Source of the DNA: Pirellulaceae bacterium
GTDB lineage: Bacteria > Planctomycetota > Planctomycetia > Pirellulales > Pirellulaceae
Assembly: GCA_024102795.1 (NCBI GenBank)
Contig: JAGFJK010000170.1
Coordinates: 1-63,487 of the forward strand
Direction: 5' to 3'
DNA length: 63,487 bases
Shown: positions 1 through 63,487 of the stretch, one piece after another
Numbering within the stretch: the first letter of the stretch is position 1
Layout of the letters: every line of letters starts with the position of its first letter
Notes under the pieces: generated by a model
The model's input: the letters and a program-made list of their open reading frames with translations, nothing else
Databases searched by the model: none
Told to the model about the DNA's origin: nothing
Program-made: the position numbers and the translations under genes

Positions 1-78
1 AACGCATACATCCGGTCCCGGATTCCAAACCCGAATTACAAAGAATCCGCGTGCCTTCCAGTCCATTCTGCGCGTTGA
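1..78 (+). CDS. possible 3' end of a gene cut by the window edge
   Basis: The first reading frame of the plus strand is open from the first base to a TGA at 76-78 and gives 25 residues ending in ACLPVHSAR. No family can be recognised from so short a tail. It could be the end of a gene lying to the left, or chance. No start codon is visible, and the next gene on this side runs on the opposite strand, so a convergent arrangement would be natural. Confidence 0.22.
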   Translation, partial: NAYIRSRIPNPNYKESACLPVHSAR

Positions 79-373
79 ACAACTGGTTGACCGCTCTAAC
101 CCCGCAGGCCCCTCCCCAGCCCTCCCCGGAAGCCGGGGAGGGGGCCAGAGGGATTTCCATGGGGAGCGCTCGCCGGAGTCCAGGCTGTCCAAGTTTCCCT
201 CGGTTGTCACGCCAAATCCTCTCGGCAAAACAACTTAAAAGCTGCACGATCTACTTCCGGGGAGGGGCCAGAGGGATTGGATGGTTCTCCTCGACGCCGA
301 TCCGAATCTCGAATTCCCGTAAACGGTTACATTCGCAACTGACGACACACAACTGACAACTGACGACTCCACC
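79..373. other. intergenic region with hairpin and direct repeats
   Basis: No gene is supported here. A perfect 10-bp hairpin stem lies at 120-129 and 133-142 with loop AAG (CCCTCCCCGG / CCGGGGAGGG); it has no T-tract behind it. A direct repeat of the type GGGGAGGGGCCAGAGGGATT occurs near 134-155 and again near 259-279. Heptamer repeats follow at 337-370. Confidence 0.5.
337..370. repeat. heptanucleotide tandem repeat (AACTGAC type)
   Basis: Four 7-bp units in phase, AACTGAC, GACACAC, AACTGAC, AACTGAC, then a degenerate end. The same heptamer read on the other strand (GTCAGTT) recurs at 8101-8121, 13104-13124 and 30395-30443. It lies just beyond the stop of the oxidoreductase gene at 374. 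Confidence 0.7.
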
Positions 374-1726
374 TCATCCGTCCGCCGGGTGCTGCCAGGG
401 CTGGCGATAGGGCCGGCGAAGCAACCGCGTGGCTTCGTCGTCGCCACGCACCGTACGAGTGGCCGGATCGAACTCCAGCGTTCTGCCAAGCTGCATGGCC
501 AGGTTGGCCAGGATGCAGCAAGCGGCCGAAACATAGCCCTGCTCGATATCCGAGACGGGCCGGCCGCGGCTGTCGATGGCTTGCAGGAAGTCGCGCATGT
601 GGCCGCGGATGGCCGAGGCGACGTGTTGTTCCAGGCGAAGCGGCTCGCGGTCGGTCACGTCGTCCGGATACTTGTCGAATTCCAGCACGGCCTGGCCCTG
701 CAGCCGGGTTCCGCGACCCTGCGGAATGAACTCGTATTTCTGCACGCTCAGCTTCAACGTGCCGCGATCGCCGTAGATGGTCGCGCCCCAGGGATATTCG
801 GGATCGGGCGGAGCGCCCCAGGAGCGATGCGTCCAAACGACGTTCAGGCCGTCGAATTCGAACGTCGCGTGCTGTGTGTCGGTGATGTTGGCCAGCGAAT
901 CTTTCTGGACCAGGATCCCGCCGCTGGAGGCGATGCGGCGGGGCCAGCCCAGATCGAGCGCCCAGCGAACCATGTCCAGCATATGGACACACATGTCGCC
1001 GACGATGCCATTGCCGTACTCCATGAAGGCCCGCCAGGTGCGGGGGTGCGTCAGTTCGGTGTACGGCCGCAACGGCGCCGGCCCGGTCCACATTTCATAA
1101 TCGAAGCCTTCGGGCGGATTCATCGGCTGCGGGTTCGAGTTGGCTCGCATGTGATAGTAGCAGTAGGTTTCGACGTGCGCCACCTTGCCCAGCAGCCCCT
1201 CGCGAATCACGCGGTCGCGGGCCTCGATCAGGTGCGGCGTGCTGCGGCGCTGCATGCCAACCTGGACCACTCGCTGTTGCCGGCGGGCGGCATCGAGCAT
1301 CGCGGCGCCTTCCAGCACGTCGACGCTGATCGGTTTCTGCACGAACACGTCGGCCCCCGCGTTGACCGCCGCGATCATCGGCAAGGCGTGCCAGTGGTCG
1401 GGCGTATCGACCAGGACAATGTCCAGATCCTTTTCGGCCAGCATCTGCCGATAGTCGGCGTAAAGCCGCGGCTGGCGACCGGAAGCCTGCCGAGCGGCGA
1501 CGAGCTGGCCGGCTTCGTCGAGCAACCGGCGATCGACGTCGCACAGCGACACGACCTCGACCGGCTCGACCTGCAGCAGCCGCGTCAGATCGCACTTGCC
1601 GTACCAGCCGGTCCCGATCAGGCCCACGCGGCGGGGCTTCTCACGCGCCGCGGCGAAGGCCCGCGTGTGCAGTGCCGCCAGCGTCGCGGCGGCGCCCCAC
1701 TTCAACACGTCACGTCGTCGCAGCAT
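374..1726 (-). CDS. Gfo/Idh/MocA-family oxidoreductase, probably Tat-exported
   Basis: 450 residues. The N-terminus has a twin-arginine type leader (MLRRRDVLKWGAAATLAAL), so export in folded form with its cofactor is likely. A Rossmann NAD(P)-binding fold follows, with GLIGTGWYG near residue 36 and VVSLCDVDRR near 58. The family EKP motif appears as QKP, which keeps the catalytic lysine. The remainder is the alpha/beta substrate domain, with the YCYYH region and an acidic W-rich C-terminal half. Members oxidise or epimerise sugars and polyols; planctomycetes have many paralogues and the substrate cannot be read from sequence. It is the last gene of a minus-strand run with purB 59 bp upstream, but a shared function is not evident. 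Confidence 0.88.
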   Translation of the reverse strand: MLRRRDVLKWGAAATLAALHTRAFAAAREKPRRVGLIGTGWYGKCDLTRLLQVEPVEVVSLCDVDRRLLDEAGQLVAARQASGRQPRLYADYRQMLAEKDLDIVLVDTPDHWHALPMIAAVNAGADVFVQKPISVDVLEGAAMLDAARRQQRVVQVGMQRRSTPHLIEARDRVIREGLLGKVAHVETYCYYHMRANSNPQPMNPPEGFDYEMWTGPAPLRPYTELTHPRTWRAFMEYGNGIVGDMCVHMLDMVRWALDLGWPRRIASSGGILVQKDSLANITDTQHATFEFDGLNVVWTHRSWGAPPDPEYPWGATIYGDRGTLKLSVQKYEFIPQGRGTRLQGQAVLEFDKYPDDVTDREPLRLEQHVASAIRGHMRDFLQAIDSRGRPVSDIEQGYVSAACCILANLAMQLGRTLEFDPATRTVRGDDEATRLLRRPYRQPWQHPADG

Positions 1727-1785
1727 CGGCCCGCTCCTTGAAAAACTGGCGTCAGGTACCGGCGAACGGTCTGTCCAGGATTCTA

Positions 1786-3243
1786 TCAGACGCGCACGTC
1801 GCCGTCCGGGGAACCGCCCTCCGGGGTCTCGCCGCTCAGTCCATACTGCCGCCGAAGCGGCTCGATCAGGTCCCGCAGGAACTCATCGGTCTGCTCCGGC
1901 GCCCGGCCCACGAACCGCGAAACGTCCAGCACGGCATCCCAATCGACGGCCGCGAACGCCGGGTCCTCGGCCAGCCGCTGCAGCAGGTCGTTGGGCTGGC
2001 CCTGCTCGTTCACGCCCGCCGCGGCCGCCAGGCTGTGCCGCCGGATCCGTTCGTGCAGGTCCTGGCGATCGCCGCCCGCCTCGACGGCCGCCATCAGGAT
2101 GTTCTCGGTCGCCATGAACGGCAGCTCATCCCGCAGATTCTTCTCGATCACCCGCGGATAAACGACCAGGCCCGCGAAGATGTTTCGCAGCAGGATCAAC
2201 AGCGCGTCGCTGGCCAAGAACGCCTGCGGCAGTACCAGGCGGCGGATGGCACTGTCGTCCAGCGTGCGTTCCAGCCATTGCGTGGCCTGCGTCTGGGCGG
2301 TCCCCGACTGCAAGCTCATCACGAACCGGGCCAGCCCGCAGACCCGCTCACTGCGCATCGGGTTGCGCTTGTAGGCCATGGCGGACGAGCCGATTTGATC
2401 GGTTTCGAACGGTTCTGCCAGCTCCTTGCGACTGGCCAGCAACCGCACGTCGGTCGCCATTTTGTGCGCGCTCTGAGCGACTCCCGACAGGCAGTCGACA
2501 ATCTGCGAGTCGACCTTGCGCGTGTACGTCTGCCCGGTCACGGCGTACGTGGCGTCGAACCCCATCTTCTCGGCCACCCGTTGTTCCAGCCGCCGCACCT
2601 TGTCGTGGTCGCCGTGGAACAGTTGCAGAAAACTGGCCTGCGTGCCGGTCGTGCCTTTCGCGCCGCGGGCGCGCAGCAGTTGCAGGCGATGTTCGACTTC
2701 CCGCAGGTCCAGCACCAGGTCGTAGGCCCACAGGCAGGCCCGTTTGCCCATGGTGGTGGGCTGAGCGGGCTGGAGATGCGTGAAGCCCAGGCAGGCCAGG
2801 TCGCGCTGCGCCGCGGCGAACCGACCCAGGTGATCGATCACCGCCACCAGGCGGCGGCGGACCAGTTGCAACGCCTCGCGCAGCAACAGCAGATCGGTGT
2901 TGTCGGTGACAAAGCAACTGGTCGCACCCAGGTGGATGACGGGCCGAGCGTCCGGACAATCGTCGCCAAAGGCGTGGACGTGAGCCATCACGTCGTGCCG
3001 CAAGCGGCGTTCGTAACCGGCGGCCGCCGCGAAATCGATCGAGTCCAGATGAGCTCGCATCTGCTGCAACTGCTCGTCGCGGATCTCCAGACCCAGTTCC
3101 TGTTCGGCCTCGGCCAGCATCAGCCACAACCGCCGCCAGGTGGCGTGCTTCCGTTGCGGGCTCCACAGCCGGCTCATCTCGTCCGAGGCATAACGGGTGA
3201 TCAGCGGATTGTCGTACAGTTCGTGCGGTGCAGTATTTGTCAT
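1786..3243 (-). CDS. purB: adenylosuccinate lyase
   Basis: 485 residues, cytoplasmic. It removes fumarate from SAICAR and from adenylosuccinate in purine synthesis. The fumarase/aspartase superfamily signature is present ([11 protein letters not shown], near residue 290), as is the conserved [12 protein letters not shown] region with the general acid/base area near residue 90. The reading frame is open further upstream, but the ATG at 3243 ([18 protein letters not shown]) gives the usual N-terminus and length; the upstream residues are arginine-rich and antisense-like. The kinase gene upstream ends 7 bp before this start, so the two are probably co-transcribed. purE, purK and a PurA-like gene lie elsewhere in the window. 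Confidence 0.93.
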
Positions 3244-3250
3244 GGTCGAT

Positions 3251-4339
3251 TTACCGTTGGACGCGCCCGCTGGCACTGCCGGCCAGCAACGCGGCAACTT
3301 CGGCTTCGGTGACGTAGTTAAAATCGCCCTGGACGCTGTGCTTGAGGCAACTGGCGGCCACCGCGAACCGCAACGCCAGTTCGGGCTCGGCGTACCGCGG
3401 CGTGTGGAGCGCGTGGAGCAACCCGGCGGCGAACGAATCGCCCGCGCCGACCCGATCGACAATCGCCCGGATCGGATAGGGAGCGTACTGTTGTTGCTGG
3501 TCAAGCGGCGCGAGATACGCCCGCTGACCGGCCGCGTCCCAGAGCATCGCGCCCCAGTTGTTATGGTCGGCCGACAAACTCTCGCGCAGCGTAATCGCCA
3601 CGTAAGCCACCTGCGGAAACCGCTCGACGATTCGCCGAGCGACCTCCTCGTAAGCCTGCACGTCCAACTGGCCCTGCGCCACGTCCGTGCCGGCGGCATG
3701 AATGTCCAGCACGTCGGCCGCGTCCTCCTCGTTGGCGATGATCACGTCGACGTGGGGCAGCAGTTGGGCCATCGTCTGCCGCGCCAGGTCGCGGGCCGCC
3801 GTGCCCGGCTGCCATTGCCAGAGCTTCTTGCGAAAGTTCAAGTCGCACGACACCTTGGCCCCGCGGCCTCGAGCCCGCATCACCAGGTCGAGGTTCGCGA
3901 CGGCCGCCGCCTGGCTGATCGCCGGCGTGATGCCCGTCACGTGCAGCCAGTGCACGCCTTCCAGCGCCGCGTCGAACGCATACTCGCCGGCCGCCGCCAG
4001 GCTGATCGCACTCCCCTCACGGTCGTACAGCACCGTGGACCCGCGCTGATTGGCTCCCGGCTCGACATAGTACACTCCCAGCCGCCCGCCGCCGCGCCAC
4101 AGAAGATGATCGGTGTCCACTCCCAGGCCCCGCAGCGTCGAGACCAGCGCTTCGGAAAGCGGATGGCAGGGCAGGGCGGTGAGGTATCGCACGGGCTGGC
4201 CGAACATGGCCAGCGATGCCGCCACGTTCGCCTCGCCGCCGCCCCACGTCACCTCGACCTGGCCCGGCAGCGCCTGCCGCCACCTCAACCGGCGAGGCGG
4301 CGCGACCCGCATCATGATTTCGCCAAACGTCAGAAACAT
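3251..4339 (-). CDS. PfkB-family sugar kinase, 2-keto-3-deoxygluconate kinase-like
   Basis: 362 residues. A ribokinase-fold kinase: the N-terminal substrate lid region reads [18 protein letters not shown], and the C-terminal ATP/anion-hole signature is [17 protein letters not shown] near residue 295, whose Asp is the catalytic base. The sequence style ([16 protein letters not shown] at the start, [10 protein letters not shown] in the middle) matches KdgK, which phosphorylates 2-keto-3-deoxygluconate in pectin and uronate breakdown. Another PfkB sugar specificity remains possible. It lies 7 bp upstream of purB and is probably transcribed with it. Confidence 0.85.
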
Positions 4340-4431
4340 GCTCTGCTCCCCCGCAGGACGCGCCCTCGCCCGGTCGGTCAGGCTCTTGATCTATGACCAC
4401 CGTTGTCAGTGCATGATATTGCGTAACGCCG

Positions 4432-4487
4432 ATTGCAAATTGCAAATTGCAAATTGACCATTGACCAATGACCAATGACCAATGACG
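4432..4487. repeat. heptanucleotide tandem repeat (ATTGCAA / ATTGACC / AATGACC)
   Basis: Eight 7-bp units in unbroken phase: three ATTGCAA, two ATTGACC, two AATGACC, one AATGACG. The gradual change from unit to unit suggests slippage followed by drift. It sits in the 151-bp gap between the HD gene stop (4491) and the kinase start (4339). Confidence 0.8.
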
Positions 4488-4490
4488 ACT

Positions 4491-5891
4491 TCACATATTC
4501 GTCACGTCGTCCGCTCCGACACCGCCGATCAACTGATCCAGAGCCGTGGCCAACACCGCCGCATGCTCGTGGCTCAAGGCATAAATACGGCAGATCCGAT
4601 GGCTGACCGGCAGACGGTCGATCAGTTCGTTGGCCGTCAGCGGGCGGATCCGTTGATGAGCGGAATCATACAGAAAATTCTGGCCGCCCGATGCGCCCCG
4701 CGTGTGCGGGCGATGCAGGTGCCGAGCGATATCGAGCCGCAGGGGCAACGATCGCAAGTCGGCCGGCAACAGGTCGCGCAGGCGGTGTTCCACCAGCCGC
4801 GGTTCGCTGAAGATACTCTGCTGCTCGCGGTCGGCTTCGGAAAAGATCAAGCTCCGCTGGCAGATCATCTTCCAGGGAAGCTGTCGCCGCAGCAGGGCTT
4901 CCCAACGCTCGCCCAGGCCGACCCGCTGCGGATCGCCGCTCCGCTTCCAGCGGGCCACGTCCACCAGCAGCGAGAATTCCGTGAACTGCTGGTACCGCTC
5001 CAGATGCTCCAGCGGGTTCCCCGGAAACAACAACGGCTTGCTGTCGGCGAACAGATCGGCCAGCGTCAGATCGATCGCCCGCACGGTGCGGTGAAAATAG
5101 ATCGCGCGAAACAGTTCCGCCCGCACTCCCATGAACCGCACCAGAGCCTCAATGCCCCGGTCGTGGATCGTCAGCCCCCGCTCGCTGAAAAAGCTGTAGT
5201 GCAGCAACCGGTCCAGATCGTAGGCCCGCTGGCTGTAGCCCGACATGTAGGCGTCGCGGAGCACGAAGTCCATGTTGTCGATCGTGTAGATGCCGCTGAG
5301 CAACCCGCGGACGAACCGCAGCCAACGCGGCCGATTTTCCGCGTCGCCCGGTTGCGGGCGGGCAATCAGCCAGGCAATCTCGCCGGGATCCAACCGCTCG
5401 CCGGCGGCCAACTGCGAGTTGGGATTGCGGGTCAAACGGCGGAGCAACCCGCCCAGCTCGTCCTGGATGATGCGGGCTCCCAGCGTTTCGTGCGTCAGCC
5501 CGAAGTCCTTCAAGAAATGTTCGTCGAAGAAGTGCCCGAACGGCCCGTGCCCCACGTCGTGCAGCAGACCGGCCATCCGCAGCAAGGTTTCGACATAACC
5601 CCGACTGGGAACGTCTGGACACGTCTCCCGCAGACTGTCGTACAACCACGCCACCACTCGACTGGCTAAGTGCATCACACCCAAGACGTGCTGGAACCGG
5701 GTGTGTTCGGCGGACGGATAGACCCACCAGGCGGTCTGTAACTGGTGGATTTGTCGCAGTCGCTGGACCCAGGGGTGGTCGATGATGTCCTGCTCCGACG
5801 ACTCGTCCGCCTGTACGCTGCTGGGAGACGTGAAGGGTATGTAGCCGTGAACTGGATCGTGGCTCAGGTTTTCCAGGTGGTAGTCGCGCAT
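4491..5891 (-). CDS. HD-superfamily phosphohydrolase, dNTPase/SAMHD1-like
   Basis: 466 residues from the ATG at 5891 (MRDYHLENLSHDPVHGYIPF), the typical N-terminus of this family; the open frame extends upstream to 6203 but shows no conserved sequence. The HD metal site is visible: HTRFQHVLGVMHLA carries the first His, and LLHDVGHGPFGHFFDEHF the HD pair near residue 120. A later Asp is probably the one in IDNMDFVLRDAYMSG. Relatives hydrolyse dNTPs or other phosphoesters. The actual substrate is not evident. No operon partner is obvious; the downstream kinase is 151 bp away across a heptamer repeat. Confidence 0.85.
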   Translation of the reverse strand: MRDYHLENLSHDPVHGYIPFTSPSSVQADESSEQDIIDHPWVQRLRQIHQLQTAWWVYPSAEHTRFQHVLGVMHLASRVVAWLYDSLRETCPDVPSRGYVETLLRMAGLLHDVGHGPFGHFFDEHFLKDFGLTHETLGARIIQDELGGLLRRLTRNPNSQLAAGERLDPGEIAWLIARPQPGDAENRPRWLRFVRGLLSGIYTIDNMDFVLRDAYMSGYSQRAYDLDRLLHYSFFSERGLTIHDRGIEALVRFMGVRAELFRAIYFHRTVRAIDLTLADLFADSKPLLFPGNPLEHLERYQQFTEFSLLVDVARWKRSGDPQRVGLGERWEALLRRQLPWKMICQRSLIFSEADREQQSIFSEPRLVEHRLRDLLPADLRSLPLRLDIARHLHRPHTRGASGGQNFLYDSAHQRIRPLTANELIDRLPVSHRICRIYALSHEHAAVLATALDQLIGGVGADDVTNM

Positions 5892-6187
5892 GGCCCGATT
5901 ATGGCGTTTCCGAGGGCGAGGCGTCCAGGATGTTCCGATCAAGCCGGATCTCCTGGAAGGGGGGATTGCCTGCCTTGTGGAAGCTATGCGGGATAGGTTA
6001 TGATTGGCACTGGCTGGAAGTTTGCTGACCAGGTGATTTAAGCTGTGCTCTTCCGCCAGGGCTGGCAGTTGCCTTTCCCTCCAACCGATAACGTCAAAGA
6101 TCGAGCATCTTCCGATCTGCCCATCCCCGGTTACTGGCGGTCGCCACTGCACCGGTCCAGCTCGGTGATATCTCAAGGAGACCCGTC
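5892..6187. other. divergent intergenic region
   Basis: This 296-bp stretch separates two divergent genes and must hold both promoters. No convincing -35/-10 pair or repeat was seen. The only clear signal is AAGGAG at about 6175-6180, the ribosome binding site of the plus-strand gene starting at 6188. Confidence 0.4.
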
Positions 6188-8098
6188 GTGCCGCGCGTTG
6201 CATTTTACTGCGTCCTGACCGTTACGTTGTGCGTCCTGGTGTTGTCGAGCGGCGGTACGTCGCTGGCCGTCGTGCCGTCGGAAACGCTGTTGCCGGAGAC
6301 GACCAAGGGGCACTTTTCCATCCTGGATTTCCAGGACGCGAAGGTCCGTTGGAACGCGACGCAGCTTGGACAGTTGGTCAACGATCCGGCGATGCAACCG
6401 TTCGTCAAGGACCTGGGCGAGCAGATCGAGGGCAAGCGGGCCGCGGACGGTGTGCGCCTGGGCGTGTCGCTGGAAGACCTGCAAGCGGTGGCGGGGGGCG
6501 AAGTGGCCTGGGCCGTGATCCAACCGGGCGGGGACGTCCGGCAGCACGCGCGCGTGCTGGTCGCCGACGTGACGGGGCATCGGGCCGAGGCGGAGCAGTT
6601 GCTGGCCAGGATCGGCCGCAACCTGGTCGCTCAGAAGGCCGAGCGTTCCAGCAGCCGGGTCGGCGCCGTGGAAGTGGTCGCGTATCGACTGCCCCGGCGG
6701 CGCGATCAGTTGGAGCAGGAGACGGCTTACCACATGCTGCACGGCGACCTGCTGGTGACCTCCGACCATGGCGAGGTGGCCCGCGAAGTCGCCGAACGGC
6801 TGCAAGGGGCCGCCGGGCCGACACTGGACAAGGTACCCGCATATCAGGTGACGATGCGCGAGAGCCTGGCGGCGATGGGGGCGCAGGAAGCACACGTCCG
6901 CTGGTTCGTCGAGCCGTTCGGGTACATGGAAGTTTCCCGCGTCATGCGGCGGCAGGAAAAGCGTCGCGGCACCGATCTGCTCAAGGTGCTCCGGAACCAG
7001 GGCTTCGACGCCATCATCGGCGTCGGCGGTCAGATCGCCTTGAAGACCGACGAACACGAGATCCTGCACCGCACGCTGATCTACGCTCCGGGCCAGCCAG
7101 GAGCCGAATCGCGGTTCCGCCTGGCCGCCCGGATGCTGGACTTTCCCAACGGACCGACCGTCGCGCCTCAAGGCTGGGTCCCGCCCGGAATCGCCAGCTA
7201 CTTGAGCTGCAACTGGAGTATGCAGGACGCCTTTGAATACTCCAAGACCCTGGTCAACGAACTGGCGGGCGCCAAGGCGGGCGAGGATCTGTTCGAGGAC
7301 ATTCTGGGCAGCATCCGCGACGACGTGGCGGGGCCGCGAGTCGATCTGCGGACCGGACTGGTCGACTACATCGGCCAGCGCGGGACGCTGATCACCGACT
7401 ACCGCACGCCAATCACGCCTCAAAGCGAACGGTTGCTGGTCGCCGTGGAACTTCGCGACGAGGCCAAGGTCGCCGAAACGATCCAGAAGATCATGGAGGC
7501 CGACCCGGATGCCGAGCCGCGGATGGTCGAAGGCCACGTGGTCTGGGAGATCATCAACGAGAAGCCGGTGGAAGTCGAGGAGATCAAGATCGTCGGCGCC
7601 GGCTTCGGCCCGTTCGATGGACCGGAGGAAGAAGACGAAGACGAGGAGGAGCCGATCCTGCCGAACATGGCCGTGGCCGTCGCTCACGGGCACCTGTTCG
7701 TGGCCTCGCACGTCGATTTCGTCGGCGATGTGCTCAAGCAGGCCCGCGAGAAGACCACGCTCGGCGCGACCGACGACTATGACCGGATCGACAAGGCGCT
7801 CGTAAAACTGGGCGCTGGCAAGCAGAGCTTCCAGTTCTTCAGCCGCACGGACGAAGCTTACCGTCCGACCTACGAGTTGATGAAGCAGGGCAAGATGCCC
7901 GAATCGGAAACCATGCTGGGCAAGATCCTGAACCGCATGATGGGCCCCGATGAGAAGGGGGTTGTGCGGAAACAGGAAATCGACGGCGCCAAGATGCCCG
8001 ACTTCGACCAGGTGAAGCATTACTTGGGTCCGGCCGGGTTGTTCATCACCACGCGCGACGACGGCTGGCTGGTCAGCGGCTGCCTGCTGACGAAGTAG
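6188..8098 (+). CDS. hypothetical secreted protein
   Basis: 636 residues from a GTG start, preceded by AAGGAG seven bases upstream. A signal peptide is visible (hydrophobic LTVTLCVLVLSSGGTSLA, residues 9-27). The mature part is mixed alpha/beta with no motif I can name; an acidic tract (EEEDEDEEEP) lies near residue 480. It looks like the large planctomycete family of exported proteins of unknown role that resemble DUF3352, but this is only an impression. Codon use and GC content match the neighbours. It stands alone on the plus strand, followed by repeats. Confidence 0.75.
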   Translation: MPRVAFYCVLTVTLCVLVLSSGGTSLAVVPSETLLPETTKGHFSILDFQDAKVRWNATQLGQLVNDPAMQPFVKDLGEQIEGKRAADGVRLGVSLEDLQAVAGGEVAWAVIQPGGDVRQHARVLVADVTGHRAEAEQLLARIGRNLVAQKAERSSSRVGAVEVVAYRLPRRRDQLEQETAYHMLHGDLLVTSDHGEVAREVAERLQGAAGPTLDKVPAYQVTMRESLAAMGAQEAHVRWFVEPFGYMEVSRVMRRQEKRRGTDLLKVLRNQGFDAIIGVGGQIALKTDEHEILHRTLIYAPGQPGAESRFRLAARMLDFPNGPTVAPQGWVPPGIASYLSCNWSMQDAFEYSKTLVNELAGAKAGEDLFEDILGSIRDDVAGPRVDLRTGLVDYIGQRGTLITDYRTPITPQSERLLVAVELRDEAKVAETIQKIMEADPDAEPRMVEGHVVWEIINEKPVEVEEIKIVGAGFGPFDGPEEEDEDEEEPILPNMAVAVAHGHLFVASHVDFVGDVLKQAREKTTLGATDDYDRIDKALVKLGAGKQSFQFFSRTDEAYRPTYELMKQGKMPESETMLGKILNRMMGPDEKGVVRKQEIDGAKMPDFDQVKHYLGPAGLFITTRDDGWLVSGCLLTK

Positions 8099-8100
8099 TT

Positions 8101-8121
8101 GTCAGTGGTCAGTCGTCAGTT
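8101..8121. repeat. heptanucleotide tandem repeat (GTCAGTN)
   Basis: Three 7-bp units, GTCAGTG, GTCAGTC, GTCAGTT, start 2 bp after the stop of the secreted protein gene and are followed by TTGCAATC, which resembles the other heptamer type of this window. Confidence 0.65.
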
Positions 8122-8168
8122 TGCAATCGGCAGCAGACGTTGTCGTTCCTCAACGCAGCCCCAGTGCC

Positions 8169-8905
8169 GCTCGCGGTCCGGCCTGCGGCCGGAAGAGCGA
8201 TTGAGGACAGTCGCTCCACCTACTGTGTAGCCCGATTGTCCTCAATCGGGTACTGCGGGCCGAAGGCCCGCGCGCGGTCCGGCCTTCGGCCGGACGAGCG
8301 ATTGAGGACAATCGCTCCACCATCTGTGTAGCCCGATTGTCCTCAATCGAGTCCTGCGGGCCGAAGGCACGGAGGCGCGGTCCGGCCTTCGGCCGGAAGA
8401 GCGATTGAGGACAATCGCTCCACCATCTGTGTAGCCCGATTGTCACCAATCGGGTCTTGCGGGCCGAAGGCCCGCGCGCGGTCCGGCCTTCGGCCGGAAG
8501 AGCGATTGGGGACAATCGCTCCACCATCTGTGTAGCCCGATTGTCACCAATCGGGTACTGCGGGCCGAAGGCACGCGCGCGGTCCGGCCTTCGGCCGGAA
8601 GAGCGATTGGGGACAATCGCTCCACCTACTGTGTAGCCCGATTGTCCTCAATCGGGTCCCGCGGGCCGAAGGCACGCGCGCGGTCCGGCCTTCGATCGGA
8701 AGAGCGATTGGGGACAATCGCTCCACCATCTGTGTAGCCCGATTGTCCTCAATCGAGTCCTGCGGGCCGAAGGCACGGATGCGCGGTCCGGCCTTCGGCC
8801 GGAAGAGCGATTGGGGACAATCGCTCCACCAACTGTGTAGCCCGATTGTCCTCAATCGGGTCCTGCCGGCCGAAGGCACGCGCGCCGTCCGGCGGGACGC
8901 CGGAC
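8169..8905. repeat. array of seven 101-103 bp palindrome-rich tandem repeats
   Basis: Seven full units start at about 8172, 8273, 8376, 8477, 8578, 8679 and 8782, and a degenerate eighth at 8883. Spacing is 101 bp except for two units of 103 bp. Each unit holds four dyads in order: CCGGCC-TTC-GGCCGG; GAGCGATT-GAGGAC-AATCGCTC; CCCGATT-GTCCTC-AATCGGG; and GCGGGCC-GAA-GGCCCGC. The second and third dyads are inverted copies of one another, so a whole unit can also fold on itself. Point differences are scattered and the ends match no coding sequence. The array fills the space between convergent genes ending at 8098 and 8930. Confidence 0.9.
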
Positions 8906-8929
8906 ATCATCCACTGACCCCAGCCAGCT

Positions 8930-11326
8930 TCATCGGCCCAGCGTTACGCTGACCCAGAATGGATGCTGGCGATCGCTGCGCGTCCGAGCGTCTTCGAGCA
9001 GATCGCGGATGTTGGGTTCCAAGGCCAGCGATTGGCTGCGGTTGTTGAAGCTGACCGTGACCCGGTTGGCGAAATCCACCATCTCCGGCGCCAGCCAGAT
9101 CGTGGCTTGCGAGGCGGCCGAGCGGAGCGTGACCCGCTTCCGCTCGGTCACGCGGCCTTCGATTACTCCGGCCCGAGCCGAACCGGAGTCGGTATCCCAG
9201 TTGGCGGGCGCGACGGTAGCTTGAGCGGGGAAGCCGGACAGCTCGGCCCACCAGAAAGCATTGTCCCAGGCCCGCATGGAATACGCCGTGAACTCGTCGC
9301 GAAACAGGTTCCGCGAGGGCGTCAGCCGCATCCAGTCGAACATCCGCTGGATCTCCTCGTGGAAATGCTCGTGGCCACGCCCCCGGTATTCGACAATCAC
9401 CACGTTGTACGTGTGCCGGGTCAGGTAGCGGTTCCATTGCGGCGCGTTCTGGGCGATCTTGTTGCCGTCCATTTCTCCCGAGACGAAGTACATCGGCAGG
9501 TGGCGGCCATTCTCGGAGTAGCGTTCGATGTACTTGTCCGCCACGGCCACCACGGGCAAAATACCGGCCCACAGGTGAGGGTGCGCCAGTCCAATGTCCC
9601 AGGCCGCGTCGCCGCCCATCGAGTGGCCGCTGAGGAACACGCGATCCACGTCGATGCTGAAGTGCCGGCAGGCGTCCAGCAGCGAATACATCACGGCGGC
9701 GTGCTCGCGGGCCGAGTAACGGTACTTGTATTGGTGCGCGTCGGCCCACTCGGGCGCCAGCACAATGTAGCCGTGCCGCGACGCCTGCCCCAGCCGCATC
9801 TGGGACTTCTCGTTGTAGGCGCCCGACCACCAATCGACCTGCTGCCGAGCGGTCGTGCCCGCTCCGTGCAGTGTCAGCACACAGGGATAACGGCGGTAGG
9901 GATCGTACTGCGGCGGCAACTGCACGTGGTACGTGATCGCCGGCTCCCCGGGCAACCCCGTCGCCTGCATCTGGAACAGGCCCGGCACCTCGCCGGCGGC
10001 CGATTGAGGCACGTCCAGCGGTGGTTTCATGTGAGCCAGCAGCCGGGCCAGGCTGGCCGGTTGCGCGCCCTCCATGCTGGCCAGCCGTTCCAGCGCCGCG
10101 TCCCGCTCCGGCTGCACCTGGGACCGCAGGTACGTGCGGACTTCGTCGCGAACCGCGTGCAGCGACGTCGCCACGGCCAGGTTCTCCAGCCCCTGGCCAC
10201 TACCCAGCAACCATCCGCTCACCGCCAGCGCCAGCTTCTGGCCGACCGACAGCTTGTCGTCGTCGGCCAGGCGAGCATAATCCGCCAATCGCGGCAGCGT
10301 TTCCAGACTCAACTCGGCGGCCATCTCCTGCCGCACCCGCTCGACCCGCTCCCGCAGCGCCGCGTCCTCCAACTGCCCCGTGTGCTGCTGGAGCTGCGCC
10401 AGGATCCGTTCCGCCTCGCCCACCGTCCGCTTGTACTCGTCCAGCATGTCGCTGACCTTCAGCAACTCCACGCCGGCCACGCCATCGCTGGGAAACTGCT
10501 CCAACATGGCGATCGCCAGTTGATGCTGGCCCGCGTCCCGCCGCAGTTCGATCTCGCGGATCAGCCGGCGAGCGGCCAGTTGCCGCAGCTTGCTGAGCTG
10601 CTCACGCTTGTCGACCAGTTGCGGAAAGGCGCTTAACACCTCCTCCAATTCGGCCTGCGCGTCGTGAAACCGTTCCGCCTGAATGTAAAATCGCACCAGC
10701 CGCAGCCGATCGTCCGGGTTGTGCGGATCGATCGCCTTCCGCAAGAGGGGGCTGAGCACGTCGCGGGGCAAGCTGGTCGTGGAAAGCCGCATATCCCAGA
10801 TGTACGTGGGTCCCTCCACCAGCAATCCTTCCACCTTGGCATAGTTGGGCGTCACCTCGGTGATCCCCTGAATGATGTTGGCCGGGCCCTTCGGCGTGTT
10901 CATGGTCACCAGCCGGTTGCCGTAGGCGTCAAACGGTTCGACCCGTGTGAACTGGCCGACGCTCTTGATCCTGGCGCCGGCCCGCGCCACGCGCTTGGGG
11001 ATGTCGAACCGTTCGAACGCCGGACCGGGAGCGAAGTTCAGCCCCCCAGGACGCACCTGGTTTTCGGGCAGGAAGGTCCGCCGCAACGCGTCGTCCACCA
11101 GCACGATCTTGGTCGCCTTGCCTTCGGCCGGAGTCTTGCTGAGGTCCAATCCGGTCTGGCCCACTTCCGAGATGTTGCCCAGATCGCCCTGAAATTCCAG
11201 GCCGTTCTGCAACGTGACGGTGGCCGCCCACAGCACGGACACGGCACCCAGTCCCAGGAGCGGGGTAGCCAGCAAGACAAGCGCCGCGCGGATCCGCGCC
11301 CGCCGACACATTTGCTTCCGCGCCAT
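8930..11326 (-). CDS. exported alpha/beta hydrolase (esterase/peptidase-like)
   Basis: 798 residues from the ATG at 11326 (MARKQMCRRARIR), chosen because a signal peptide follows at once (AALVLLATPLLGLGAVSVLWA); the frame is open for 35 more codons upstream. Residues 30-480 form a helical, repeat-like N-terminal part of unknown function. The C-terminal catalytic domain has the lid/oxyanion region VLTLHGAG, the nucleophile elbow GHSMGG near residue 590, an acid in GEMDGN, and a candidate His in GRGHEHF. This matches the prolyl-oligopeptidase/PHB-depolymerase-like esterases. The substrate is unknown; a periplasmic ester or peptide is likely. Confidence 0.82.
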   Translation of the reverse strand: MARKQMCRRARIRAALVLLATPLLGLGAVSVLWAATVTLQNGLEFQGDLGNISEVGQTGLDLSKTPAEGKATKIVLVDDALRRTFLPENQVRPGGLNFAPGPAFERFDIPKRVARAGARIKSVGQFTRVEPFDAYGNRLVTMNTPKGPANIIQGITEVTPNYAKVEGLLVEGPTYIWDMRLSTTSLPRDVLSPLLRKAIDPHNPDDRLRLVRFYIQAERFHDAQAELEEVLSAFPQLVDKREQLSKLRQLAARRLIREIELRRDAGQHQLAIAMLEQFPSDGVAGVELLKVSDMLDEYKRTVGEAERILAQLQQHTGQLEDAALRERVERVRQEMAAELSLETLPRLADYARLADDDKLSVGQKLALAVSGWLLGSGQGLENLAVATSLHAVRDEVRTYLRSQVQPERDAALERLASMEGAQPASLARLLAHMKPPLDVPQSAAGEVPGLFQMQATGLPGEPAITYHVQLPPQYDPYRRYPCVLTLHGAGTTARQQVDWWSGAYNEKSQMRLGQASRHGYIVLAPEWADAHQYKYRYSAREHAAVMYSLLDACRHFSIDVDRVFLSGHSMGGDAAWDIGLAHPHLWAGILPVVAVADKYIERYSENGRHLPMYFVSGEMDGNKIAQNAPQWNRYLTRHTYNVVIVEYRGRGHEHFHEEIQRMFDWMRLTPSRNLFRDEFTAYSMRAWDNAFWWAELSGFPAQATVAPANWDTDSGSARAGVIEGRVTERKRVTLRSAASQATIWLAPEMVDFANRVTVSFNNRSQSLALEPNIRDLLEDARTRSDRQHPFWVSVTLGR

Positions 11327-11637
11327 GCTTGTTTCTCCCGTCATCGATCGCCCCCGAACCGCCCAGCCAGGTGGAAGGCCAGACATGAAGACCAATCGCC
11401 AGACGCCGGCGCGACTCCACGCCTCGGTCATCCGGCGGCTTGCAGGCAGTGTCGTTCCACTTATTGTGACCGCCTTGAGCTTCGGCCGTCAACCTTTGAG
11501 CCGCTCTCTGCTTATAGCTTGGCCCCGCTGGCCGCGGAGGTTCCAGCGGTCGAATCAGGCGGGGTCGTCCCATTGACACTGAAGATTACGATTAACAAGA
11601 TTACGGCGTCTGGAGAACCTTTGCTGGATAAACCGCC
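11327..11637. other. divergent intergenic region
   Basis: 311 bp between divergent genes. A TTGACA hexamer at 11573-11578, with CAAGAT 17 bases later (11596-11601), is a weak promoter candidate for the plus-strand gene at 11638. A 63-codon frame opens at 11385 after GGAAGG, but its composition does not look coding and it is left out. Confidence 0.35.
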
Positions 11638-11898
11638 GTGATCCCTCGCCGACTCCTCTCACTGCTCGTCTTCGGCCTGCCGGTACTGGTTGTGGCCTTC
11701 GGAGTCGTCATGGGCGGGCAGGCCCTGGCGGCCGCCTTGCAAGACGCCTCGGCCGCACGACTGCTGCTGGGCGTGGCCATCGGTTGCCTGCTGTTGATCT
11801 GCATCGACATCGTGCTGCTGGTCGGCTGGTTGGGGATGCAGGCCTGGTACGCCCAGCAGCCGTCCGATGAGCAGCGTCCGCTGCCGCCGTCCGAATGA
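11638..11898 (+). CDS. small two-pass membrane protein
   Basis: 86 residues from a GTG start. Two transmembrane helices are visible: residues 6-30 (LLSLLVFGLPVLVVAFGVV) and 43-68 (LLLGVAIGCLLLICIDIVLL). The tail is polar and proline-rich (DEQRPLPPSE). No family is recognised. It precedes the zinc-ribbon membrane protein by 153 bp on the same strand and may be expressed with it. Confidence 0.6.
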   Translation: MIPRRLLSLLVFGLPVLVVAFGVVMGGQALAAALQDASAARLLLGVAIGCLLLICIDIVLLVGWLGMQAWYAQQPSDEQRPLPPSE

Positions 11899-12051
11899 CG
11901 CCAGGCGGCGGCAAGTTGCCCCGGCAACCCGTGTTACTGGCCGCCCGTGTTACTGGCCACCACGGCGCCGGTCTGATAGTGTGGTCGGAAGCGGCCTTTC
12001 CCACCAACACTCCCGCAACCTGCGTCCATCTCGACTGGGACGGCTGATTCG

Positions 12052-12960
12052 ATGCCCATACGGTTTCAGTGTGCGAACTGTCAGCAACGGCTGAGCGTCA
12101 GCTCGCGCAAAGTGGGCGCTCGGGCCAAGTGCCCCAAGTGCCAGCAAACCTTGACCGTGCCGACGGCCGAGGAAGCCGAGCGCCAGTTGGCCGTCGCGAC
12201 GGCCGCCGCCGCGACGGCGCCTGGCCTGCCGCGGGAAACCGACCCCTGGGCTGACTTCGCCGTGTTCGACGACGACGTGGAGTGGGTCTACGAGCAGGAG
12301 ACCGCTCCGGCCATCCGCGGTGGCGGCCCGCGAACCGGCGCTCATGCCGGTCGCGGCTCGTTGCCCGACCACGTCGACCCGGAGAAGGTTGCTGTCTCGC
12401 GAAGCCTGCTTTACATGCAAGGCATACTGCTGGCCGTTGTCGGGCTGGTCTGCTTTACGCTGGGCGTGCTGGTGGGCGGCAGCACGGTGGGAGAACCGAG
12501 TGCCGAGAATCAACCGCCACAACCTTGCCTCGTGGCCGGCAAGGTGACTTACAAGGCGGGCGGCGGCGGTCTGCTGCCGGACGCCGGAGCGGTGATCGTC
12601 GTATTGCCGCAGGATGCCAGGCCGGAACAGAAGGCTCCGATTGACGGCCTGATTCCCGCCGCCCCGTTTCCCGTACCCACCGACCCGGGCCTGCAATCAA
12701 TCCAGTCGATCGGCGGCGAGTATGCGCGAGCCGACGTGAACGGTGAATTCCGCTTGCGAGTGCCGGACCGTGGCAAATACCACGTGCTGGTCCTGTCCCG
12801 CAACGCTCGCCGCCGGCCCAGCGAAGAACTGCGGCGCACCGACCTGGCGCAACTGGGCGACTTCTTCATGCCGGCCCCCGACCTGCTGGGACAGAACCGC
12901 TACCGCTGGCAACCCCAGTCAATCCGCCGCGACACGACACTGGACGTGGTGTTTGAGTGA
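12052..12960 (+). CDS. MJ0042-type zinc ribbon membrane protein
   Basis: 302 residues. The N-terminus is a four-cysteine zinc ribbon (CANC at 8-11 and CPKC near 31-34) of the MJ0042 type common in planctomycetes. An acidic linker follows, then a transmembrane helix near residues 122-145 (GILLAVVGLVCFTLGVLVGG). The C-terminal part after residue 160 begins VAGKVTYKAGG and contains ADVNGEFRLRVP, the pattern of a carboxypeptidase-regulatory-like beta sandwich, probably outside the cytoplasm. Function unknown; an anchored sensor or surface-binding role is possible. Confidence 0.75.
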   Translation: MPIRFQCANCQQRLSVSSRKVGARAKCPKCQQTLTVPTAEEAERQLAVATAAAATAPGLPRETDPWADFAVFDDDVEWVYEQETAPAIRGGGPRTGAHAGRGSLPDHVDPEKVAVSRSLLYMQGILLAVVGLVCFTLGVLVGGSTVGEPSAENQPPQPCLVAGKVTYKAGGGGLLPDAGAVIVVLPQDARPEQKAPIDGLIPAAPFPVPTDPGLQSIQSIGGEYARADVNGEFRLRVPDRGKYHVLVLSRNARRRPSEELRRTDLAQLGDFFMPAPDLLGQNRYRWQPQSIRRDTTLDVVFE

Positions 12961-13163
12961 CGGGGACCTGAGAAGCGGCCAGCCCGTCAGCACCGGTACC
13001 TGACCGGCCACAGGCCCATGAATCCCAGTGCCGGGGGAGGCGCAATAGTGCCGATTGCAAATTGCAAATTCGTCGGCCCATCACCCCCTGCTGGCCGCTC
13101 TCTGACTGACCACTGACCACTGACAACCAATCCGCCGACCGCGGCCGCTTGATCCCGGATGCG
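12961..13163. repeat. convergent intergenic region with two heptamer repeats
   Basis: Two heptamer runs lie here: ATTGCAA twice at 13054-13067, and GACTGAC, CACTGAC, CACTGAC at 13104-13124. They are the same two word types found at 4432-4487 and 337-370. No gene or terminator is evident between the flanking convergent genes. Confidence 0.65.
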
Positions 13164-13751
13164 TCAGTTCCAGGAACCGCGACTGGTCAAGGCCAGTTCC
13201 CGCAGTGAAGGAGGCGCGTGCTTCCAGGCCCGTGACCGGCAGCGCTGGTGGCCGGGCGAGTCCAGCAGCCCGCTGATCTCAAACCAATACTCGCGCCCCG
13301 TCGCGGTCGTCAGCACGTCGAACTGCCGATTGCCGGCGGCGACCAGCCGCTGACTGGCGGCTTCGTCCCCCAGCCAGCAGAGCACGTCATACTGGTCGCT
13401 GACGTAAGTTACCAGGAACGGGCGAGACTGGCTGCCGTCACCCGTGTCCAGCAGTCCCTGCAAGCAGGAAGACAGCAGAAACCGCTCCAGCTCCGCATCC
13501 TCACCGTCGCCCAGTTCCTCGGCGATCCAGGCGGCGTAACCGTGCACTCGCGGGCTGAGCAGCCATTCAGGCATCATCCCGTGGATTCGTTCGGCGGCCG
13601 CGGCGAACGCCTGGCGGTTGCACAGGCGGGCGACTTCCGCCAAAGCTTTCACATCAGCCTGGAAGTCGGGCTGGTCGAGCAACGCTTGGCGCACCGCGCG
13701 GTAGCCCCGAGCCGACGGCCGTTCCAAGAAGGCTTGCAGGATGTCTTCCAT
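13164..13751 (-). CDS. hypothetical protein
   Basis: 195 residues from the ATG at 13751 (MEDILQAFLERPSARGYRAV); an ATG eight codons upstream is also possible. The protein is soluble and mostly helical, rich in Leu, Ala and acidic residues, with no signal peptide or membrane segment. The middle part (FLVTYVSDQYDVLCWLGDE) and the end are not recognised as a known family. It is downstream of the VWA gene on the same strand, about 250 bp away. Confidence 0.6.
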   Translation of the reverse strand: MEDILQAFLERPSARGYRAVRQALLDQPDFQADVKALAEVARLCNRQAFAAAAERIHGMMPEWLLSPRVHGYAAWIAEELGDGEDAELERFLLSSCLQGLLDTGDGSQSRPFLVTYVSDQYDVLCWLGDEAASQRLVAAGNRQFDVLTTATGREYWFEISGLLDSPGHQRCRSRAWKHAPPSLRELALTSRGSWN

Positions 13752-13856
13752 CAAGGACCCCGTAAGGAACCACACATGCCGAATCCATCCGAACCCAGGC
13801 GATCGTTGGCGAGCGGCATGATCATGGCCGCACGCGGAACGAACGATTCATGATTC

Positions 13857-13998
13857 CTACATCATACGATACTCGATGCCAAACGGGGAACCCTTCATCA
13901 ACCAACAATCATACTTTTCTTGCTCGTCCTTGAACGCATCGCCGATGAACGCCGCCCTGGTGATCGGCTGCGTGGACCAAGCCGCCAGGCTGTCAGCA
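13857..13998 (-). pseudogene. possible small gene or gene remnant
   Basis: In the gap below the VWA gene one minus-strand frame is open from directly after a TGA to a TAG at 13857-13859 and gives about 46 residues of protein-like composition, ending in EKYDCWLMKGSPFGIEYRMM. There is no ATG at its head, so it is either started from a non-ATG codon or is the tail of a decayed gene. The local base composition is more AT-rich than its neighbours. I do not recognise the family. Confidence 0.28.
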
Positions 13999-15699
13999 TC
14001 AACTCAGCAGTTCGCGCTTGCGATGGACGTAGTCCCAGACGACGAAGCGGTCCAGATCACCGCCGGCGGTAAAGAACACTCGCCCCCGCGTCGATTCCGC
14101 CAACCGGTACGCGAAGCGAATGTCCTCCTCGGACTGCGACCAACTGGGAACCAGGAACAGGTTGATCGTGATGCCCTCGCGCTGGCACAAGCGGCCTTCG
14201 CGCATGGTCGCCGCCTCGGTGCGGTGGTCGGGCGGGTAGAGCAGGTACAGCGTGCTGCCTTCGAAGTGAGCGGTCGGCAGTCCGTCGGTGATCAGCACGA
14301 TCTGGCGGTTGGGAGTATCCTGCGTGGCCAGTAGTTGCCGGGCCATCTGCAGGGCGTGCTGAATGTTCGTGAAATGCGGCGGAATCTGGTACTCGCTCAC
14401 GTCGTCCCGGCTCATATCCACCTTCAGCCGCACAATCGGATCGTAGATCGTCACCGGCTTGGGCAGCAGCTCGACGATCTCGCCGCCGGCACGCACTTTG
14501 GCGAAGGTGTACATCTCGATCACTCTCAGGAAGTCGCCGGGATACTCCCGCCGGATCAGGCCGTCCAGCGCCAGGCCCATGCGTTTGACGTTGATGTACT
14601 GCGACTGGTACCGCATCGACCCGCTCATATCCATGATCACCACGGTCGCGCACTTGGGCGTGTTGCGGGTCTTGTGGACCTCGATGTCGCTGCCGCGCAG
14701 CCTCAGCGGCCGCTCGCCCCCTTGCCGCAGCAGGGCGTTGATCAGCGACTGGGGAATGTCCATCTGGGTCACCGAGTCGCCGAATTCGTAGGGCTTGGTC
14801 TGCGTCATCTCCACGGCCCCGTCGCCCAGGATCGGACCCGTGTGCCGCCCGGTCCGCGCGGCCTGCAAATTGCTGAAGATCCGCTCCAGCAGCTTCCCCT
14901 GGAACATCCGGTAGGCTTGCGGCGTCAGTTGAAATCCCTTGCCGTCGCGGTTCAACCCCTGCCGCTCGGCCTGGTCGCGGACGTAGTTCTCGACCAGTTG
15001 CTGCAGTTCCTTGAGCCGAGCCAGGTCGCCAGGTTCGGCGAACTGCTCCAGCGCCTCCAGGTCGATCACCGCCAGCGTCGCCGACTGGCGGGCCTGTTCG
15101 AGCTGTTTCAGCAGTTCGTCGATCTTCTCCAGTTCCTTCTTGATCTCCAGCGCTTCGGGCACGGTCATCGGCGTGCGCCCGGTGAACGTATAGCGGGCGG
15201 CCAGTTCGTCCACCTGGTACTGGTCCCCCAACCGCTCCATCAGACCCAGCAACTGCGTGGCGAACGGCGATCGCTCGTCGTCCAGCGCGTACCAGAGACG
15301 TTCCAGGTCGTAAATCTGCTCGTCGCCCACCGCCTGTTTGAAAGCGCCTCGCAGCGGCTTGGGCGGCCGCATGTTGGCCGCCGCCTGTTGGAAGATGCGG
15401 CGGGCCTGCCGCAGCACCGTGTTCGTCTCGTAGCGGGCCAGGATCTTCCGCTTGCGTTCCTCCAGGATCGCCCGCAACGCGTCCAGACTCGGGCCCAGTC
15501 CGGCGATCTGGCTGGGATCGAGCCGAATGGCCCGCGCCAGCTCCTCCTCGCTGAGCTGCCGCAGGTTGCCGAACGCCAGCATGTGCTCGAAAACGGGCGA
15601 GACCAGGTCGGGCGGCGGCTGCGTCGGGCTGGGAAACTCGGCCGGGTTATATCTCTGGTACGTGTGAACGATACCGCCCAGTCGTTTGCGGCTGGTCAT
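13999..15699 (-). CDS. VWA-domain protein, partner of a MoxR-like ATPase
   Basis: 566 residues from the ATG at 15699 (MTSRKRLGGIVHTYQRYNP). The C-terminal 200 residues are a von Willebrand A domain with an intact MIDAS: MDMSGSMRYQS (DxSxS) near residue 355, and LITDGLPTAH later. The N-terminal half is helical, with a long coiled-coil-like stretch (EALEIKKELEKIDELLKQLEQ). It is the third gene of a minus-strand set, behind an AAA ATPase and a lipoprotein. In known MoxR/VWA pairs the ATPase remodels or activates a target through the VWA protein, often in metal insertion; a comparable chaperone role is inferred here. Confidence 0.82.
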   Translation of the reverse strand: MTSRKRLGGIVHTYQRYNPAEFPSPTQPPPDLVSPVFEHMLAFGNLRQLSEEELARAIRLDPSQIAGLGPSLDALRAILEERKRKILARYETNTVLRQARRIFQQAAANMRPPKPLRGAFKQAVGDEQIYDLERLWYALDDERSPFATQLLGLMERLGDQYQVDELAARYTFTGRTPMTVPEALEIKKELEKIDELLKQLEQARQSATLAVIDLEALEQFAEPGDLARLKELQQLVENYVRDQAERQGLNRDGKGFQLTPQAYRMFQGKLLERIFSNLQAARTGRHTGPILGDGAVEMTQTKPYEFGDSVTQMDIPQSLINALLRQGGERPLRLRGSDIEVHKTRNTPKCATVVIMDMSGSMRYQSQYINVKRMGLALDGLIRREYPGDFLRVIEMYTFAKVRAGGEIVELLPKPVTIYDPIVRLKVDMSRDDVSEYQIPPHFTNIQHALQMARQLLATQDTPNRQIVLITDGLPTAHFEGSTLYLLYPPDHRTEAATMREGRLCQREGITINLFLVPSWSQSEEDIRFAYRLAESTRGRVFFTAGGDLDRFVVWDYVHRKRELLS

Positions 15700-15779
15700 G
15701 CTTGGCCTTCCGGGACAAAGATCTTCACGGGCCAGAATCACCAAGACGGGATTCAGACCCGTCCTACTTCAAGACGACC

Positions 15780-17324
15780 TCAGGGAAAGAGATGTTGGCG
15801 AGCCAGAATCACCGCGTGCATCTGGTGCTGGACCGTGTCGATGCGCAGCAGCGGATCGCTGGCCGCGCTCATGACGCCTCCCCGAGCGTACCGTTCCACT
15901 TGAGGACGCTCGCGCAGCCAGGCGCTGGCCACCGGACTGCCCACCTGCCAGGTCGTCAGTTGGTACAGTCCCTGGTCGACCGCGGCGGCGAATTTCCGCT
16001 GAGCCGCTTCGTCGCCCACGTGCCGCGCCAGAACCCAGGCCGTGACCAGCCCTTCATGCGCATACGCCGTGTTCCGCCGCCGCTCCAGCGTGCGGTGGAC
16101 ATCGATCATCCAATGCCCCAGCTCGATCGCCCGCCGAGCATACCGATCGTCCTCCGCCCACCCCGCTTCGTGAATCTCGCGGAACGCCATCGTACCCCAC
16201 TGGTAGAACCCCTTGGTCAAATCGCTGTCGGGATCCTCGCGCTGGGCGTCGACCACGTATGCCTGGTACATCGCCTCGGCCGATTCCAGGATCAGCGGTC
16301 GCAGATCGTCGCGGTCAAGCCACCGGGCGGCCTTGGTCAAGGCCAGCAGCGTTTCGCCGTCGAAGTAGGACGACGGCAAGCCGATCCCTTCGCCCGACGA
16401 CCAGCGATACTGGCTGTAGAAGCGGCCGTCGTGGCGCCGCAGGCTCAGCAGGAACTGCAAGTAGGCCTCCAGTTGCCGCCGCACCGTGGCGGAAGCTTCC
16501 GTATCGCCCGCCGAACGCAGGTACTCGATCGCCGCCAGGCTGACCAGGGCCACGCTGCCCGTTTCGCCCTCGAAATTCCCCGGATACTCGATGAACGCTC
16601 CCCGGTCCCGGGCGGCCACGCTGCACTGCCGATAAAAGTTCAAGCCCTGCAGCACCGCTCGCTCGGTCTGGGGACTCGGCTGGTGCTGATGAATCAGCGC
16701 CAGTCCCCACAACGCACCGGCCTGCCGCACCTGGTTGTCCTGGCCTATCGGCTCGCCGGTCAGCGCGTCCATCAGGTAGCGGAAGTTTCCTTGAGCCGTC
16801 TGCTGAGCCAGCATGTACTCGCGCCCCAGCGCCAGCGACTGGTCGAGCAGGGCAGGGGAGAGCCGGGCGGTGCCGGCCGCGGGTGCAGCCGCGGTGCCGC
16901 TCGCGGTATCCTGCGTACTGGCCGGTTGCCCGCCGGCGGGGCCGGTCGCCGGCCGTTGATCCGCGCTGGTGGCAGACGTCCCTTTGGCCGGGTCGCCGTG
17001 CGCCGCGGTATCCTGAGGCTTGACCGCATCCGCGGCCTTCGGGCTATCCACCGCCGTGATGTCCGGCGGTTCGACCACCGCTCGCGGCTCGGAGCGCCCG
17101 CAGCCCGCCGCGACCGGCAGCAGCGGGAACAGCGCCAGTATGGAGAGCCGCACCAGCAGCGGGAACAGCGCCAGCACTGGAAGCGAAGCCAGCAGCGAGG
17201 GCGACAACGGCAGTCGAAGCGGCAGCCAGTCCCAGCCCCCAATTCTTCCGCCGGTTGGCGACCACCAACTCGCTGACCGCCGCCAGCCAGACTCCGCATG
17301 CGTGAAGGGCTTACCGGATCTCAT
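15780..17324 (-). CDS. lipoprotein with predicted alpha/alpha-toroid domain
   Basis: 514 residues if started at the ATG at 17324, which overlaps the end of the ATPase gene by 14 bp. A hydrophobic N-terminal region ends in the lipobox-like PVAAGC near residue 74, unusually far from this start, so a later start may be used. A Pro/Thr/Ala-rich linker follows to about residue 150. The rest is built of helical hairpins with aromatic and Gly motifs ([41 protein letters not shown]), resembling the (alpha/alpha) barrel of glycosidases, epimerases or terpenoid cyclases. The catalytic residues were not identified. It lies between the ATPase and VWA genes. Confidence 0.65.
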
Positions 17325-18732
17325 AAGTCAGTCGTCCGTGTTGTTGAGAACGCGAAATGCGGTCCGTCGCGTAGAGGCCCGCCAGAACAAATTCCACGCA
17401 CGAGGCCCGCACGGCGGGGTTCTCCGAGGCATTCACCTCGAACGCCTTGTCCCACACCGGCGGGACGCGCTGCAGCAGCCGCGCGTAGGCGCTGGAAGGC
17501 AGCATGTCACCCACTTCGATCTTCACACCGCGGGAGAAAATCTCGGCGATCTCCGCCAGCCCGTGCCGGTCCACATACTCCTCGAACACCGTCTTGATCG
17601 CCTCCGCCATAACCGCGTCCAGCACCTGCCGTTCGGACATCTGATGGCTGCCCATCAAGTCCAGTTCCAGTTTGCCGAGCGACGACGAGTACAAATGTCC
17701 CAGGTCGCTGATCCGCGGCACCGCGGGCTTCTCGCCCAACACCACGCCGCGGTGCCGGGCACTGGCCACCATCGTGCGATAGTTGGCGATGCTGAACCGG
17801 GCGCTGACTCCCGACTGGTGGTCCACGTACTTCGACTTGCGGGCCTGGATCGTGAGCTGCTCGATGATCTCGCTCATGAAATGCGGCACCAGCACCGGGT
17901 AATCGCCCCCCAGTTCCACCGCGGCCTCCTGCCGCATGATCTGAATGCCCAGCTCCCGCTCACGCGGATAGTGCGTGTGGATCACCGAGCCGATGCGGTC
18001 CTTGAGCTGCGGGATCACCTTGCCACTGCGGTTGAACGTGGACGGGTTGGCCGAGAACAAGATGACCAGATCCAGGTCGAAGCGGACCGGATAGCCGCGG
18101 ATCTGCACGTCCCGCTCCTCCAGGATATTGAACAGTCCCACCTGCACCAGTTCGTCCAGCTCAGGCAGCTCGTTCATGGCGAAAATGCCGCGGTGCAAGC
18201 GCGGAATGAGGCCGAAGTGCAATGCTTCCTCGGTCGCCATGCTGACCCCGCCCGCCAGCTTCGACGGATCGATTTCTCCAATGATATCGGCGAACTTGGT
18301 GCCTGGCGCGAGCCGTTCGGCGTAGCGTTCCTGGCGGTGCCACCAGGCCACCGGCACGTCCTCTTCGGAATGCTCGGCCACATAGCGTTTGCCGGCCGTG
18401 CTGATCGGGTGATAAGGGTCGTCGTGAACCGGCGCTCCGGGAATCTCCAGATAGGGAATGTACTCGTCGAGAAACCGCACCAGCGACCGCATCAAGCGGC
18501 TCTTGGCCTGCCCCTTCTCGCCCAGGAACAGCATGTCGTGGCCGGCGATCAGCGCCAGATTGATTTCCGGGATCACCGTGTGCTCATAGCCCACCACGCC
18601 CGGAAACAGCTCGTCGCCGGACGCCAGCATTCGCAGAAAGTTATCTCGCAGTTCGTCCTTGACCGATTTGGATTGCCAGCCGCTGTCCCGCAACTGGCGG
18701 AGATTGGCTGACCTGACCTGGCGCTGATTCAT
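17311..18732 (-). CDS. MoxR/ChlI-like AAA ATPase
   Basis: 473 residues. The P-loop is [11 protein letters not shown] near residue 72, a GxxGxxKS variant of Walker A. The Walker B position reads [11 protein letters not shown], where the usual Asp before Glu is Asn. [15 protein letters not shown] is the sensor region, and [16 protein letters not shown] resembles the arginine-finger part of magnesium chelatase ChlI and MoxR proteins. The C-terminal lid is helical. It is the first gene of a three-gene set with an overlapping lipoprotein gene and a VWA gene. ATP-driven remodelling of a target through the VWA protein is inferred from known MoxR systems. Confidence 0.82.
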
Positions 18733-19181
18733 GGCTCCCTCTGATTCCTCCCCATGCCCCGTGGCAGGTTTCCCCAGTATACCGCAGCTTGTCTCTGCCC
18801 GGGCATCGTAGGTGTCTGGCCGCCAGGTGACCAGCCGCGCGGCGCTCCGTGCGAATCAAATGGGCAGGCAGAAGCCAGTGGCGGACCGCCAGCCGCCGAC
18901 AACGAAGCCCGCGGCCGGGCGCTGATTTTCCCGTGCCGAATCACTCAACCGCCTGCCAAACCGTCACTTGAGCGACGCGGCCTGGCTGCCCCGCCAACCC
19001 TGGATTTCCTTCCCCGGCACGCGACTTGCTACACTGGGTGCAACAACCAACCGGGACGCCCGCGGCCTGGCTTTGACCAGGCACCTTCCCCTGGCGTCCC
19101 ACATCCCCGACTCACGGAAGTCGACCTCGCCGCACGGACACGCCAGCGAAAACCGGAACCGAGAACAGGAGAGAGAGGCTC
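18733..19181. other. divergent intergenic region
   Basis: 449 bp with no supported gene. A TACACT hexamer at about 19029-19034 could be a -10 box for the plus-strand gene at 19182, without a good -35. AGGAG about ten bases before that start is its likely ribosome binding site. Nothing else was recognised. Confidence 0.4.
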
Positions 19182-19640
19182 ATGGACCACTTCCATCAGG
19201 GCAGGATCCCCTTGCGCGCCACGTCGCTCGAACGCTTGCGAGTTCTGCGGGAACCGCGAACAGGTTCCCCGGCGGTTCCGACCGTCGGCGATGCGCCGGC
19301 GCTGGCCGCGACAGCCGCCACGTCCGTTCCGCGCACCGCGGAACTGATGCTGGTCGCCAGTTGGCTGGTGATCGGCCTGGTCGCGGCGTACGACACCTAT
19401 CTGAGCGTCAAGTTTCAGGATTCGCTCTCCACGCTGGAGATCAACCCGATCTGTCGCTGGCTGATCGCGGCCGACGGCGGTTCGGTATCGATCCTGCTGG
19501 GATGCAAGTTCGCGGGCACCGTGCTGGCCCTGGGAACCATCCTGCTGGTCTACCGTTTCCAGCCCCGCATGGGACTGGCGGTGGCCACGGTGGTTGCCAG
19601 CCTGCAGATGCTGGTGCTGTTGTACTTGTGCCTGGCGTGA
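19182..19640 (+). CDS. three-pass membrane protein, DUF5658-like
   Basis: 152 residues with an AGGAG box upstream. After a polar N-terminus of about 50 residues, three hydrophobic helices are visible: near 54-70 (LMLVASWLVIGLVAAYD), 101-123 (ILLGCKFAGTVLALGTILLVY) and 130-150 (AVATVVASLQMLVLLYLCL). The EINPICRWLI motif and the conserved Lys in the second helix resemble the DUF5658 family of small membrane proteins, function unknown. It converges on ilvD, ending 83 bp from the ilvD stop. Confidence 0.65.
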   Translation: MDHFHQGRIPLRATSLERLRVLREPRTGSPAVPTVGDAPALAATAATSVPRTAELMLVASWLVIGLVAAYDTYLSVKFQDSLSTLEINPICRWLIAADGGSVSILLGCKFAGTVLALGTILLVYRFQPRMGLAVATVVASLQMLVLLYLCLA

Positions 19641-19723
19641 GTCCACCGTGGTGCCCGGCGTACGAGCGTGAAGGGTTCCACGTGAGCGGCAAGTGGCCGT
19701 CGGTCAGCCCATTGCTCAGGCTG

Positions 19724-21403
<1,680 letters not shown>

Positions 21404-21559
21404 CTGCTGCTGCTCTCCCCACGTGAATTCGGGCCTACGGGGCGGACGGCCTCCCCGATCAGGCTTGGCGTGCCGGGTGTTTCCGGCGGCCGGGAAACCC
21501 ACTATCTTACGTCCAGTGGACATGGGCAACCAGGAGATACCTCCAGGAGCGACCAGGTG

Positions 21560-22321
21560 ATGCGACCTTGGAAGTGGTTTATCGCGGCGTGGCTGGCGGG
21601 CACCTGCTGGCTGGGAACCGCGCGGGCCGGCCAGCCGCCGACTGGCGACAGGGCAGCGGCCGGCAAGCCCGCGACTGAGAAGCCCGCGACTGAGAAGCCC
21701 GCGGCCGGCCAGACCGATACCGGCCAGGCCAATGCCGATGAGGCTCCCTGGCGGGAGTTGTTCGACGGCAAGTCGCTTGAGGGCTGGGAAGGCAACCCGC
21801 GGATGTTCCGGGTCGAGCGGCAGGCGATCGTGGCCGGTTCGCTCCAGCAGCCGATTCCGCACAACGAGTTTCTCTGCACACGGGAGCAGTTCGAGGATTT
21901 TGAACTGGAACTGCAGGCCCGGCTGGTGGGGCGGGGGGACAACGCGGGAATCCAGTTCCGCAGCCAGCGGATTCCCGACCATCACGAGGTGATCGGTTAC
22001 CAGTGCGACATGGGCAGCCTGCAAGGCCGGCCGATCTGGGGCGCCCTGTACGATGAATCACGCCGACGCCGGATGCTGGCCGAGGGCGACGCCCAGGCGG
22101 TCAAGCAGGCGTACCGGCCGGGCGAGTGGAACCAGTTTCGCATCCGCTGCCAAGGACCCCGCGTGCAGATCTGGCTGAACGGTGTCCAGACCGTGGACTA
22201 CACGGAGACCGACGACCAGATCGCTCGCCGAGGCATCATCGGCCTGCAGATTCACGGCGGCGCGCCGGCCGAGGCGTCGTACCGCCAGATTCGTCTTCGC
22301 ACACTTCCCAGCGGCTCCTGA
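21560..22321 (+). CDS. DUF1080 (3-keto-disaccharide hydrolase-like) secreted protein
   Basis: 253 residues from the ATG at 21560, with CAGGAG upstream. A signal peptide is visible ([18 protein letters not shown]). A low-complexity linker with near-repeats of KPATE follows to residue 60. The rest is a concanavalin-like jelly roll typical of DUF1080: [16 protein letters not shown] at the start, [31 protein letters not shown], and the ending [12 protein letters not shown]. Some members hydrolyse 3-keto-glycosides made by Gfo/Idh oxidoreductases, which also occur in this window. A HAD gene follows 12 bp later. Confidence 0.9.
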
Positions 22322-22333
22322 AATCCCCCACGC

Positions 22334-22960
22334 ATGCCTCTCGCGCCACCCCGCTTCATTTACTTCGACATGGGCAACGTCCTGCTGCTGTTCGACGAGG
22401 CCCGCGCCGTCCGGCAGATGGCGGAACTGGCCGGCGCATCGCCCGCCGACGTACGGGCCATCGTCTACGAGAGCGGACTGCAGGACCGCTACGAAACGGG
22501 GCTGGTCGGCTGGAGCGAGATCCACCAGACGCTGTGCCGCGAAACGGGCACCCAGCCGGACGCGGACCGACTGGCACACGCCGGTTCCGACATGTTCGAA
22601 TTGAACGTGCCGATCGTGCCGCTGGTCGCCAGCCTGTCGGCGGCCGGCTACCCGCTGGGCATCCTCTCCAACACCTGCCCGTCGCACTGGGAACTCGTGA
22701 TCCAGCGATTCACGATCCTGCGAGCCTACTTTAAGCCGGCCGTACTGAGTTACGAGGTGGGAGCGATGAAACCGTCCGACGCCATCTACCGCCTGGCCGC
22801 CCAGCGGGTGGGACTGGAACCGGGCGAGGTGTTCTTCATGGACGACCGCCAGGAGAACGTCGATGCCGCGCGGCGCTGCGGGCTGGATGCCGTCCATTTC
22901 GCCAGCGTGCCCGCGCTGGCCGCCGACCTGCGGCAACGCGGGGTCGACTTCAACTTCTGA
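22334..22960 (+). CDS. HAD-superfamily hydrolase
   Basis: 208 residues, cytoplasmic. HAD motif I reads FDMGNVLL, so the nucleophile Asp is present but the usual second Asp two positions later is Gly, as in several HAD proteins that are not standard phosphatases. Motif II is LGILSNTC, motif III the Lys in GAMKPSDAIY, and motif IV FFMDDRQENVDAA. The helical cap of type IA/epoxide-hydrolase-N-terminal style lies between. Substrate unknown. It starts 12 bp after the DUF1080 gene and is probably in the same transcript. Confidence 0.83.
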   Translation: MPLAPPRFIYFDMGNVLLLFDEARAVRQMAELAGASPADVRAIVYESGLQDRYETGLVGWSEIHQTLCRETGTQPDADRLAHAGSDMFELNVPIVPLVASLSAAGYPLGILSNTCPSHWELVIQRFTILRAYFKPAVLSYEVGAMKPSDAIYRLAAQRVGLEPGEVFFMDDRQENVDAARRCGLDAVHFASVPALAADLRQRGVDFNF

Positions 22961-23017
22961 CGGCGCTGCGTTATCCCGCCCAGGAATCTTGCCCCCATTC
23001 CATGTGGTAACGCTCGC

Positions 23018-24067
23018 CTACCGGCCGAGCATCCGGTCCAGCGCGTCGGAGGTCTGGTAGATCAGGGCTTCCGGATAGTGCTGAAACGGGTGAAAGTACT
23101 CGAACGTCAGGTATCCGCGGTATCCGATCTTGTCCAACTGCTCGAGCACGGCTGGCCAGTTGGTCGTCCCGTCCAGCAGCGTGCGGAACGTGTGCAGGTT
23201 GAACTCCTGAGTTCGCTTGTCCCATTCCTTGAAGTGGATGTTGCGAATCCGCTTTCCCAGGATCGGCACCCAGTGTTCGGGAAACTGGTAGTGCATGATG
23301 TTGCCCGTGTCGAAGTGGATCTGCACTCGCGGGCTGTCGAAGCTGTCGACGAACTGCACCATTTCCTGGGGGCTGAACAGAAAACCGTTGGCAAAGATAT
23401 TCTCGATGTTCAGGTACACGCCGGCCTGTTCGGCCGCGGGAAGCAGGCGCCGCACCGCCTCGCGCGCCCTCCGCTCGCAGACGTCGTTGGGCACCGGATC
23501 GAAGTTTTCCATCCACGGCGCGTAGACCGCGCCGGGCACGACCAGCAGATTCTCGGTGCCCAGCAGCCGAGCCGCCTCGATCATCCGCAGCGCCAGCGAA
23601 ATGCCCTTCTCGCGCCGCTCCGGGTCGTTATGCGTCAGGCAGTAAGGCCAGAACAGGAACGAACAGACGCCGCTGACGGCAATCCCGATCCGTTCCGCCA
23701 GCCGGCGAATGTCCCCGATCTGCTCGTCCGTCGACTCGGCCGAGAACTCCCCTTCCAGCGCGAAGTTCAACTCCACGCCGTCGAATCCGGCATCCTTGGC
23801 CAGCTCCAGGCAACGTTTCAGCGACCACGGATCGGGATAGGGAAAGGCCCAGAGATTGATCGACTTGAGCATTTCGTACCGCCGCGGGGCGGTGCTGGCG
23901 CGCTGCGGCTGCGCGCGCCGCGACGACGGCGGGTCGTCGGCCCGCGCCAGACCCTGAGCGGTCAGGAAGGCGCTGCCAAAGGCCGCGGTGTACGCCAGCA
24001 GCTCGCGGCGATCCAGATCGCCTGACCGACCCGACTTGGAATCCTGGCTGGAATCCTGGCCACTCAT
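23018..24067 (-). CDS. sugar phosphate isomerase/epimerase-like TIM barrel, exported
   Basis: 349 residues. The N-terminus has a twin-arginine type leader (DLDRRELLAYTAAFGSAFLTA), so export is likely. The remainder is a xylose-isomerase-like TIM barrel: GFDGVELNFALEGEFSAES, NIENIFANGF, VQIHFDTGNIMHY and YLTFEYFHPFQHY hold the metal-binding Glu, Asp and His residues expected of the AP-endonuclease-2/sugar isomerase family. Substrate unknown. It follows xylA on the same strand with a 93-bp gap, which suggests a role in sugar use. Confidence 0.85.
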   Translation of the reverse strand: MSGQDSSQDSKSGRSGDLDRRELLAYTAAFGSAFLTAQGLARADDPPSSRRAQPQRASTAPRRYEMLKSINLWAFPYPDPWSLKRCLELAKDAGFDGVELNFALEGEFSAESTDEQIGDIRRLAERIGIAVSGVCSFLFWPYCLTHNDPERREKGISLALRMIEAARLLGTENLLVVPGAVYAPWMENFDPVPNDVCERRAREAVRRLLPAAEQAGVYLNIENIFANGFLFSPQEMVQFVDSFDSPRVQIHFDTGNIMHYQFPEHWVPILGKRIRNIHFKEWDKRTQEFNLHTFRTLLDGTTNWPAVLEQLDKIGYRGYLTFEYFHPFQHYPEALIYQTSDALDRMLGR

Positions 24068-24160
24068 GGGGAGACCCTCTTGATGACGTTGTGGAACGGG
24101 TCCGAAACGTGCCGTGCCCTGCCAGCCCCCAAAGGATCCGTCACCACCGGGCGCGCTGCC

Positions 24161-25471
24161 TTACAGGTACCGATTGATCAGGTTTTCGAGCATCTCCTGG
24201 CGGCCGCTGCGGTTGGCGTCGATTTCGCCCTTGGCCAGCATGTACTGTTCCAGCGCGTTGAAGTCGGCGCGGCCCGCTTCGATTTCAGCCCCGATGCCGG
24301 TGTCCCAGCTCCGATACCGCTCGCGGAGCAGCGCGTCCAGTTCGCCGTCGGCCCGGATCGCGGCCGCGATTTTCAAGCCCCGGGCAAAAGCGTCCATGCC
24401 GCCCACGTGCGCGTGGAACAGATCGATCGGCTCGAAACTCTCCCGCCGCACCTTGGCGTCGAAGTTCACGCCGCCCGGCGCCAAGCCGCCGTATTTCAAA
24501 ATCACCAGCATGCACTGCGTCGTCAGGTACAGGTCCGTTGGGAACTGGTCGGTGTCCCAACCCAGCAGCAGATCGCCCGTGTTGGCATCGATCGATCCAA
24601 GCCCGCCCTGCATGCCCGCGTAATCCAGCTCGTGCATCATCGAATGGCCGGCCAGCGTGGCGTGGTTGGTTTCCAGGTTCAGCTTGAAGTGGTCCAGCAG
24701 ATCGTAGGCGCGAAGAAAGTTCAAGCAGGCGGCCGCGTCCGAATCGTACTGGTGCTTCGTCGGTTCCTTAGGCTTGGGTTCGATCAGGAACTGGCCGGTG
24801 AAACCGATCTGGCGAGCGTAATCGACCGCCAGGTGCAGCAGCCGAGCCAGATGATCCAGCTCGCGCTTCATGTCCGTGTTGTAGAGGTTCTGATAGCCTT
24901 CGCGGCCGCCCCAGAACACGTAGTTCACGCCGCCCAGTTCCTTGGTTACCTCCAGGCATTTTTTGACTTGCGAGGCGGCGTAGGCGAAAGCGTCGGCGTT
25001 GCAACTGGTGCCCGCTCCATGCAGGTAGCGGGGGTTGCTGAACAGGTTCGCAGTGCCCCACAGCAGGCGGATACCAGTCCGCTGCTGCTCCTGCTTCAGG
25101 ACTTCGACCACCCGGTCCAGATTGCGGTTGGATTCCGCCAGCGTCGCGCCTTCGGGCGCCACGTCGCGGTCGTGAAAGGCGTAAAACGGCGCGCCCAACT
25201 TCTCGATAAACTCGAACGCCACTCGCGCTCGCCGGATCGCGTTCTCCACCGAGTCGGTCCCGTCCTCCCAGGGACGCACCATCGTCCCCGCTCCGAACGG
25301 ATCGCTGCCCGTGCCCCGAAACGTATGCCAGTAGACGACGCTGAACCGCAGGTGTTCCCGCATCGTCTGGCCCTCGACCAGCTCGTCGGCGTTGTACCAG
25401 CGGAACGCCAGCGGGTTACGGGAATCGGGACCCTCGTAACGAATCTTGTCAATCTCGGGGAATGCAGGCAT
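24161..25471 (-). CDS. xylA: xylose isomerase
   Basis: 436 residues from the ATG at 25471 ([19 protein letters not shown]), matching the standard family start and length; the frame is open upstream but unrelated. It interconverts D-xylose and D-xylulose with two divalent metals. The conserved [10 protein letters not shown] (catalytic His), [15 protein letters not shown] (metal Glu and Lys), [13 protein letters not shown] and [16 protein letters not shown] segments are all present. A sulfatase lies upstream and a TIM-barrel isomerase downstream on the same strand, fitting plant or algal polysaccharide use. Confidence 0.96.
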
Positions 25472-25634
25472 CGCGTTCTCGGCACTCAAGTGGGCGTTCG
25501 AAGACAGGTCCCGTGGTCCGCACGGCGGGTAGTTTCCGCGTATCGTGCCAGATTCCAGGGTCTCTGGCAACGGGCTGGCAACAGACAGGCAGTTTGCGTC
25601 CTCGGCAACCTCACTGGCAGGTGGCGAGGACGGG

Positions 25635-27101
25635 CTATTTCTCCAGTTGCGACTCGGCCGGCTGCAGCCGGGCCTGATGCTCGGCCACCAGTTGCCGGAT
25701 CGTCGCCAGCACGTCGGGCTGCTGGGCCGCCACATCCCACTGTTCCCCCGGATCGCGTTCCAGGTGGTAGAGAATGGGTGGATCGTGGCGCATGGGTGCC
25801 GGCTGGCCATACGACGCCTGCGTCTGGAAATGGGCCTTCCAGGGGCCATGCCGGACGGCCATCAATTGATAGCCGCGGTAGTAGAACACGGTCTTGCGGT
25901 GGCTGGCCCCCTGGCCCAGCAGGACGGGCGTCAGGTCGTAGCTGTCCAGAACCCGGTCGGCCGGCAGCTCCGCGCCGCACAACTTGTGCATCGTGGCGAA
26001 CAGGTCCATCGTGCTGCCCAGTTCGGCGCTGGTTCGCCCCGGTTCAATCTGGCCGGGCCACCAGAAGATGGTCGGTTCACGTACGCCGCCTTCCCAGGTG
26101 CTGCCCTTGCCGTCGCGCAACAAGCCGGCCGAACCGCCTTGTTCGTTGAAGATCAACCACGGCCCGTTATCGCTGCAGAACACGACCAGCGTCTGGCGAT
26201 CGAGCTGCAGTTGGCGGAGCAGTTCGAGCACCTGGCCGGTGCTGGCGTCGACTTCCTCCACCACGTCGCCGTACAGACCTCGGACGCTGCGATCGGCGAA
26301 CGGCGGCGAGCGGAACAGGGGAACGTGCGGCATGCTGTGCGCCAGGTACAGAAAGAACCGCCGGTCGCGATGCTCGCGGATGAACCGCAAGGCCTCGTCG
26401 GTATAGCGGCGAGTGAGCGTGGTCTGGTCGGCCGGCCGTTCGATGATCTGCTCATTGCGCATCAAGGGCACGTTCCAGTATTCGCTGCGCGGCTCCTGGA
26501 ACGCCGCCCGGCCCTTGGGCGCGTCGGCCACCCGATCCATGTCGTTCGAATACGGCACGCCGAAGTAGGAGTCGAATCCATGCCTCGTCGGCAGAAACTG
26601 GGGCAGGTGCCCCAAGTGCCACTTGCCAATGCAGGCCGTGGCGTAACCATGCTCCTTGAGCACCTCGGCCAGCGTGATCTCCGAGTCCGGCAGACCGCCT
26701 TTTGAATCGGGGAACAGCACCCGCCGCGTGTTGCTGCACATTCCGCTGCGCAGCGGCAGGCGGCCGGTCAACAATGCCGCTCGACTGGGCGTGCAAACGG
26801 GCGCCGCCGAATAGAATTGAGTCAACTTCAGCCCCTCGGCCGCCATCCGATCCAACTGCGGCGTCGCCAGCGTGGGATGCCCGAAGCAACCCAGATCCCC
26901 ATACCCCAGGTCGTCGGCGTAAATCACGATCAGGTTGGGCGGTGCCGGCGTTTGGGCCCGCAACCCGGCCGTGGCTGGCGGCCAGAGCACACCGGCCGCT
27001 ACCAGCATCAGCAGGCGGCCGCGCCAGGCGACGCTACCGGCCGCTGGCTGGTGAATCCGTGCCGCGGACCACAAGTGGCCCGTCGTGGGTCGATGACGCA
27101 T
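25635..27101 (-). CDS. type I sulfatase (arylsulfatase A-like), exported
   Basis: 488 residues from the ATG at 27101 (MRHRPTTGH); starts 28 codons upstream or a little downstream are possible. A hydrophobic export segment ([17 protein letters not shown]) ends near residue 45. The formylglycine signature [12 protein letters not shown] has its Cys at residue 103, to be oxidised by a sulfatase-maturing enzyme not present here. Metal-binding [18 protein letters not shown] and FCSDNGPW are intact. It removes sulfate from a sulfated sugar polymer or a related ester; the specificity is unknown. The gene precedes xylA by 163 bp. Confidence 0.93.
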
Positions 27102-27251
27102 GAGGATATCTCCCTGGGCCGGGCGGATGGCTGCTGCGAGGACTCCGATGCGTCGCAGTATCGCGGCTTTGACATCGCGGGTCAACGAGCGGGAGCGTGA
27201 AGCGTCCGCGGCCTCGTACGCTGGCCGGATGCCGCAGCCGGATGCCCAAGC

Positions 27252-28061
27252 CTATCGCCCGGTAAATCGCTTGATCAGCCAGTCGCCCAACCCCGCGTGC
27301 AGGCGCGCGGCGGCAAACAGCAGACGCGCGTGGCCCGGAATGATCAGCTCCGGCCGCCGCCGCTCGGCCGCCCGCAGAATCCGGCTCGCCAGTTGGTCTG
27401 GATCCAAGGCCGAAAGCTTCACTCCACCGCCTGGCCGCGCGGCCGCGGCGGGCAGCCCCGCGCTTTGGGCCTGATAGCGCACGCCCGCGTCGTCGCGGCG
27501 GATCGGGCCGGTGCAGACCAGCAGCACGTGCACGCCGCGCGGTCGCAATTCGAACCGCAACTGCTGCGAGTAGGCGTCGACCGGAAACTTGCTGGTGGGA
27601 TACGCTCCCAGGTAGGGCGAGGCGACTTTGGAAGCCAACGAACCGATGTTGATCACGTGCCCGCGCGACTGGATCAGGTGCGGCGCGGCCAGTTGCGTGC
27701 AGCGGGCCAGGGCCAGGAAATTCAGTTCCCACAGCTCGCGCAGCTTGTCGGGCGAGGTCGCCAGCACGTCGCCCCGGTCCGATCGGCCGGCGTTGTTGAT
27801 CAGCAGATCCAGCCGGCCCCAGTGTCCCAGCGTCCGCTCGATCAATTGCCGCGCCGATTCCTGCAGCGTCACGTCCGCCGGCACGCCCAGCACTTGCCCG
27901 TTGCCGGTCGCCAGTTGCCCGCACGTTTCGTCCAGGGTCTGCTGCGAACGGGCGGCCAAGACGACGCGGGCCCCGCGCTCGACAAGCGCCGCCGCCAGCG
28001 ACTTGCCCAGTCCGGCGGAACCTCCCGTCACAATCGCCACCTTGTCCCGCCAGTAGCTCAT
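27252..28061 (-). CDS. short-chain dehydrogenase/reductase
   Basis: 269 residues from the ATG at 28061 (MSYWRDKVAIVTGGSAGLG). Classical SDR: cofactor loop TGGSAGLGKS, NNAG, catalytic Ser in INIGSLASK, and YPTSK holding the Tyr and Lys. An Arg after the second strand (LAARSQQ) suggests NADP preference. The C-terminus carries amphipathic helices (AARLHAGLGDWLIKRF) that may touch the membrane, as in DHRS7/SDR members acting on lipids. Substrate unknown. The DUF6174-like gene is 102 bp upstream on the same strand. Confidence 0.88.
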   Translation of the reverse strand: MSYWRDKVAIVTGGSAGLGKSLAAALVERGARVVLAARSQQTLDETCGQLATGNGQVLGVPADVTLQESARQLIERTLGHWGRLDLLINNAGRSDRGDVLATSPDKLRELWELNFLALARCTQLAAPHLIQSRGHVINIGSLASKVASPYLGAYPTSKFPVDAYSQQLRFELRPRGVHVLLVCTGPIRRDDAGVRYQAQSAGLPAAAARPGGGVKLSALDPDQLASRILRAAERRRPELIIPGHARLLFAAARLHAGLGDWLIKRFTGR

Positions 28062-28163
28062 GCGCACCTTCCTGCCGATTGGCGTCGCCGCGTCCGTGGA
28101 ATCCCAAGAGCCCGTTTTGCAGTCGCGCCGCGGGTGGGTCCCGCGTCGCACTGGGTCCAGCAA

Positions 28164-28745
28164 TCACCGCTGCCGCTCACCATCCGCGGCTTCCGCCCGC
28201 GGGCCGGTATAGCGCACCACTTCCCAACTGACTTCGGGATTCGCGCCCACGCGCACGGCCTCCACGCGGTGATAACGAGCGGGATAACCAAGCTGCGGAT
28301 CAAACCGGGCTCGCAACAGCAGCGTGGCCGCATTCGTGTCCCCGGCTGCCGACCGCTCGACGGTTTCCAGATCCGTGGCGATCGTACGGAACATGCCAGG
28401 CACGCTCCACGTGTCCATGGTCCGCGGTTGGGTGAGCGGCTGGCCGTTGCGAGTGGCGGTCTGAACCTGTCCACCGCGGACCACGACGGAATAGGTCGCC
28501 GGTTGCCGCCCGCGAACCACCACCTCCAGGCTGTAGTCTGCCACGCCCGCCGCCTGCCAGCGGCGCTCCGCGGCCTCAAAGCCCGTTCGACTCAACGCCG
28601 GCAGCAGGCTGGCCTGGCGATAAGCGCTCCAGGTCAGCAGCAGCACCAGCGGTCCGATCAACACGGCCAGCACATAGCTCAGCGTACGGCGGGCCGAATT
28701 CAGCCGGTCGCCGCCAACCGGCCGTTCGCCGGGCTCATTCGTCAT
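28164..28745 (-). CDS. membrane-anchored protein, DUF6174-like
   Basis: 193 residues from the ATG at 28745 (MTNEPGERPVGG). A single transmembrane helix lies at about residues 24-43 (VLAVLIGPLVLLLTW). The extracytoplasmic part shows WQAAGVADYSLEVVVRGRQPA then VVRGGQVQTATRNGQPL, and ends with FDPQLGYPARYHRVEAV, the pattern of DUF6174 proteins (ADY...V..G......G.P....YDP.YGYP). Function unknown. The pyk gene is divergent, 198 bp away. Confidence 0.72.
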   Translation of the reverse strand: MTNEPGERPVGGDRLNSARRTLSYVLAVLIGPLVLLLTWSAYRQASLLPALSRTGFEAAERRWQAAGVADYSLEVVVRGRQPATYSVVVRGGQVQTATRNGQPLTQPRTMDTWSVPGMFRTIATDLETVERSAAGDTNAATLLLRARFDPQLGYPARYHRVEAVRVGANPEVSWEVVRYTGPRAEAADGERQR

Positions 28746-28831
28746 GTCTTTCCCCGTCAACTGTCCCTCACCGTTCAGCCAGTTCGGCAACCACGTCGCG
28801 CACCCGCATCGAAACAGTTCATTTCATCGTC

Positions 28832-28837
28832 TACAAT
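28832..28837 (+). promoter_or_regulatory. candidate -10 box for pyk
   Basis: TACAAT, five of six bases of the sigma-70 -10 consensus, in the divergent gap ahead of pyk. No good -35 hexamer is present at the right distance. The untranslated leader to the ATG at 28944 would be about 100 nt. Confidence 0.3.
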
Positions 28838-28943
28838 CCGGCAACGTTCACAACCCCCAGTTTCCCGGTTCGGCGGCCACGGGTCCTGCTCCCGCGGGGC
28901 CCTCGCTGAACCGTCGGGAATCGAGCATTGCAAGGGCGCCCGG

Positions 28944-30395
28944 ATGCCTCCCACCGAACCACAGCGTACGCGAGCCTCCACCAAAATCGTCGCCACGATC
29001 GGGCCAGCGAGTTGGCATCCGCAGATCCTGGCCGGATTGGTGGAAGACGGGGTCGACGTGTTTCGGATCAACATGGCTCACGGCACGCGCGCCGAACACG
29101 ATGAAGTCCTGGCCAGTATCCGTGACGCCGCCCAGCAGCACGGTCGGCCGGTCGGCGTGCTGGTCGACCTGGCCGGACCCAAGATCCGGCTGGGCGACCT
29201 GGTCCGCTCGCCGCTGCCCGTGGCCGAAGGAGACGAGTTCACGCTGGTGCGCGGCGAGGTGGCCAGGCAACCGGACGAGCTGACGACGACCTATGCGTCG
29301 ATGATCGACGAGCTGGACCGGGGCGACGTGCTGTTTCTGGGCGACGGGCAGGTGAGTATGACGGTGGTGGATAAGACGGCGGAGTCGGCGCGGCTGCGAG
29401 TTACCCAAAGTGGCGAGATCCGCAGCCGCCAGGGACTCAATCTGCCCGGCGTGCGCCTGAGCGCACCCGCCTTGACCGAGGCCGATCGAGACAACGCCGT
29501 CTGGGCCGCTGAACGGGGCGCGGACTTTGTCAGCTTGAGTTTCGTGCGGACCGCGGCGGAGATCCACCTGCTCAAGAAACTGCTTCGCGACCACCGCTCG
29601 CCGGCCCTGGTGATCGCCAAGATCGAGAAGCGCGAGGCGATCGAATCACTCGACGAAATCGTGGCCGCCACCGACGGCGTGATGGTCGCTCGCGGCGACC
29701 TGGGAGTGGAGATCGACGTCGCTCGCACGCCCGTCGTGCAGAAGCAGATCATCGACGCCTGCCGGAGACTGTGGCGCCCCGTGATCGTGGCCACCGAGAT
29801 GCTGGACAGCATGCAGCGCCAGCGGCGGCCGACGCGGGCCGAAGCGACCGACGTGGCCAATGCCATTCTGGACGGCGCGGATGCCTGTATGCTGTCGGGC
29901 GAGACGGCCATCGGACAGTACCCGCGCGAGGCCGTGCGGATGATGAATCGGATCATGCTGGCCACCGAGGAAATGCTGCCCGCTCAGGACAATTCCAGGT
30001 GGCCGGCGACGCGAGCCGGCGTCCATCCGGTCACGTCCGCTGTCGTCCAGGGAGCCACGACGATCGCCGATCGGGTACAGGCCAAACTGATGGTCATCGC
30101 CACGCGCAGCGGAGCGACGGCGCGCGTCAAGGCCAAGCTGCGCAGCCGCTTCCCCACGCTCGGCGTGACCACGGACAACGCGACGCTGCGGCAGATGTGC
30201 CTGTACTGGGGCATCATTCCGCTGGCCGGCGCGCCTGTCGACAACCCGCCCGCGCTGCGGCAGTTCGTGGACGCCTGGGGCCTGGCGGAAGGTTCGCTCG
30301 AAGCGGGAGACCTGGTGGTCTTCGTCACCGGCACGGGGCTCGTGGCGGGCGCTCACAACCTGGTCGTCGTGCACGACGTGGTAAGTGCGACGTAG
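28944..30395 (+). CDS. pyk: pyruvate kinase
   Basis: 483 residues from the ATG at 28944 (MPPTEPQRTRASTKIVATIGPAS), the usual position relative to the TKIVATIGP motif; the open frame stretches far upstream but there it is antisense to the SDR gene. It makes pyruvate and ATP from phosphoenolpyruvate and ADP in glycolysis. The active-site lysine is in VIAKIEKREAIESLDEI, the metal site in MVARGDLGVEI, and the TEMLDSM segment is close to the usual TQMLESM. The C-terminal allosteric domain (VIATRSGATARVKAKLRS) is complete. Confidence 0.96.
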   Translation: MPPTEPQRTRASTKIVATIGPASWHPQILAGLVEDGVDVFRINMAHGTRAEHDEVLASIRDAAQQHGRPVGVLVDLAGPKIRLGDLVRSPLPVAEGDEFTLVRGEVARQPDELTTTYASMIDELDRGDVLFLGDGQVSMTVVDKTAESARLRVTQSGEIRSRQGLNLPGVRLSAPALTEADRDNAVWAAERGADFVSLSFVRTAAEIHLLKKLLRDHRSPALVIAKIEKREAIESLDEIVAATDGVMVARGDLGVEIDVARTPVVQKQIIDACRRLWRPVIVATEMLDSMQRQRRPTRAEATDVANAILDGADACMLSGETAIGQYPREAVRMMNRIMLATEEMLPAQDNSRWPATRAGVHPVTSAVVQGATTIADRVQAKLMVIATRSGATARVKAKLRSRFPTLGVTTDNATLRQMCLYWGIIPLAGAPVDNPPALRQFVDAWGLAEGSLEAGDLVVFVTGTGLVAGAHNLVVVHDVVSAT

Positions 30396-30443
30396 ACAGT
30401 TGTCAGTCGTCAGTTGTCAGTCGTCAGTTGTCAGTTGTCAGTA
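30395..30443. repeat. heptanucleotide tandem repeat (GTCAGTY)
   Basis: Seven 7-bp units in phase directly at the pyk stop codon: GACAGTT, GTCAGTC, GTCAGTT, GTCAGTC, GTCAGTT, GTCAGTT, GTCAGTA. The first unit shares its first base with the last base of the stop codon. Confidence 0.8.
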
Positions 30444-30504
30444 GGCAGTCACATGTTGGACGGGTCTGAAACACATAATCGGTGTTGATGGGCCGCAGAT
30501 CTGT

Positions 30505-30553
30505 CAATTTGCAATTTGCACTTTGCACTTTGCAATCACCAACCACCAACCAC
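30505..30553. repeat. heptanucleotide tandem repeat (CAATTTG / CACTTTG / CAACCAC)
   Basis: Seven 7-bp units with no phase break: CAATTTG twice, CACTTTG twice, CAATCAC, CAACCAC twice. The word changes stepwise along the run. Together with the run at 30395 it fills part of the 549-bp gap before the DUF1559 gene. Confidence 0.78.
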
Positions 30554-30700
30554 CAGTATCCCGCCTCGACACAAGCGATCACCGCTGTCTGCCTTGCCGA
30601 ACCAGGGCAGACCGCTGGCCCGCCCAGAGTCCAACCGGCTCGAGACAGCCGTCTCTAGGCAGAATTTCCGCCAAAATCGTACGCCTGCCGGCTAAAATTC

Positions 30701-30728
30701 TTGACAAAACCATGAAACCGGTTACGCT
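30701..30728 (+). promoter_or_regulatory. candidate sigma-70 promoter of the DUF1559 gene
   Basis: A perfect TTGACA (30701-30706) is followed after 16 bases by TACGCT (30723-30728), a weak -10. The leader to the ATG at 30945 would be about 210 nt and holds two adjacent perfect hairpins, CACGCC-N6-GGCGTG (30763-30780) and GATCACC-ACG-GGTGATC (30781-30797). Confidence 0.42.
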
Positions 30729-30944
30729 CAAACCCGGTCGAGCAGTTCCCGGTGGGGGGTTTCACGCCGCATCTGGCGTGGATCACCACGGGTGATCTGT
30801 CCGCACCGCACATCCTCTCCGCTCCCAGATTCGACGATTACATTTTCTTCTCTTGTCGAGGAGCACCGGGCGACTCGCCGGGCTTGGGCTCGGTTGATTC
30901 GTCTATTAGTTCGTCTCGCATTTCACCTTCGAGAGGGCATCCTG

Positions 30945-31964
30945 ATGTGTAGATTTCCCGCGCCCGCGGCACGGCCTGGTTCCCGAAGCGGTTTTACGTT
31001 GGTGGAACTGCTGGTCGTGATCGCCATCATCGGCATCCTGATCGCTCTGCTGTTGCCGGCCGTGCAGGCCGCGCGTGAGGCGGCTCGCCGCACGCAATGC
31101 GTGAACAATCTCAAGCAGCAGGCGCTGGCCCTGCACAATTTTCACGATACGTACCAGCGGTTTCCGTCCGCTCATCAGATCGGCGTCACCTGGTACTCCA
31201 CCTTTCGGCGGCGACTGCCGCCGGGTGGCTTGACGCCCGGCAGCTCCTATCCGCAGGAAGGTCCGTTCTGGAGCTGGATGATGCGGATCGCGCCGTTTGC
31301 CGAGATGGAAACGCTGTACGACGCCGCCAACCTGGAGGGAACGCCCGCCGGCTGGCCGTGGTGGCAGCAGTTGCCCAATGGCCAGGGGTCGATCTGCGGC
31401 GTGCCCAGCAAGGTGTTCGCCTGCCCGTCGGACACGCGGTCCGACAAGTTTTATGGCAGCGGCACCACGCGGGCCGCGCTCACCTCGTACCTGGGCGTCT
31501 CCGGCCGCAACCAGTTTCTGGAAGCTCAAGGGCAGGACGGCATCCTGTACGTCAACTCCGGCATCAAGTTTGGAGACATCCTGGACGGCACCAGCCAGAC
31601 GCTGATGATCGGCGAACGACCGCCGTCGGTGAACCTGCAGTATGGCTGGCAGTGGGCTGGATCTGGCGACTTCCCGCACTTCGGCGCGGCCGACGTGGTG
31701 CTGGGCGTGCACGAGCGAGCGGGCGATCCGGCGGCCGTGTCCGACTACTATCGGCCGGGTTCGGTGAACGATCCGAACGATGTGCATCGGTTGCACTTCT
31801 GGAGCTTGCATCCGGGCGGAGCGAACTGGGCGATGGCCGACGGCAGCGTGCAGTTCTTCACGTATTACATCGACGGAGTGCAAAACGGGGACACCGGGTT
31901 CCAGCCCACGGTGCTCGAAAGAATGTCCACGCGAGCCGACAACGATGTGGTGGAAGTGCCCTAG
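30945..31964 (+). CDS. DUF1559 pilin-like secreted protein
   Basis: 339 residues from the ATG at 30945 ([16 protein letters not shown]). The N-terminus is a type IV pilin/pseudopilin signal: [20 protein letters not shown], cut by a prepilin peptidase before Phe. The DUF1559 region follows ([18 protein letters not shown]), with AGTAS-like variable middle parts. The C-terminus has the H-X9-DG motif ([18 protein letters not shown]). This family is hugely expanded in planctomycetes and is thought to form fibres or surface structures. A small lipoprotein gene follows after 20 bp, as is common for this family. Confidence 0.95.
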
Positions 31965-31984
31965 CCTGGAGGAGAACTGGTCCC

Positions 31985-32152
31985 ATGCGGAACGTTTGCC
32001 GGTTGGCCGTGCTGTCCCTGCTGCTGAGCGCTCTGGCCAGCCTGCCCGGTTGCGCTCGGGATCCCAAGATCGCGCCCGAGGACATTCCCAATATTCCACC
32101 GAGTACCCGAGGAACGGACGGCCCGGTGCCGGCCAGCCCCACGAGTCCGTGA
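31985..32152 (+). CDS. small lipoprotein next to DUF1559 gene
   Basis: 55 residues with a strong GGAGGAG box about ten bases upstream. A lipoprotein signal peptide (LAVLSLLLSALASLPGC) has the lipobox LPGC, so the mature protein of about 32 residues is lipid-anchored. The rest is proline-rich and polar. Such tiny lipoproteins often follow DUF1559 genes; a shared role at the envelope is inferred. Confidence 0.75.
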   Translation: MRNVCRLAVLSLLLSALASLPGCARDPKIAPEDIPNIPPSTRGTDGPVPASPTSP

Positions 32153-32184
32153 GGTTCGACGGCAAGACCCACGATTGCCACCGG

Positions 32185-32742
32185 CTACTTGTGACGGCTG
32201 GCCTGCCACAGCGCCGTCGCGGCAACCTGCAGGAAGCTGAAGCCTACGAACGTCCAGATCGCTCCCAGCACACCGCTGGCCAGCACTCCCAGCCCGATGC
32301 TGGCCACGGTGGCCGATTGTCCCAGCAGCGTCGTCAGGCCGTAGCCTCCCAGGATGGCCGCCAGCAAGGCGCCGGCGGCCGTGACAAAGACTACCGGCCT
32401 GCCCAGCGACTCGCGGCGATGCAGCCGCGTGGTGGGAGCGAAATCGGTCGCCTCGACCGTCCGGCGCGTACCGTGCGGTTTGGTTCCGGCCAGCGGCGCG
32501 CGACTGGCTTCGGTTGCCTGCCGTTGGCGCGCGTGCCGCAGCCGCATGCCGATCGCATTGCCCGCCACGTGGGCCGCGACGGCCAGCACCAACAGGGCCA
32601 GAGCGAAGCCGCCCGACGGCCCCAGCAGGCTGAAGGAAGCCAGCAGCACGCACAGCACGGCGATCCAAAACAGCAAGCTCCCCAGGCCGAAGCGGGGCGG
32701 AGCCAGACCAGGATGCGGATCTTCGGGTTCTACGGAACTCAT
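32185..32742 (-). CDS. multipass membrane protein
   Basis: 185 residues. Four hydrophobic helices are visible: two near residues 19-62 (GSLLFWIAVLCVLLASF and ALALLVLAVAAHVAG) and two near residues 118-175 (VFVTAAGALLAAILGGYG and LGVLASGVLGAIWTFVGF), separated by a basic polar loop. The opening RFGLGSLLFWIAVLCVLLA resembles a planctomycete N-terminal membrane module. No function is recognised. A Gfo/Idh gene lies 68 bp upstream on the same strand. Confidence 0.6.
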   Translation of the reverse strand: MSSVEPEDPHPGLAPPRFGLGSLLFWIAVLCVLLASFSLLGPSGGFALALLVLAVAAHVAGNAIGMRLRHARQRQATEASRAPLAGTKPHGTRRTVEATDFAPTTRLHRRESLGRPVVFVTAAGALLAAILGGYGLTTLLGQSATVASIGLGVLASGVLGAIWTFVGFSFLQVAATALWQASRHK

Positions 32743-32810
32743 CGACCGATCGGTCTCCCCGGATGTTCGTTATCGCGCGTGGCGGTGGCGTCACTGCGGC
32801 ATTGGCGCGT

Positions 32811-33941
32811 TCAGGCACTCCCCGTGATCTCGCTCAACTCGACCGCTCGATGTTCCCGCGCCGCCAGGTAGCAGGCATCCACCAGCGCCATCGTCCGCAG
32901 ATTGTCATCCCCCGAAAGTTCGGGGCTGGCTCCATCTTCCAGTCCGCAGAGCAATTCCGCCATGGGGCCCGCGAAGGCGTCGGGGAACCAGACTTCGTTC
33001 CAGCGCGGCTGGAACCAGTAACCGGGGCGGCGGAGCGTCGAGAAGTCCAGCGTGCTGGGTGTCCGAGCGGGGTACGAGGGCCAGCCGATCGTGCCGCGGG
33101 CCAGCCCCTCGGTCCCTTCCACTCGCCAGCGAATCCCCAGGTCGCCGGCCGCGCCCTCCCGCGCCGGCCCCGTCCAGACGTCGTCCCAGGCCGACGCCCG
33201 AGCGCCATCGGCGTACTCCAGGATATAAAGACAGATGCCGTCCTCGTGCGCGAACTGCCTGCCGGTCCGCGGGTCCGGGCGCACGCTGGCGAAGACTCGC
33301 TCCGGGTCTCCCAGCCAGAAGCGGAACGTGTCCAGATGGTGGATCGACATGATCCGCAGCGTGACCCAGCCCTGCCGCTGTTGCCAGGGCATCCAGTGCG
33401 GGATCGCTCGCATATCGATCGTCGCCAGCACCGGCTGCCCCAGGTATCCCCGCCGCAACAGGTCCCGGCACGCGCGCACCGACTGGTCGTAGCGCATGTT
33501 CTGGTTGACCGCCAGCAGGATCCCGGCCTGGCGGCACAGGTCGACGATTTCGCGGGCCTGCGAATAGTTGATGCCCAGCGGCTTCTGAGCCAGGATGGCC
33601 CGCACCGGACCTGGCTGCCCAACGATCTCGCGGACCACGTCTAACTGCACGTCGGGCGGCACGGCAATGTCGACCACCTGGATCTGGCCGTCATCCAGCA
33701 TCTGCCGGCAGGAAGCATAATGCCGCAGGTTGAACCGCCGAGCGACCTCGGCCGCCTTGCCGGGCGACCGCGAGGTGATGGCCACCGGGTTCAGTCCTGA
33801 CTGCCGGTAAGCCGGCAAGTGGCAATCGGACATGATGAAGCCCGCGCCGATGCAGCCGATCGGCACCTGGCGATCGCGCGGCAGCCGCGGCAGGTAGTCG
33901 AGCTGCAAGTCCAGGTCCAGCGGGTCGGAGCCAGTCTGCAT
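32811..33941 (-). CDS. Gfo/Idh/MocA-family oxidoreductase
   Basis: 376 residues, cytoplasmic (no export leader). The Rossmann motif is [17 protein letters not shown] near residue 29. The EKP motif is AQKPLG, keeping the Lys. [21 protein letters not shown] holds the His pair of the substrate site. The upstream sugar isomerase gene ends 1 bp before this start, so the two are almost surely translated from one message. Members oxidise inositols or sugars, and coupling to an epimerase is the classic arrangement. The exact substrate is unknown. Confidence 0.88.
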
Positions 33942-33942
33942 C

Positions 33943-34764
33943 TCAGCCTCGCAGCCCCGCCTGACGCATCAGCTTGTCCGTCTCGCGATACGCCTCCGTC
34001 ACCCACTCCACGATCTTGTCCGGTTCGGGCGAATACTCCAGCTCCACCGACACCACTCCGTCGATCTCCAGGTCACGGATCTCCCGCAGATAAGGTTCGA
34101 AATTCACCACGCCGCGCCCCGGAGGCAAGTCGCCGTGCCGCTGCCCGTCGCAATCCGAGATGTGGACGTGGATGGCCCGCCCCTTGAGCCGCCGCAGTTC
34201 CTCGGGCGCCACATCCGCCAGGGCCAGGTGAGAAATGTCGATGTTGGCTTGCACGGCCGGATGATCGCAGTCGTCCAGGAATCGAACCATCGATTCGACG
34301 CCGTTGACCAGCGACAGCTTGAACGGTTCCAATTCCAGCGCGATCTGCAGCCCCAACTCCCCGGCATAGTCGCCCAACTGCCGGCAGTTCTCCACTCCAG
34401 CCCGCCACTGCTCGGCCGGCGGAATCACTTCCTGGTTCCAGATGTATTCGCCCAGCACCAGCAGCACGTTGCGGGCCTCGTATTCGTATGCCAGGTCGAG
34501 ATACGCCTGCACGCGATCGACATGGAACCGCTGCACGCTGGGGTTGAAGTCCACCAGCCCCACGGCAACGCAGGCCAGCGAGACGATCGGCAGATGCAGC
34601 CGGTCACATTCGCGCTTGATCATCCGCCGCTGGCGAATGTCGATGTCCAGCGGATCGACGAACAGATCGACCGAGTCGAAGCCAATCTCCTTGGTCTTCT
34701 GCAGGCCGAACGTCAGCGGCCGGTTGGCCTGCACCCACGCGGAATTGATCAGCCCCAGTTTCAT
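33943..34764 (-). CDS. sugar phosphate isomerase/epimerase-like TIM barrel
   Basis: 273 residues from the ATG at 34764 ([20 protein letters not shown]). Xylose-isomerase-like TIM barrel: [20 protein letters not shown] at the start, [15 protein letters not shown] with a metal Glu, [13 protein letters not shown] with Asp and His, [10 protein letters not shown] with the second metal His, and [12 protein letters not shown] with the last Glu. It lacks an export signal, unlike the gene at 23018. It is coupled to the following Gfo/Idh gene (1-bp gap), which suggests a two-step oxidation and isomerisation of a sugar or cyclitol. Confidence 0.88.
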
Positions 34765-34887
34765 GCCGCACTCTCCCGAACTCGTCCTGGGCCTCCGGCC
34801 TGTCAGGTGGCACGCGGGACAGCGCTTCCGAACCGTCCACCCTGGTACCAGCAACGAACAAACCCGATCATCAATCACCCAGATCGC

Positions 34888-34893
34888 ATTATA
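34888..34893 (-). promoter_or_regulatory. candidate -10 box of the isomerase/oxidoreductase pair
   Basis: A perfect TATAAT on the minus strand, preceded by T (TTATAATG). The sequence 17 bases further upstream is GC-rich with no clear -35. A transcript would have a leader of about 118 nt before the ATG at 34764. Confidence 0.4.
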
Positions 34894-34945
34894 ACCTCAC
34901 ATTCGGCGGATCGCGCTCGGGTGTTTTGAATTCCGTTGGCGTTGG

Positions 34946-35085
34946 CCTGGGAGAAACAGCGGGCTGACGCCCGCCGCTCGCCTGGAGGAAACAGCGGGCT
35001 GACGCCCGCCGCTCGCCTGAAGGAAACAGCGGGCTGACGCCCGCCGCTCGCCTGAAGGAAACAGCGGGCTGACGCCCGCCGCTCG
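34946..35085. repeat. four exact 35-bp tandem repeats with hairpins
   Basis: Four head-to-tail units of 35 bp (34946, 34981, 35016, 35051), nearly identical; differences are limited to the first eight bases. Each unit contains the stem GCGGGC-TGAC-GCCCGC. Read on the minus strand this is AGCGGGC-GTCA-GCCCGCT followed by GTTTCC, so each could act as a weak terminator behind purK. There are no spacers between units, so this is not a CRISPR array. Confidence 0.9.
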
Positions 35086-35116
35086 CCTGGAACGTCGCGC
35101 TGGCGCCGAAGCGGGA

Positions 35117-36304
35117 TCATAATCCCGCGGGGGCCAGTCCGAATCCGGTTGCTTCCGGGTTGGTCCAGCGCCCGCGCCTCAGTCTCTGACGCGCGGCTTG
35201 TACTCGTTCGGCGGCCGATTCGGGAGTATCGGCAAGCACCGTCAAATGCCCCATCTTGCGGCCCGGGAGAGGATTCTTCTTGCCGTATAAATGCAGCTTG
35301 ACATCCGGCATGGCGAGCATTCCCAACCAATCGGGCGTACCGTTCTGCCAGATTTCTCCAAGCAAATTGACCATTGCCGCCGGACGCAACTGCGTCGGGC
35401 ACGCCAGCGGCAAGCCGCAAACGGCCCGCGCCTGTTGCTCGAACTGGCATGCCACGTGCGCGTCGACCGTGAGATGCCCGGAATTATGCGGCCGCGGTGC
35501 CAGCTCATTGACCAGCAGGCTGCCGTCGTTCGTCAGAAAGAATTCGACACACAGCACGCCGGCGATATCCAAGGCGACAAGAATCGTTCGCGCGATCTCG
35601 ATCGCATCAGCCGCGACCTGGCTCGGAAAATTGCCCGGCGCCACGGACAGATCGAGGATGTGGTTGGCGTGCCGATTGGCGATCGGGCCATAGCTGGTCA
35701 TGGCGCCGTCCTGCCCGCGAACCGCGACAATGGACAGCTCGGCCGCGAAATCCACGTACTTCTCCAGGATCGCCTGCTCGCGGTTCGACTGCGCCCAGGC
35801 CGACAGGGCCTCCGTCCGCGAAGCCACCTTCGCTTGCCCCTTTCCGTCGTAACCCCAAGCCGCCGTCTTCAAGACGCCGGGGAAAAACTCGTCGCCGGCC
35901 GCTTCCAGTTCCGCCGCCGAGTGAATCGCCAGAAAGGGTGTGACCGGGATGCCGGCCTGGGCCAGAAAGGTCTTCTCCCGCAGTCGGTGCTGCGTCGTGT
36001 GCAGGACGTGGCCTCCGGGGAAGACCGGCACGAACTTGTCCACCGTCTCGATCGTCTCGGCCGGCACGTTCTCGAATTCGAACGTCACCACGTCGACCTG
36101 GCGGGCGAACTGCCCCACGGCGTCCAGGTCGCCGTAAGATGCCTGGAACTCCACGTCCGCGACCTGGCCCGTCGGCGTGTCGTCGTCGGGAGACAAGACA
36201 TGCACCCGGTAGCCGAGCCGCCGGGCGGCAATCGCGAACATGCGGCCCAACTGGCCGCTCCCCAAGACACCAATGGTCCCACCCGGCAAGACGGTACGTT
36301 TCAT
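35117..36304 (-). CDS. purK: N5-carboxyaminoimidazole ribonucleotide synthase
   Basis: 395 residues. It joins bicarbonate to AIR using ATP in purine synthesis. ATP-grasp fold: [21 protein letters not shown] at the start, [13 protein letters not shown] near residue 75, and the ATP-binding loop [12 protein letters not shown] near 147. [15 protein letters not shown], then [22 protein letters not shown] with the metal Glu and Asn, are intact. Its ATG overlaps the purE stop by 4 bp (ATGA), giving translational coupling. The next step is made by PurE. Confidence 0.96.
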
Positions 36305-36795
36305 AGTTCAGACTCGTCCAGCACGGCGGTCGCCTGTTCTTGAGAATACCGCCTGAGTTGGGCTCGCAGCTCAGGACTTTCGTTGGCCAGGATGCGCGCC
36401 GCCAGGAGCCCGGCATTCTTCGCGCCGGCCTCTCCGATCGCCAGCGTTCCGACCGGCACGCCGCCCGGCATCTGCACGATCGACAACAGCGAGTCGAGTC
36501 CTGAGAGCGTCCGGGAGGTGATCGGGACACCGAGCACGGGAAGCGACGTCAAGGCCGCGACCATACCCGGCAGGTGGGCGGCGCCGCCCGCCCCGGCAAT
36601 AATCACCTTCAGCCCGCGCTGCTCGGCCGTTTCGGCATATTCGACCATCCACTTCGGCGTGCGGTGAGCGGACACCACGCGCCGCTCACTGGCGATGCCG
36701 AACTGCTCGAGAATCTCCGCCGCTTTCTCCATCGTCGGCCAGTCCGACTTGCTCCCCATGATGATGCCAACAAGCGGCGAGTGGGCCATCTTCAT
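36301..36795 (-). CDS. purE: N5-carboxyaminoimidazole ribonucleotide mutase
   Basis: 164 residues. It moves the carboxyl group of N5-CAIR to C4, after PurK. The signature [20 protein letters not shown] is at the start, [16 protein letters not shown] holds the catalytic His, and [25 protein letters not shown] completes the active site. A second in-frame ATG lies two codons after the first (MKMAH), so the start may be 6 bp later. It overlaps purK by 4 bp. Confidence 0.96.
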
Positions 36796-36874
36796 TCTCT
36801 CCCTGTGCCTTCAACGGTGCCCCTGGATGCCGCGGGCCGGGCACGGCCTGCGTTGCTTGATCGGGGGCCAGTGG

Positions 36875-36979
36875 TGCGTTCGAGGCACCGGTGCGCATAC
36901 TGCGTCTGTCTCCCTCATGGCCAGGCGTGTCGGCAATGATAAACTTTCGCCCGGCGGTTGTGAAGTAACGACCCGCGTC
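36875..36979 (-). pseudogene. fragment of a CysN-type translation-factor GTPase
   Basis: About 33 codons on the minus strand read [19 protein letters not shown] and then [13 protein letters not shown]. This matches the G3 region of sulfate adenylyltransferase subunit CysN (or CysNC), where the family sequence continues EQYTRNM.TGAST without a gap. Neither the P-loop upstream nor the rest of the GTPase downstream is present, and the flanking codons do not continue the match. It therefore looks like an isolated decayed remnant. It lies in the 260-bp gap between purE and dabA. Confidence 0.7.
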
Positions 36980-37055
36980 GAACATCGTCAACCACAATCA
37001 GTTTGCCGTCGCCGCGGACGACGGGCTCCAACGTTCCGGCCGGTGATTCGGCGGG

Positions 37056-39617
37056 TCACAGCCTCTCCCAACGCTGCGGCTCGGCGTAGCGGTGGTAGTC
37101 GCCGTGTTCGATCGCGATCAGTTGCAGCCAGCCATTGGCGACCAGTTGGGCGACGTTCTCGTGCCTGGCGATGACCGCTTCGATCGCTTCGCGCGGCGCG
37201 GCGATCACGGCCAACAGCCGCAACGGATGATGCTGGTATTCCCTGCCATCATGGATCGATTGCCACGGCAGCCCGGTCGTCAGGTCGCCGCCATTGCCAG
37301 AGAAGATGCCGAATCGCCCCACGACGTTGTGCACGGTCTTGTTTCGGCTGCTGAAGTGAATCGGGTCCACTGTCGAAGCGTAATACTGCATGTTGATCCA
37401 GTGGGCGACCACCAGAGGCGCCGTCATGATCTGCTCCAGGACCGAAAAGTCCGCATCCTTCCGATAGTCGTAGCTGTGCAGAAACGCTCGCCCGTCGAGC
37501 GGCAACGATCTGGTCAGCTCGCGAGGCGCGGCGATAAACGCCGCGTTGCCCGCCAGCCCCCACTCAGGCCGGACCTCGGACCAATCGCGGCTGCGCCGCA
37601 GCAGATCGCCGCCGCACCGGCCAGGCAGGGCCGACAGCCGCTCCTGGCGAGTCCGCCCGGAGGCCGACTTCGCGAGCGAGTCGAGTTGCTGCAGGTCGCG
37701 GCCGTGGGACGAGGACACTTCGTCCGTGTCGAAGAACGTCAGCTCGTCAGTCGTCGTGTTGTGCAGCGCGGCGACGAACAGCGTGTCGTCCGGGATGTCA
37801 ATACCGCGCTGGGCAAGTGCCTGCCGGATATAGGTCTGATTCAGCAGCCTGGCCGCCAGGCGGGCGTTGGCCTCGCCCGAATGGCCGCCACACGCACCGC
37901 AATCCAGCCCGGCCTTCAGCGGGTTATTCTCCGTCTGGCTGCTGTGCCCGCAGAAGACCACCAGCCGGCCGAAGTCGGCCACGATCCCGATGCCGCGCAG
38001 GATCGACTCGGCAATGTCAGCTTGCCTGGAAGTACAGATGCCTTGCTGAGTCAAGCCTCGGAGCGAGGGGCCGAGCCGCCGCTGATCGTTCCTCCGTACA
38101 CCGTCGAAACGGCCAGGCCAGGCTTGCCCCCGCCCGGCCAGGCGCGCGACCAGCTTGAAACCATAAAAAATTCCCACCGTCTCGACAAAGGCAAAAGTGC
38201 TGACCGCCGACGCTTGAAACTCCTTCCACGATTTGCGCAGGAACCGGAACGTCTCCCGGCGCTTCCGCGCGGCTCCGTCGCTGGTGGTGTCGGTGGCGTC
38301 GATCTCTTCCCGCACCGTGAATTGCGGAGAAATCAACACGGGAACTTGCGAACTGCCCTCCGCTTCTCCGAGTCTCACGAACTCGAACGGCAAACCAAAA
38401 AAGCCCGCGAAGCCGAAGGTCTCGATGTCGTTCGATGCCGCCTCGAGGTGCCGGCGAAGCCGCTCGGACCGCACATCGATGCAGAACACCAGTTGTGCCA
38501 GCCTGCTGCCCGACGCACTCGCGCGAGGCAACGTCCTCCCGTTGTGCTTCAAGGTGTCCACCAGCCGCCTGCGGAACGCGATCTCGGTGGCTTTCAACAG
38601 CGTGTAGCGCAGCAGGTCTTCGTCCGTGAGTTGCGCGGGTTGCTGGTCATTCGCGGCAGGGTGCTCCGCGAAGGAACGCCAATCGACGCGAAAGTCGAGG
38701 TGAACGGACAAGGCCGCCTGGTAGGCCAGCCGTATCGCCAGCAGGCCGGCGAAATCCGAGCAGGAGCCGCCGCGTCGCTCGGCTTCGCGCTGCAGGTACC
38801 GTGTCCACGCACTCCAGCCAGGCATCGCCAGCGCTTCGCACACCAGGAAGTCCGCCCACTGCTCGCCGGGCACCCCAAGCTGCTTCAACAGCACGACCAG
38901 CGCCGCGTGCGGCTGGTGAGGCAAGCCGGAAATCAGCTTCCGCAGGCCCCCGATCCCCAGTATCTCGCCGGCCAGATCGTACCGCGCCGCCGAACGCCAG
39001 GCCTGGTAGAGCGACAGATCCCGCCAGGGACTCGCCCACATCGCCTGTCCCTGGTCGTAGTGCGCCGCGCAGTGTTTGGACACCTCGTCGCGGATCACGC
39101 GGCACCAGTCGGAACCCGTGTAATGATCCAACGTCTCCGCGAAGATACGCAGCCGGCGACGCTGATTGTTCGCTTTCGCAAAAGGCGCGTCGGCGGTGGG
39201 CCCTGGACTCGACGGTTCGCGGAGCGCCGCCACGACTTGACTCACGACGATCCCCCCAGCCCCCGCCACTCCTTCGGCGACCATTTCCTCAACCGCCGCC
39301 TCCAAATCTTCCTCGGAAAACGTCCCCTTGGCGAACTGCTGGCGGTAGTAATCCACCGTCATCAGCAACTCCAGATCCGAGACCGCCTGGAGTGACTTGC
39401 GAGCCGAGAGGAACTTCTGATCCGCAAGGCCCTGATACGGGTTCACCGCCACATAGTCCCTCAACGGCCAGACGGGAGCGATCCGCGCCTGGACTCGCTC
39501 CAGGACACCCTGGATCGGAGACGGGTCGCTGGCGTGCTCCAGGTGCGGGCTCGCCGCGACTCGTTGCGGTTCCCGAATCTCCGTCCTGTGCTGCGGCAAG
39601 GCGTTGGCGATTGACAT
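37056..39617 (-). CDS. dabA: inorganic carbon uptake protein DabA (MpsB, DUF2309)
   Basis: 853 residues, probably cytoplasmic and peripheral to the membrane. DabA is a zinc protein distantly related to beta-carbonic anhydrases that, with DabB, converts incoming CO2 to bicarbonate driven by the cation gradient. The four active-site residues can be placed: Cys379 and Asp381 in VFCIDVRSE, His558 in FCGHSSQTENN, and Cys573 in LDCGACGGHSGEANAR. The C-D and H-C spacings equal those known from Halothiobacillus. The N-terminal PLRDYVAVNPYQGL motif is also typical. dabB is 65 bp upstream, with AAAGGA before this start. Confidence 0.93.
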   Translation of the reverse strand: MSIANALPQHRTEIREPQRVAASPHLEHASDPSPIQGVLERVQARIAPVWPLRDYVAVNPYQGLADQKFLSARKSLQAVSDLELLMTVDYYRQQFAKGTFSEEDLEAAVEEMVAEGVAGAGGIVVSQVVAALREPSSPGPTADAPFAKANNQRRRLRIFAETLDHYTGSDWCRVIRDEVSKHCAAHYDQGQAMWASPWRDLSLYQAWRSAARYDLAGEILGIGGLRKLISGLPHQPHAALVVLLKQLGVPGEQWADFLVCEALAMPGWSAWTRYLQREAERRGGSCSDFAGLLAIRLAYQAALSVHLDFRVDWRSFAEHPAANDQQPAQLTDEDLLRYTLLKATEIAFRRRLVDTLKHNGRTLPRASASGSRLAQLVFCIDVRSERLRRHLEAASNDIETFGFAGFFGLPFEFVRLGEAEGSSQVPVLISPQFTVREEIDATDTTSDGAARKRRETFRFLRKSWKEFQASAVSTFAFVETVGIFYGFKLVARLAGRGQAWPGRFDGVRRNDQRRLGPSLRGLTQQGICTSRQADIAESILRGIGIVADFGRLVVFCGHSSQTENNPLKAGLDCGACGGHSGEANARLAARLLNQTYIRQALAQRGIDIPDDTLFVAALHNTTTDELTFFDTDEVSSSHGRDLQQLDSLAKSASGRTRQERLSALPGRCGGDLLRRSRDWSEVRPEWGLAGNAAFIAAPRELTRSLPLDGRAFLHSYDYRKDADFSVLEQIMTAPLVVAHWINMQYYASTVDPIHFSSRNKTVHNVVGRFGIFSGNGGDLTTGLPWQSIHDGREYQHHPLRLLAVIAAPREAIEAVIARHENVAQLVANGWLQLIAIEHGDYHRYAEPQRWERL

Positions 39618-39682
39618 GCGCTGCCATCCTTTCAGTATGAGCTGATGGTGGTTGGTGGAAGGAACTCAAACTGGTCGCACGC

Positions 39683-41263
39683 TCACGGCCTGGCAAGAGC
39701 TGCCGAGATGCGCTGGTAGAGGGCATCCACGTAGAATCCGTTGGCGGCATGGACGCGAATCGGTTCCAGCCAGCCTGGGCGTCGCCGCCGGAGGAGGAGA
39801 GCGTGAAGGGCCAGCAGGACGCAGAAGCACAGGGTGATACCGACCAGCACGAATGGCACCGCCGGAGACTCCGGGACAACCGGTAGCGCGGACCGAATCA
39901 GGTGGTCAACCGCCAGGTAACTCGCCACGTAAACCAGGCAGATCGCCACGACGCCCGCCAGGGCCGCGAGTATTGTGGTCCTTTGGCCAAGCGCGAACAG
40001 TCGCCAGCCCCAGGTCGTCAAGGCCAGACACAGGATGAATGCCAGCACGACGCCGCCTGGCTTCTCCGACGCGTCGAGACCCAGGGCGGTGGAGATCGCG
40101 AAGTAGGCCAACACCGTCGAACTGGCCGCTACCAGCCAGCAGGCGATGTTCATGCGCGGACTGGGCGAAGGAGACTTCGCGCCGGCCGTGGCCGACGAGA
40201 CCGCCACGACGCTGCCGCTGCTCAGGAACGCGTAAGCCTTGTACATCGCGTGTGTGAGGATGTGCAGCATGGCTGCCGAAAAGGCTCCCAGGCCGCACTG
40301 CAGCATCATGAAACCCATCTGAGCGATTGTTGAATACGCCAGTGCTCGCTTGACGCTCGGCTGCGTCATCATGACCACGCCCCCAAAGACGGCGGTGAAT
40401 GCTCCGATGACGGCCAGCGTCACGAGCGCCGTCGGAGCCAAGGCCACCAGCGGGCTCATGCGGATGATCAGGTAGCCGCCTGCGTTGACGATTCCCGCGT
40501 GCATCAGCGCCGAGACGGGCGTGGGCGTCTCCATCGTGTCCGGCAACCAGGTATGGAACGGGAACTGAGCGGACTTGGTTACCGCCCCCAGGACCAGCAA
40601 CCAGCCAATCGCCACGTGGCCGTCCGTCAGTTGCGACGCGGCTGCCAGGTCCTTCACGCTCGCAAACAATTCGGACAACTCGAACGTGCCGAAGCTCTGG
40701 AAGGTCAACACCAGCGCTCCAACCAGAAACGCGTCTCCCAGCCGGCTGATAGCGAACTTGGTCCAGGCTGCACGATGGGCCGCGGCCCGATGCCCGTAGT
40801 GCAGCAGCAACTGATGCAGCCCGATGCTGGTCCCCACCCACGCCGCGAAGAACAGCAGCAGGTTTCCCGCGACGACCATCAGCGAGACGGCCCCCATGGT
40901 GAAGGCGAGCCAGCGATAGTAGCGTCCCTGCGTCGCTTCGCCGTCGAGGTACCGGATCGAGAAGCGGCTGACAACCAGGCCAATGAAGCTGACCAGCACC
41001 AGCATCAGGCCTGTTGCCCCGTCAAAGTATAACCCCAAACGGAGGCTCGAATCCGGCAAGCCCAACGACGTCGTCCATGCGGCCGGGCCGCTGGCCGTGT
41101 GACTGATTGCGAGACCTGTCGCCAACAAGCACTCGCCGCCAACCACCCACGTGACCAGTTGCCGCACGGTCCTGGCGTGCGAGTTGGCGGCAGGCGATGG
41201 CAGACAGGCAAATGCGAGTAGGCACAGGATGGGCAGGCAAACGAGTGCAAGCAAAGACTCCAT
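39683..41263 (-). CDS. dabB: NuoL/MrpA-like membrane subunit DabB (MpsA)
   Basis: 526 residues from the ATG at 41263 (MESLLALVCLPILCLLAFA), which has GGGGAG about nine bases upstream; the open frame runs to 41395 through the terminator hairpin, which cannot be coding. It has about a dozen transmembrane helices of the proton-pumping complex I family: GAVTKSAQFPFHTWLPDTMETPTPVSALMHAG shows the conserved Lys and the TPVSA loop. It couples cation flow to the DabA reaction. dabA follows 65 bp downstream, and a structured leader precedes it. Confidence 0.93.
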   Translation of the reverse strand: MESLLALVCLPILCLLAFACLPSPAANSHARTVRQLVTWVVGGECLLATGLAISHTASGPAAWTTSLGLPDSSLRLGLYFDGATGLMLVLVSFIGLVVSRFSIRYLDGEATQGRYYRWLAFTMGAVSLMVVAGNLLLFFAAWVGTSIGLHQLLLHYGHRAAAHRAAWTKFAISRLGDAFLVGALVLTFQSFGTFELSELFASVKDLAAASQLTDGHVAIGWLLVLGAVTKSAQFPFHTWLPDTMETPTPVSALMHAGIVNAGGYLIIRMSPLVALAPTALVTLAVIGAFTAVFGGVVMMTQPSVKRALAYSTIAQMGFMMLQCGLGAFSAAMLHILTHAMYKAYAFLSSGSVVAVSSATAGAKSPSPSPRMNIACWLVAASSTVLAYFAISTALGLDASEKPGGVVLAFILCLALTTWGWRLFALGQRTTILAALAGVVAICLVYVASYLAVDHLIRSALPVVPESPAVPFVLVGITLCFCVLLALHALLLRRRRPGWLEPIRVHAANGFYVDALYQRISAALARP

Positions 41264-41325
41264 GGCAACGAACTCCCCGGCAAAATCGTGGTAGTCTGGC
41301 TGGTTGTGGACGTACTCCCGGTACG

Positions 41326-41371
41326 AAAAAAGCCGGCATTGAACACGTGACGTGCTCAACATCCGGCTTTT
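41326..41371 (-). terminator. intrinsic terminator A in the dabB leader
   Basis: On the minus strand the stem AAAAGCCGG / CCGGCTTTT (41371-41363 with 41336-41328) encloses a second stem TTGAGCAC / GTGTTCAA with one G-U pair. A run of six T follows. The start codon of dabB is only about 63 bases further on, too close for a separate promoter, so any dabBA transcript from upstream must read through this hairpin. Confidence 0.75.
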
Positions 41372-41431
41372 CCGGACGGCCACCCTGACCGTCACGGCTG
41401 AGCTCAGCTTGGACGCGGATCACCCGCAGGC

Positions 41432-41473
41432 AAAAAAAAAGGCCGGGAGGCTGCCTGGGGCAACCTTCCGGCC
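41432..41473 (-). terminator. intrinsic terminator B in the dabB leader
   Basis: On the minus strand GGCCGGAAGG pairs with CCTCCCGGCC (one mismatch) around an inner TGCC/GGCA stem, followed by nine T. This is a textbook Rho-independent terminator. It lies about 168 bp beyond the mpsC stop and about 107 bp beyond the predicted dabB promoter start, so it could end mpsC transcripts, attenuate dabBA transcripts, or both. Confidence 0.82.
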
Positions 41474-41483
41474 TTTTCTGCAC

Positions 41484-41560
41484 GGGCATCGGATCCCGTG
41501 CAACCAAAAACCGCTTGTCCTCCGACTGTTCGGCGTTTGCCGGGAAATCGCGGCAAATCC
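41484..41560 (-). ncRNA. structured leader region of dabBA, candidate attenuator
   Basis: Between the predicted start site near 41580 and terminator B the minus strand can form two further hairpins. TGCACGGG-N8-CCCGTGCA has a perfect 8-bp stem. TTTGCCG-N7-CGGCAAA is extended by GCG/CGC. With terminators B and A this gives at least four stems in about 317 nt, the layout of a riboswitch or attenuator. I do not recognise a known riboswitch class. Confidence 0.4.
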
Positions 41561-41586
41561 AACGCAGCCAGTAGTGTTATCGTCGA

Positions 41587-41615
41587 ATGTTAGTTGCAAC
41601 TTGACTGGCCGTCAA
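41587..41615 (-). promoter_or_regulatory. predicted dabBA promoter with operator-like dyad
   Basis: Minus strand TTGACG (41615-41610), a 17-bp spacer, then TAACAT (41592-41587). The -35 hexamer is part of a perfect dyad TTGAC-N5-GTCAA (41601-41615), which contains the T-N11-A core liked by LysR-type regulators. The promoter starts 26 bp after the mpsC stop codon. Confidence 0.55.
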
Positions 41616-41640
41616 GCTCTCCCCTCACGTTTTCTCGCTA

Positions 41641-42012
41641 CTACCCTTGGGGGAATTCCGGTTGGCCCTCCAGCGAGAAAACGATGATCCGCTCCCCGGT
41701 TTTCGCGCTGATGTCGGTGTGCAAACTGACAGGCTTCAGTCCGAGTATGGCGTGAATCACGGCGTCCAGCAGCGGCCGGCCTTGCTCGATCAGTTCCTGC
41801 CGGACCTGCTTGATCAGGTAACGGCCTCTTTTCCCCTCCTCCGACTGGGCGAGCTTCAGTTCCGCTGGCGTCAGGACGTTCTTCAAACGCACCAGCACCA
41901 TGTCTTCAATGACATACGTCCGTGCTTCCAGCGGCCCACGCCCCATGAACTCCTTTTCGAATCGAATGATCGCCTGGCTGATCTCCCGCTCGGTTTCTCG
42001 TTTACTCTTCAC
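41641..42012 (-). CDS. mpsC: MpsC-like protein (DUF2294)
   Basis: 123 residues from a GTG at 42012 (VKSKRETEREISQAIIRFEKEF), preceded by GAGGGGG; this gives the usual length for the family. The conserved DUF2294 pattern is clear: FMGRGPLEARTYVIEDMVLVRLKNVLTPAE, then IKQVRQELIEQGRPLLDAVIHAILG, and LHTDISAKTGERIIVFSLEGQPE. The family is named after MpsC of the staphylococcal mpsABC locus, and YbcI lies with the ybcC/ndhF pair in Bacillus. Its biochemical role is unknown; a regulatory or accessory part in bicarbonate uptake is inferred. dabB and dabA are downstream. Confidence 0.88.
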   Translation of the reverse strand: MKSKRETEREISQAIIRFEKEFMGRGPLEARTYVIEDMVLVRLKNVLTPAELKLAQSEEGKRGRYLIKQVRQELIEQGRPLLDAVIHAILGLKPVSLHTDISAKTGERIIVFSLEGQPEFPQG

Positions 42013-42177
42013 ATCCCCCTCGAAGGCGCTGCAGGTGTTCACGCGGACGTTACCACCAACGAACCGCCGTGTTGACGACTGGCGATATGTTAGCCGCTGC
42101 CTGAAAAATGCAATACCCATCCGAATCGGTAGGGGGGAGGCGGTGGCGGGCCGCTCGCCCGCACCCGCCAGCGGCGC

Positions 42178-42183
42178 TACAAT
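42178..42183 (+). promoter_or_regulatory. -10 box suggesting a near-leaderless message
   Basis: TACAAT (five of six consensus bases) ends seven bases before the ATG at 42191. A transcript started at the usual distance would begin at or next to the start codon. No ribosome binding site is visible in front of the gene, which agrees with leaderless translation. Confidence 0.35.
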
Positions 42184-42190
42184 GGGTCGT

Positions 42191-43072
42191 ATGAGCGACA
42201 CGCCCTTGGTCAGCGACACTTCAGTCGAGGCACGTGCCGTGCAGTTGGCGTGCCTGCGAAGCATGACTCCGCGGCAGCGGATACGCCAGACCTGCGGTCT
42301 GTCGCAACAAGTCCGGAGAATGGCCTTCGCCGCGATTCGCCGCCGCTGGCCCGACCTGCCCGAAGAGGAAGTTCAACTGCGGTTCATCGAATTGACGTAC
42401 GGCAAGTCCCTGGCCGATGACGTCCGACATTCGAAAGCGGAAACAGGCTGGCGGGCCGGAAAGGACAGGGAAGCGGTGCAAGACGGTTTAAGTGACACCG
42501 ACGACCTGGTCGACGCGCTCTCTCCCGTCGTGTCCGCGTTTCGCCGGCTTGGAGTCCGACATTTTGTTGGCGGCAGCGTGGCAAGCTCGTTTCACGGGGC
42601 CACGCGGACGACGATGGATGTTGATCTGGTCTGCGAGTTGACCGAGGACCAGATATCGGCGTTCGTTGCCTGCTTCGATCGGGACTTCTACGTCAGTGAA
42701 CCGGCTGTTCGCGGCGCCGTTCGGCGCAAGTCATGCTTCAACCTGATCCACCTGCCGACGTCTTTCAAAATTGACGTGTTCGTTAGCCGGGGGCGGCCAT
42801 ATGACTTGGAATCCATGCGGCGAGCCACCGAACAACGGTTGGGCGAAGGGCATCATGTCCAGGTGCGGATCGCGTCCGCCGAGGACTCCATCGTCAGTAA
42901 ACTGGAGTGGTACCGCCTGACGAATGAAACCTCGGATCGCCAGTGGGACGACGTTTCCAGGTTGATTCAGTTGCTTGGCGACACGGCCGATTTCGACTAC
43001 ATGAAGCGCGCCGCCGAATCGCTGGGAGTGGCGGACCTGCTAGCCAGATTGCTGAGTCAACCCTCCAGTTGA
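42191..43072 (+). CDS. nucleotidyltransferase-like protein with N-terminal helical domain
   Basis: 293 residues (an ATG three codons earlier is possible). Residues 1-80 are a small helical domain (MTPRQRIRQTCGLSQQVRRM, then RRRWPDLPEEEVQLRFIEL), which in many genomes is a separate small gene beside a nucleotidyltransferase. Residues 105-290 carry the minimal nucleotidyltransferase pattern HFVGGSVASSFHG then TTMDVDLVC, with the G[GS] loop and DxD metal site, and later DSIVSKLEWYR. Similar proteins (AbiEii/MNT-like) act in toxin-antitoxin or phage-defence pairs, but no partner gene is adjacent. Function uncertain. Confidence 0.7.
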   Translation: MSDTPLVSDTSVEARAVQLACLRSMTPRQRIRQTCGLSQQVRRMAFAAIRRRWPDLPEEEVQLRFIELTYGKSLADDVRHSKAETGWRAGKDREAVQDGLSDTDDLVDALSPVVSAFRRLGVRHFVGGSVASSFHGATRTTMDVDLVCELTEDQISAFVACFDRDFYVSEPAVRGAVRRKSCFNLIHLPTSFKIDVFVSRGRPYDLESMRRATEQRLGEGHHVQVRIASAEDSIVSKLEWYRLTNETSDRQWDDVSRLIQLLGDTADFDYMKRAAESLGVADLLARLLSQPSS

Positions 43073-43208
43073 GAGGCAACAGGGGAGACCAAGTGAACGT
43101 CGGACACACAGGAATCGGGCGGCTGGACGAGCGGCCGGCGTTCACCGACTGGGGGCACTTCCAGAGCTGCAATCCCGCCGCGAATCTCTCTTACCTGTCC
43201 GCCGTTTC

Positions 43209-45044
43209 TCACCGGTGGTGAGCCACGACCCACTGGCCGATTGCGCGGCCGGCGGCCAGGCCCGCGGCGCTGTCGAAGCCGAAGTGAATGCCGCCATAAA
43301 CGCGGCTGTGGCTGGCCTCGTCCGCGGCCTGGGCGAAACTGTGGAACGAGCGCGTCAGGATCTGTTCGCTGGCCAGCGGGCGTTGCGTGAAGCCGCTGTG
43401 GCCATCCATTCGGCTGCGGAACGACACGTTGTCGCCCAGCAGGTGTGCCAGCACGACTTCGGCCGCTCCGCTGAACGTGCTGTGCCCCGAGGTGTACGTG
43501 GGAAACGGCGGCGTGCGGATCAGCGGCTGCCAGGCAGGGTCAGCCGACGTGGCCGGGTTGCCGTCCAGCGCCGCCTGGCGAATGGCGTCGATGGGCCGCC
43601 AGAGTTCGTAGGCGTACTTGGCGTCCCAGCACGAGATGCCCGCGTCCGCCAGGGCCATGTTCAGCAGGGCGAACAGCCGGGCGTTCTCAGCCAGCGTGCG
43701 GTCTTGAGCCACCACCACGTCGGCGGCAATCTGGTTCCAGTGGCCGGGTGGAGTGGACGTCCCGCCGCCATCCGCCCAGAACAGGGCGATGTCCGTCTGG
43801 TCGGCCGTGCGAACGTTACTGTTCAGACCGCCCAGCGTCATGACTTCATTCACCGCGGCCGCGTATTCCCCACTCGACAGTGCCGGGGGCGGCGCGGGCC
43901 GGAACTGGTCGCCGCTGGTCAGGGCAAAGGGAGTGACTTGCGGCCACTGTGGTAACAGCGGCGGAATGTAATCAGGAAACGTGCGGTTCCAGTCGCCCGC
44001 GTCGGTGCCTGGAGTGTAGGTGACCAGGGCTTCGGCCCCATCTTCCGCGCGCCAGGCCAGGATCGCATCACCCACCTGGCGTCCGAACTCCAAGCCCAAC
44101 GCTCGGGCCGTTTCATCGGGCACCGTGGCCAGCGATTCGCTCAAGGCCGCATCCAGCAACGCCCGCTCGTCGGGCTCCTGATACAGTTGGCCGGCGACGC
44201 GGTGGGCTGCTGCGGATGCCGCGGCCACCGGCGAAGCACCAGCGGGAGCCTGCAAATCCGCATGGACAGGTTGGTGTGTGCCTTCGATCGCCTGGACCGC
44301 GTCGTGCATCGCTACGTGTACCATCGCCAGGTTGCGGGCCACCACGGGCGGCGGCGACGTGACGATGCGGTTGGGATAGGGATCTTGGGAAACCGTTGTC
44401 CAGTCGCGGACAATGGTCAGCAGGGTTGCATTCCAGTCCAGAATCACGTCGCCTCGCACGATGGTCCGCTGGACCGCTCCACCACGAAACTGCGGGTCGG
44501 CGGCCACGATCTGGACATCCGCCGAACCCGTCGCAATCTGGATGTCGAACTGGAATTGACCCGCCGCGTCGGCGGTGGTGAGCCATGACCGCTCGGCCGC
44601 CGACAGCCGCAGCCGCGTGCCGGGCGACGTCTGCCCGCGAACCGTTACCTCCGACTCCAGCACCACGCCGTTGCCATTGGGATCGGACTGCGGCGCGAGG
44701 CTGGCTACCAGCGGCACGCTGCCAGATCCGACCTCATTGAGCTGGTTCACGACCAGCAGGGCGTCGAGCGGCGAGCTTTGCCCGTCACCGCTGACGTCGA
44801 CCATGGTCCGCGGCGCCGCTGCGCCACTGGCCAGGCTGCGCGCGCCGTGCAGATTCAGATCATGAATTACCACCAGCGCGTCCACCGGCGCCACCAGCCC
44901 GTCGTCGTTCACGTCGAACGGGTTGAAGGCGTTGTGGAAATCGGCGGCCAGGAGCGCACGAGGTTCGAGCCGCTCGATCGCGCTCTTCCGCGATCGAGCG
45001 ATACGAGAACCAGGTTGTATTGACCTCGGCGTGAAAGGCGCCAC
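43209..45044 (-). CDS. exported vanadium haloperoxidase/PAP2-family protein with dockerin-like repeats
   Basis: 611 residues from a GTG at 45044. The choice rests on AGAAGG seven bases upstream, inside the end of the YD gene. The N-terminus has IERLEPRALLAAD, the planctomycete LEPR sorting-type motif, then two dockerin-like calcium motifs (DVNDDGLVAPVDALVVIHDL and DVSGDGQSSPLDALLVVNQL). A beta-sandwich linker follows. The C-terminal domain has all vanadate/phosphate ligands: Lys476 in KYAYELWRP, TSGHS with His521, and SRVYGGIH with His587. These proteins oxidise halides or remove phosphate. It is almost certainly co-translated with the giant gene. Confidence 0.85.
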   Translation of the reverse strand: MAPFTPRSIQPGSRIARSRKSAIERLEPRALLAADFHNAFNPFDVNDDGLVAPVDALVVIHDLNLHGARSLASGAAAPRTMVDVSGDGQSSPLDALLVVNQLNEVGSGSVPLVASLAPQSDPNGNGVVLESEVTVRGQTSPGTRLRLSAAERSWLTTADAAGQFQFDIQIATGSADVQIVAADPQFRGGAVQRTIVRGDVILDWNATLLTIVRDWTTVSQDPYPNRIVTSPPPVVARNLAMVHVAMHDAVQAIEGTHQPVHADLQAPAGASPVAAASAAAHRVAGQLYQEPDERALLDAALSESLATVPDETARALGLEFGRQVGDAILAWRAEDGAEALVTYTPGTDAGDWNRTFPDYIPPLLPQWPQVTPFALTSGDQFRPAPPPALSSGEYAAAVNEVMTLGGLNSNVRTADQTDIALFWADGGGTSTPPGHWNQIAADVVVAQDRTLAENARLFALLNMALADAGISCWDAKYAYELWRPIDAIRQAALDGNPATSADPAWQPLIRTPPFPTYTSGHSTFSGAAEVVLAHLLGDNVSFRSRMDGHSGFTQRPLASEQILTRSFHSFAQAADEASHSRVYGGIHFGFDSAAGLAAGRAIGQWVVAHHR

Positions 45045-45048
45045 GACG

Positions 45049-48000
45049 TCACCTTCTGGTACCGTTCGGACCGCCGGGGCCCTGGAAGTGATCCACGGCG
45101 GAATTGATTCCCCAGCCCCACAGAATGCCTTCGCCAATCACCTTGGCCGGGCTGGTGTAGTTGTTGACGAACGGAAACTTGAAGCCTTCCCAAGCCGATC
45201 TCAAAAACCCTGTCCCGGAGTGATAATGCGATCCGAACTCCGCCAGTCCCTCCTCCACGGCCTTGGCAATCGGACTGAGATGATAGAATGCCTCCTGGGG
45301 ACCTTTCAGAACGCGGGGCAGTTGCCAGTAGATGTTGTAGTGCACCCGCTCGTGGAGAATCGTCTTGACGGTCTCGTCCCAACTCAGGTCCTTATTGATC
45401 AGAATCACTCCCTTGTATGTGATTCCCTGCCAGCCCGGATCGGGAGCTTGTGGCTTGCCAGTGTTCTGCAGAAACCATCGCCGGTAACCGTTGTCATCCA
45501 CGAGCAGATGCGGTACCTTTCCCGCCTCCTTGACCACTTCCGCGGAGAAGGGTCTCAGCGGCACTCCGCCCTTGGAATACTTCGGCAATTGCATCAGCAG
45601 TTGGCTGCCTGCCTTGCTCACAAAACCCGGCAGCTTCACTGTCGGCACATATTCCCACGTGACATCCGTCTTGGGATTGTTGATTCGCGGATCCCAGTCG
45701 GGATCGCCCGGACCCGGAAGGTGGTATCCCCCAGCACCTCTGGCCAAGGGTGCATCCACGATGTCTCCGTCCTCGGTGACGACGATTGCGAACGGCTTAC
45801 CGCCGCGGAGGTAAGCCTGGTGGCCGTCGACCGGCGGGAGCCAGATGATCTTGTCGCGCATCCCCTGCTGCGGCGTGCCGCCGGGACTTCCGTGCGTCGC
45901 ACCACCACCCAATGTCGGCGTCCCACCGGCGCCTTGGCTCGTGCCGCCACCGACTCCACCCGTGGAAACTCCTCCACTCAGGCCGCCACCAGGCGGGGGT
46001 TGAGAAACAGGTGCGGTGGACGGCGTCTGGCTGATTCCCGTCCACTGTCGCATGGGTGGCCTCCTCACCGAAACAGAGACACCGCCACGCAGTGGACTTC
46101 CGCCACGCACTGGCGCCGTAATTGGGATCAGCGGAGGCAAATAGATCAGCGGTGGTGGCGGAGGAGGAGGCGGCGGAGGCGGATCGTCGTCGGGTTCGTC
46201 GTCCGGATCATCACCGTTTTTCGGAGGCGGACAACTGTCTCCACCTGGCGGCGGCGGAGGCGGGTCGTCACCGCCCGGGGGCGGAGGAGGAGGCGGCTGG
46301 TACGGCACGTCCTCGGAGATGCCGCCCGGAATTGGCCCGGCGGGGTCATACATCGGCGTCTGCGGCACGAGGCCCGGCACGCCGCCGCCGCCACCGGCAC
46401 CGCCACTGCCACCATAAGCCGTGGCCTGCCCCTGCAATGTGATTAAACCGGACGGGTCCGTCATCACGGTCGGCTCATTGCCCACATACCGGTACAGGTT
46501 GGCGTCGTCCGCGCCGAAGCCGATCGGGTCCTCCGAAATAAAGCGCCCCACGGCCGGATCGTAGTACCGGGCTCGATAGTACAGCAACCCGCTCTCGTCA
46601 TCCCGCTCGCGACCCGTGTAAGCAAACATGTGGTCGACCGAGGCGTTCGACTCGGACGTGATCCGGCCGAAGCTGTCATAGGTCAGGTGGTTCACCACAC
46701 TGCCAGTGGAATCGACCAGGTCGCGAACCGATCCTTGATGATCGGTCAGGGGCCACAGGACATCGCCTTGAGCGTCCTCGTCGGCCAGGATCATGTCCAC
46801 GGCTGGACCATGCAGGTAGCGATGCGTCAGGTTCCCCTGGCCGTCGAACTCCAGCGCGATGTGCTCGCCGTCGTAAACGAATCGCTCGACGTCCGCCGCC
46901 AACGGCCCGTCGCCGTCGGCGTCCACCGCCTTGGCGATCCGCTTGTCGAACACGTCGTACGCATATTCGGTGCGCGCCACGACGATGCCACCCACCTCTT
47001 CGACCACGCTTGTCAGGCGATTGCGATGGTCCCAGGCGTATTCGGTAACATCGCCGGTGGCGATTTCCGTCCGGGAAGTCCGGTTGCCTTCCGCATCGTA
47101 CGTGTAATTGTACGTCCCGTCCGTGAGCAGCCGATTGTCGTCGCCCGTCTGGTAGCCCGCGTTGGTCCGGTTGCCGTTGTCGTCGTAGCTATACGTCTCG
47201 TCATCCTGCCAGGAATGATCGGCCGACAGCAACTGGCCTCGCGCGTCGTACGTGTAGTCGCTCGTGCCGTCCGGCGAAGTCGCCTGCAAAAGCCGGTTGG
47301 CGCTGTCGAACGTCCAGGTGTAGGCCGCGATTGACTGGCCGCCGTCGGTGTGAGCCAGCTCGGTCAGCCGGCCGCCGATGTCGTAGGTGAACTGCGTTTG
47401 GACAACCGGCAGCGCGCCGGCCAGATCGGCGAACCTCGCAATGCTCCGCAACTGGCTGGCCGCGTCGTAGCCAAAGTCGACACGCTTCGGGCTGACCCCA
47501 GGGCCGCTCTGCGAGATGCCCGTCATGCGGTCGAGCGGATCGAACACAAAGCCCAGCGTGGCTCCCGTGGCGCCGTTGATGGTTTCCCCTCGACTGATCG
47601 GCCGGCTGGCGGCGTCGTAGGCGTACAGGAATTCCACCACCGGAACGCCTGGCGTGCCGGCGTTCGACAGGTTGGTAGTGCGTCCCTCCAGGTCGTAGGT
47701 GAACGCGTAGTGCGAGTCGTCGTCGCCGGCCGCAAGCAACTGGTCTGCCGCGTCGAATTGAAAATACAGCGTCTTGATGGTCTGGTTGCCGGCATCCAGC
47801 CAGTTCTCCGCCGTGACCCGGTCGAGCGCGTCGTAGGTGTACTCGGTGCGGCGGCCGTTGCGGTCCACCATGGAGGTCAGATTGTGGGCCGCGTCATAGC
47901 CGTAGCTGCGAGTGCCACCGCTCTCGTCCGTCGCCTGGGTCCGGCGATTCAGCGCATCATAAACGTAGCTCGTCGTGTTGCCGACTGCGTCGTGCACCTC

Positions 48001-51000
48001 CAGCAGGTTGCCCACCGGGTCGAAGACCAGTGACGTCACGGCATCGTTCGCGTCCGTGATACTTGTCTGGCGGTACAAGTCGTCGTAGCCCAACCGCGTG
48101 ACCTGGTCCAGCGGGTTGGTCGTGGAAGTCAGTCGGCTGGCCGCGTCATACTCGTAGGTGCTGGTATTCCCCAGCGGGTCTGTCGCCGCGACCAGCCGGT
48201 TGAGCGCGTCGAATTGCGATTGACTCACCCGGTTCAATTGATCGCGATAGCTCAGCAGGTTGCCCACGGCGTCGTAGGAGTAGGACTGCTGGCCGCCCAG
48301 GGCATCGGTGATTCCCGTCCGGCGGTCCAGGGCGTCGTAGGAGTATGTCGTGACGTGGCTGAGCGGATCGGCAATCGAAGTCATGTTCCCGACCGCGTCG
48401 TAGGCCATCGTCGTCTGGTTGCCGAGCGGAGTCTGAACGCGGGTCAGCCGGTCGAGCGCGTCGTACATATAGCTGCTGGTGCGGCCGATTTCGTCGGTCC
48501 TGGTCTTGACGTTCCCCACGGCGTCGTAGGTGTAACTCGATTCCCCGCCGAGCGCGTCGGTGATCCTGGTGATGCGATCCAGTTTGTCGTACACCAGTTG
48601 CGTGACGCGGCCCAACTCGTCGCTGGTGCTGGTCAGGTTTCCCTTGCCGTCGTAAGTCAGACCGACCACGCCGCCCAGGGCGTTGGTGCTGCTGGCAATC
48701 CGGTCCAAGGCATCGTAGGCGAAGGTCGTCACTCGACCGAGCTGGTCGGTATGCGACGTGGCGTTGCCCACCGCGTCATAAGCGTAGCTGACCACTCCGG
48801 CCAGCGCGTCCGTGACGCTGCTCAGCCGGTTCAGCGCGTCGTAGCCGAACGACGTGGTGATGCCGAGCTGATCGCTGACCGAGGTGCGGTTGTCGACCGC
48901 GTCGTAGCCGATATTGACCTGCCCGCCCAGCGCATCGGTCACCCGCACCAGGCGATTAAGCGCGTCGTAAGTATAGATCGCGGGCCGACCGAGCCGATCA
49001 ACGCTCGACGCCAGGTTGCCGGTGGCGTCATAGCTGTAATTCGAGACGTTGCCCAGTGCATCGGTGGTTGCGACGTGGCGATTAAGGGCGTCGAAGTCGT
49101 ACCGAGTCACCCTTCCCAGTTCGTCGGTCATGGCCGCCATGTTGCCGTTGCCGTCGTACTGATACAGGGTACTCTGACCCAAGGCATCGGTGGTTCGGGT
49201 GAGGCGGTTGATGGCGTCGTAGCCAAAACTCGTGGTCCGGTTTTCGGCGTCGGTGGCGGCCAGCAGATTGCCGACCGCATCGTACGTGAATCGAGAAATA
49301 CCCCCTTCCGCGTCGGTGACACGCGTCAACCGGTTGAGCTTGTCATAGGCCAGCAGGGTGAAGTTCCCGCGTTTGTCGGTCGCCTTGGTAATGTTCCCCT
49401 CGGCGTCGTACTCCAGCCGGACCGTATTATTCAACGGGTCGGTCGTCCGCGTCACGCGGTGCAGGGGATCGTACTGGATCGTTGTCGTGCGATTGAGCCT
49501 GTCCGTGCTGCTGATCACGTACCCCATCGCGTCGTAGGCAAAGCGGCTTGTGCCGGACAAGGCATCGGTGACGGAGGTGACTCGGTCCAGGTTGTCGTAC
49601 GCCGCCGCCGTGACGCGTCCCAGTTCGTCGGTCACCGTCAGCACGTTGCCGACCGCGTCATAGGTATAACTGACAGTGCCGTTCAGGGCGTCTGTGACGG
49701 TCGTCATCCGATCGAGGTTGTCGTAGCCGTACTGGGTGACTCGGCCGAGCTGGTCCGTCATGCCCGTAAGATTGCTGGCCTTGTCGTGCGAATAGCGGAT
49801 CACGCCGTCAAGCGCATCGGTCATCGACGTCAGACGATACAGTTCATCATACGCATACTTCGTGACGTTGCCGTTGCTGTCGCTGAAGGCGGTCACGTGG
49901 TTTCGGGCGTCGTACTTCCAAGTCTCCCTCAGCCCCAGCGCGTCGACGCTCGACGTCAGCCGTTCGCGGGCGTCGTAGGTGAACGTCGAGACGTGGCCGT
50001 TGGCGTCCGTGATTGACGTGATGTTGTTGCCGGCGTCGTATGCCAGGCGGGTGACGTTTCCCAGCGCGTCGGTAACTCGCGTCACGCGGTTCCGCAGGTC
50101 GTAGGCATAGGTCGTCTTGTTCCCCAGCCGGTCGGTAATCGCCGTCACGTTGCCGCGATCGTCGTACTGGTAGCGAGTGACTTTGCCGTCCTGGTCGGTA
50201 ACGCTGCCGAGGCGGTAGCGCGGGTCGTATTCGAATTCGAGCGAGTTACCCAAGGCGTCGGTCTGGGTGAGCATCGTGCCCGAGGCGTCGTAGGTGAACG
50301 AATACTGCGGCGAGGTCAGCGGCCCGGCGCCGTCGGGGTCGGGCTGCGTGATGCCCGTCAGCAGGTTGAGCCGGTTGTACGCATACTCGCTGCGCCGTCC
50401 CAACTCGTCGGTGAAAGCCGTCACGTTGCCGGCCGCATCGTACTCGTACTGGACGCGGACCTCATCGGCCGTTCCCTGGGCGTAGGTCACTTCGATTGGT
50501 CTGCCGAGCGGATCGTAGTCGTAGTCCGTGACTCGCCCCAGCGGGTCGGTCACCGTGTCGAGCAGCCCCCGGCTGGTATAGGTAAACGAAGTCGTGATGT
50601 CGTCTCCGCCGCCGATGGAGCCAATCACTCGCGTTTCGCCCAGCTTGTTGCCGGTGGCCGGGTCGATCGTGTAAAGCGTGAGGTTGCCCAGTTCGTCACG
50701 GATCGAGGTGACCTTGTTGAAGGTAGAGTCGTAGGCATACTGCCGCGAACCGGTGCCCGCCGCGGGCACTTCCGTGTTGAGGGTGATCTCGGCGCGCGAG
50801 GTCTGCCGCTGCGAGACTCGCAGGCCATAACTGTCCGACTGCTGCAGCGAGGCGTCAACCACCACGATCAGCTCGCCGGTGTAGGTCGGGACGTAGGTAA
50901 AATCATTGCCGGCCGCCCGGTCGAGCAGAAACGTCCCGACGGGGTTGTACAAGCGAGCGCGGGAGCCAAAAGTGACCGTCGTGGTGTCGAAGTACAGCGT

Positions 51001-54000
51001 CTGTCCGGCGATGGCGGCGACGCGATACACATCCGCCTCGACGCCGCGGCTGACAAAGTCGTTGACTTCAACGTCGAACGCGAGCTGAGGAGCCGCGACG
51101 ACGTCCAGAACTCGGAAGCTGACCGAACCTGCCGTAGACTGCTGGCCAATCATCAGCAGATAGTCGCCAGTTTCCCTCAGCACCACCGGGCCGGCTCCAA
51201 ATCCACCTGTCACATTCAAGATGGATTCGCCACTGGGACTGACGAGCGTCATGCGGGGATCCTCGCCGAGAGTGTGCCCCGCCCAGTCGAAGTAGAGTTG
51301 CCGGCCGGCAGTTCCGCTGAACCGGTAGACCTGTGTTTCGTACGCCTCGTTCAGCGTGGCAGTGGTCAGCACTTGAACCGGCGCCCGGAGTGCGGCGGAA
51401 GCGTTCACGAATCGGAAGCGAAAGTTCCCACCGCCGACGACCGACAAGGTGTACATTCCGGAGAAGGGCAGGGCAATCGGCGCGGGCTCGGCGCTGCCGA
51501 AGGTGCCGATAACATTGTTGTTTGGATCCCGCAAGGTGTAGGTGATGCCGGCCTGGTTCGACAACTGGTCGATCAGGACCCGCGTGCCCGCCGATCCGGC
51601 GAACGTGAAATCCTGTGGAACGGCCGTCGCCGTGCCCGAATGAATGACGTTGAAACCACTGGCGGCGACCGGCGCGTCGCTGAGGTCATCCATGCGGAAC
51701 TGATAGGCAATGTCGCTCGAGCTGCCTCCGCTCAAGATCAGGATGTACGAACCATTCGCCGGCAACGTGAGTTCGAAATCGCTCGCCAGTTGCGACTGGT
51801 TGAGCAGCCGTCCGCCAGGGGCAACCAGGCGCCACGTTCCGCTGGCGGGAGTGGTCCCCAGATCGTCCACTCGAAGGCGCTGCCCCGCTGCGCCGTCCAC
51901 TCGGAACGCAACTGTGGCCTGGCCCGGAGAAATGGTTCCGCTAGGCGTCGCGCCTGGAGTCACTGCCGGGGAGGTCTCCAGGTTGAGCAAACGGAATTCA
52001 TAACCGGCGGTCGTCGCCCCGTTTCCGTCGAGTTCCAGCCGGTACATGCCGCCTTCCGGCAAAGCCACGAACCAGTTTGTCGCGGCGTTTTCGTTCAAGA
52101 GCGTCACGCCGCTGGGGCTCACGATCCGCACCGTCAGTCCGGCCTGCGTGCCGGGCAGGCTATCGAACCAGATCCGAGTTCCCGCGCTGCCCGAAAAAGT
52201 ATGGACGTCGGCTTCGCCCAGTCGGTCAACGGTTCCGTTGATCGAGGCGCCGAACGAAATTGGCTGCGCCGTCCGCTGAGTGACTACCGTGCGGAAGCGG
52301 TAGTCGATCGGCGTGTCACTCGCGCCGGAAAGCAGGAGCGTGTACGTACCGCTGGTGGGCAGGTCAAGTTCAAAGTCAGTTCCCAGGTTCTGGCTGGCCA
52401 GCGCCTGGTTGTTCGGACCCAGCAGTTGCCAGGTTCCCGCGGCCGACACCAGCCCGTCGAAGTACATGTGCTGGCCGGCTGTGCCGGCGAAACCGTAGGC
52501 CCGAGTCGAACGGCCCGGGTTGAGCGGTGCGACGATCTGCGTCTCGGCGGGCAGGAAGGTGGGATTGGTCACATCCACGACCGTCAGGACGTAATTCCCC
52601 GTGCCCGCCTGAAACCCATATACGACTAATTGATACGTACCGCTCTCGGACAGCCTGATCAGCGCCGAATCGCCATTCGGGTTTCCAGCGGTAATGATGT
52701 AGCGACCGGTGGGAGATATCAGATGGTACTGGAGCTCCGTCGCCCCCGCTCGTCCGGCATCGACCTGGATCTGCTGGCCGGCTGAGGCGGAGAACGTGTG
52801 GATGTCGACTTCCCCGGGGCTGGAAATGGCGTTGGATACCGGCAGGCTGAGCGTCAGGTTGGCGCGAGTGACGGCCGCCGAACGGAGCGAAAGATCATAG
52901 GTTCCCAGGCCCGAAGTGGTGTCGAAGACGACCAGTTGGTAAACCCCGCTCTCTTCCGCCACAAAGGCACCGGAGTCAAAGCGCGCGTCGCCGTTGTTGA
53001 TCAACAGGTCGCCCGTGGGGCTGATCAGATGGTAGCGCACGCCATCACCGCCGCTGAAGGCGCTATCCACCACCAGCCGCTGTCCGACGGTCACGGGAAG
53101 CGAGTAAATATCGACTTCCCCGGCCTGGGAAATCGCCCCGCTGATTTGAGCGTCGAGGAGCGTGGCGGCGCGGTTGACCATGGTGGACCGCAGGGCCACG
53201 TCGTAATTGCCGGTGACGTCGCCCGAACCAAAGACCACCATCTGGTAGGTGCCCGTTTCTTCCAGGAAGAACGCATCCGTATCAAAGCGGGCGTCGCCGT
53301 TGGTCACGACGTAGTTGCCGCGGGGGTCGATCAGGTGATACCGCACTCCAGTGACCACGGCCGCATTGTCGAAGATCACCCGTTGGCCGGCCGAGGCGCT
53401 GAAGCGGAATACGTCCACCTCGCCGGGCGTCGATATATTGCCGGACAGGGAGTCATCCAGCGCGGATTCGAAGACTTGAATGGATGCCCGATTCATCTGG
53501 AACTGGTAGCTGCCCGTGCTGGTGGTCGAGCCGTACACGATCAACTGGTAGGTGCCGCTTTCTTCCAACTGCACCGGCGATGAATCGAACCGCAGGTCGC
53601 CGTTAATGACAACATATGCCCCCTGGGGGCTCAGCCAGTGGTAGCGCAGACCATGAGTCGCCGACGCGGCATTGAACATCACGCGTTCACCCGCCAGTCC
53701 TTCGAACGGGTAAATGTCCACATCGCCCGGATTGACCAGCGAACTGGAGACCGTCTGATCGTACATCAGCGGCGCCGTGCTGACGTTCGCGGTGCCGATC
53801 CGGACGCTGTACGGGCCGGTGCCGCCCGCGGGCGGGAAGATCGACAGTTGATAGATTCCCGATTCCTCCAATTGAAAGCCATCGCTGTCGAACCGCAGAT
53901 CGCCGTTGTTGATGACGTAGTCGCCCGTGGGACTGATCAGATGATAACGCAGTGTCTGCGGCACGCTTATTGCGTCGAAAATCACGCGTTGCCCCGCCGT

Positions 54001-57000
54001 GCCGTTGAATGTGTAAACGTCGCTCTCGCCGAGTACCGCGATCTCGCCGCTGATCGGGCTATCCAGCGCCGCGGCGGTGACGGTCACCGTCGACGGAACC
54101 AGGCGGAAGTTGTAGTTGCCCGTGGCATTCCCACTGCCGAAGACCACGATGTGATACTGCCCCGTTTCTCGCAACTGGAAGGCGTTGCCGTCGAAACGCA
54201 TGTCGGCCGCATTGAGGGCAAGTTGCCCGGAGGGCGCGACCAGGTGCAGGCGCAGATCGGTATTGGAAATCGAATCGAAGGTCAGGATGTCGCCGGTCGA
54301 ACCGCCAAAGGTATAGAAATCGGCCTCGCCCGCCGCCGAAATGCCGCCAGCAATCGTGCCCGCCTCCAGGTTCACCGGCGTGCCGGTGGTGTGCGGGTCG
54401 AGCAGCAGGGCCGTATAGCTGCCGGTGCTGGAGGCCGTATCGCCGGCAATCGTCAAGGTGTACTCGCCCGATCGGGGCGCGACCGCCATCCGATCCTGCA
54501 TGTCATCGGAAAGAAAGACCGTTTGCCCGCCGGGAGCGGTCAACGTGGCCCGCAGTGCGCCGGGACCCGTGGCCTGGAAGTTGAGTAGCGTCCCGGCGTT
54601 GATGTCGTAGTTGTACGTATGGCTCTGACCGGCTGCGATCGTGCCGCTGTGCGCAGCGCCCAGTCCGCTGGGAGCGACGGGCGCGTCCGAGATGTCGCTG
54701 ACGGTAAAATCGAAGCTGCCAGCCGCCGCGGCCGTCAGCAGCAGCACGTAGTTGCCGTCATCGGGAATCGCCGCCGTGAAGTCGGTGCCCAGCGTCACGT
54801 CGCTGAGGACGTACCCCCCTTCGCTGATCAGATACCAGCGTCCGGCCAGCGAGGACTGGCTGTCGAACTGCAGCCGCTGACCGGCACTGGCAGGCAACCG
54901 ATACATCGCGGCGCCGTTGACGCTCAGGCTGGCACTGCTGCCCGCTCCGAGTGTGATTGTCTGGGCGGCCGCGTCGAGCACCTGGAAGGCATAGCTGCCG
55001 GTCGTTTGGCCGTTGCCGTAGACGTGCAATTGATACAATCCGGTTTCGGTGAGCGTGAACACTCCTCGATCGGCATCCAAGAGCGCGAAATTGACGGGAT
55101 ACGCGCCGAGCGGACTGACCAGGTCGAACCGGATATCGGCCGACCGCGCCAGCCCGTCCACGTAGATCTGCTGACCCAGCGTGCCGAAGAAGGTGTAGCT
55201 GTCGCGCTCGCCAGGCACATCGATGCTGCCATTGGTGACCGCGTTCAAGCTCAATGCCGCCGTGCTGACCGGCGCCGTGCCGAGCTGGAACGAGTAGGTT
55301 CCGGTCGGCTGGCCGTTGCCGAAGACGAGCAACTGGTACTCGCCCGCTTCGTCCAGGACCAGCGGCCCGGCATCGCTCTGGTAGTACAGGAAGTTGACCA
55401 GGTATTCGCCGGTAGGGCCAATCAGCGCGGTGCGGATGTCCGGCGATGTGCCACCGCGATTGTCCAGAAAGATCCGGTCGCCCACCGCGCCGGTGAAGGT
55501 GTAAATGTCCAGATCCCCGGGCTTGTCGATGCTGCCCGTCACCGTCGCATTGAGCGTCAAGGGTGAAGTCGTGACGGTGGCATCCACCAGCCGAAAGTTG
55601 TACTGGCCCGTGTCGTCGCCATTGCCGACCACGATGAACTGGTACTGGCCGTCCTGATCGAGCGTCAAGGGTCCCTGGTCGTTATCGCGAAATGTGAAGT
55701 TGATCAGGTACTCGCCCGTGGGCCCGACCAGGCTGTAGCGCACATCCCCGCCGGACCCTCCCAGACTGTCCAGAAACAGACGCTCGCCGATCGCACCCTG
55801 GAACGTGTAAATGTCACGCTCGCCAGGTTCATCGATCGAGCCACTGATCGGTGCGTCGTAGACGAGTGCCTGGGTCGTGGTGGCCGGCGTGACAAATCGC
55901 AAGTCGTAGGAGCCCGTGCCGTCGCCATTGCCAACGACGATCAGTTGATAGTCTCCTGTTTCGGTCAAATAGAACGGTCCGCGGTCACTGCTGAAGGCCA
56001 AGAAATTGACCAGGTACGCGCCGCTCGGCGAGACCAGCGTGTATCGCAGGTCGCCGCCTGAACTCGACAGGGCATCGACGAAGATTGCGTCTCCCACCGC
56101 CCCATGGAAACGGTAAATGTCGCGTTCACCCGGTTCGGCAATCGTACCCGAAATCAGAGTATCCAGAGGCTGGGGCAGAATGGTTTCCGTCGGCGTCACC
56201 ATGCGGAATCGGAACGTGCCCGTGGCATCGCCGTTGCCTTCCAGGATCACGGTGTAGGTGCCCGCCTCGTCCAGCACGAACGGCCCGCGGCCCGCGCTCG
56301 AACTGACGAAGTTGACCAGGTATTCCCCCGACGGACCGATGAATGTCATTCGCAGGTCACCTCCCGTGGTGGCCAACGCGTCGTAGAACACCATGTCTCC
56401 GGCTCCGGCCGGGAATCGATACACCATCCGCTCGCCCGGCACGCCGATCGCGCCGCTCACCTCGGTATCGAGCGGCAGCGAGATTTCGGTAGTGGGAGCC
56501 AGGTAGGCGCGAAAATTGTAGTCCCCGGTCGAACCGGTGTTGCCCTCCAGACGCAATGTGTACTGGCCGAGTTCGCTGAGCTGGAAGGGTCCCCGATCCG
56601 TGCCCGCATTCGAAAAGTTGTTCAACACCACTCCACTTGGTGACAGCAGCGACATGCGAATGTCGCCCGGAGGGTCTGAGAACGCGTCGTAGAAAATCCG
56701 CTCGCCGGGCCGGCCCAGAAACGCGAATTCGTCAACTTCGCCGGCGATCGCAATCGTTCCCAGGACACTGGTCCCCGAGATCTCGTCGCGCACGTTGACC
56801 ACATTGCCGTCGGCGTCGTACGTGTAGAACGTCAGGTGACCGCGCGGATCGATTGCCCGTGTGACCTGGTTCTGGCTGTTGCGATCGTAACTCGACAGAG
56901 TCGATTCACCGTCGCGTCCTGAAATCACTTGCCCCGCACGGTCCAGCAGAAACGTCGTCACATTGCCCAAGGCGTCGGCGATGGTCGCACGCGCGGGGCC

Positions 57001-60000
57001 CAGGGCCTGGGCTCGCGGAGCGGCAAGCGGATTGAGCGTTGCCTCGCGCGGCATCAGCCCGGCCTGCTGCGGCGCGCTGAACCTGCGTACCGTGCCGTCA
57101 GCGTAGGTGCGTTGCGTTATCCGGCCCGCAAAATCGTAGGTCAACTGCTCGGTGTTGCCGCGGCGGTCCGTCTTGGCGATCAGGTGATGGTTCGTGTCGT
57201 AACGATAGGTCTGCGAAACTCCATCCGGATCGCGGGCCTCGATCAGGTTTCCCGCGGCATCATAGATCAGTTCCGTGGTCTGGTTGCCCGGCTCGGTAAA
57301 GCTCGACACGCGGTCGCCGCTGTAGGTGAACGTCGTCTGCAATCCCGCGGGATCGGTGATTCTTTCCAGCCGTCCGCCGGCGTCATAGCTGTAAGTGGTC
57401 TGGTTGGAGTTGCGGTCGACGACCGTCGCCAGTTGGTGATCGCCGTTGAACGTGAACACCATCTGGTCGCGAGTCGTGCGGCGGAAAACGCCCGCCACCT
57501 TCTCCAGCCGCGAGAAATCGCCTGGAGGAGATTGGTAGACCGTTCCTCCAGCATCCGGGGCACGGAACAGCGACTCGCGGCCATTGCCGTCGATCAGCAG
57601 AACCGATCCGTCCGCGTTCTCCACCAGGTTCTGCCAGCCCGCCAGACTCCACCCGGCGCCGAAGGGACTTTGCCTCAGGTTCACATGCAGCAAGTGGCTG
57701 GACTGGACCGATGTCGCACCGACCAGTCGGTCGTCCGAGATCCGCAGCAGTCCCGTCTCCAGGTTGTAGTCGTACTTGCCGCTGGGCAGGGACCGCAAAT
57801 CAAGCTGCAGGGCGGCTTGCGCGGCGCCGCCGTCCTCGGGCAATCGCCAGAAATGCTGTCCGCCGCTGAGTCCCATGGTTCCAGCCGGCGCGCCAGGGAT
57901 CTCGTAGCTGAAGCTGCCGGAACTGACGGTCACCTTGGCGGTCAGCAATGTGTTGGAATCGGGAACCGTGTTGCTGTAACCCAAATGCACGATCGGGCTG
58001 CCGTCACCACGCATCGAGTCGTAGACCAGCGAAGTGCCGCGGACGCCACCGTTTACCGAATAGCCGGCCGTCGTTTTAAGCGCTTGCACACTGCCTGAAT
58101 GGTCATCGATTTCGACTGGCGTATCCTGAGGCAGCCGGTTCGGAGGCGGATAGATGGGAATCAGAGGTGGAATCGGTGGCGGCTCCACAAACGACCCCGG
58201 GATAAACAGAGGCTCCGAAATCGGTTCAAAGTAGGGGATGAGCTCTATCCAATCGAGGCCCACGTCTCCCCAGCCACCTTGGCCACCGTAGCCGCCACCA
58301 CCGCCTCCGCCACCACCACCTCCTCCTCCTCCGCCGCCACCACCTCCTCCTCCGCCACCACCACCACCTCCTCCGCCGCCACACTCGTCGCAGTCGTCAT
58401 CGGGATTGCGCGGATCGTCGTCGGGATCGTCGGGCGTGGGAGGCGGTGGAGCGACAAAGTGCCAACTACTGTTGCGGACACCGCCCGAGATGGTCTGGAT
58501 CACGGTCCCGTCGGCGCTGACCTGGGCGTCCCCCACATCGTCAAATTCTCCGGTTACCGGGTTGATTGACCAGAGGTCCAGCCGCGTGCCGGGAAGATAG
58601 CCGGAGCGATTGGGAAGCGCCAGGGGAGCCGGCGACGCAAACACCATCTCGCCCGGCTGGATGGTGACCACCATGTCGGGAATCAGATTGGCGGGCAGGG
58701 CGGCCGGCGTGAGGTCGACGGGTACTTCGGTGATGCTCAACTCACCGCTGAATAATGTTCCCTGCTGGTTCATCAACGTGCCGGCGGCGACAAACACTTC
58801 CGCTCCCTCAATCGCCGGCGTGGTGACTACCGTGTCGAGGGCCGGGTCGATCGTCACTGCGTTGGTCATGTCCAGAACCGGCAGGTAGATTGGCCGACCC
58901 AAGACGTTGTTGACCCCCAACTCCAGCTCGCGCCCAAACAGGAAGGGGAGCTTTTCGGCAATGAACGGATAGGCGTCTGGTCCGGGAAACAATTCGCCGC
59001 GAATCTTCAGCGTGTCGCTGGGCGGCACGCCCCAGCCCAGGTCGAGCGTAAAGGAACCGTCGGCGGCGGTCAGCGTCTGCACGGCCCCGATTTCGACCAG
59101 GATGTTCGCCAGCGGCTGGCCGGTCGTCTCCAAGACCAAGCCGGAAACGCGGGTCGTGGTCAAGGGGTCGGGATTGACGGTAAGTTCCACCGAACGCTGA
59201 GCACTCAGCACGCCATCGTTGACAATGACCTGGAACGAGTATGTTCCGACGTCACCGGCCAACGGTTGAAATACGAGCTGGCCGCTGCTGGTAATCATCC
59301 CTTTGGGCAGCCTGGTCGGGGCCACCAAGGAAAACAGCAAGGCATCACCATCTTCGTCCGCCGCGACCAGGGGCATCTCAAGCCTTCCACCGGCGGTTAC
59401 CACCAGCGGCGGAACAGCCTGCAAGGTCGGCGCGTGATTGGGGCCTGCCAGGACCTGGGGAGCCAGCCGAAACGGCGCGTTGCCGGCAACCGCGAACTCC
59501 ACCAGCAGCGGGCTCGAAACGGCCCCGGCCGCCAGCCCGCCGCTGCCCAGCACGGGCCGGAAACTGACAAACGGAACCCCAGGCGAGACTTCCCCTGAAG
59601 GATTCAACAGCGTCACCGTCGCCGGCAGGCCGGGAATGGCAACGATCACGTTGGCTCCCGCCGGGAGCCCCTGGTTATCCAGCCTGAACTCGGCGCGATA
59701 GCGCCCCGACTCGGCCAGATAACGGACGTTCTCGGCGCGGACCAAAATGTCCGGGTGTTCCGTCAGCGCGGCAGGGTTGATGCCGCTGGTGGTGGCGGCT
59801 ACCTCGACGCCAGCCGGGAAGACCGGCGTCTGCTCCTCGGCGGCAATCACGTCGTTGCTCAGCAGCCTGAATGTGACGCGGCTACCCAAGTCGTTATCGT
59901 GCTGCAGCATCTGGAACTTCAACTGGCCCGTGTCGTACCCGCTGACGCGCGACAGGTCCAGTTCCAGAAACTGCCCGTCCCAACGAGCGAGGCCAGGCAG

Positions 60001-60573
60001 ATAGTCTGCGCGAGTTCCCGACAGCGCAAACAGGGACGTTCCCGCCACGCCCCGGTCCAGCAGCGTCTGGTCTGTCTGGTCGGGATCCACCAGATAAACT
60101 GAAAACGTATCCTCCAGGGCCCCGTTATCCGCCGTATTGAACTGGGGCGTGATCTCCAGGCGGTACCTGCGCTGTCCCGCAAGCTGGCCCAGCGTCACGG
60201 TGACAAACGATTCGGACGCCAGGCCGCCACGGTCTTCGACCCGCCGCACGCCAGCGCCGGCGGCGTTCAGGTGATTGACCACCCGCAGCACGTCATTGGG
60301 CGCAATCAACTGGTCGCCGGAAGTGTCGTAGTAGGCGCTGGCTTCATCCTTGACGTTCGGCAGCATGCGCGCCCCGCGCGCATTGAGGTCGTTGATGACC
60401 ACCAAGGCGTCGACCGGGGCCAGGATGCCATCCGAGTTGACATCCAGGGCGTCGACCGGGTTTCGCCAGTCGACCGCCATCAAGAGCCTCTTTTCCAGGG
60501 ATTCCAACCGTGAGCGGCGCGTGACGGACCGAGGCCGGCGCAAACGCCGGGCGCGACGTTGGGGAGCTTGCAT
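45049..60573 (-). CDS. giant YD/RHS-repeat surface protein with PPC-like insert and metallopeptidase-like tip
   Basis: 5174 residues from the ATG at 60573. In order: a basic leader with LESLEKRLLMA (LEPR-type motif); dockerin-like repeats (38-110); an Ig-like putative domain (about 380-445); a carboxypeptidase-regulatory-like domain (about 470-530); a run of 30 glycines (732-761); a first YD block (about 890-1265); about 20 PPC-like beta-sandwich repeats of 100 residues (1265-3258); a second YD block (3268-4670) including 39 consecutive units of exactly 21 residues; the RHS core (YYRARYYDPAVGRFISEDP, about 4660-4690); a Pro/Gly-rich linker; and a unique C-terminus with HERVH at 5074-5078 and EGLAE 29 residues later. 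It is probably exported and surface-bound. The RHS shell normally encloses and releases its C-terminal domain. The haloperoxidase gene follows after 4 nt. Confidence 0.9.
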   Translation of the reverse strand: MQAPQRRARRLRRPRSVTRRSRLESLEKRLLMAVDWRNPVDALDVNSDGILAPVDALVVINDLNARGARMLPNVKDEASAYYDTSGDQLIAPNDVLRVVNHLNAAGAGVRRVEDRGGLASESFVTVTLGQLAGQRRYRLEITPQFNTADNGALEDTFSVYLVDPDQTDQTLLDRGVAGTSLFALSGTRADYLPGLARWDGQFLELDLSRVSGYDTGQLKFQMLQHDNDLGSRVTFRLLSNDVIAAEEQTPVFPAGVEVAATTSGINPAALTEHPDILVRAENVRYLAESGRYRAEFRLDNQGLPAGANVIVAIPGLPATVTLLNPSGEVSPGVPFVSFRPVLGSGGLAAGAVSSPLLVEFAVAGNAPFRLAPQVLAGPNHAPTLQAVPPLVVTAGGRLEMPLVAADEDGDALLFSLVAPTRLPKGMITSSGQLVFQPLAGDVGTYSFQVIVNDGVLSAQRSVELTVNPDPLTTTRVSGLVLETTGQPLANILVEIGAVQTLTAADGSFTLDLGWGVPPSDTLKIRGELFPGPDAYPFIAEKLPFLFGRELELGVNNVLGRPIYLPVLDMTNAVTIDPALDTVVTTPAIEGAEVFVAAGTLMNQQGTLFSGELSITEVPVDLTPAALPANLIPDMVVTIQPGEMVFASPAPLALPNRSGYLPGTRLDLWSINPVTGEFDDVGDAQVSADGTVIQTISGGVRNSSWHFVAPPPPTPDDPDDDPRNPDDDCDECGGGGGGGGGGGGGGGGGGGGGGGGGGGGGGYGGQGGWGDVGLDWIELIPYFEPISEPLFIPGSFVEPPPIPPLIPIYPPPNRLPQDTPVEIDDHSGSVQALKTTAGYSVNGGVRGTSLVYDSMRGDGSPIVHLGYSNTVPDSNTLLTAKVTVSSGSFSYEIPGAPAGTMGLSGGQHFWRLPEDGGAAQAALQLDLRSLPSGKYDYNLETGLLRISDDRLVGATSVQSSHLLHVNLRQSPFGAGWSLAGWQNLVENADGSVLLIDGNGRESLFRAPDAGGTVYQSPPGDFSRLEKVAGVFRRTTRDQMVFTFNGDHQLATVVDRNSNQTTYSYDAGGRLERITDPAGLQTTFTYSGDRVSSFTEPGNQTTELIYDAAGNLIEARDPDGVSQTYRYDTNHHLIAKTDRRGNTEQLTYDFAGRITQRTYADGTVRRFSAPQQAGLMPREATLNPLAAPRAQALGPARATIADALGNVTTFLLDRAGQVISGRDGESTLSSYDRNSQNQVTRAIDPRGHLTFYTYDADGNVVNVRDEISGTSVLGTIAIAGEVDEFAFLGRPGERIFYDAFSDPPGDIRMSLLSPSGVVLNNFSNAGTDRGPFQLSELGQYTLRLEGNTGSTGDYNFRAYLAPTTEISLPLDTEVSGAIGVPGERMVYRFPAGAGDMVFYDALATTGGDLRMTFIGPSGEYLVNFVSSSAGRGPFVLDEAGTYTVILEGNGDATGTFRFRMVTPTETILPQPLDTLISGTIAEPGERDIYRFHGAVGDAIFVDALSSSGGDLRYTLVSPSGAYLVNFLAFSSDRGPFYLTETGDYQLIVVGNGDGTGSYDLRFVTPATTTQALVYDAPISGSIDEPGERDIYTFQGAIGERLFLDSLGGSGGDVRYSLVGPTGEYLINFTFRDNDQGPLTLDQDGQYQFIVVGNGDDTGQYNFRLVDATVTTSPLTLNATVTGSIDKPGDLDIYTFTGAVGDRIFLDNRGGTSPDIRTALIGPTGEYLVNFLYYQSDAGPLVLDEAGEYQLLVFGNGQPTGTYSFQLGTAPVSTAALSLNAVTNGSIDVPGERDSYTFFGTLGQQIYVDGLARSADIRFDLVSPLGAYPVNFALLDADRGVFTLTETGLYQLHVYGNGQTTGSYAFQVLDAAAQTITLGAGSSASLSVNGAAMYRLPASAGQRLQFDSQSSLAGRWYLISEGGYVLSDVTLGTDFTAAIPDDGNYVLLLTAAAAGSFDFTVSDISDAPVAPSGLGAAHSGTIAAGQSHTYNYDINAGTLLNFQATGPGALRATLTAPGGQTVFLSDDMQDRMAVAPRSGEYTLTIAGDTASSTGSYTALLLDPHTTGTPVNLEAGTIAGGISAAGEADFYTFGGSTGDILTFDSISNTDLRLHLVAPSGQLALNAADMRFDGNAFQLRETGQYHIVVFGSGNATGNYNFRLVPSTVTVTAAALDSPISGEIAVLGESDVYTFNGTAGQRVIFDAISVPQTLRYHLISPTGDYVINNGDLRFDSDGFQLEESGIYQLSIFPPAGGTGPYSVRIGTANVSTAPLMYDQTVSSSLVNPGDVDIYPFEGLAGERVMFNAASATHGLRYHWLSPQGAYVVINGDLRFDSSPVQLEESGTYQLIVYGSTTSTGSYQFQMNRASIQVFESALDDSLSGNISTPGEVDVFRFSASAGQRVIFDNAAVVTGVRYHLIDPRGNYVVTNGDARFDTDAFFLEETGTYQMVVFGSGDVTGNYDVALRSTMVNRAATLLDAQISGAISQAGEVDIYSLPVTVGQRLVVDSAFSGGDGVRYHLISPTGDLLINNGDARFDSGAFVAEESGVYQLVVFDTTSGLGTYDLSLRSAAVTRANLTLSLPVSNAISSPGEVDIHTFSASAGQQIQVDAGRAGATELQYHLISPTGRYIITAGNPNGDSALIRLSESGTYQLVVYGFQAGTGNYVLTVVDVTNPTFLPAETQIVAPLNPGRSTRAYGFAGTAGQHMYFDGLVSAAGTWQLLGPNNQALASQNLGTDFELDLPTSGTYTLLLSGASDTPIDYRFRTVVTQRTAQPISFGASINGTVDRLGEADVHTFSGSAGTRIWFDSLPGTQAGLTVRIVSPSGVTLLNENAATNWFVALPEGGMYRLELDGNGATTAGYEFRLLNLETSPAVTPGATPSGTISPGQATVAFRVDGAAGQRLRVDDLGTTPASGTWRLVAPGGRLLNQSQLASDFELTLPANGSYILILSGGSSSDIAYQFRMDDLSDAPVAASGFNVIHSGTATAVPQDFTFAGSAGTRVLIDQLSNQAGITYTLRDPNNNVIGTFGSAEPAPIALPFSGMYTLSVVGGGNFRFRFVNASAALRAPVQVLTTATLNEAYETQVYRFSGTAGRQLYFDWAGHTLGEDPRMTLVSPSGESILNVTGGFGAGPVVLRETGDYLLMIGQQSTAGSVSFRVLDVVAAPQLAFDVEVNDFVSRGVEADVYRVAAIAGQTLYFDTTTVTFGSRARLYNPVGTFLLDRAAGNDFTYVPTYTGELIVVVDASLQQSDSYGLRVSQRQTSRAEITLNTEVPAAGTGSRQYAYDSTFNKVTSIRDELGNLTLYTIDPATGNKLGETRVIGSIGGGDDITTSFTYTSRGLLDTVTDPLGRVTDYDYDPLGRPIEVTYAQGTADEVRVQYEYDAAGNVTAFTDELGRRSEYAYNRLNLLTGITQPDPDGAGPLTSPQYSFTYDASGTMLTQTDALGNSLEFEYDPRYRLGSVTDQDGKVTRYQYDDRGNVTAITDRLGNKTTYAYDLRNRVTRVTDALGNVTRLAYDAGNNITSITDANGHVSTFTYDARERLTSSVDALGLRETWKYDARNHVTAFSDSNGNVTKYAYDELYRLTSMTDALDGVIRYSHDKASNLTGMTDQLGRVTQYGYDNLDRMTTVTDALNGTVSYTYDAVGNVLTVTDELGRVTAAAYDNLDRVTSVTDALSGTSRFAYDAMGYVISSTDRLNRTTTIQYDPLHRVTRTTDPLNNTVRLEYDAEGNITKATDKRGNFTLLAYDKLNRLTRVTDAEGGISRFTYDAVGNLLAATDAENRTTSFGYDAINRLTRTTDALGQSTLYQYDGNGNMAAMTDELGRVTRYDFDALNRHVATTDALGNVSNYSYDATGNLASSVDRLGRPAIYTYDALNRLVRVTDALGGQVNIGYDAVDNRTSVSDQLGITTSFGYDALNRLSSVTDALAGVVSYAYDAVGNATSHTDQLGRVTTFAYDALDRIASSTNALGGVVGLTYDGKGNLTSTSDELGRVTQLVYDKLDRITRITDALGGESSYTYDAVGNVKTRTDEIGRTSSYMYDALDRLTRVQTPLGNQTTMAYDAVGNMTSIADPLSHVTTYSYDALDRRTGITDALGGQQSYSYDAVGNLLSYRDQLNRVSQSQFDALNRLVAATDPLGNTSTYEYDAASRLTSTTNPLDQVTRLGYDDLYRQTSITDANDAVTSLVFDPVGNLLEVHDAVGNTTSYVYDALNRRTQATDESGGTRSYGYDAAHNLTSMVDRNGRRTEYTYDALDRVTAENWLDAGNQTIKTLYFQFDAADQLLAAGDDDSHYAFTYDLEGRTTNLSNAGTPGVPVVEFLYAYDAASRPISRGETINGATGATLGFVFDPLDRMTGISQSGPGVSPKRVDFGYDAASQLRSIARFADLAGALPVVQTQFTYDIGGRLTELAHTDGGQSIAAYTWTFDSANRLLQATSPDGTSDYTYDARGQLLSADHSWQDDETYSYDDNGNRTNAGYQTGDDNRLLTDGTYNYTYDAEGNRTSRTEIATGDVTEYAWDHRNRLTSVVEEVGGIVVARTEYAYDVFDKRIAKAVDADGDGPLAADVERFVYDGEHIALEFDGQGNLTHRYLHGPAVDMILADEDAQGDVLWPLTDHQGSVRDLVDSTGSVVNHLTYDSFGRITSESNASVDHMFAYTGRERDDESGLLYYRARYYDPAVGRFISEDPIGFGADDANLYRYVGNEPTVMTDPSGLITLQGQATAYGGSGGAGGGGGVPGLVPQTPMYDPAGPIPGGISEDVPYQPPPPPPPGGDDPPPPPPGGDSCPPPKNGDDPDDEPDDDPPPPPPPPPPPLIYLPPLIPITAPVRGGSPLRGGVSVSVRRPPMRQWTGISQTPSTAPVSQPPPGGGLSGGVSTGGVGGGTSQGAGGTPTLGGGATHGSPGGTPQQGMRDKIIWLPPVDGHQAYLRGGKPFAIVVTEDGDIVDAPLARGAGGYHLPGPGDPDWDPRINNPKTDVTWEYVPTVKLPGFVSKAGSQLLMQLPKYSKGGVPLRPFSAEVVKEAGKVPHLLVDDNGYRRWFLQNTGKPQAPDPGWQGITYKGVILINKDLSWDETVKTILHERVHYNIYWQLPRVLKGPQEAFYHLSPIAKAVEEGLAEFGSHYHSGTGFLRSAWEGFKFPFVNNYTSPAKVIGEGILWGWGINSAVDHFQGPGGPNGTRR
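45052..45057 (-). promoter_or_regulatory. ribosome binding site of the haloperoxidase gene inside the YD gene end
   Basis: AGAAGG in the last codons of the YD gene, directly before its TGA and seven bases before the GTG at 45044. It decides this start over the ATG at 45137, which lies inside the upstream gene, and predicts translational coupling. Confidence 0.6.
47840..50302 (-). repeat. 39 consecutive 63-bp YD repeats with 126-bp super-period
   Basis: Within the YD gene, units of exactly 21 codons follow each other without any insertion or deletion. Odd and even units alternate between a YDAVGN...TDELGRVT type and a YDALNR...TDALGG type, giving a 42-residue (126-bp) higher-order period. This points to growth by duplication of unit pairs. 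Confidence 0.85.
50800..56775 (-). repeat. about 20 PPC-like repeats inserted in the YD region
   Basis: About twenty units of roughly 100 codons each, with the core pattern G..D.Y.F.G..G....D, then L..P.G, then E.G.Y.L.V.G....TG.Y.F. They resemble bacterial pre-peptidase C-terminal (PPC) domains. The array begins after DADGNVVNVRDEISGT and ends before YDSTFNKVTSIRDELGN, so it splits the YD repeat series. Confidence 0.8.
58291..58380 (-). repeat. 30-codon polyglycine tract
   Basis: Thirty consecutive GGN codons (GGC, GGT, GGA mixed) between a Cys codon and a Tyr codon in the YD gene. On the plus strand it appears as (NCC)30. Mixed codons show that it is an old tract rather than a fresh slippage product. 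It separates the N-terminal domains from the first YD block as a flexible linker. Confidence 0.92.
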
Positions 60574-60613
60574 GGAAGTGAACTGCCAGAGGTTGCAGAA
60601 TAGATCGGGCCAT

Positions 60614-60641
60614 ATCCTAGCAGCGCCAGATTCGCTGGCAA
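60614..60641 (-). promoter_or_regulatory. predicted promoter of the giant YD gene
   Basis: Minus strand TTGCCA (60641-60636), 16 bp, TAGGAT (60619-60614). Start of transcription is expected near 60607, giving a leader of about 34 nt to the ATG at 60573. The remaining part of the 334-bp gap to the PurA-like gene stop (60908) shows nothing else. Confidence 0.45.
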
Positions 60642-60907
60642 GCATCGCCGTTCCGGAAAATTCCTCAATCGACGCCGCCCCTTTTCCGTTGGCAACTGGC
60701 TCCGCGCGTGCGTCGCGCCAAACCAATCTGGCGGATGCAAGTGGCTGGCGGTCCGTGTTTCATTCCCCAGCGAGCTGGTACCATGCCTGCCAAACTGCGT
60801 AGAGGGGTCGCATCAAGGACGCGGACCATGGACTTCGGAGCGTGTGCGCGCAAAGCTGCGTATGAGCGCGCGGCGGCGCTCGCACTCGCGGCACCCGGAC
60901 TGCGGAT

Positions 60908-62254
60908 TCATGAACTCCTAAGCGGCAAACGCCAACGCCGATCGGCGGCGGTGGGACCGGTGGAGGTCAGACGGACAGGCACCTCCAGCCGGCGCTCCAG
61001 CAGTTCGATCAGCTCCCCACTGGGAACGCGGCGGATCGCGGGCGTCGCGACCGAAAGCAACTGGCCGAGTCGTTCCAGGGCTTGCAGGTCGCCAGATGCT
61101 GGTAATTCAAGTTGCTCGATCGCTCCAGCCGGCGTCTCATACCTCTCGCAGATCGCCGCTTGCGGACCAACCTGGTCCAGGCAGTTCAGCACCAGGCCGT
61201 CCGCTCCGCCGCTCGCCCGCAGTGCATACCGCAGCAGCACACAGTCCAGCGGCCCACGACGGAACGCGCCTTGCCAGCCGTGGTCGTCGTTGTAAGGTTC
61301 CGTGTATATCTCGTCCCACTGCGGATCGTGCGTGGGGAATGGACCCGGACCGTGCCGCACCATGTACGACCGCAGCACTCCCAGACGAACGATTCGCGCC
61401 GGCAGGCCCTCCAGCAAACGCAGGGCGCCGCGCGGCGTGCAATCGCTCCAGGTCGTGTGCGGATGGAACCCGAGGTCCTGGTCCAGCAGCACGCCTTGAG
61501 CGCCTTCAAAGATCAGGCGGCCAGCCGACTCAAGATAGACTCGCGTCCGGCGCGGCTCGTGAATCTCCAGTTGACGAGCGACACTCAGGAACACGTCCAA
61601 CGTTCGCTCGACCGCGCCCAAATCGCGCAGCAGTTCCAGCTCCGCGGCCGCTCGCCGCCCGCTGCCCGGCAACTCGCCGCCCGACCTGCTCAGTGGAGTC
61701 CGTTCGCAGCTCGCCAGGTGACGCGCGCGCTGCAAACACAGCTTGTCCCGCAAACGATCGGCATCCGCCAGGTCGCGAGCTCGCACCAGATCGGGCTGGC
61801 CGGCCAGCGCGTCGCGCATGGTCTCGCCCAACCCCACGCCGCACGTGCCGTGCGGCCGCTCGTGCCGCCGCAGTTCCCTCAACCGCCCGGCTGCCTGCTG
61901 GAACGGAGTGATGACCAGCGCCCGTTCGTCCAGGCTGGTCCGGTCCAGCGCGTCGCTCACGCCCAATTCCCGCAGCCGGCGGGCTTCGAGCAGCATGGCG
62001 CCCGGATGCAACACGAAGTCGGGCCCCAGCAGGGTGCGGGTTCCCGGCACGAAGGTGCCCGCGCCGAACTGCGAGAAAGTATGGTGCCGCCCGTCGGCGG
62101 TAACCACGTTATGCCCGGCTTGAGCGCCACCATGGTAGCGCACCACCAGGTCCGCGCCGCACTCGCGGGCCAGAAAGTCCACCGTCGCGCCTTTGCCGCC
62201 GTCGCCGAAGCCCAGATCGAACACGATCCAGGCTTCGCGGCCCGTGCCGCTCAT
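60908..62254 (-). CDS. PurA-family (adenylosuccinate synthetase-like) paralogue
   Basis: 448 residues. Overall homology to PurA, which joins IMP and aspartate using GTP: the P-loop-like FGDGGKGATVD (PurA has GDEGKGK) keeps the catalytic Asp, and GGAQAGHNVV keeps the catalytic His. EGAQGVLLDQDLGFHPHTT and VRHGPGPFPTHD are conserved, as is the C-terminal STGP. Unusual: Gly replaces Glu in GDEGKG; the aspartate loop is GAFRRGPLDC; and the guanine-binding TKLD becomes NCLD. It is thus a divergent paralogue whose substrate or nucleotide may differ. The ATG overlaps the VWA gene stop by 4 bp. Confidence 0.8.
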   Translation of the reverse strand: MSGTGREAWIVFDLGFGDGGKGATVDFLARECGADLVVRYHGGAQAGHNVVTADGRHHTFSQFGAGTFVPGTRTLLGPDFVLHPGAMLLEARRLRELGVSDALDRTSLDERALVITPFQQAAGRLRELRRHERPHGTCGVGLGETMRDALAGQPDLVRARDLADADRLRDKLCLQRARHLASCERTPLSRSGGELPGSGRRAAAELELLRDLGAVERTLDVFLSVARQLEIHEPRRTRVYLESAGRLIFEGAQGVLLDQDLGFHPHTTWSDCTPRGALRLLEGLPARIVRLGVLRSYMVRHGPGPFPTHDPQWDEIYTEPYNDDHGWQGAFRRGPLDCVLLRYALRASGGADGLVLNCLDQVGPQAAICERYETPAGAIEQLELPASGDLQALERLGQLLSVATPAIRRVPSGELIELLERRLEVPVRLTSTGPTAADRRWRLPLRSS

Positions 62255-63219
62255 CGCTCGTAGCCGCTGGTCCCGTCTTCATCCGGCGGATCGGTCGGAG
62301 AGAGCGCTGGCGGCGGCGTGCCGTCGCGGCCCAGCGCGGCCGCGAAGCCGGTTAGTGCCTTGCCCACGCGGGCCGCCTGCTGGTCCGTCACCCCGGCCGT
62401 GCGGAGCCGTGCCACCAGCGCCTCCAGCGACGGCACGGCTTCCTCCAGCAACGACACCAGCCCCGCCGCCGCGTAACTGGTATCGTCGGGCGACTCCAGC
62501 ACAATCACCCGCTCGCCCAGCAGATCGCGCCAGTCGCGTCCTACCTGCTGGCCGCGTTCGGGATCGGGAATCAAATAGAACAGTTCAAAGCTCCGCTGCG
62601 TCTCCTCGATGATGTCGCCGATCGGAATGTCGTTGTTCAGTTCGTCGCCGATCAGCCGCTGCACCTGGGACCGCGAGACAACCGGGTTCGGCGGCTCGTC
62701 GCCCGTAATGAACAGGTAACCGCGGCGGTGCCGTTTCCGCAGGCAGTCCATCTCCGTGTGCCTGGCGGCGAAGTACATCGCCAGCTCGTAGCTTTCGTTG
62801 CCGCCGCCTCCGCCGCCTTCCAGGAACAGCCAGGTCAGCCACTGATCCATCAGCTTCTCGGTCGATTCGAACTGCCCGATCTGCAGCGGTGCCGCGTCTC
62901 CCGCCGCGTTGCCGATGCCCATGAACAGCACCTGCGGATGCTCGATGCCCGCGTCCAGCATCGCCTGCATGAAGTCGGGCAGGGTGCGAGTGGCCAGTTT
63001 CTCCGGGATCTCGCCCATCGAGCCGCTGACGTCCAGCGCGAACACGATCCCCAACGACTCCGGATGATCCTCGCTGTCGCGGCTCTCGCGCATCTGCACG
63101 CCGTAGGGATCCATCAGTTCGTGGCAACCCCGCTGCTGGAACAACTCGTCGGCGGCCGCCCCGCCGCGCCCCGTGGTCAGCGCCACGTGCGCGTCGTGGC
63201 TGTACCTTCCGTAACCCAT
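62251..63219 (-). CDS. VWA-domain protein coupled to the PurA-like gene
   Basis: 322 residues, no signal peptide, so cytoplasmic. The VWA domain starts near residue 57 with an intact MIDAS, FALDVSGSMGEI (DxSxS), and has LFITGDEPPNP in the position of the second metal loop. A glycine-rich loop (LEGGGGGGNESYE) lies between. The C-terminal 80 residues are helical, then acidic and proline-rich. It shares a 4-bp overlap (ATGA) with the PurA-like gene, so a physical or functional link between a VWA protein and a nucleotide ligase is inferred. Confidence 0.82.
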   Translation of the reverse strand: MGYGRYSHDAHVALTTGRGGAAADELFQQRGCHELMDPYGVQMRESRDSEDHPESLGIVFALDVSGSMGEIPEKLATRTLPDFMQAMLDAGIEHPQVLFMGIGNAAGDAAPLQIGQFESTEKLMDQWLTWLFLEGGGGGGNESYELAMYFAARHTEMDCLRKRHRRGYLFITGDEPPNPVVSRSQVQRLIGDELNNDIPIGDIIEETQRSFELFYLIPDPERGQQVGRDWRDLLGERVIVLESPDDTSYAAAGLVSLLEEAVPSLEALVARLRTAGVTDQQAARVGKALTGFAAALGRDGTPPPALSPTDPPDEDGTSGYER

Positions 63220-63288
63220 GTGGGAGATCCTTTCGAATGAAGTGAACAGACGTTGCGCGGACCAGACGCGACAGGTCAGGTCGGCCGA

Positions 63289-63487
63289 TCAACCGGGCGG
63301 GGGCAACAACCAGCCCGGCATCGGCAACGGATGATAGGCTGGCGGGCCCAGCACCTCGAGCGAACGCTCGGTCAGTACCCGCCGCAGTTCCCAGGCATTG
63401 TCGTATTGCGACCGTGCCGCCTCAAGCAGTGGTTCGGCCAGCCGCCGCGGCAAGGTTCCCGCCTGGCCTTCCCCGCGCGCTCCGGCC
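63289..63487 (-). CDS. 3' end of an unknown gene, cut by window edge
   Basis: The last 65 residues of a minus-strand frame that enters from the right end and stops with TGA at 63289-63291. The visible part is helical (EPLLEAARSQYDNAWELRRV) with a proline-rich tail ending in GWLLPPPG. It lies 69 bp upstream of the VWA gene and probably belongs to the same operon. The family cannot be recognised from this piece. Confidence 0.55.
   Translation of the reverse strand, partial: AGARGEGQAGTLPRRLAEPLLEAARSQYDNAWELRRVLTERSLEVLGPPAYHPLPMPGWLLPPPG

What the first reader, a model, noticed from the sequence alone, without database searches (positions are those of the whole stretch)
45049..60573. Giant YD/RHS protein whose repeat shell is split by a 2000-residue PPC-like array
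Seen directly: one frame of 5174 codons with a first YD block, then about twenty 100-residue beta-sandwich repeats, then a second YD block and RHS core. RHS/YD repeats are known to form a closed beta-shell around a C-terminal cargo. A PPC array of this size inserted between two YD blocks would need to bulge out of the shell or join two shells. I know of no described protein with this layout. The N-terminal sorting-type motif and dockerin-like repeats suggest anchoring at the cell surface.
Basis: partly seen in the sequence, partly recalled or inferred. Interest (0 to 1): 0.85.

Follow-up and report, generated by a model that had tools for sequence, protein, structure and literature searches.

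The report
Swappable module slot in toxin shell
A giant planctomycete protein carries twenty predicted beta-sandwich domains at one fixed point in its YD repeats, and relatives carry dissimilar domains or none at that same point, so the point is likely a swap site that changes what the outside of a predicted toxin-holding shell grips.

Summary
The layout is not unique. A profile of the first YD block, built without PPC sequence, shows that the junction is a conserved insertion slot. Of 152 proteins examined there, 20 have it empty, 118 hold inserts of 150+ residues in 16 sequence clusters (61 in the FG-GAP cluster, 23 in the PPC cluster), 5 are short and 9 unreadable. One pair is 85% and 88% identical over 792 residues on either side of the slot, yet one member holds 22 PPC domains and the other a dissimilar 216-residue insert. 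The window's genome has five such genes with at least two occupant types. An empty-slot relative is predicted to form a whole Rhs-type shell with a low-confidence loop at the slot. I read the array as an externally displayed, exchangeable gripping module (inferred). A haloperoxidase-like gene lies beside or fused to many of these genes. Domain insertion into YD shells is published (YenB, SGS1); a polymorphic slot was not found in ten searches of open papers.

The parts
45049..60573 (-). giant YD/PPC/YD gene, 5174 aa
   Evidence: one open frame; homologues with the same order
60481..60507 (-). N-terminal LESLEKRLL motif (planctomycete LE..R.LL export/sorting-type motif, name recalled)
   Evidence: by eye a like motif in 7 of 11 database members, 7 of 7 members and the neighbour gene
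60265..60444 (-). dockerin-type repeat, below Pfam cut-off
   Evidence: PF00404 20.9 bits (cut-off 22.9)
59182..59439 (-). Ig-like domain (Big_9)
   Evidence: PF17963 28.2 bits (cut-off 23.6)
59041..59148 (-). TTR-like (CarboxypepD_reg) domain, weak
   Evidence: PF13620 19.9 bits (cut-off 32.3)
58444..58968 (-). conserved domain between TTR-like and FN-plug (position of the TIP domain of teneurin-like proteins; homology not shown)
   Evidence: 140 domain hits of the TTR-to-this-domain stretch in my set; no PDB hit
57574..58131 (-). FN-plug-like region up to the GAGW strand
56794..57570 (-). first YD block (YD1)
50743..56793 (-). insertion slot, 2017 aa, filled with the PPC array
   Evidence: flanks compared
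50815..56775 (-). 20 PPC-type domains (residues 1267-3253)
46642..50742 (-). second YD block (YD2), about 31 repeats
46444..46680 (-). RHS-associated core domain
   Evidence: TIGR03696 86.1 bits (cut-off 32.5)
46447..46530 (-). DPIG..DPSG autoprotease-type motif
   Evidence: role from PMC13018210 and PMC6425310
45052..45861 (-). C-terminal tail, possible zinc-peptidase toxin (HERVH..EEGLAE; meaning recalled)
   Evidence: motif; no relative in 97 other genomes nor at E <= 0.01 in the protein database
43209..45062 (-). neighbour gene directly downstream: dockerin plus PAP2/vanadium-haloperoxidase-type domain (start codon uncertain)
   Evidence: PF00404 and PF01569 above cut-off, PF17897 and PF22778 (VCPO) below theirs; KxxxxxxRP, SGH, SRxxxGxH motifs; fused or adjacent in relatives

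Best explanation
The twenty PPC-type domains sit in a conserved insertion slot of a YD-repeat protein that is predicted to fold into a closed Rhs/teneurin-type shell, and they likely stand outside that shell as an exchangeable gripping arm while the C-terminal tail would be the enclosed, self-cleaved toxin. SHOWN by sequence: fixed slot, conserved flanks, many dissimilar occupants including none, replacement with shell flanks kept, core with the DPxG..DPxG motif, orphan C-terminus. PREDICTED: whole shell in an empty-slot relative, low-confidence (probably flexible) loop at the slot, PPC fold. INFERRED: secretion and surface display, the outward position of the array, adhesion to a target or matrix, autocleavage, toxicity of the tail, and joint action with the neighbouring haloperoxidase-like enzyme. 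In this reading the protein varies at two places independently: what it grips (slot) and what it delivers (C-terminus).
Against: No binding, secretion or toxicity experiment. No model contains both YD blocks with a filled slot; the window model has pTM 0.58, so domain placement is open. Whole-shell alignments have large rmsd (6.9-8.7 A for Rhs chains, up to 19.6 A for teneurins). The slot loop is not the only low-confidence stretch of the empty-slot model (also 48-63, 83-111, 361-388 and others). Most PPC units are not found by Pfam's PPC model. The tail has no relative, so its toxin role rests on position and one motif. No immunity gene was recognised; only a Pfam scan of the next genes was made. 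NCBIfam gives the neighbour no haloperoxidase model. Occupants follow descent in part (31 changes against 51-60 in 100 shuffles).
Confidence: 0.66

Rival explanations
1. The protein is a structural surface adhesin or matrix protein: shell, array and dockerin serve attachment, and the C-terminus is not a toxin.
For: Dockerin-like and Ig-like N-terminus; some C-termini are short or Gly/Pro-rich without a recognisable toxin (C461; P0072, 22 residues; L102 and L104); metazoan teneurins are adhesion receptors (PMC13018210).
Against: My DPxG..DPxG pattern is found near the end of 9 of the 11 database members examined (none in P0004, P0005); P0151 ends in a non-specific endonuclease domain.
Confidence: 0.22
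2. The slot is a neutral landing site: insertions there do no harm to the shell and have no common role.
For: Very different lengths (8 to 2722 residues) and dissimilar inserts, and empty slots, are tolerated; the 10-member cluster around the 217-residue insert has no Pfam name in the copy scanned.
Against: The two largest clusters (FG-GAP, PPC) and the LamG- and NIDO-like ones are of types usually linked to binding (recalled), and are in frame.
Confidence: 0.09
3. Two shells joined by a PPC linker.
For: YD repeats on both sides.
Against: YD1 is about 260 residues; an empty-slot relative joins YD1 and YD2 directly and is predicted as one shell.
Confidence: 0.02
4. Assembly chimera.
For: The window is one contig of a 519-contig draft.
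Against: Same order on another contig of this genome and in database proteins, with like junctions.
Confidence: 0.01

Closest known systems
Bacterial teneurin-like proteins (BiTLP, 9ifo; PMC13018210)
   Different: No NHL propeller between FN-plug and YD shell; a large insert one YD block later; that survey's six phyla do not include Planctomycetota or Cyanobacteriota (section read).
T6SS Rhs effectors (RhsA 7q97, 8qja, RhsP, Tse5)
   Same: Shell fold and core domain.
   Different: A domain array inside the YD blocks; Pfam shows no VgrG or PAAR in the first 1000 residues. Whether any T6SS Rhs effector has such an insert was not searched.
Tc toxin TcB-TcC / YenB-YenC2
   Same: A module inserted into the YD domain (PMC5851990 passage, PMC6425310 section); FG-GAP-type slot inserts match TcdB_toxin_midN in 7 of 35.
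   Different: Single chain; the window's occupant is PPC; whether the two insertion sites coincide is not resolved.
Mosquito SGS1 (8fjp; PMC9935623)
   Same: Four domains, two of them Ig-like sandwiches, are inserted in the YD sequence and decorate the outside.
   Different: Single domains, not arrays; eukaryotic; no exchange at one site described in the parts read.
Giant extracellular PVC-superphylum protein with RHS and adhesin parts (PMC12057145, passages)
   Same: Giant predicted extracellular protein combining RHS toxin-like and adhesion parts.
   Different: Its other domains are beta-helix/carbohydrate types; no insertion slot in the passages seen.

Membership tests
Rhs/YD-shell polymorphic toxin | YD/RHS repeats | tested here: met
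   PF05593 and TIGR01643 far above cut-off on both sides of the array
Rhs/YD-shell polymorphic toxin | RHS core with DPxG..DPxG | tested here: met
   TIGR03696 86.1 bits; motif
Rhs/YD-shell polymorphic toxin | closed shell fold | tested here: inconclusive
   predicted for empty-slot relative L058; the window's whole shell is too long to fold here
Rhs/YD-shell polymorphic toxin | variable C-terminal toxin with immunity gene | tested here: inconclusive
   tail is an orphan; toxicity untested; the next gene is haloperoxidase-like, no immunity gene recognised by a Pfam scan
Bacterial teneurin-like protein | FN-plug plus YD shell | tested here: met
   model match of plug and first YD block to 9ifo and metazoan teneurins
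Bacterial teneurin-like protein | NHL propeller between FN-plug and shell | tested here: not met
   the A1 profile runs unbroken through that place in the window, columns 1-300 in 299 residues; therefore not filed as a TLP
Bacterial teneurin-like protein | TIP domain | tested here: inconclusive
   a conserved domain lies at that place but its profile has no PDB hit at E <= 1
Tc toxin B component | propeller inserted in the YD domain | tested here: not met
   the window's slot holds PPC-type domains; other members carry FG-GAP
PPC domain (PF04151) | sequence model and fold | tested here: met

The most novel reading that the evidence does not exclude
A doubly polymorphic contact weapon: a constant YD shell whose side slot is a cassette site for interchangeable recognition modules (PPC arrays, FG-GAP propellers, LamG, NIDO and others), recombined independently of the C-terminal toxin, and deployed with a vanadium (or haem) haloperoxidase that works at the same surface, for example by oxidising the gripped target or the shell itself.
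Probability: 0.33. Interest if true: 0.87.

Novelty: new variant of a known kind. Interest (0 to 1): 0.72.

Why it matters
YD shells are known for swapping the toxin at their C-terminus. These data show a second swap site, within the YD repeats, with 16 sequence clusters of occupants and replacement between shells whose flanks are still 85-88% identical. That would separate 'what it grips' from 'what it delivers' in one polypeptide, and it offers a natural series (empty slot; FG-GAP inserts of stepped length; 4 to 25 PPC units) with which to test how teneurin-type shells acquired their binding domains. The repeated pairing with haloperoxidase-like enzymes is an untested functional link.

Tried and rejected
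Considered and rejected: two joined shells (first YD block too small); chimera (recurs elsewhere); viral origin (46 candidate stretches in viral contigs, none a relative). A first motif scan was too strict and found 4 places; widened (22 places). A first shell alignment (A2) gave low identities for second-block fragments and was not used; A4 replaced it. The TTR/TIP profile found no solved structure. The C-terminal tail found no relative (NCBIfam none; Pfam none for its last 233 residues). Whether the slot coincides with the TcB propeller site or the SGS1 CBM site could not be settled, because the aligner gives end points only. SGS1 has about 442 shell residues between 391 and its CBM at 1345 (propeller 705-1216 subtracted), and our slot starts about 453 residues into the L058 model: a lead only. 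Position-by-position homology of PPC units between proteins is unclear: 12 of the 20 window units are most like another unit of the same protein, 8 most like a unit of one of the six other proteins compared.

Literature: 10 searches listed no paper that I recognised as describing a polymorphic insertion slot in YD shells or a YD-shell/haloperoxidase link; only open-licence PMC papers are held and most listed papers were not opened. Seen: PMC13018210 (abstract, sections 6, 7, 10, passages), PMC6425310 (section 6, passages), PMC9935623 (section 7, passages), PMC5851990, PMC3482391 and PMC12057145 (passages). Others: listings only.

Full report
OBSERVATION. The frame 45049-60573 (-) is open for 5174 codons from an ATG. 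Pfam and NCBIfam find RHS/YD repeats before and after the middle section, a PPC domain in it, an RHS core (TIGR03696, 86.1 bits against 32.5) near the end, and Ig-like, dockerin-like and TTR-like domains at the start, the last two below cut-off. An iterated profile of one unit finds 20 PPC-type copies at residues 1267-3253, mean spacing 100.1, between YD x5 and YD x31.

NOT UNIQUE. A second gene in the same genome (C461, 3880 aa) has the same order with 18 PPC copies. Of 120 listed homologues (1077 hits among 1286 scored), 11 have YD-PPC(12-25)-YD. Many other listed proteins carry a PPC array far upstream of the YD block; those are a different layout. Of 98 genomes (own plus 97 relatives), 13, own included, match the 300-residue PPC query. 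In 15 members aligned over the junctions the flanks are alike on the upstream side; downstream, L021 departs where I cut it, because its slot runs on to residue 3113.

A GENERAL SLOT. To avoid bias I built profile A1 from the end of the FN-plug and the first YD block only, from eight PPC-slot proteins, and scanned one genome per species: 67 loci. In 51 of 67 the profile reaches its end with score 120 or more (16 dropped; 22 of the 51 are Cyanobacteriota and 14 Planctomycetota). What follows the first YD block differs: FG-GAP repeats, a 217-residue domain without Pfam match, NIDO-like, DUF4394-type propeller, jelly-roll-like, beta-helix-like (these last two judged by eye), PPC arrays, or nothing, in which case the second YD block starts after 8-23 residues. 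A further protein search from an empty-slot relative (4002 hits among 7985 scored, 120 listed) and the earlier sets gave 152 qualifying sequences among 357 examined. Adding six and removing six duplicates leaves 152: 20 empty (two of these, P0121 and L058, are the same protein), 5 with 30-149 residues, 9 without a readable second flank, and 118 with 150 or more. The 118 fall into 16 clusters by phmmer at 1e-5: 61 (FG-GAP), 23 (PPC, includes the window), 10, 6 (LamG-like by precomputed Pfam of several members), 3, 3 (NIDO-like), 2, 2 and eight singles. Two of the singles (L052, L101) look like divergent PPC-type arrays, so 16 overstates the number of folds. Near-duplicates among database proteins were not removed beyond the six.

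REPLACEMENT. P0002 (slot: 22 PPC, 2237 residues) and L072 (slot: 216 residues, in another cluster) are 84.6% identical over 792 residues ending at the slot and 87.8% over 792 residues beginning after it. P0130 (NIDO-like) and L039 (FG-GAP) are 80.5% over 570 and 61.8% over 1148. On a quick LG+G4 tree of the flanks (136 proteins; dropped: P0121, L059, the 5 short and the 9 unreadable) the fewest changes are 43 for all 16 labels, 31 for six classes (122 proteins), 14 for PPC against the rest, and 8 for empty against filled. A hundred shuffles of the six-class labels need 51-60, so occupants follow descent in part. Branch supports were not examined, and the two divergent arrays were counted as 'not PPC'.

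WITHIN GENOMES. The window's genome has five strong members (A1 E <= 1e-80): PPC x20, PPC x18, FG-GAP-type 760 and 732 residues, and a divergent array of 1554 residues; weaker hits also exist. In one search only 24 candidates per genome were scored, so members may be missed. FG-GAP-cluster inserts group at 361-449 (30), 711-776 (21) and 1049-1149 (5) residues, with five others (522, 550, 587, 812, 1394), as expected of one, two and three seven-bladed propellers (lengths; the propeller count is inference).

NEIGHBOUR. Directly downstream lies a dockerin plus PAP2/vanadium-haloperoxidase-type gene (PAP2 above cut-off, the two VCPO models below theirs; no NCBIfam haloperoxidase match) with KxxxxxxRP, SGH and SRxxxGxH motifs (meaning recalled). 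Its catalytic part matches in or near 11 of the 38 strong loci (two of them weak or cut: L032 at 32%, L049 39 residues) and 0 of the other 29, several of which are short contigs. In cyanobacterial members it is fused upstream of the shell (for example L035, L041, L067, L072; also database proteins P0002, P0151, P0161, P0209). Among 12 strong A1 genes in the 98 genomes, 4 (the window's included) have it within 10 kb. P0215 carries an animal-type haem peroxidase in the same upstream place, and P0122 starts with the end of one. No other gene was tested for linkage, so this is one association met in passing, not a screened one.

MECHANISM. Commitment: a secreted or surface-held shell carries a self-cleaved C-terminal cargo (motif shown; cleavage and toxicity inferred), with a slot that shows a binding module outside (outward position and binding inferred), replaced while the shell stays (shown). 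Collagenase domains of the PPC fold are called collagen-binding in the titles of matched entries; the ligand here is unknown. The window's C-terminal tail has a HERVH..EEGLAE motif (zinc-peptidase-like, recalled) and no relative.

AGAINST KNOWN SYSTEMS. A propeller splits the YD domain in YenB/YenC2 (PMC5851990, passage), and SGS1 carries four inserted domains outside its shell (PMC9935623); so insertion as such is known. In TcB and teneurin the outer propeller face binds the partner (PMC6425310). The protein is not a teneurin-like protein by that survey's definition, since NHL is absent. New here, as far as ten searches of open papers show, are the single conserved site with many alternative occupants, arrays of up to 25 domains in it, and replacement among near-identical shells.

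Noticed in passing
L077, L079, L083, L084, L085, L087, L088, L089, L092: The A1 profile is split near columns 41-68 by about 220-705 residues, the place of the teneurin NHL domain (L085 has two PPC-type hits there); in the eight with a measured second slot that slot is 10-121 residues, as if one shell bears one external module. L056 and L064 have about 90-115 extra residues at the first place and a filled second slot.
   Followed up: partly
window 43209-45062 (-): Haloperoxidase-like gene beside the giant gene; fused or adjacent in many slot proteins, with a haem peroxidase in its place in P0215.
   Followed up: partly
L027 (G032:C35) 8146-8148: A PPC-slot relative has an in-frame stop soon after the slot; the second YD block continues in the same frame as a separate open frame. 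Described only.
   Followed up: no
window 58283-58382: Gly-rich run of the protein before the FN-plug; the only tandem-repeat array that TRF reports in 44000-61500.
   Followed up: no
window 37056-42264: DabA-type inorganic carbon transporter gene with a proton-antiporter-type gene and an MpsC-domain gene on the same strand.
   Followed up: no
slots of L048, L049, L050, L051, L067, L072: A 216-227-residue insert (motif NVLIVNG or ALIIS) shared by cyanobacteria and a Roseobacter contig; no Pfam match for the L050 copy.
   Followed up: no
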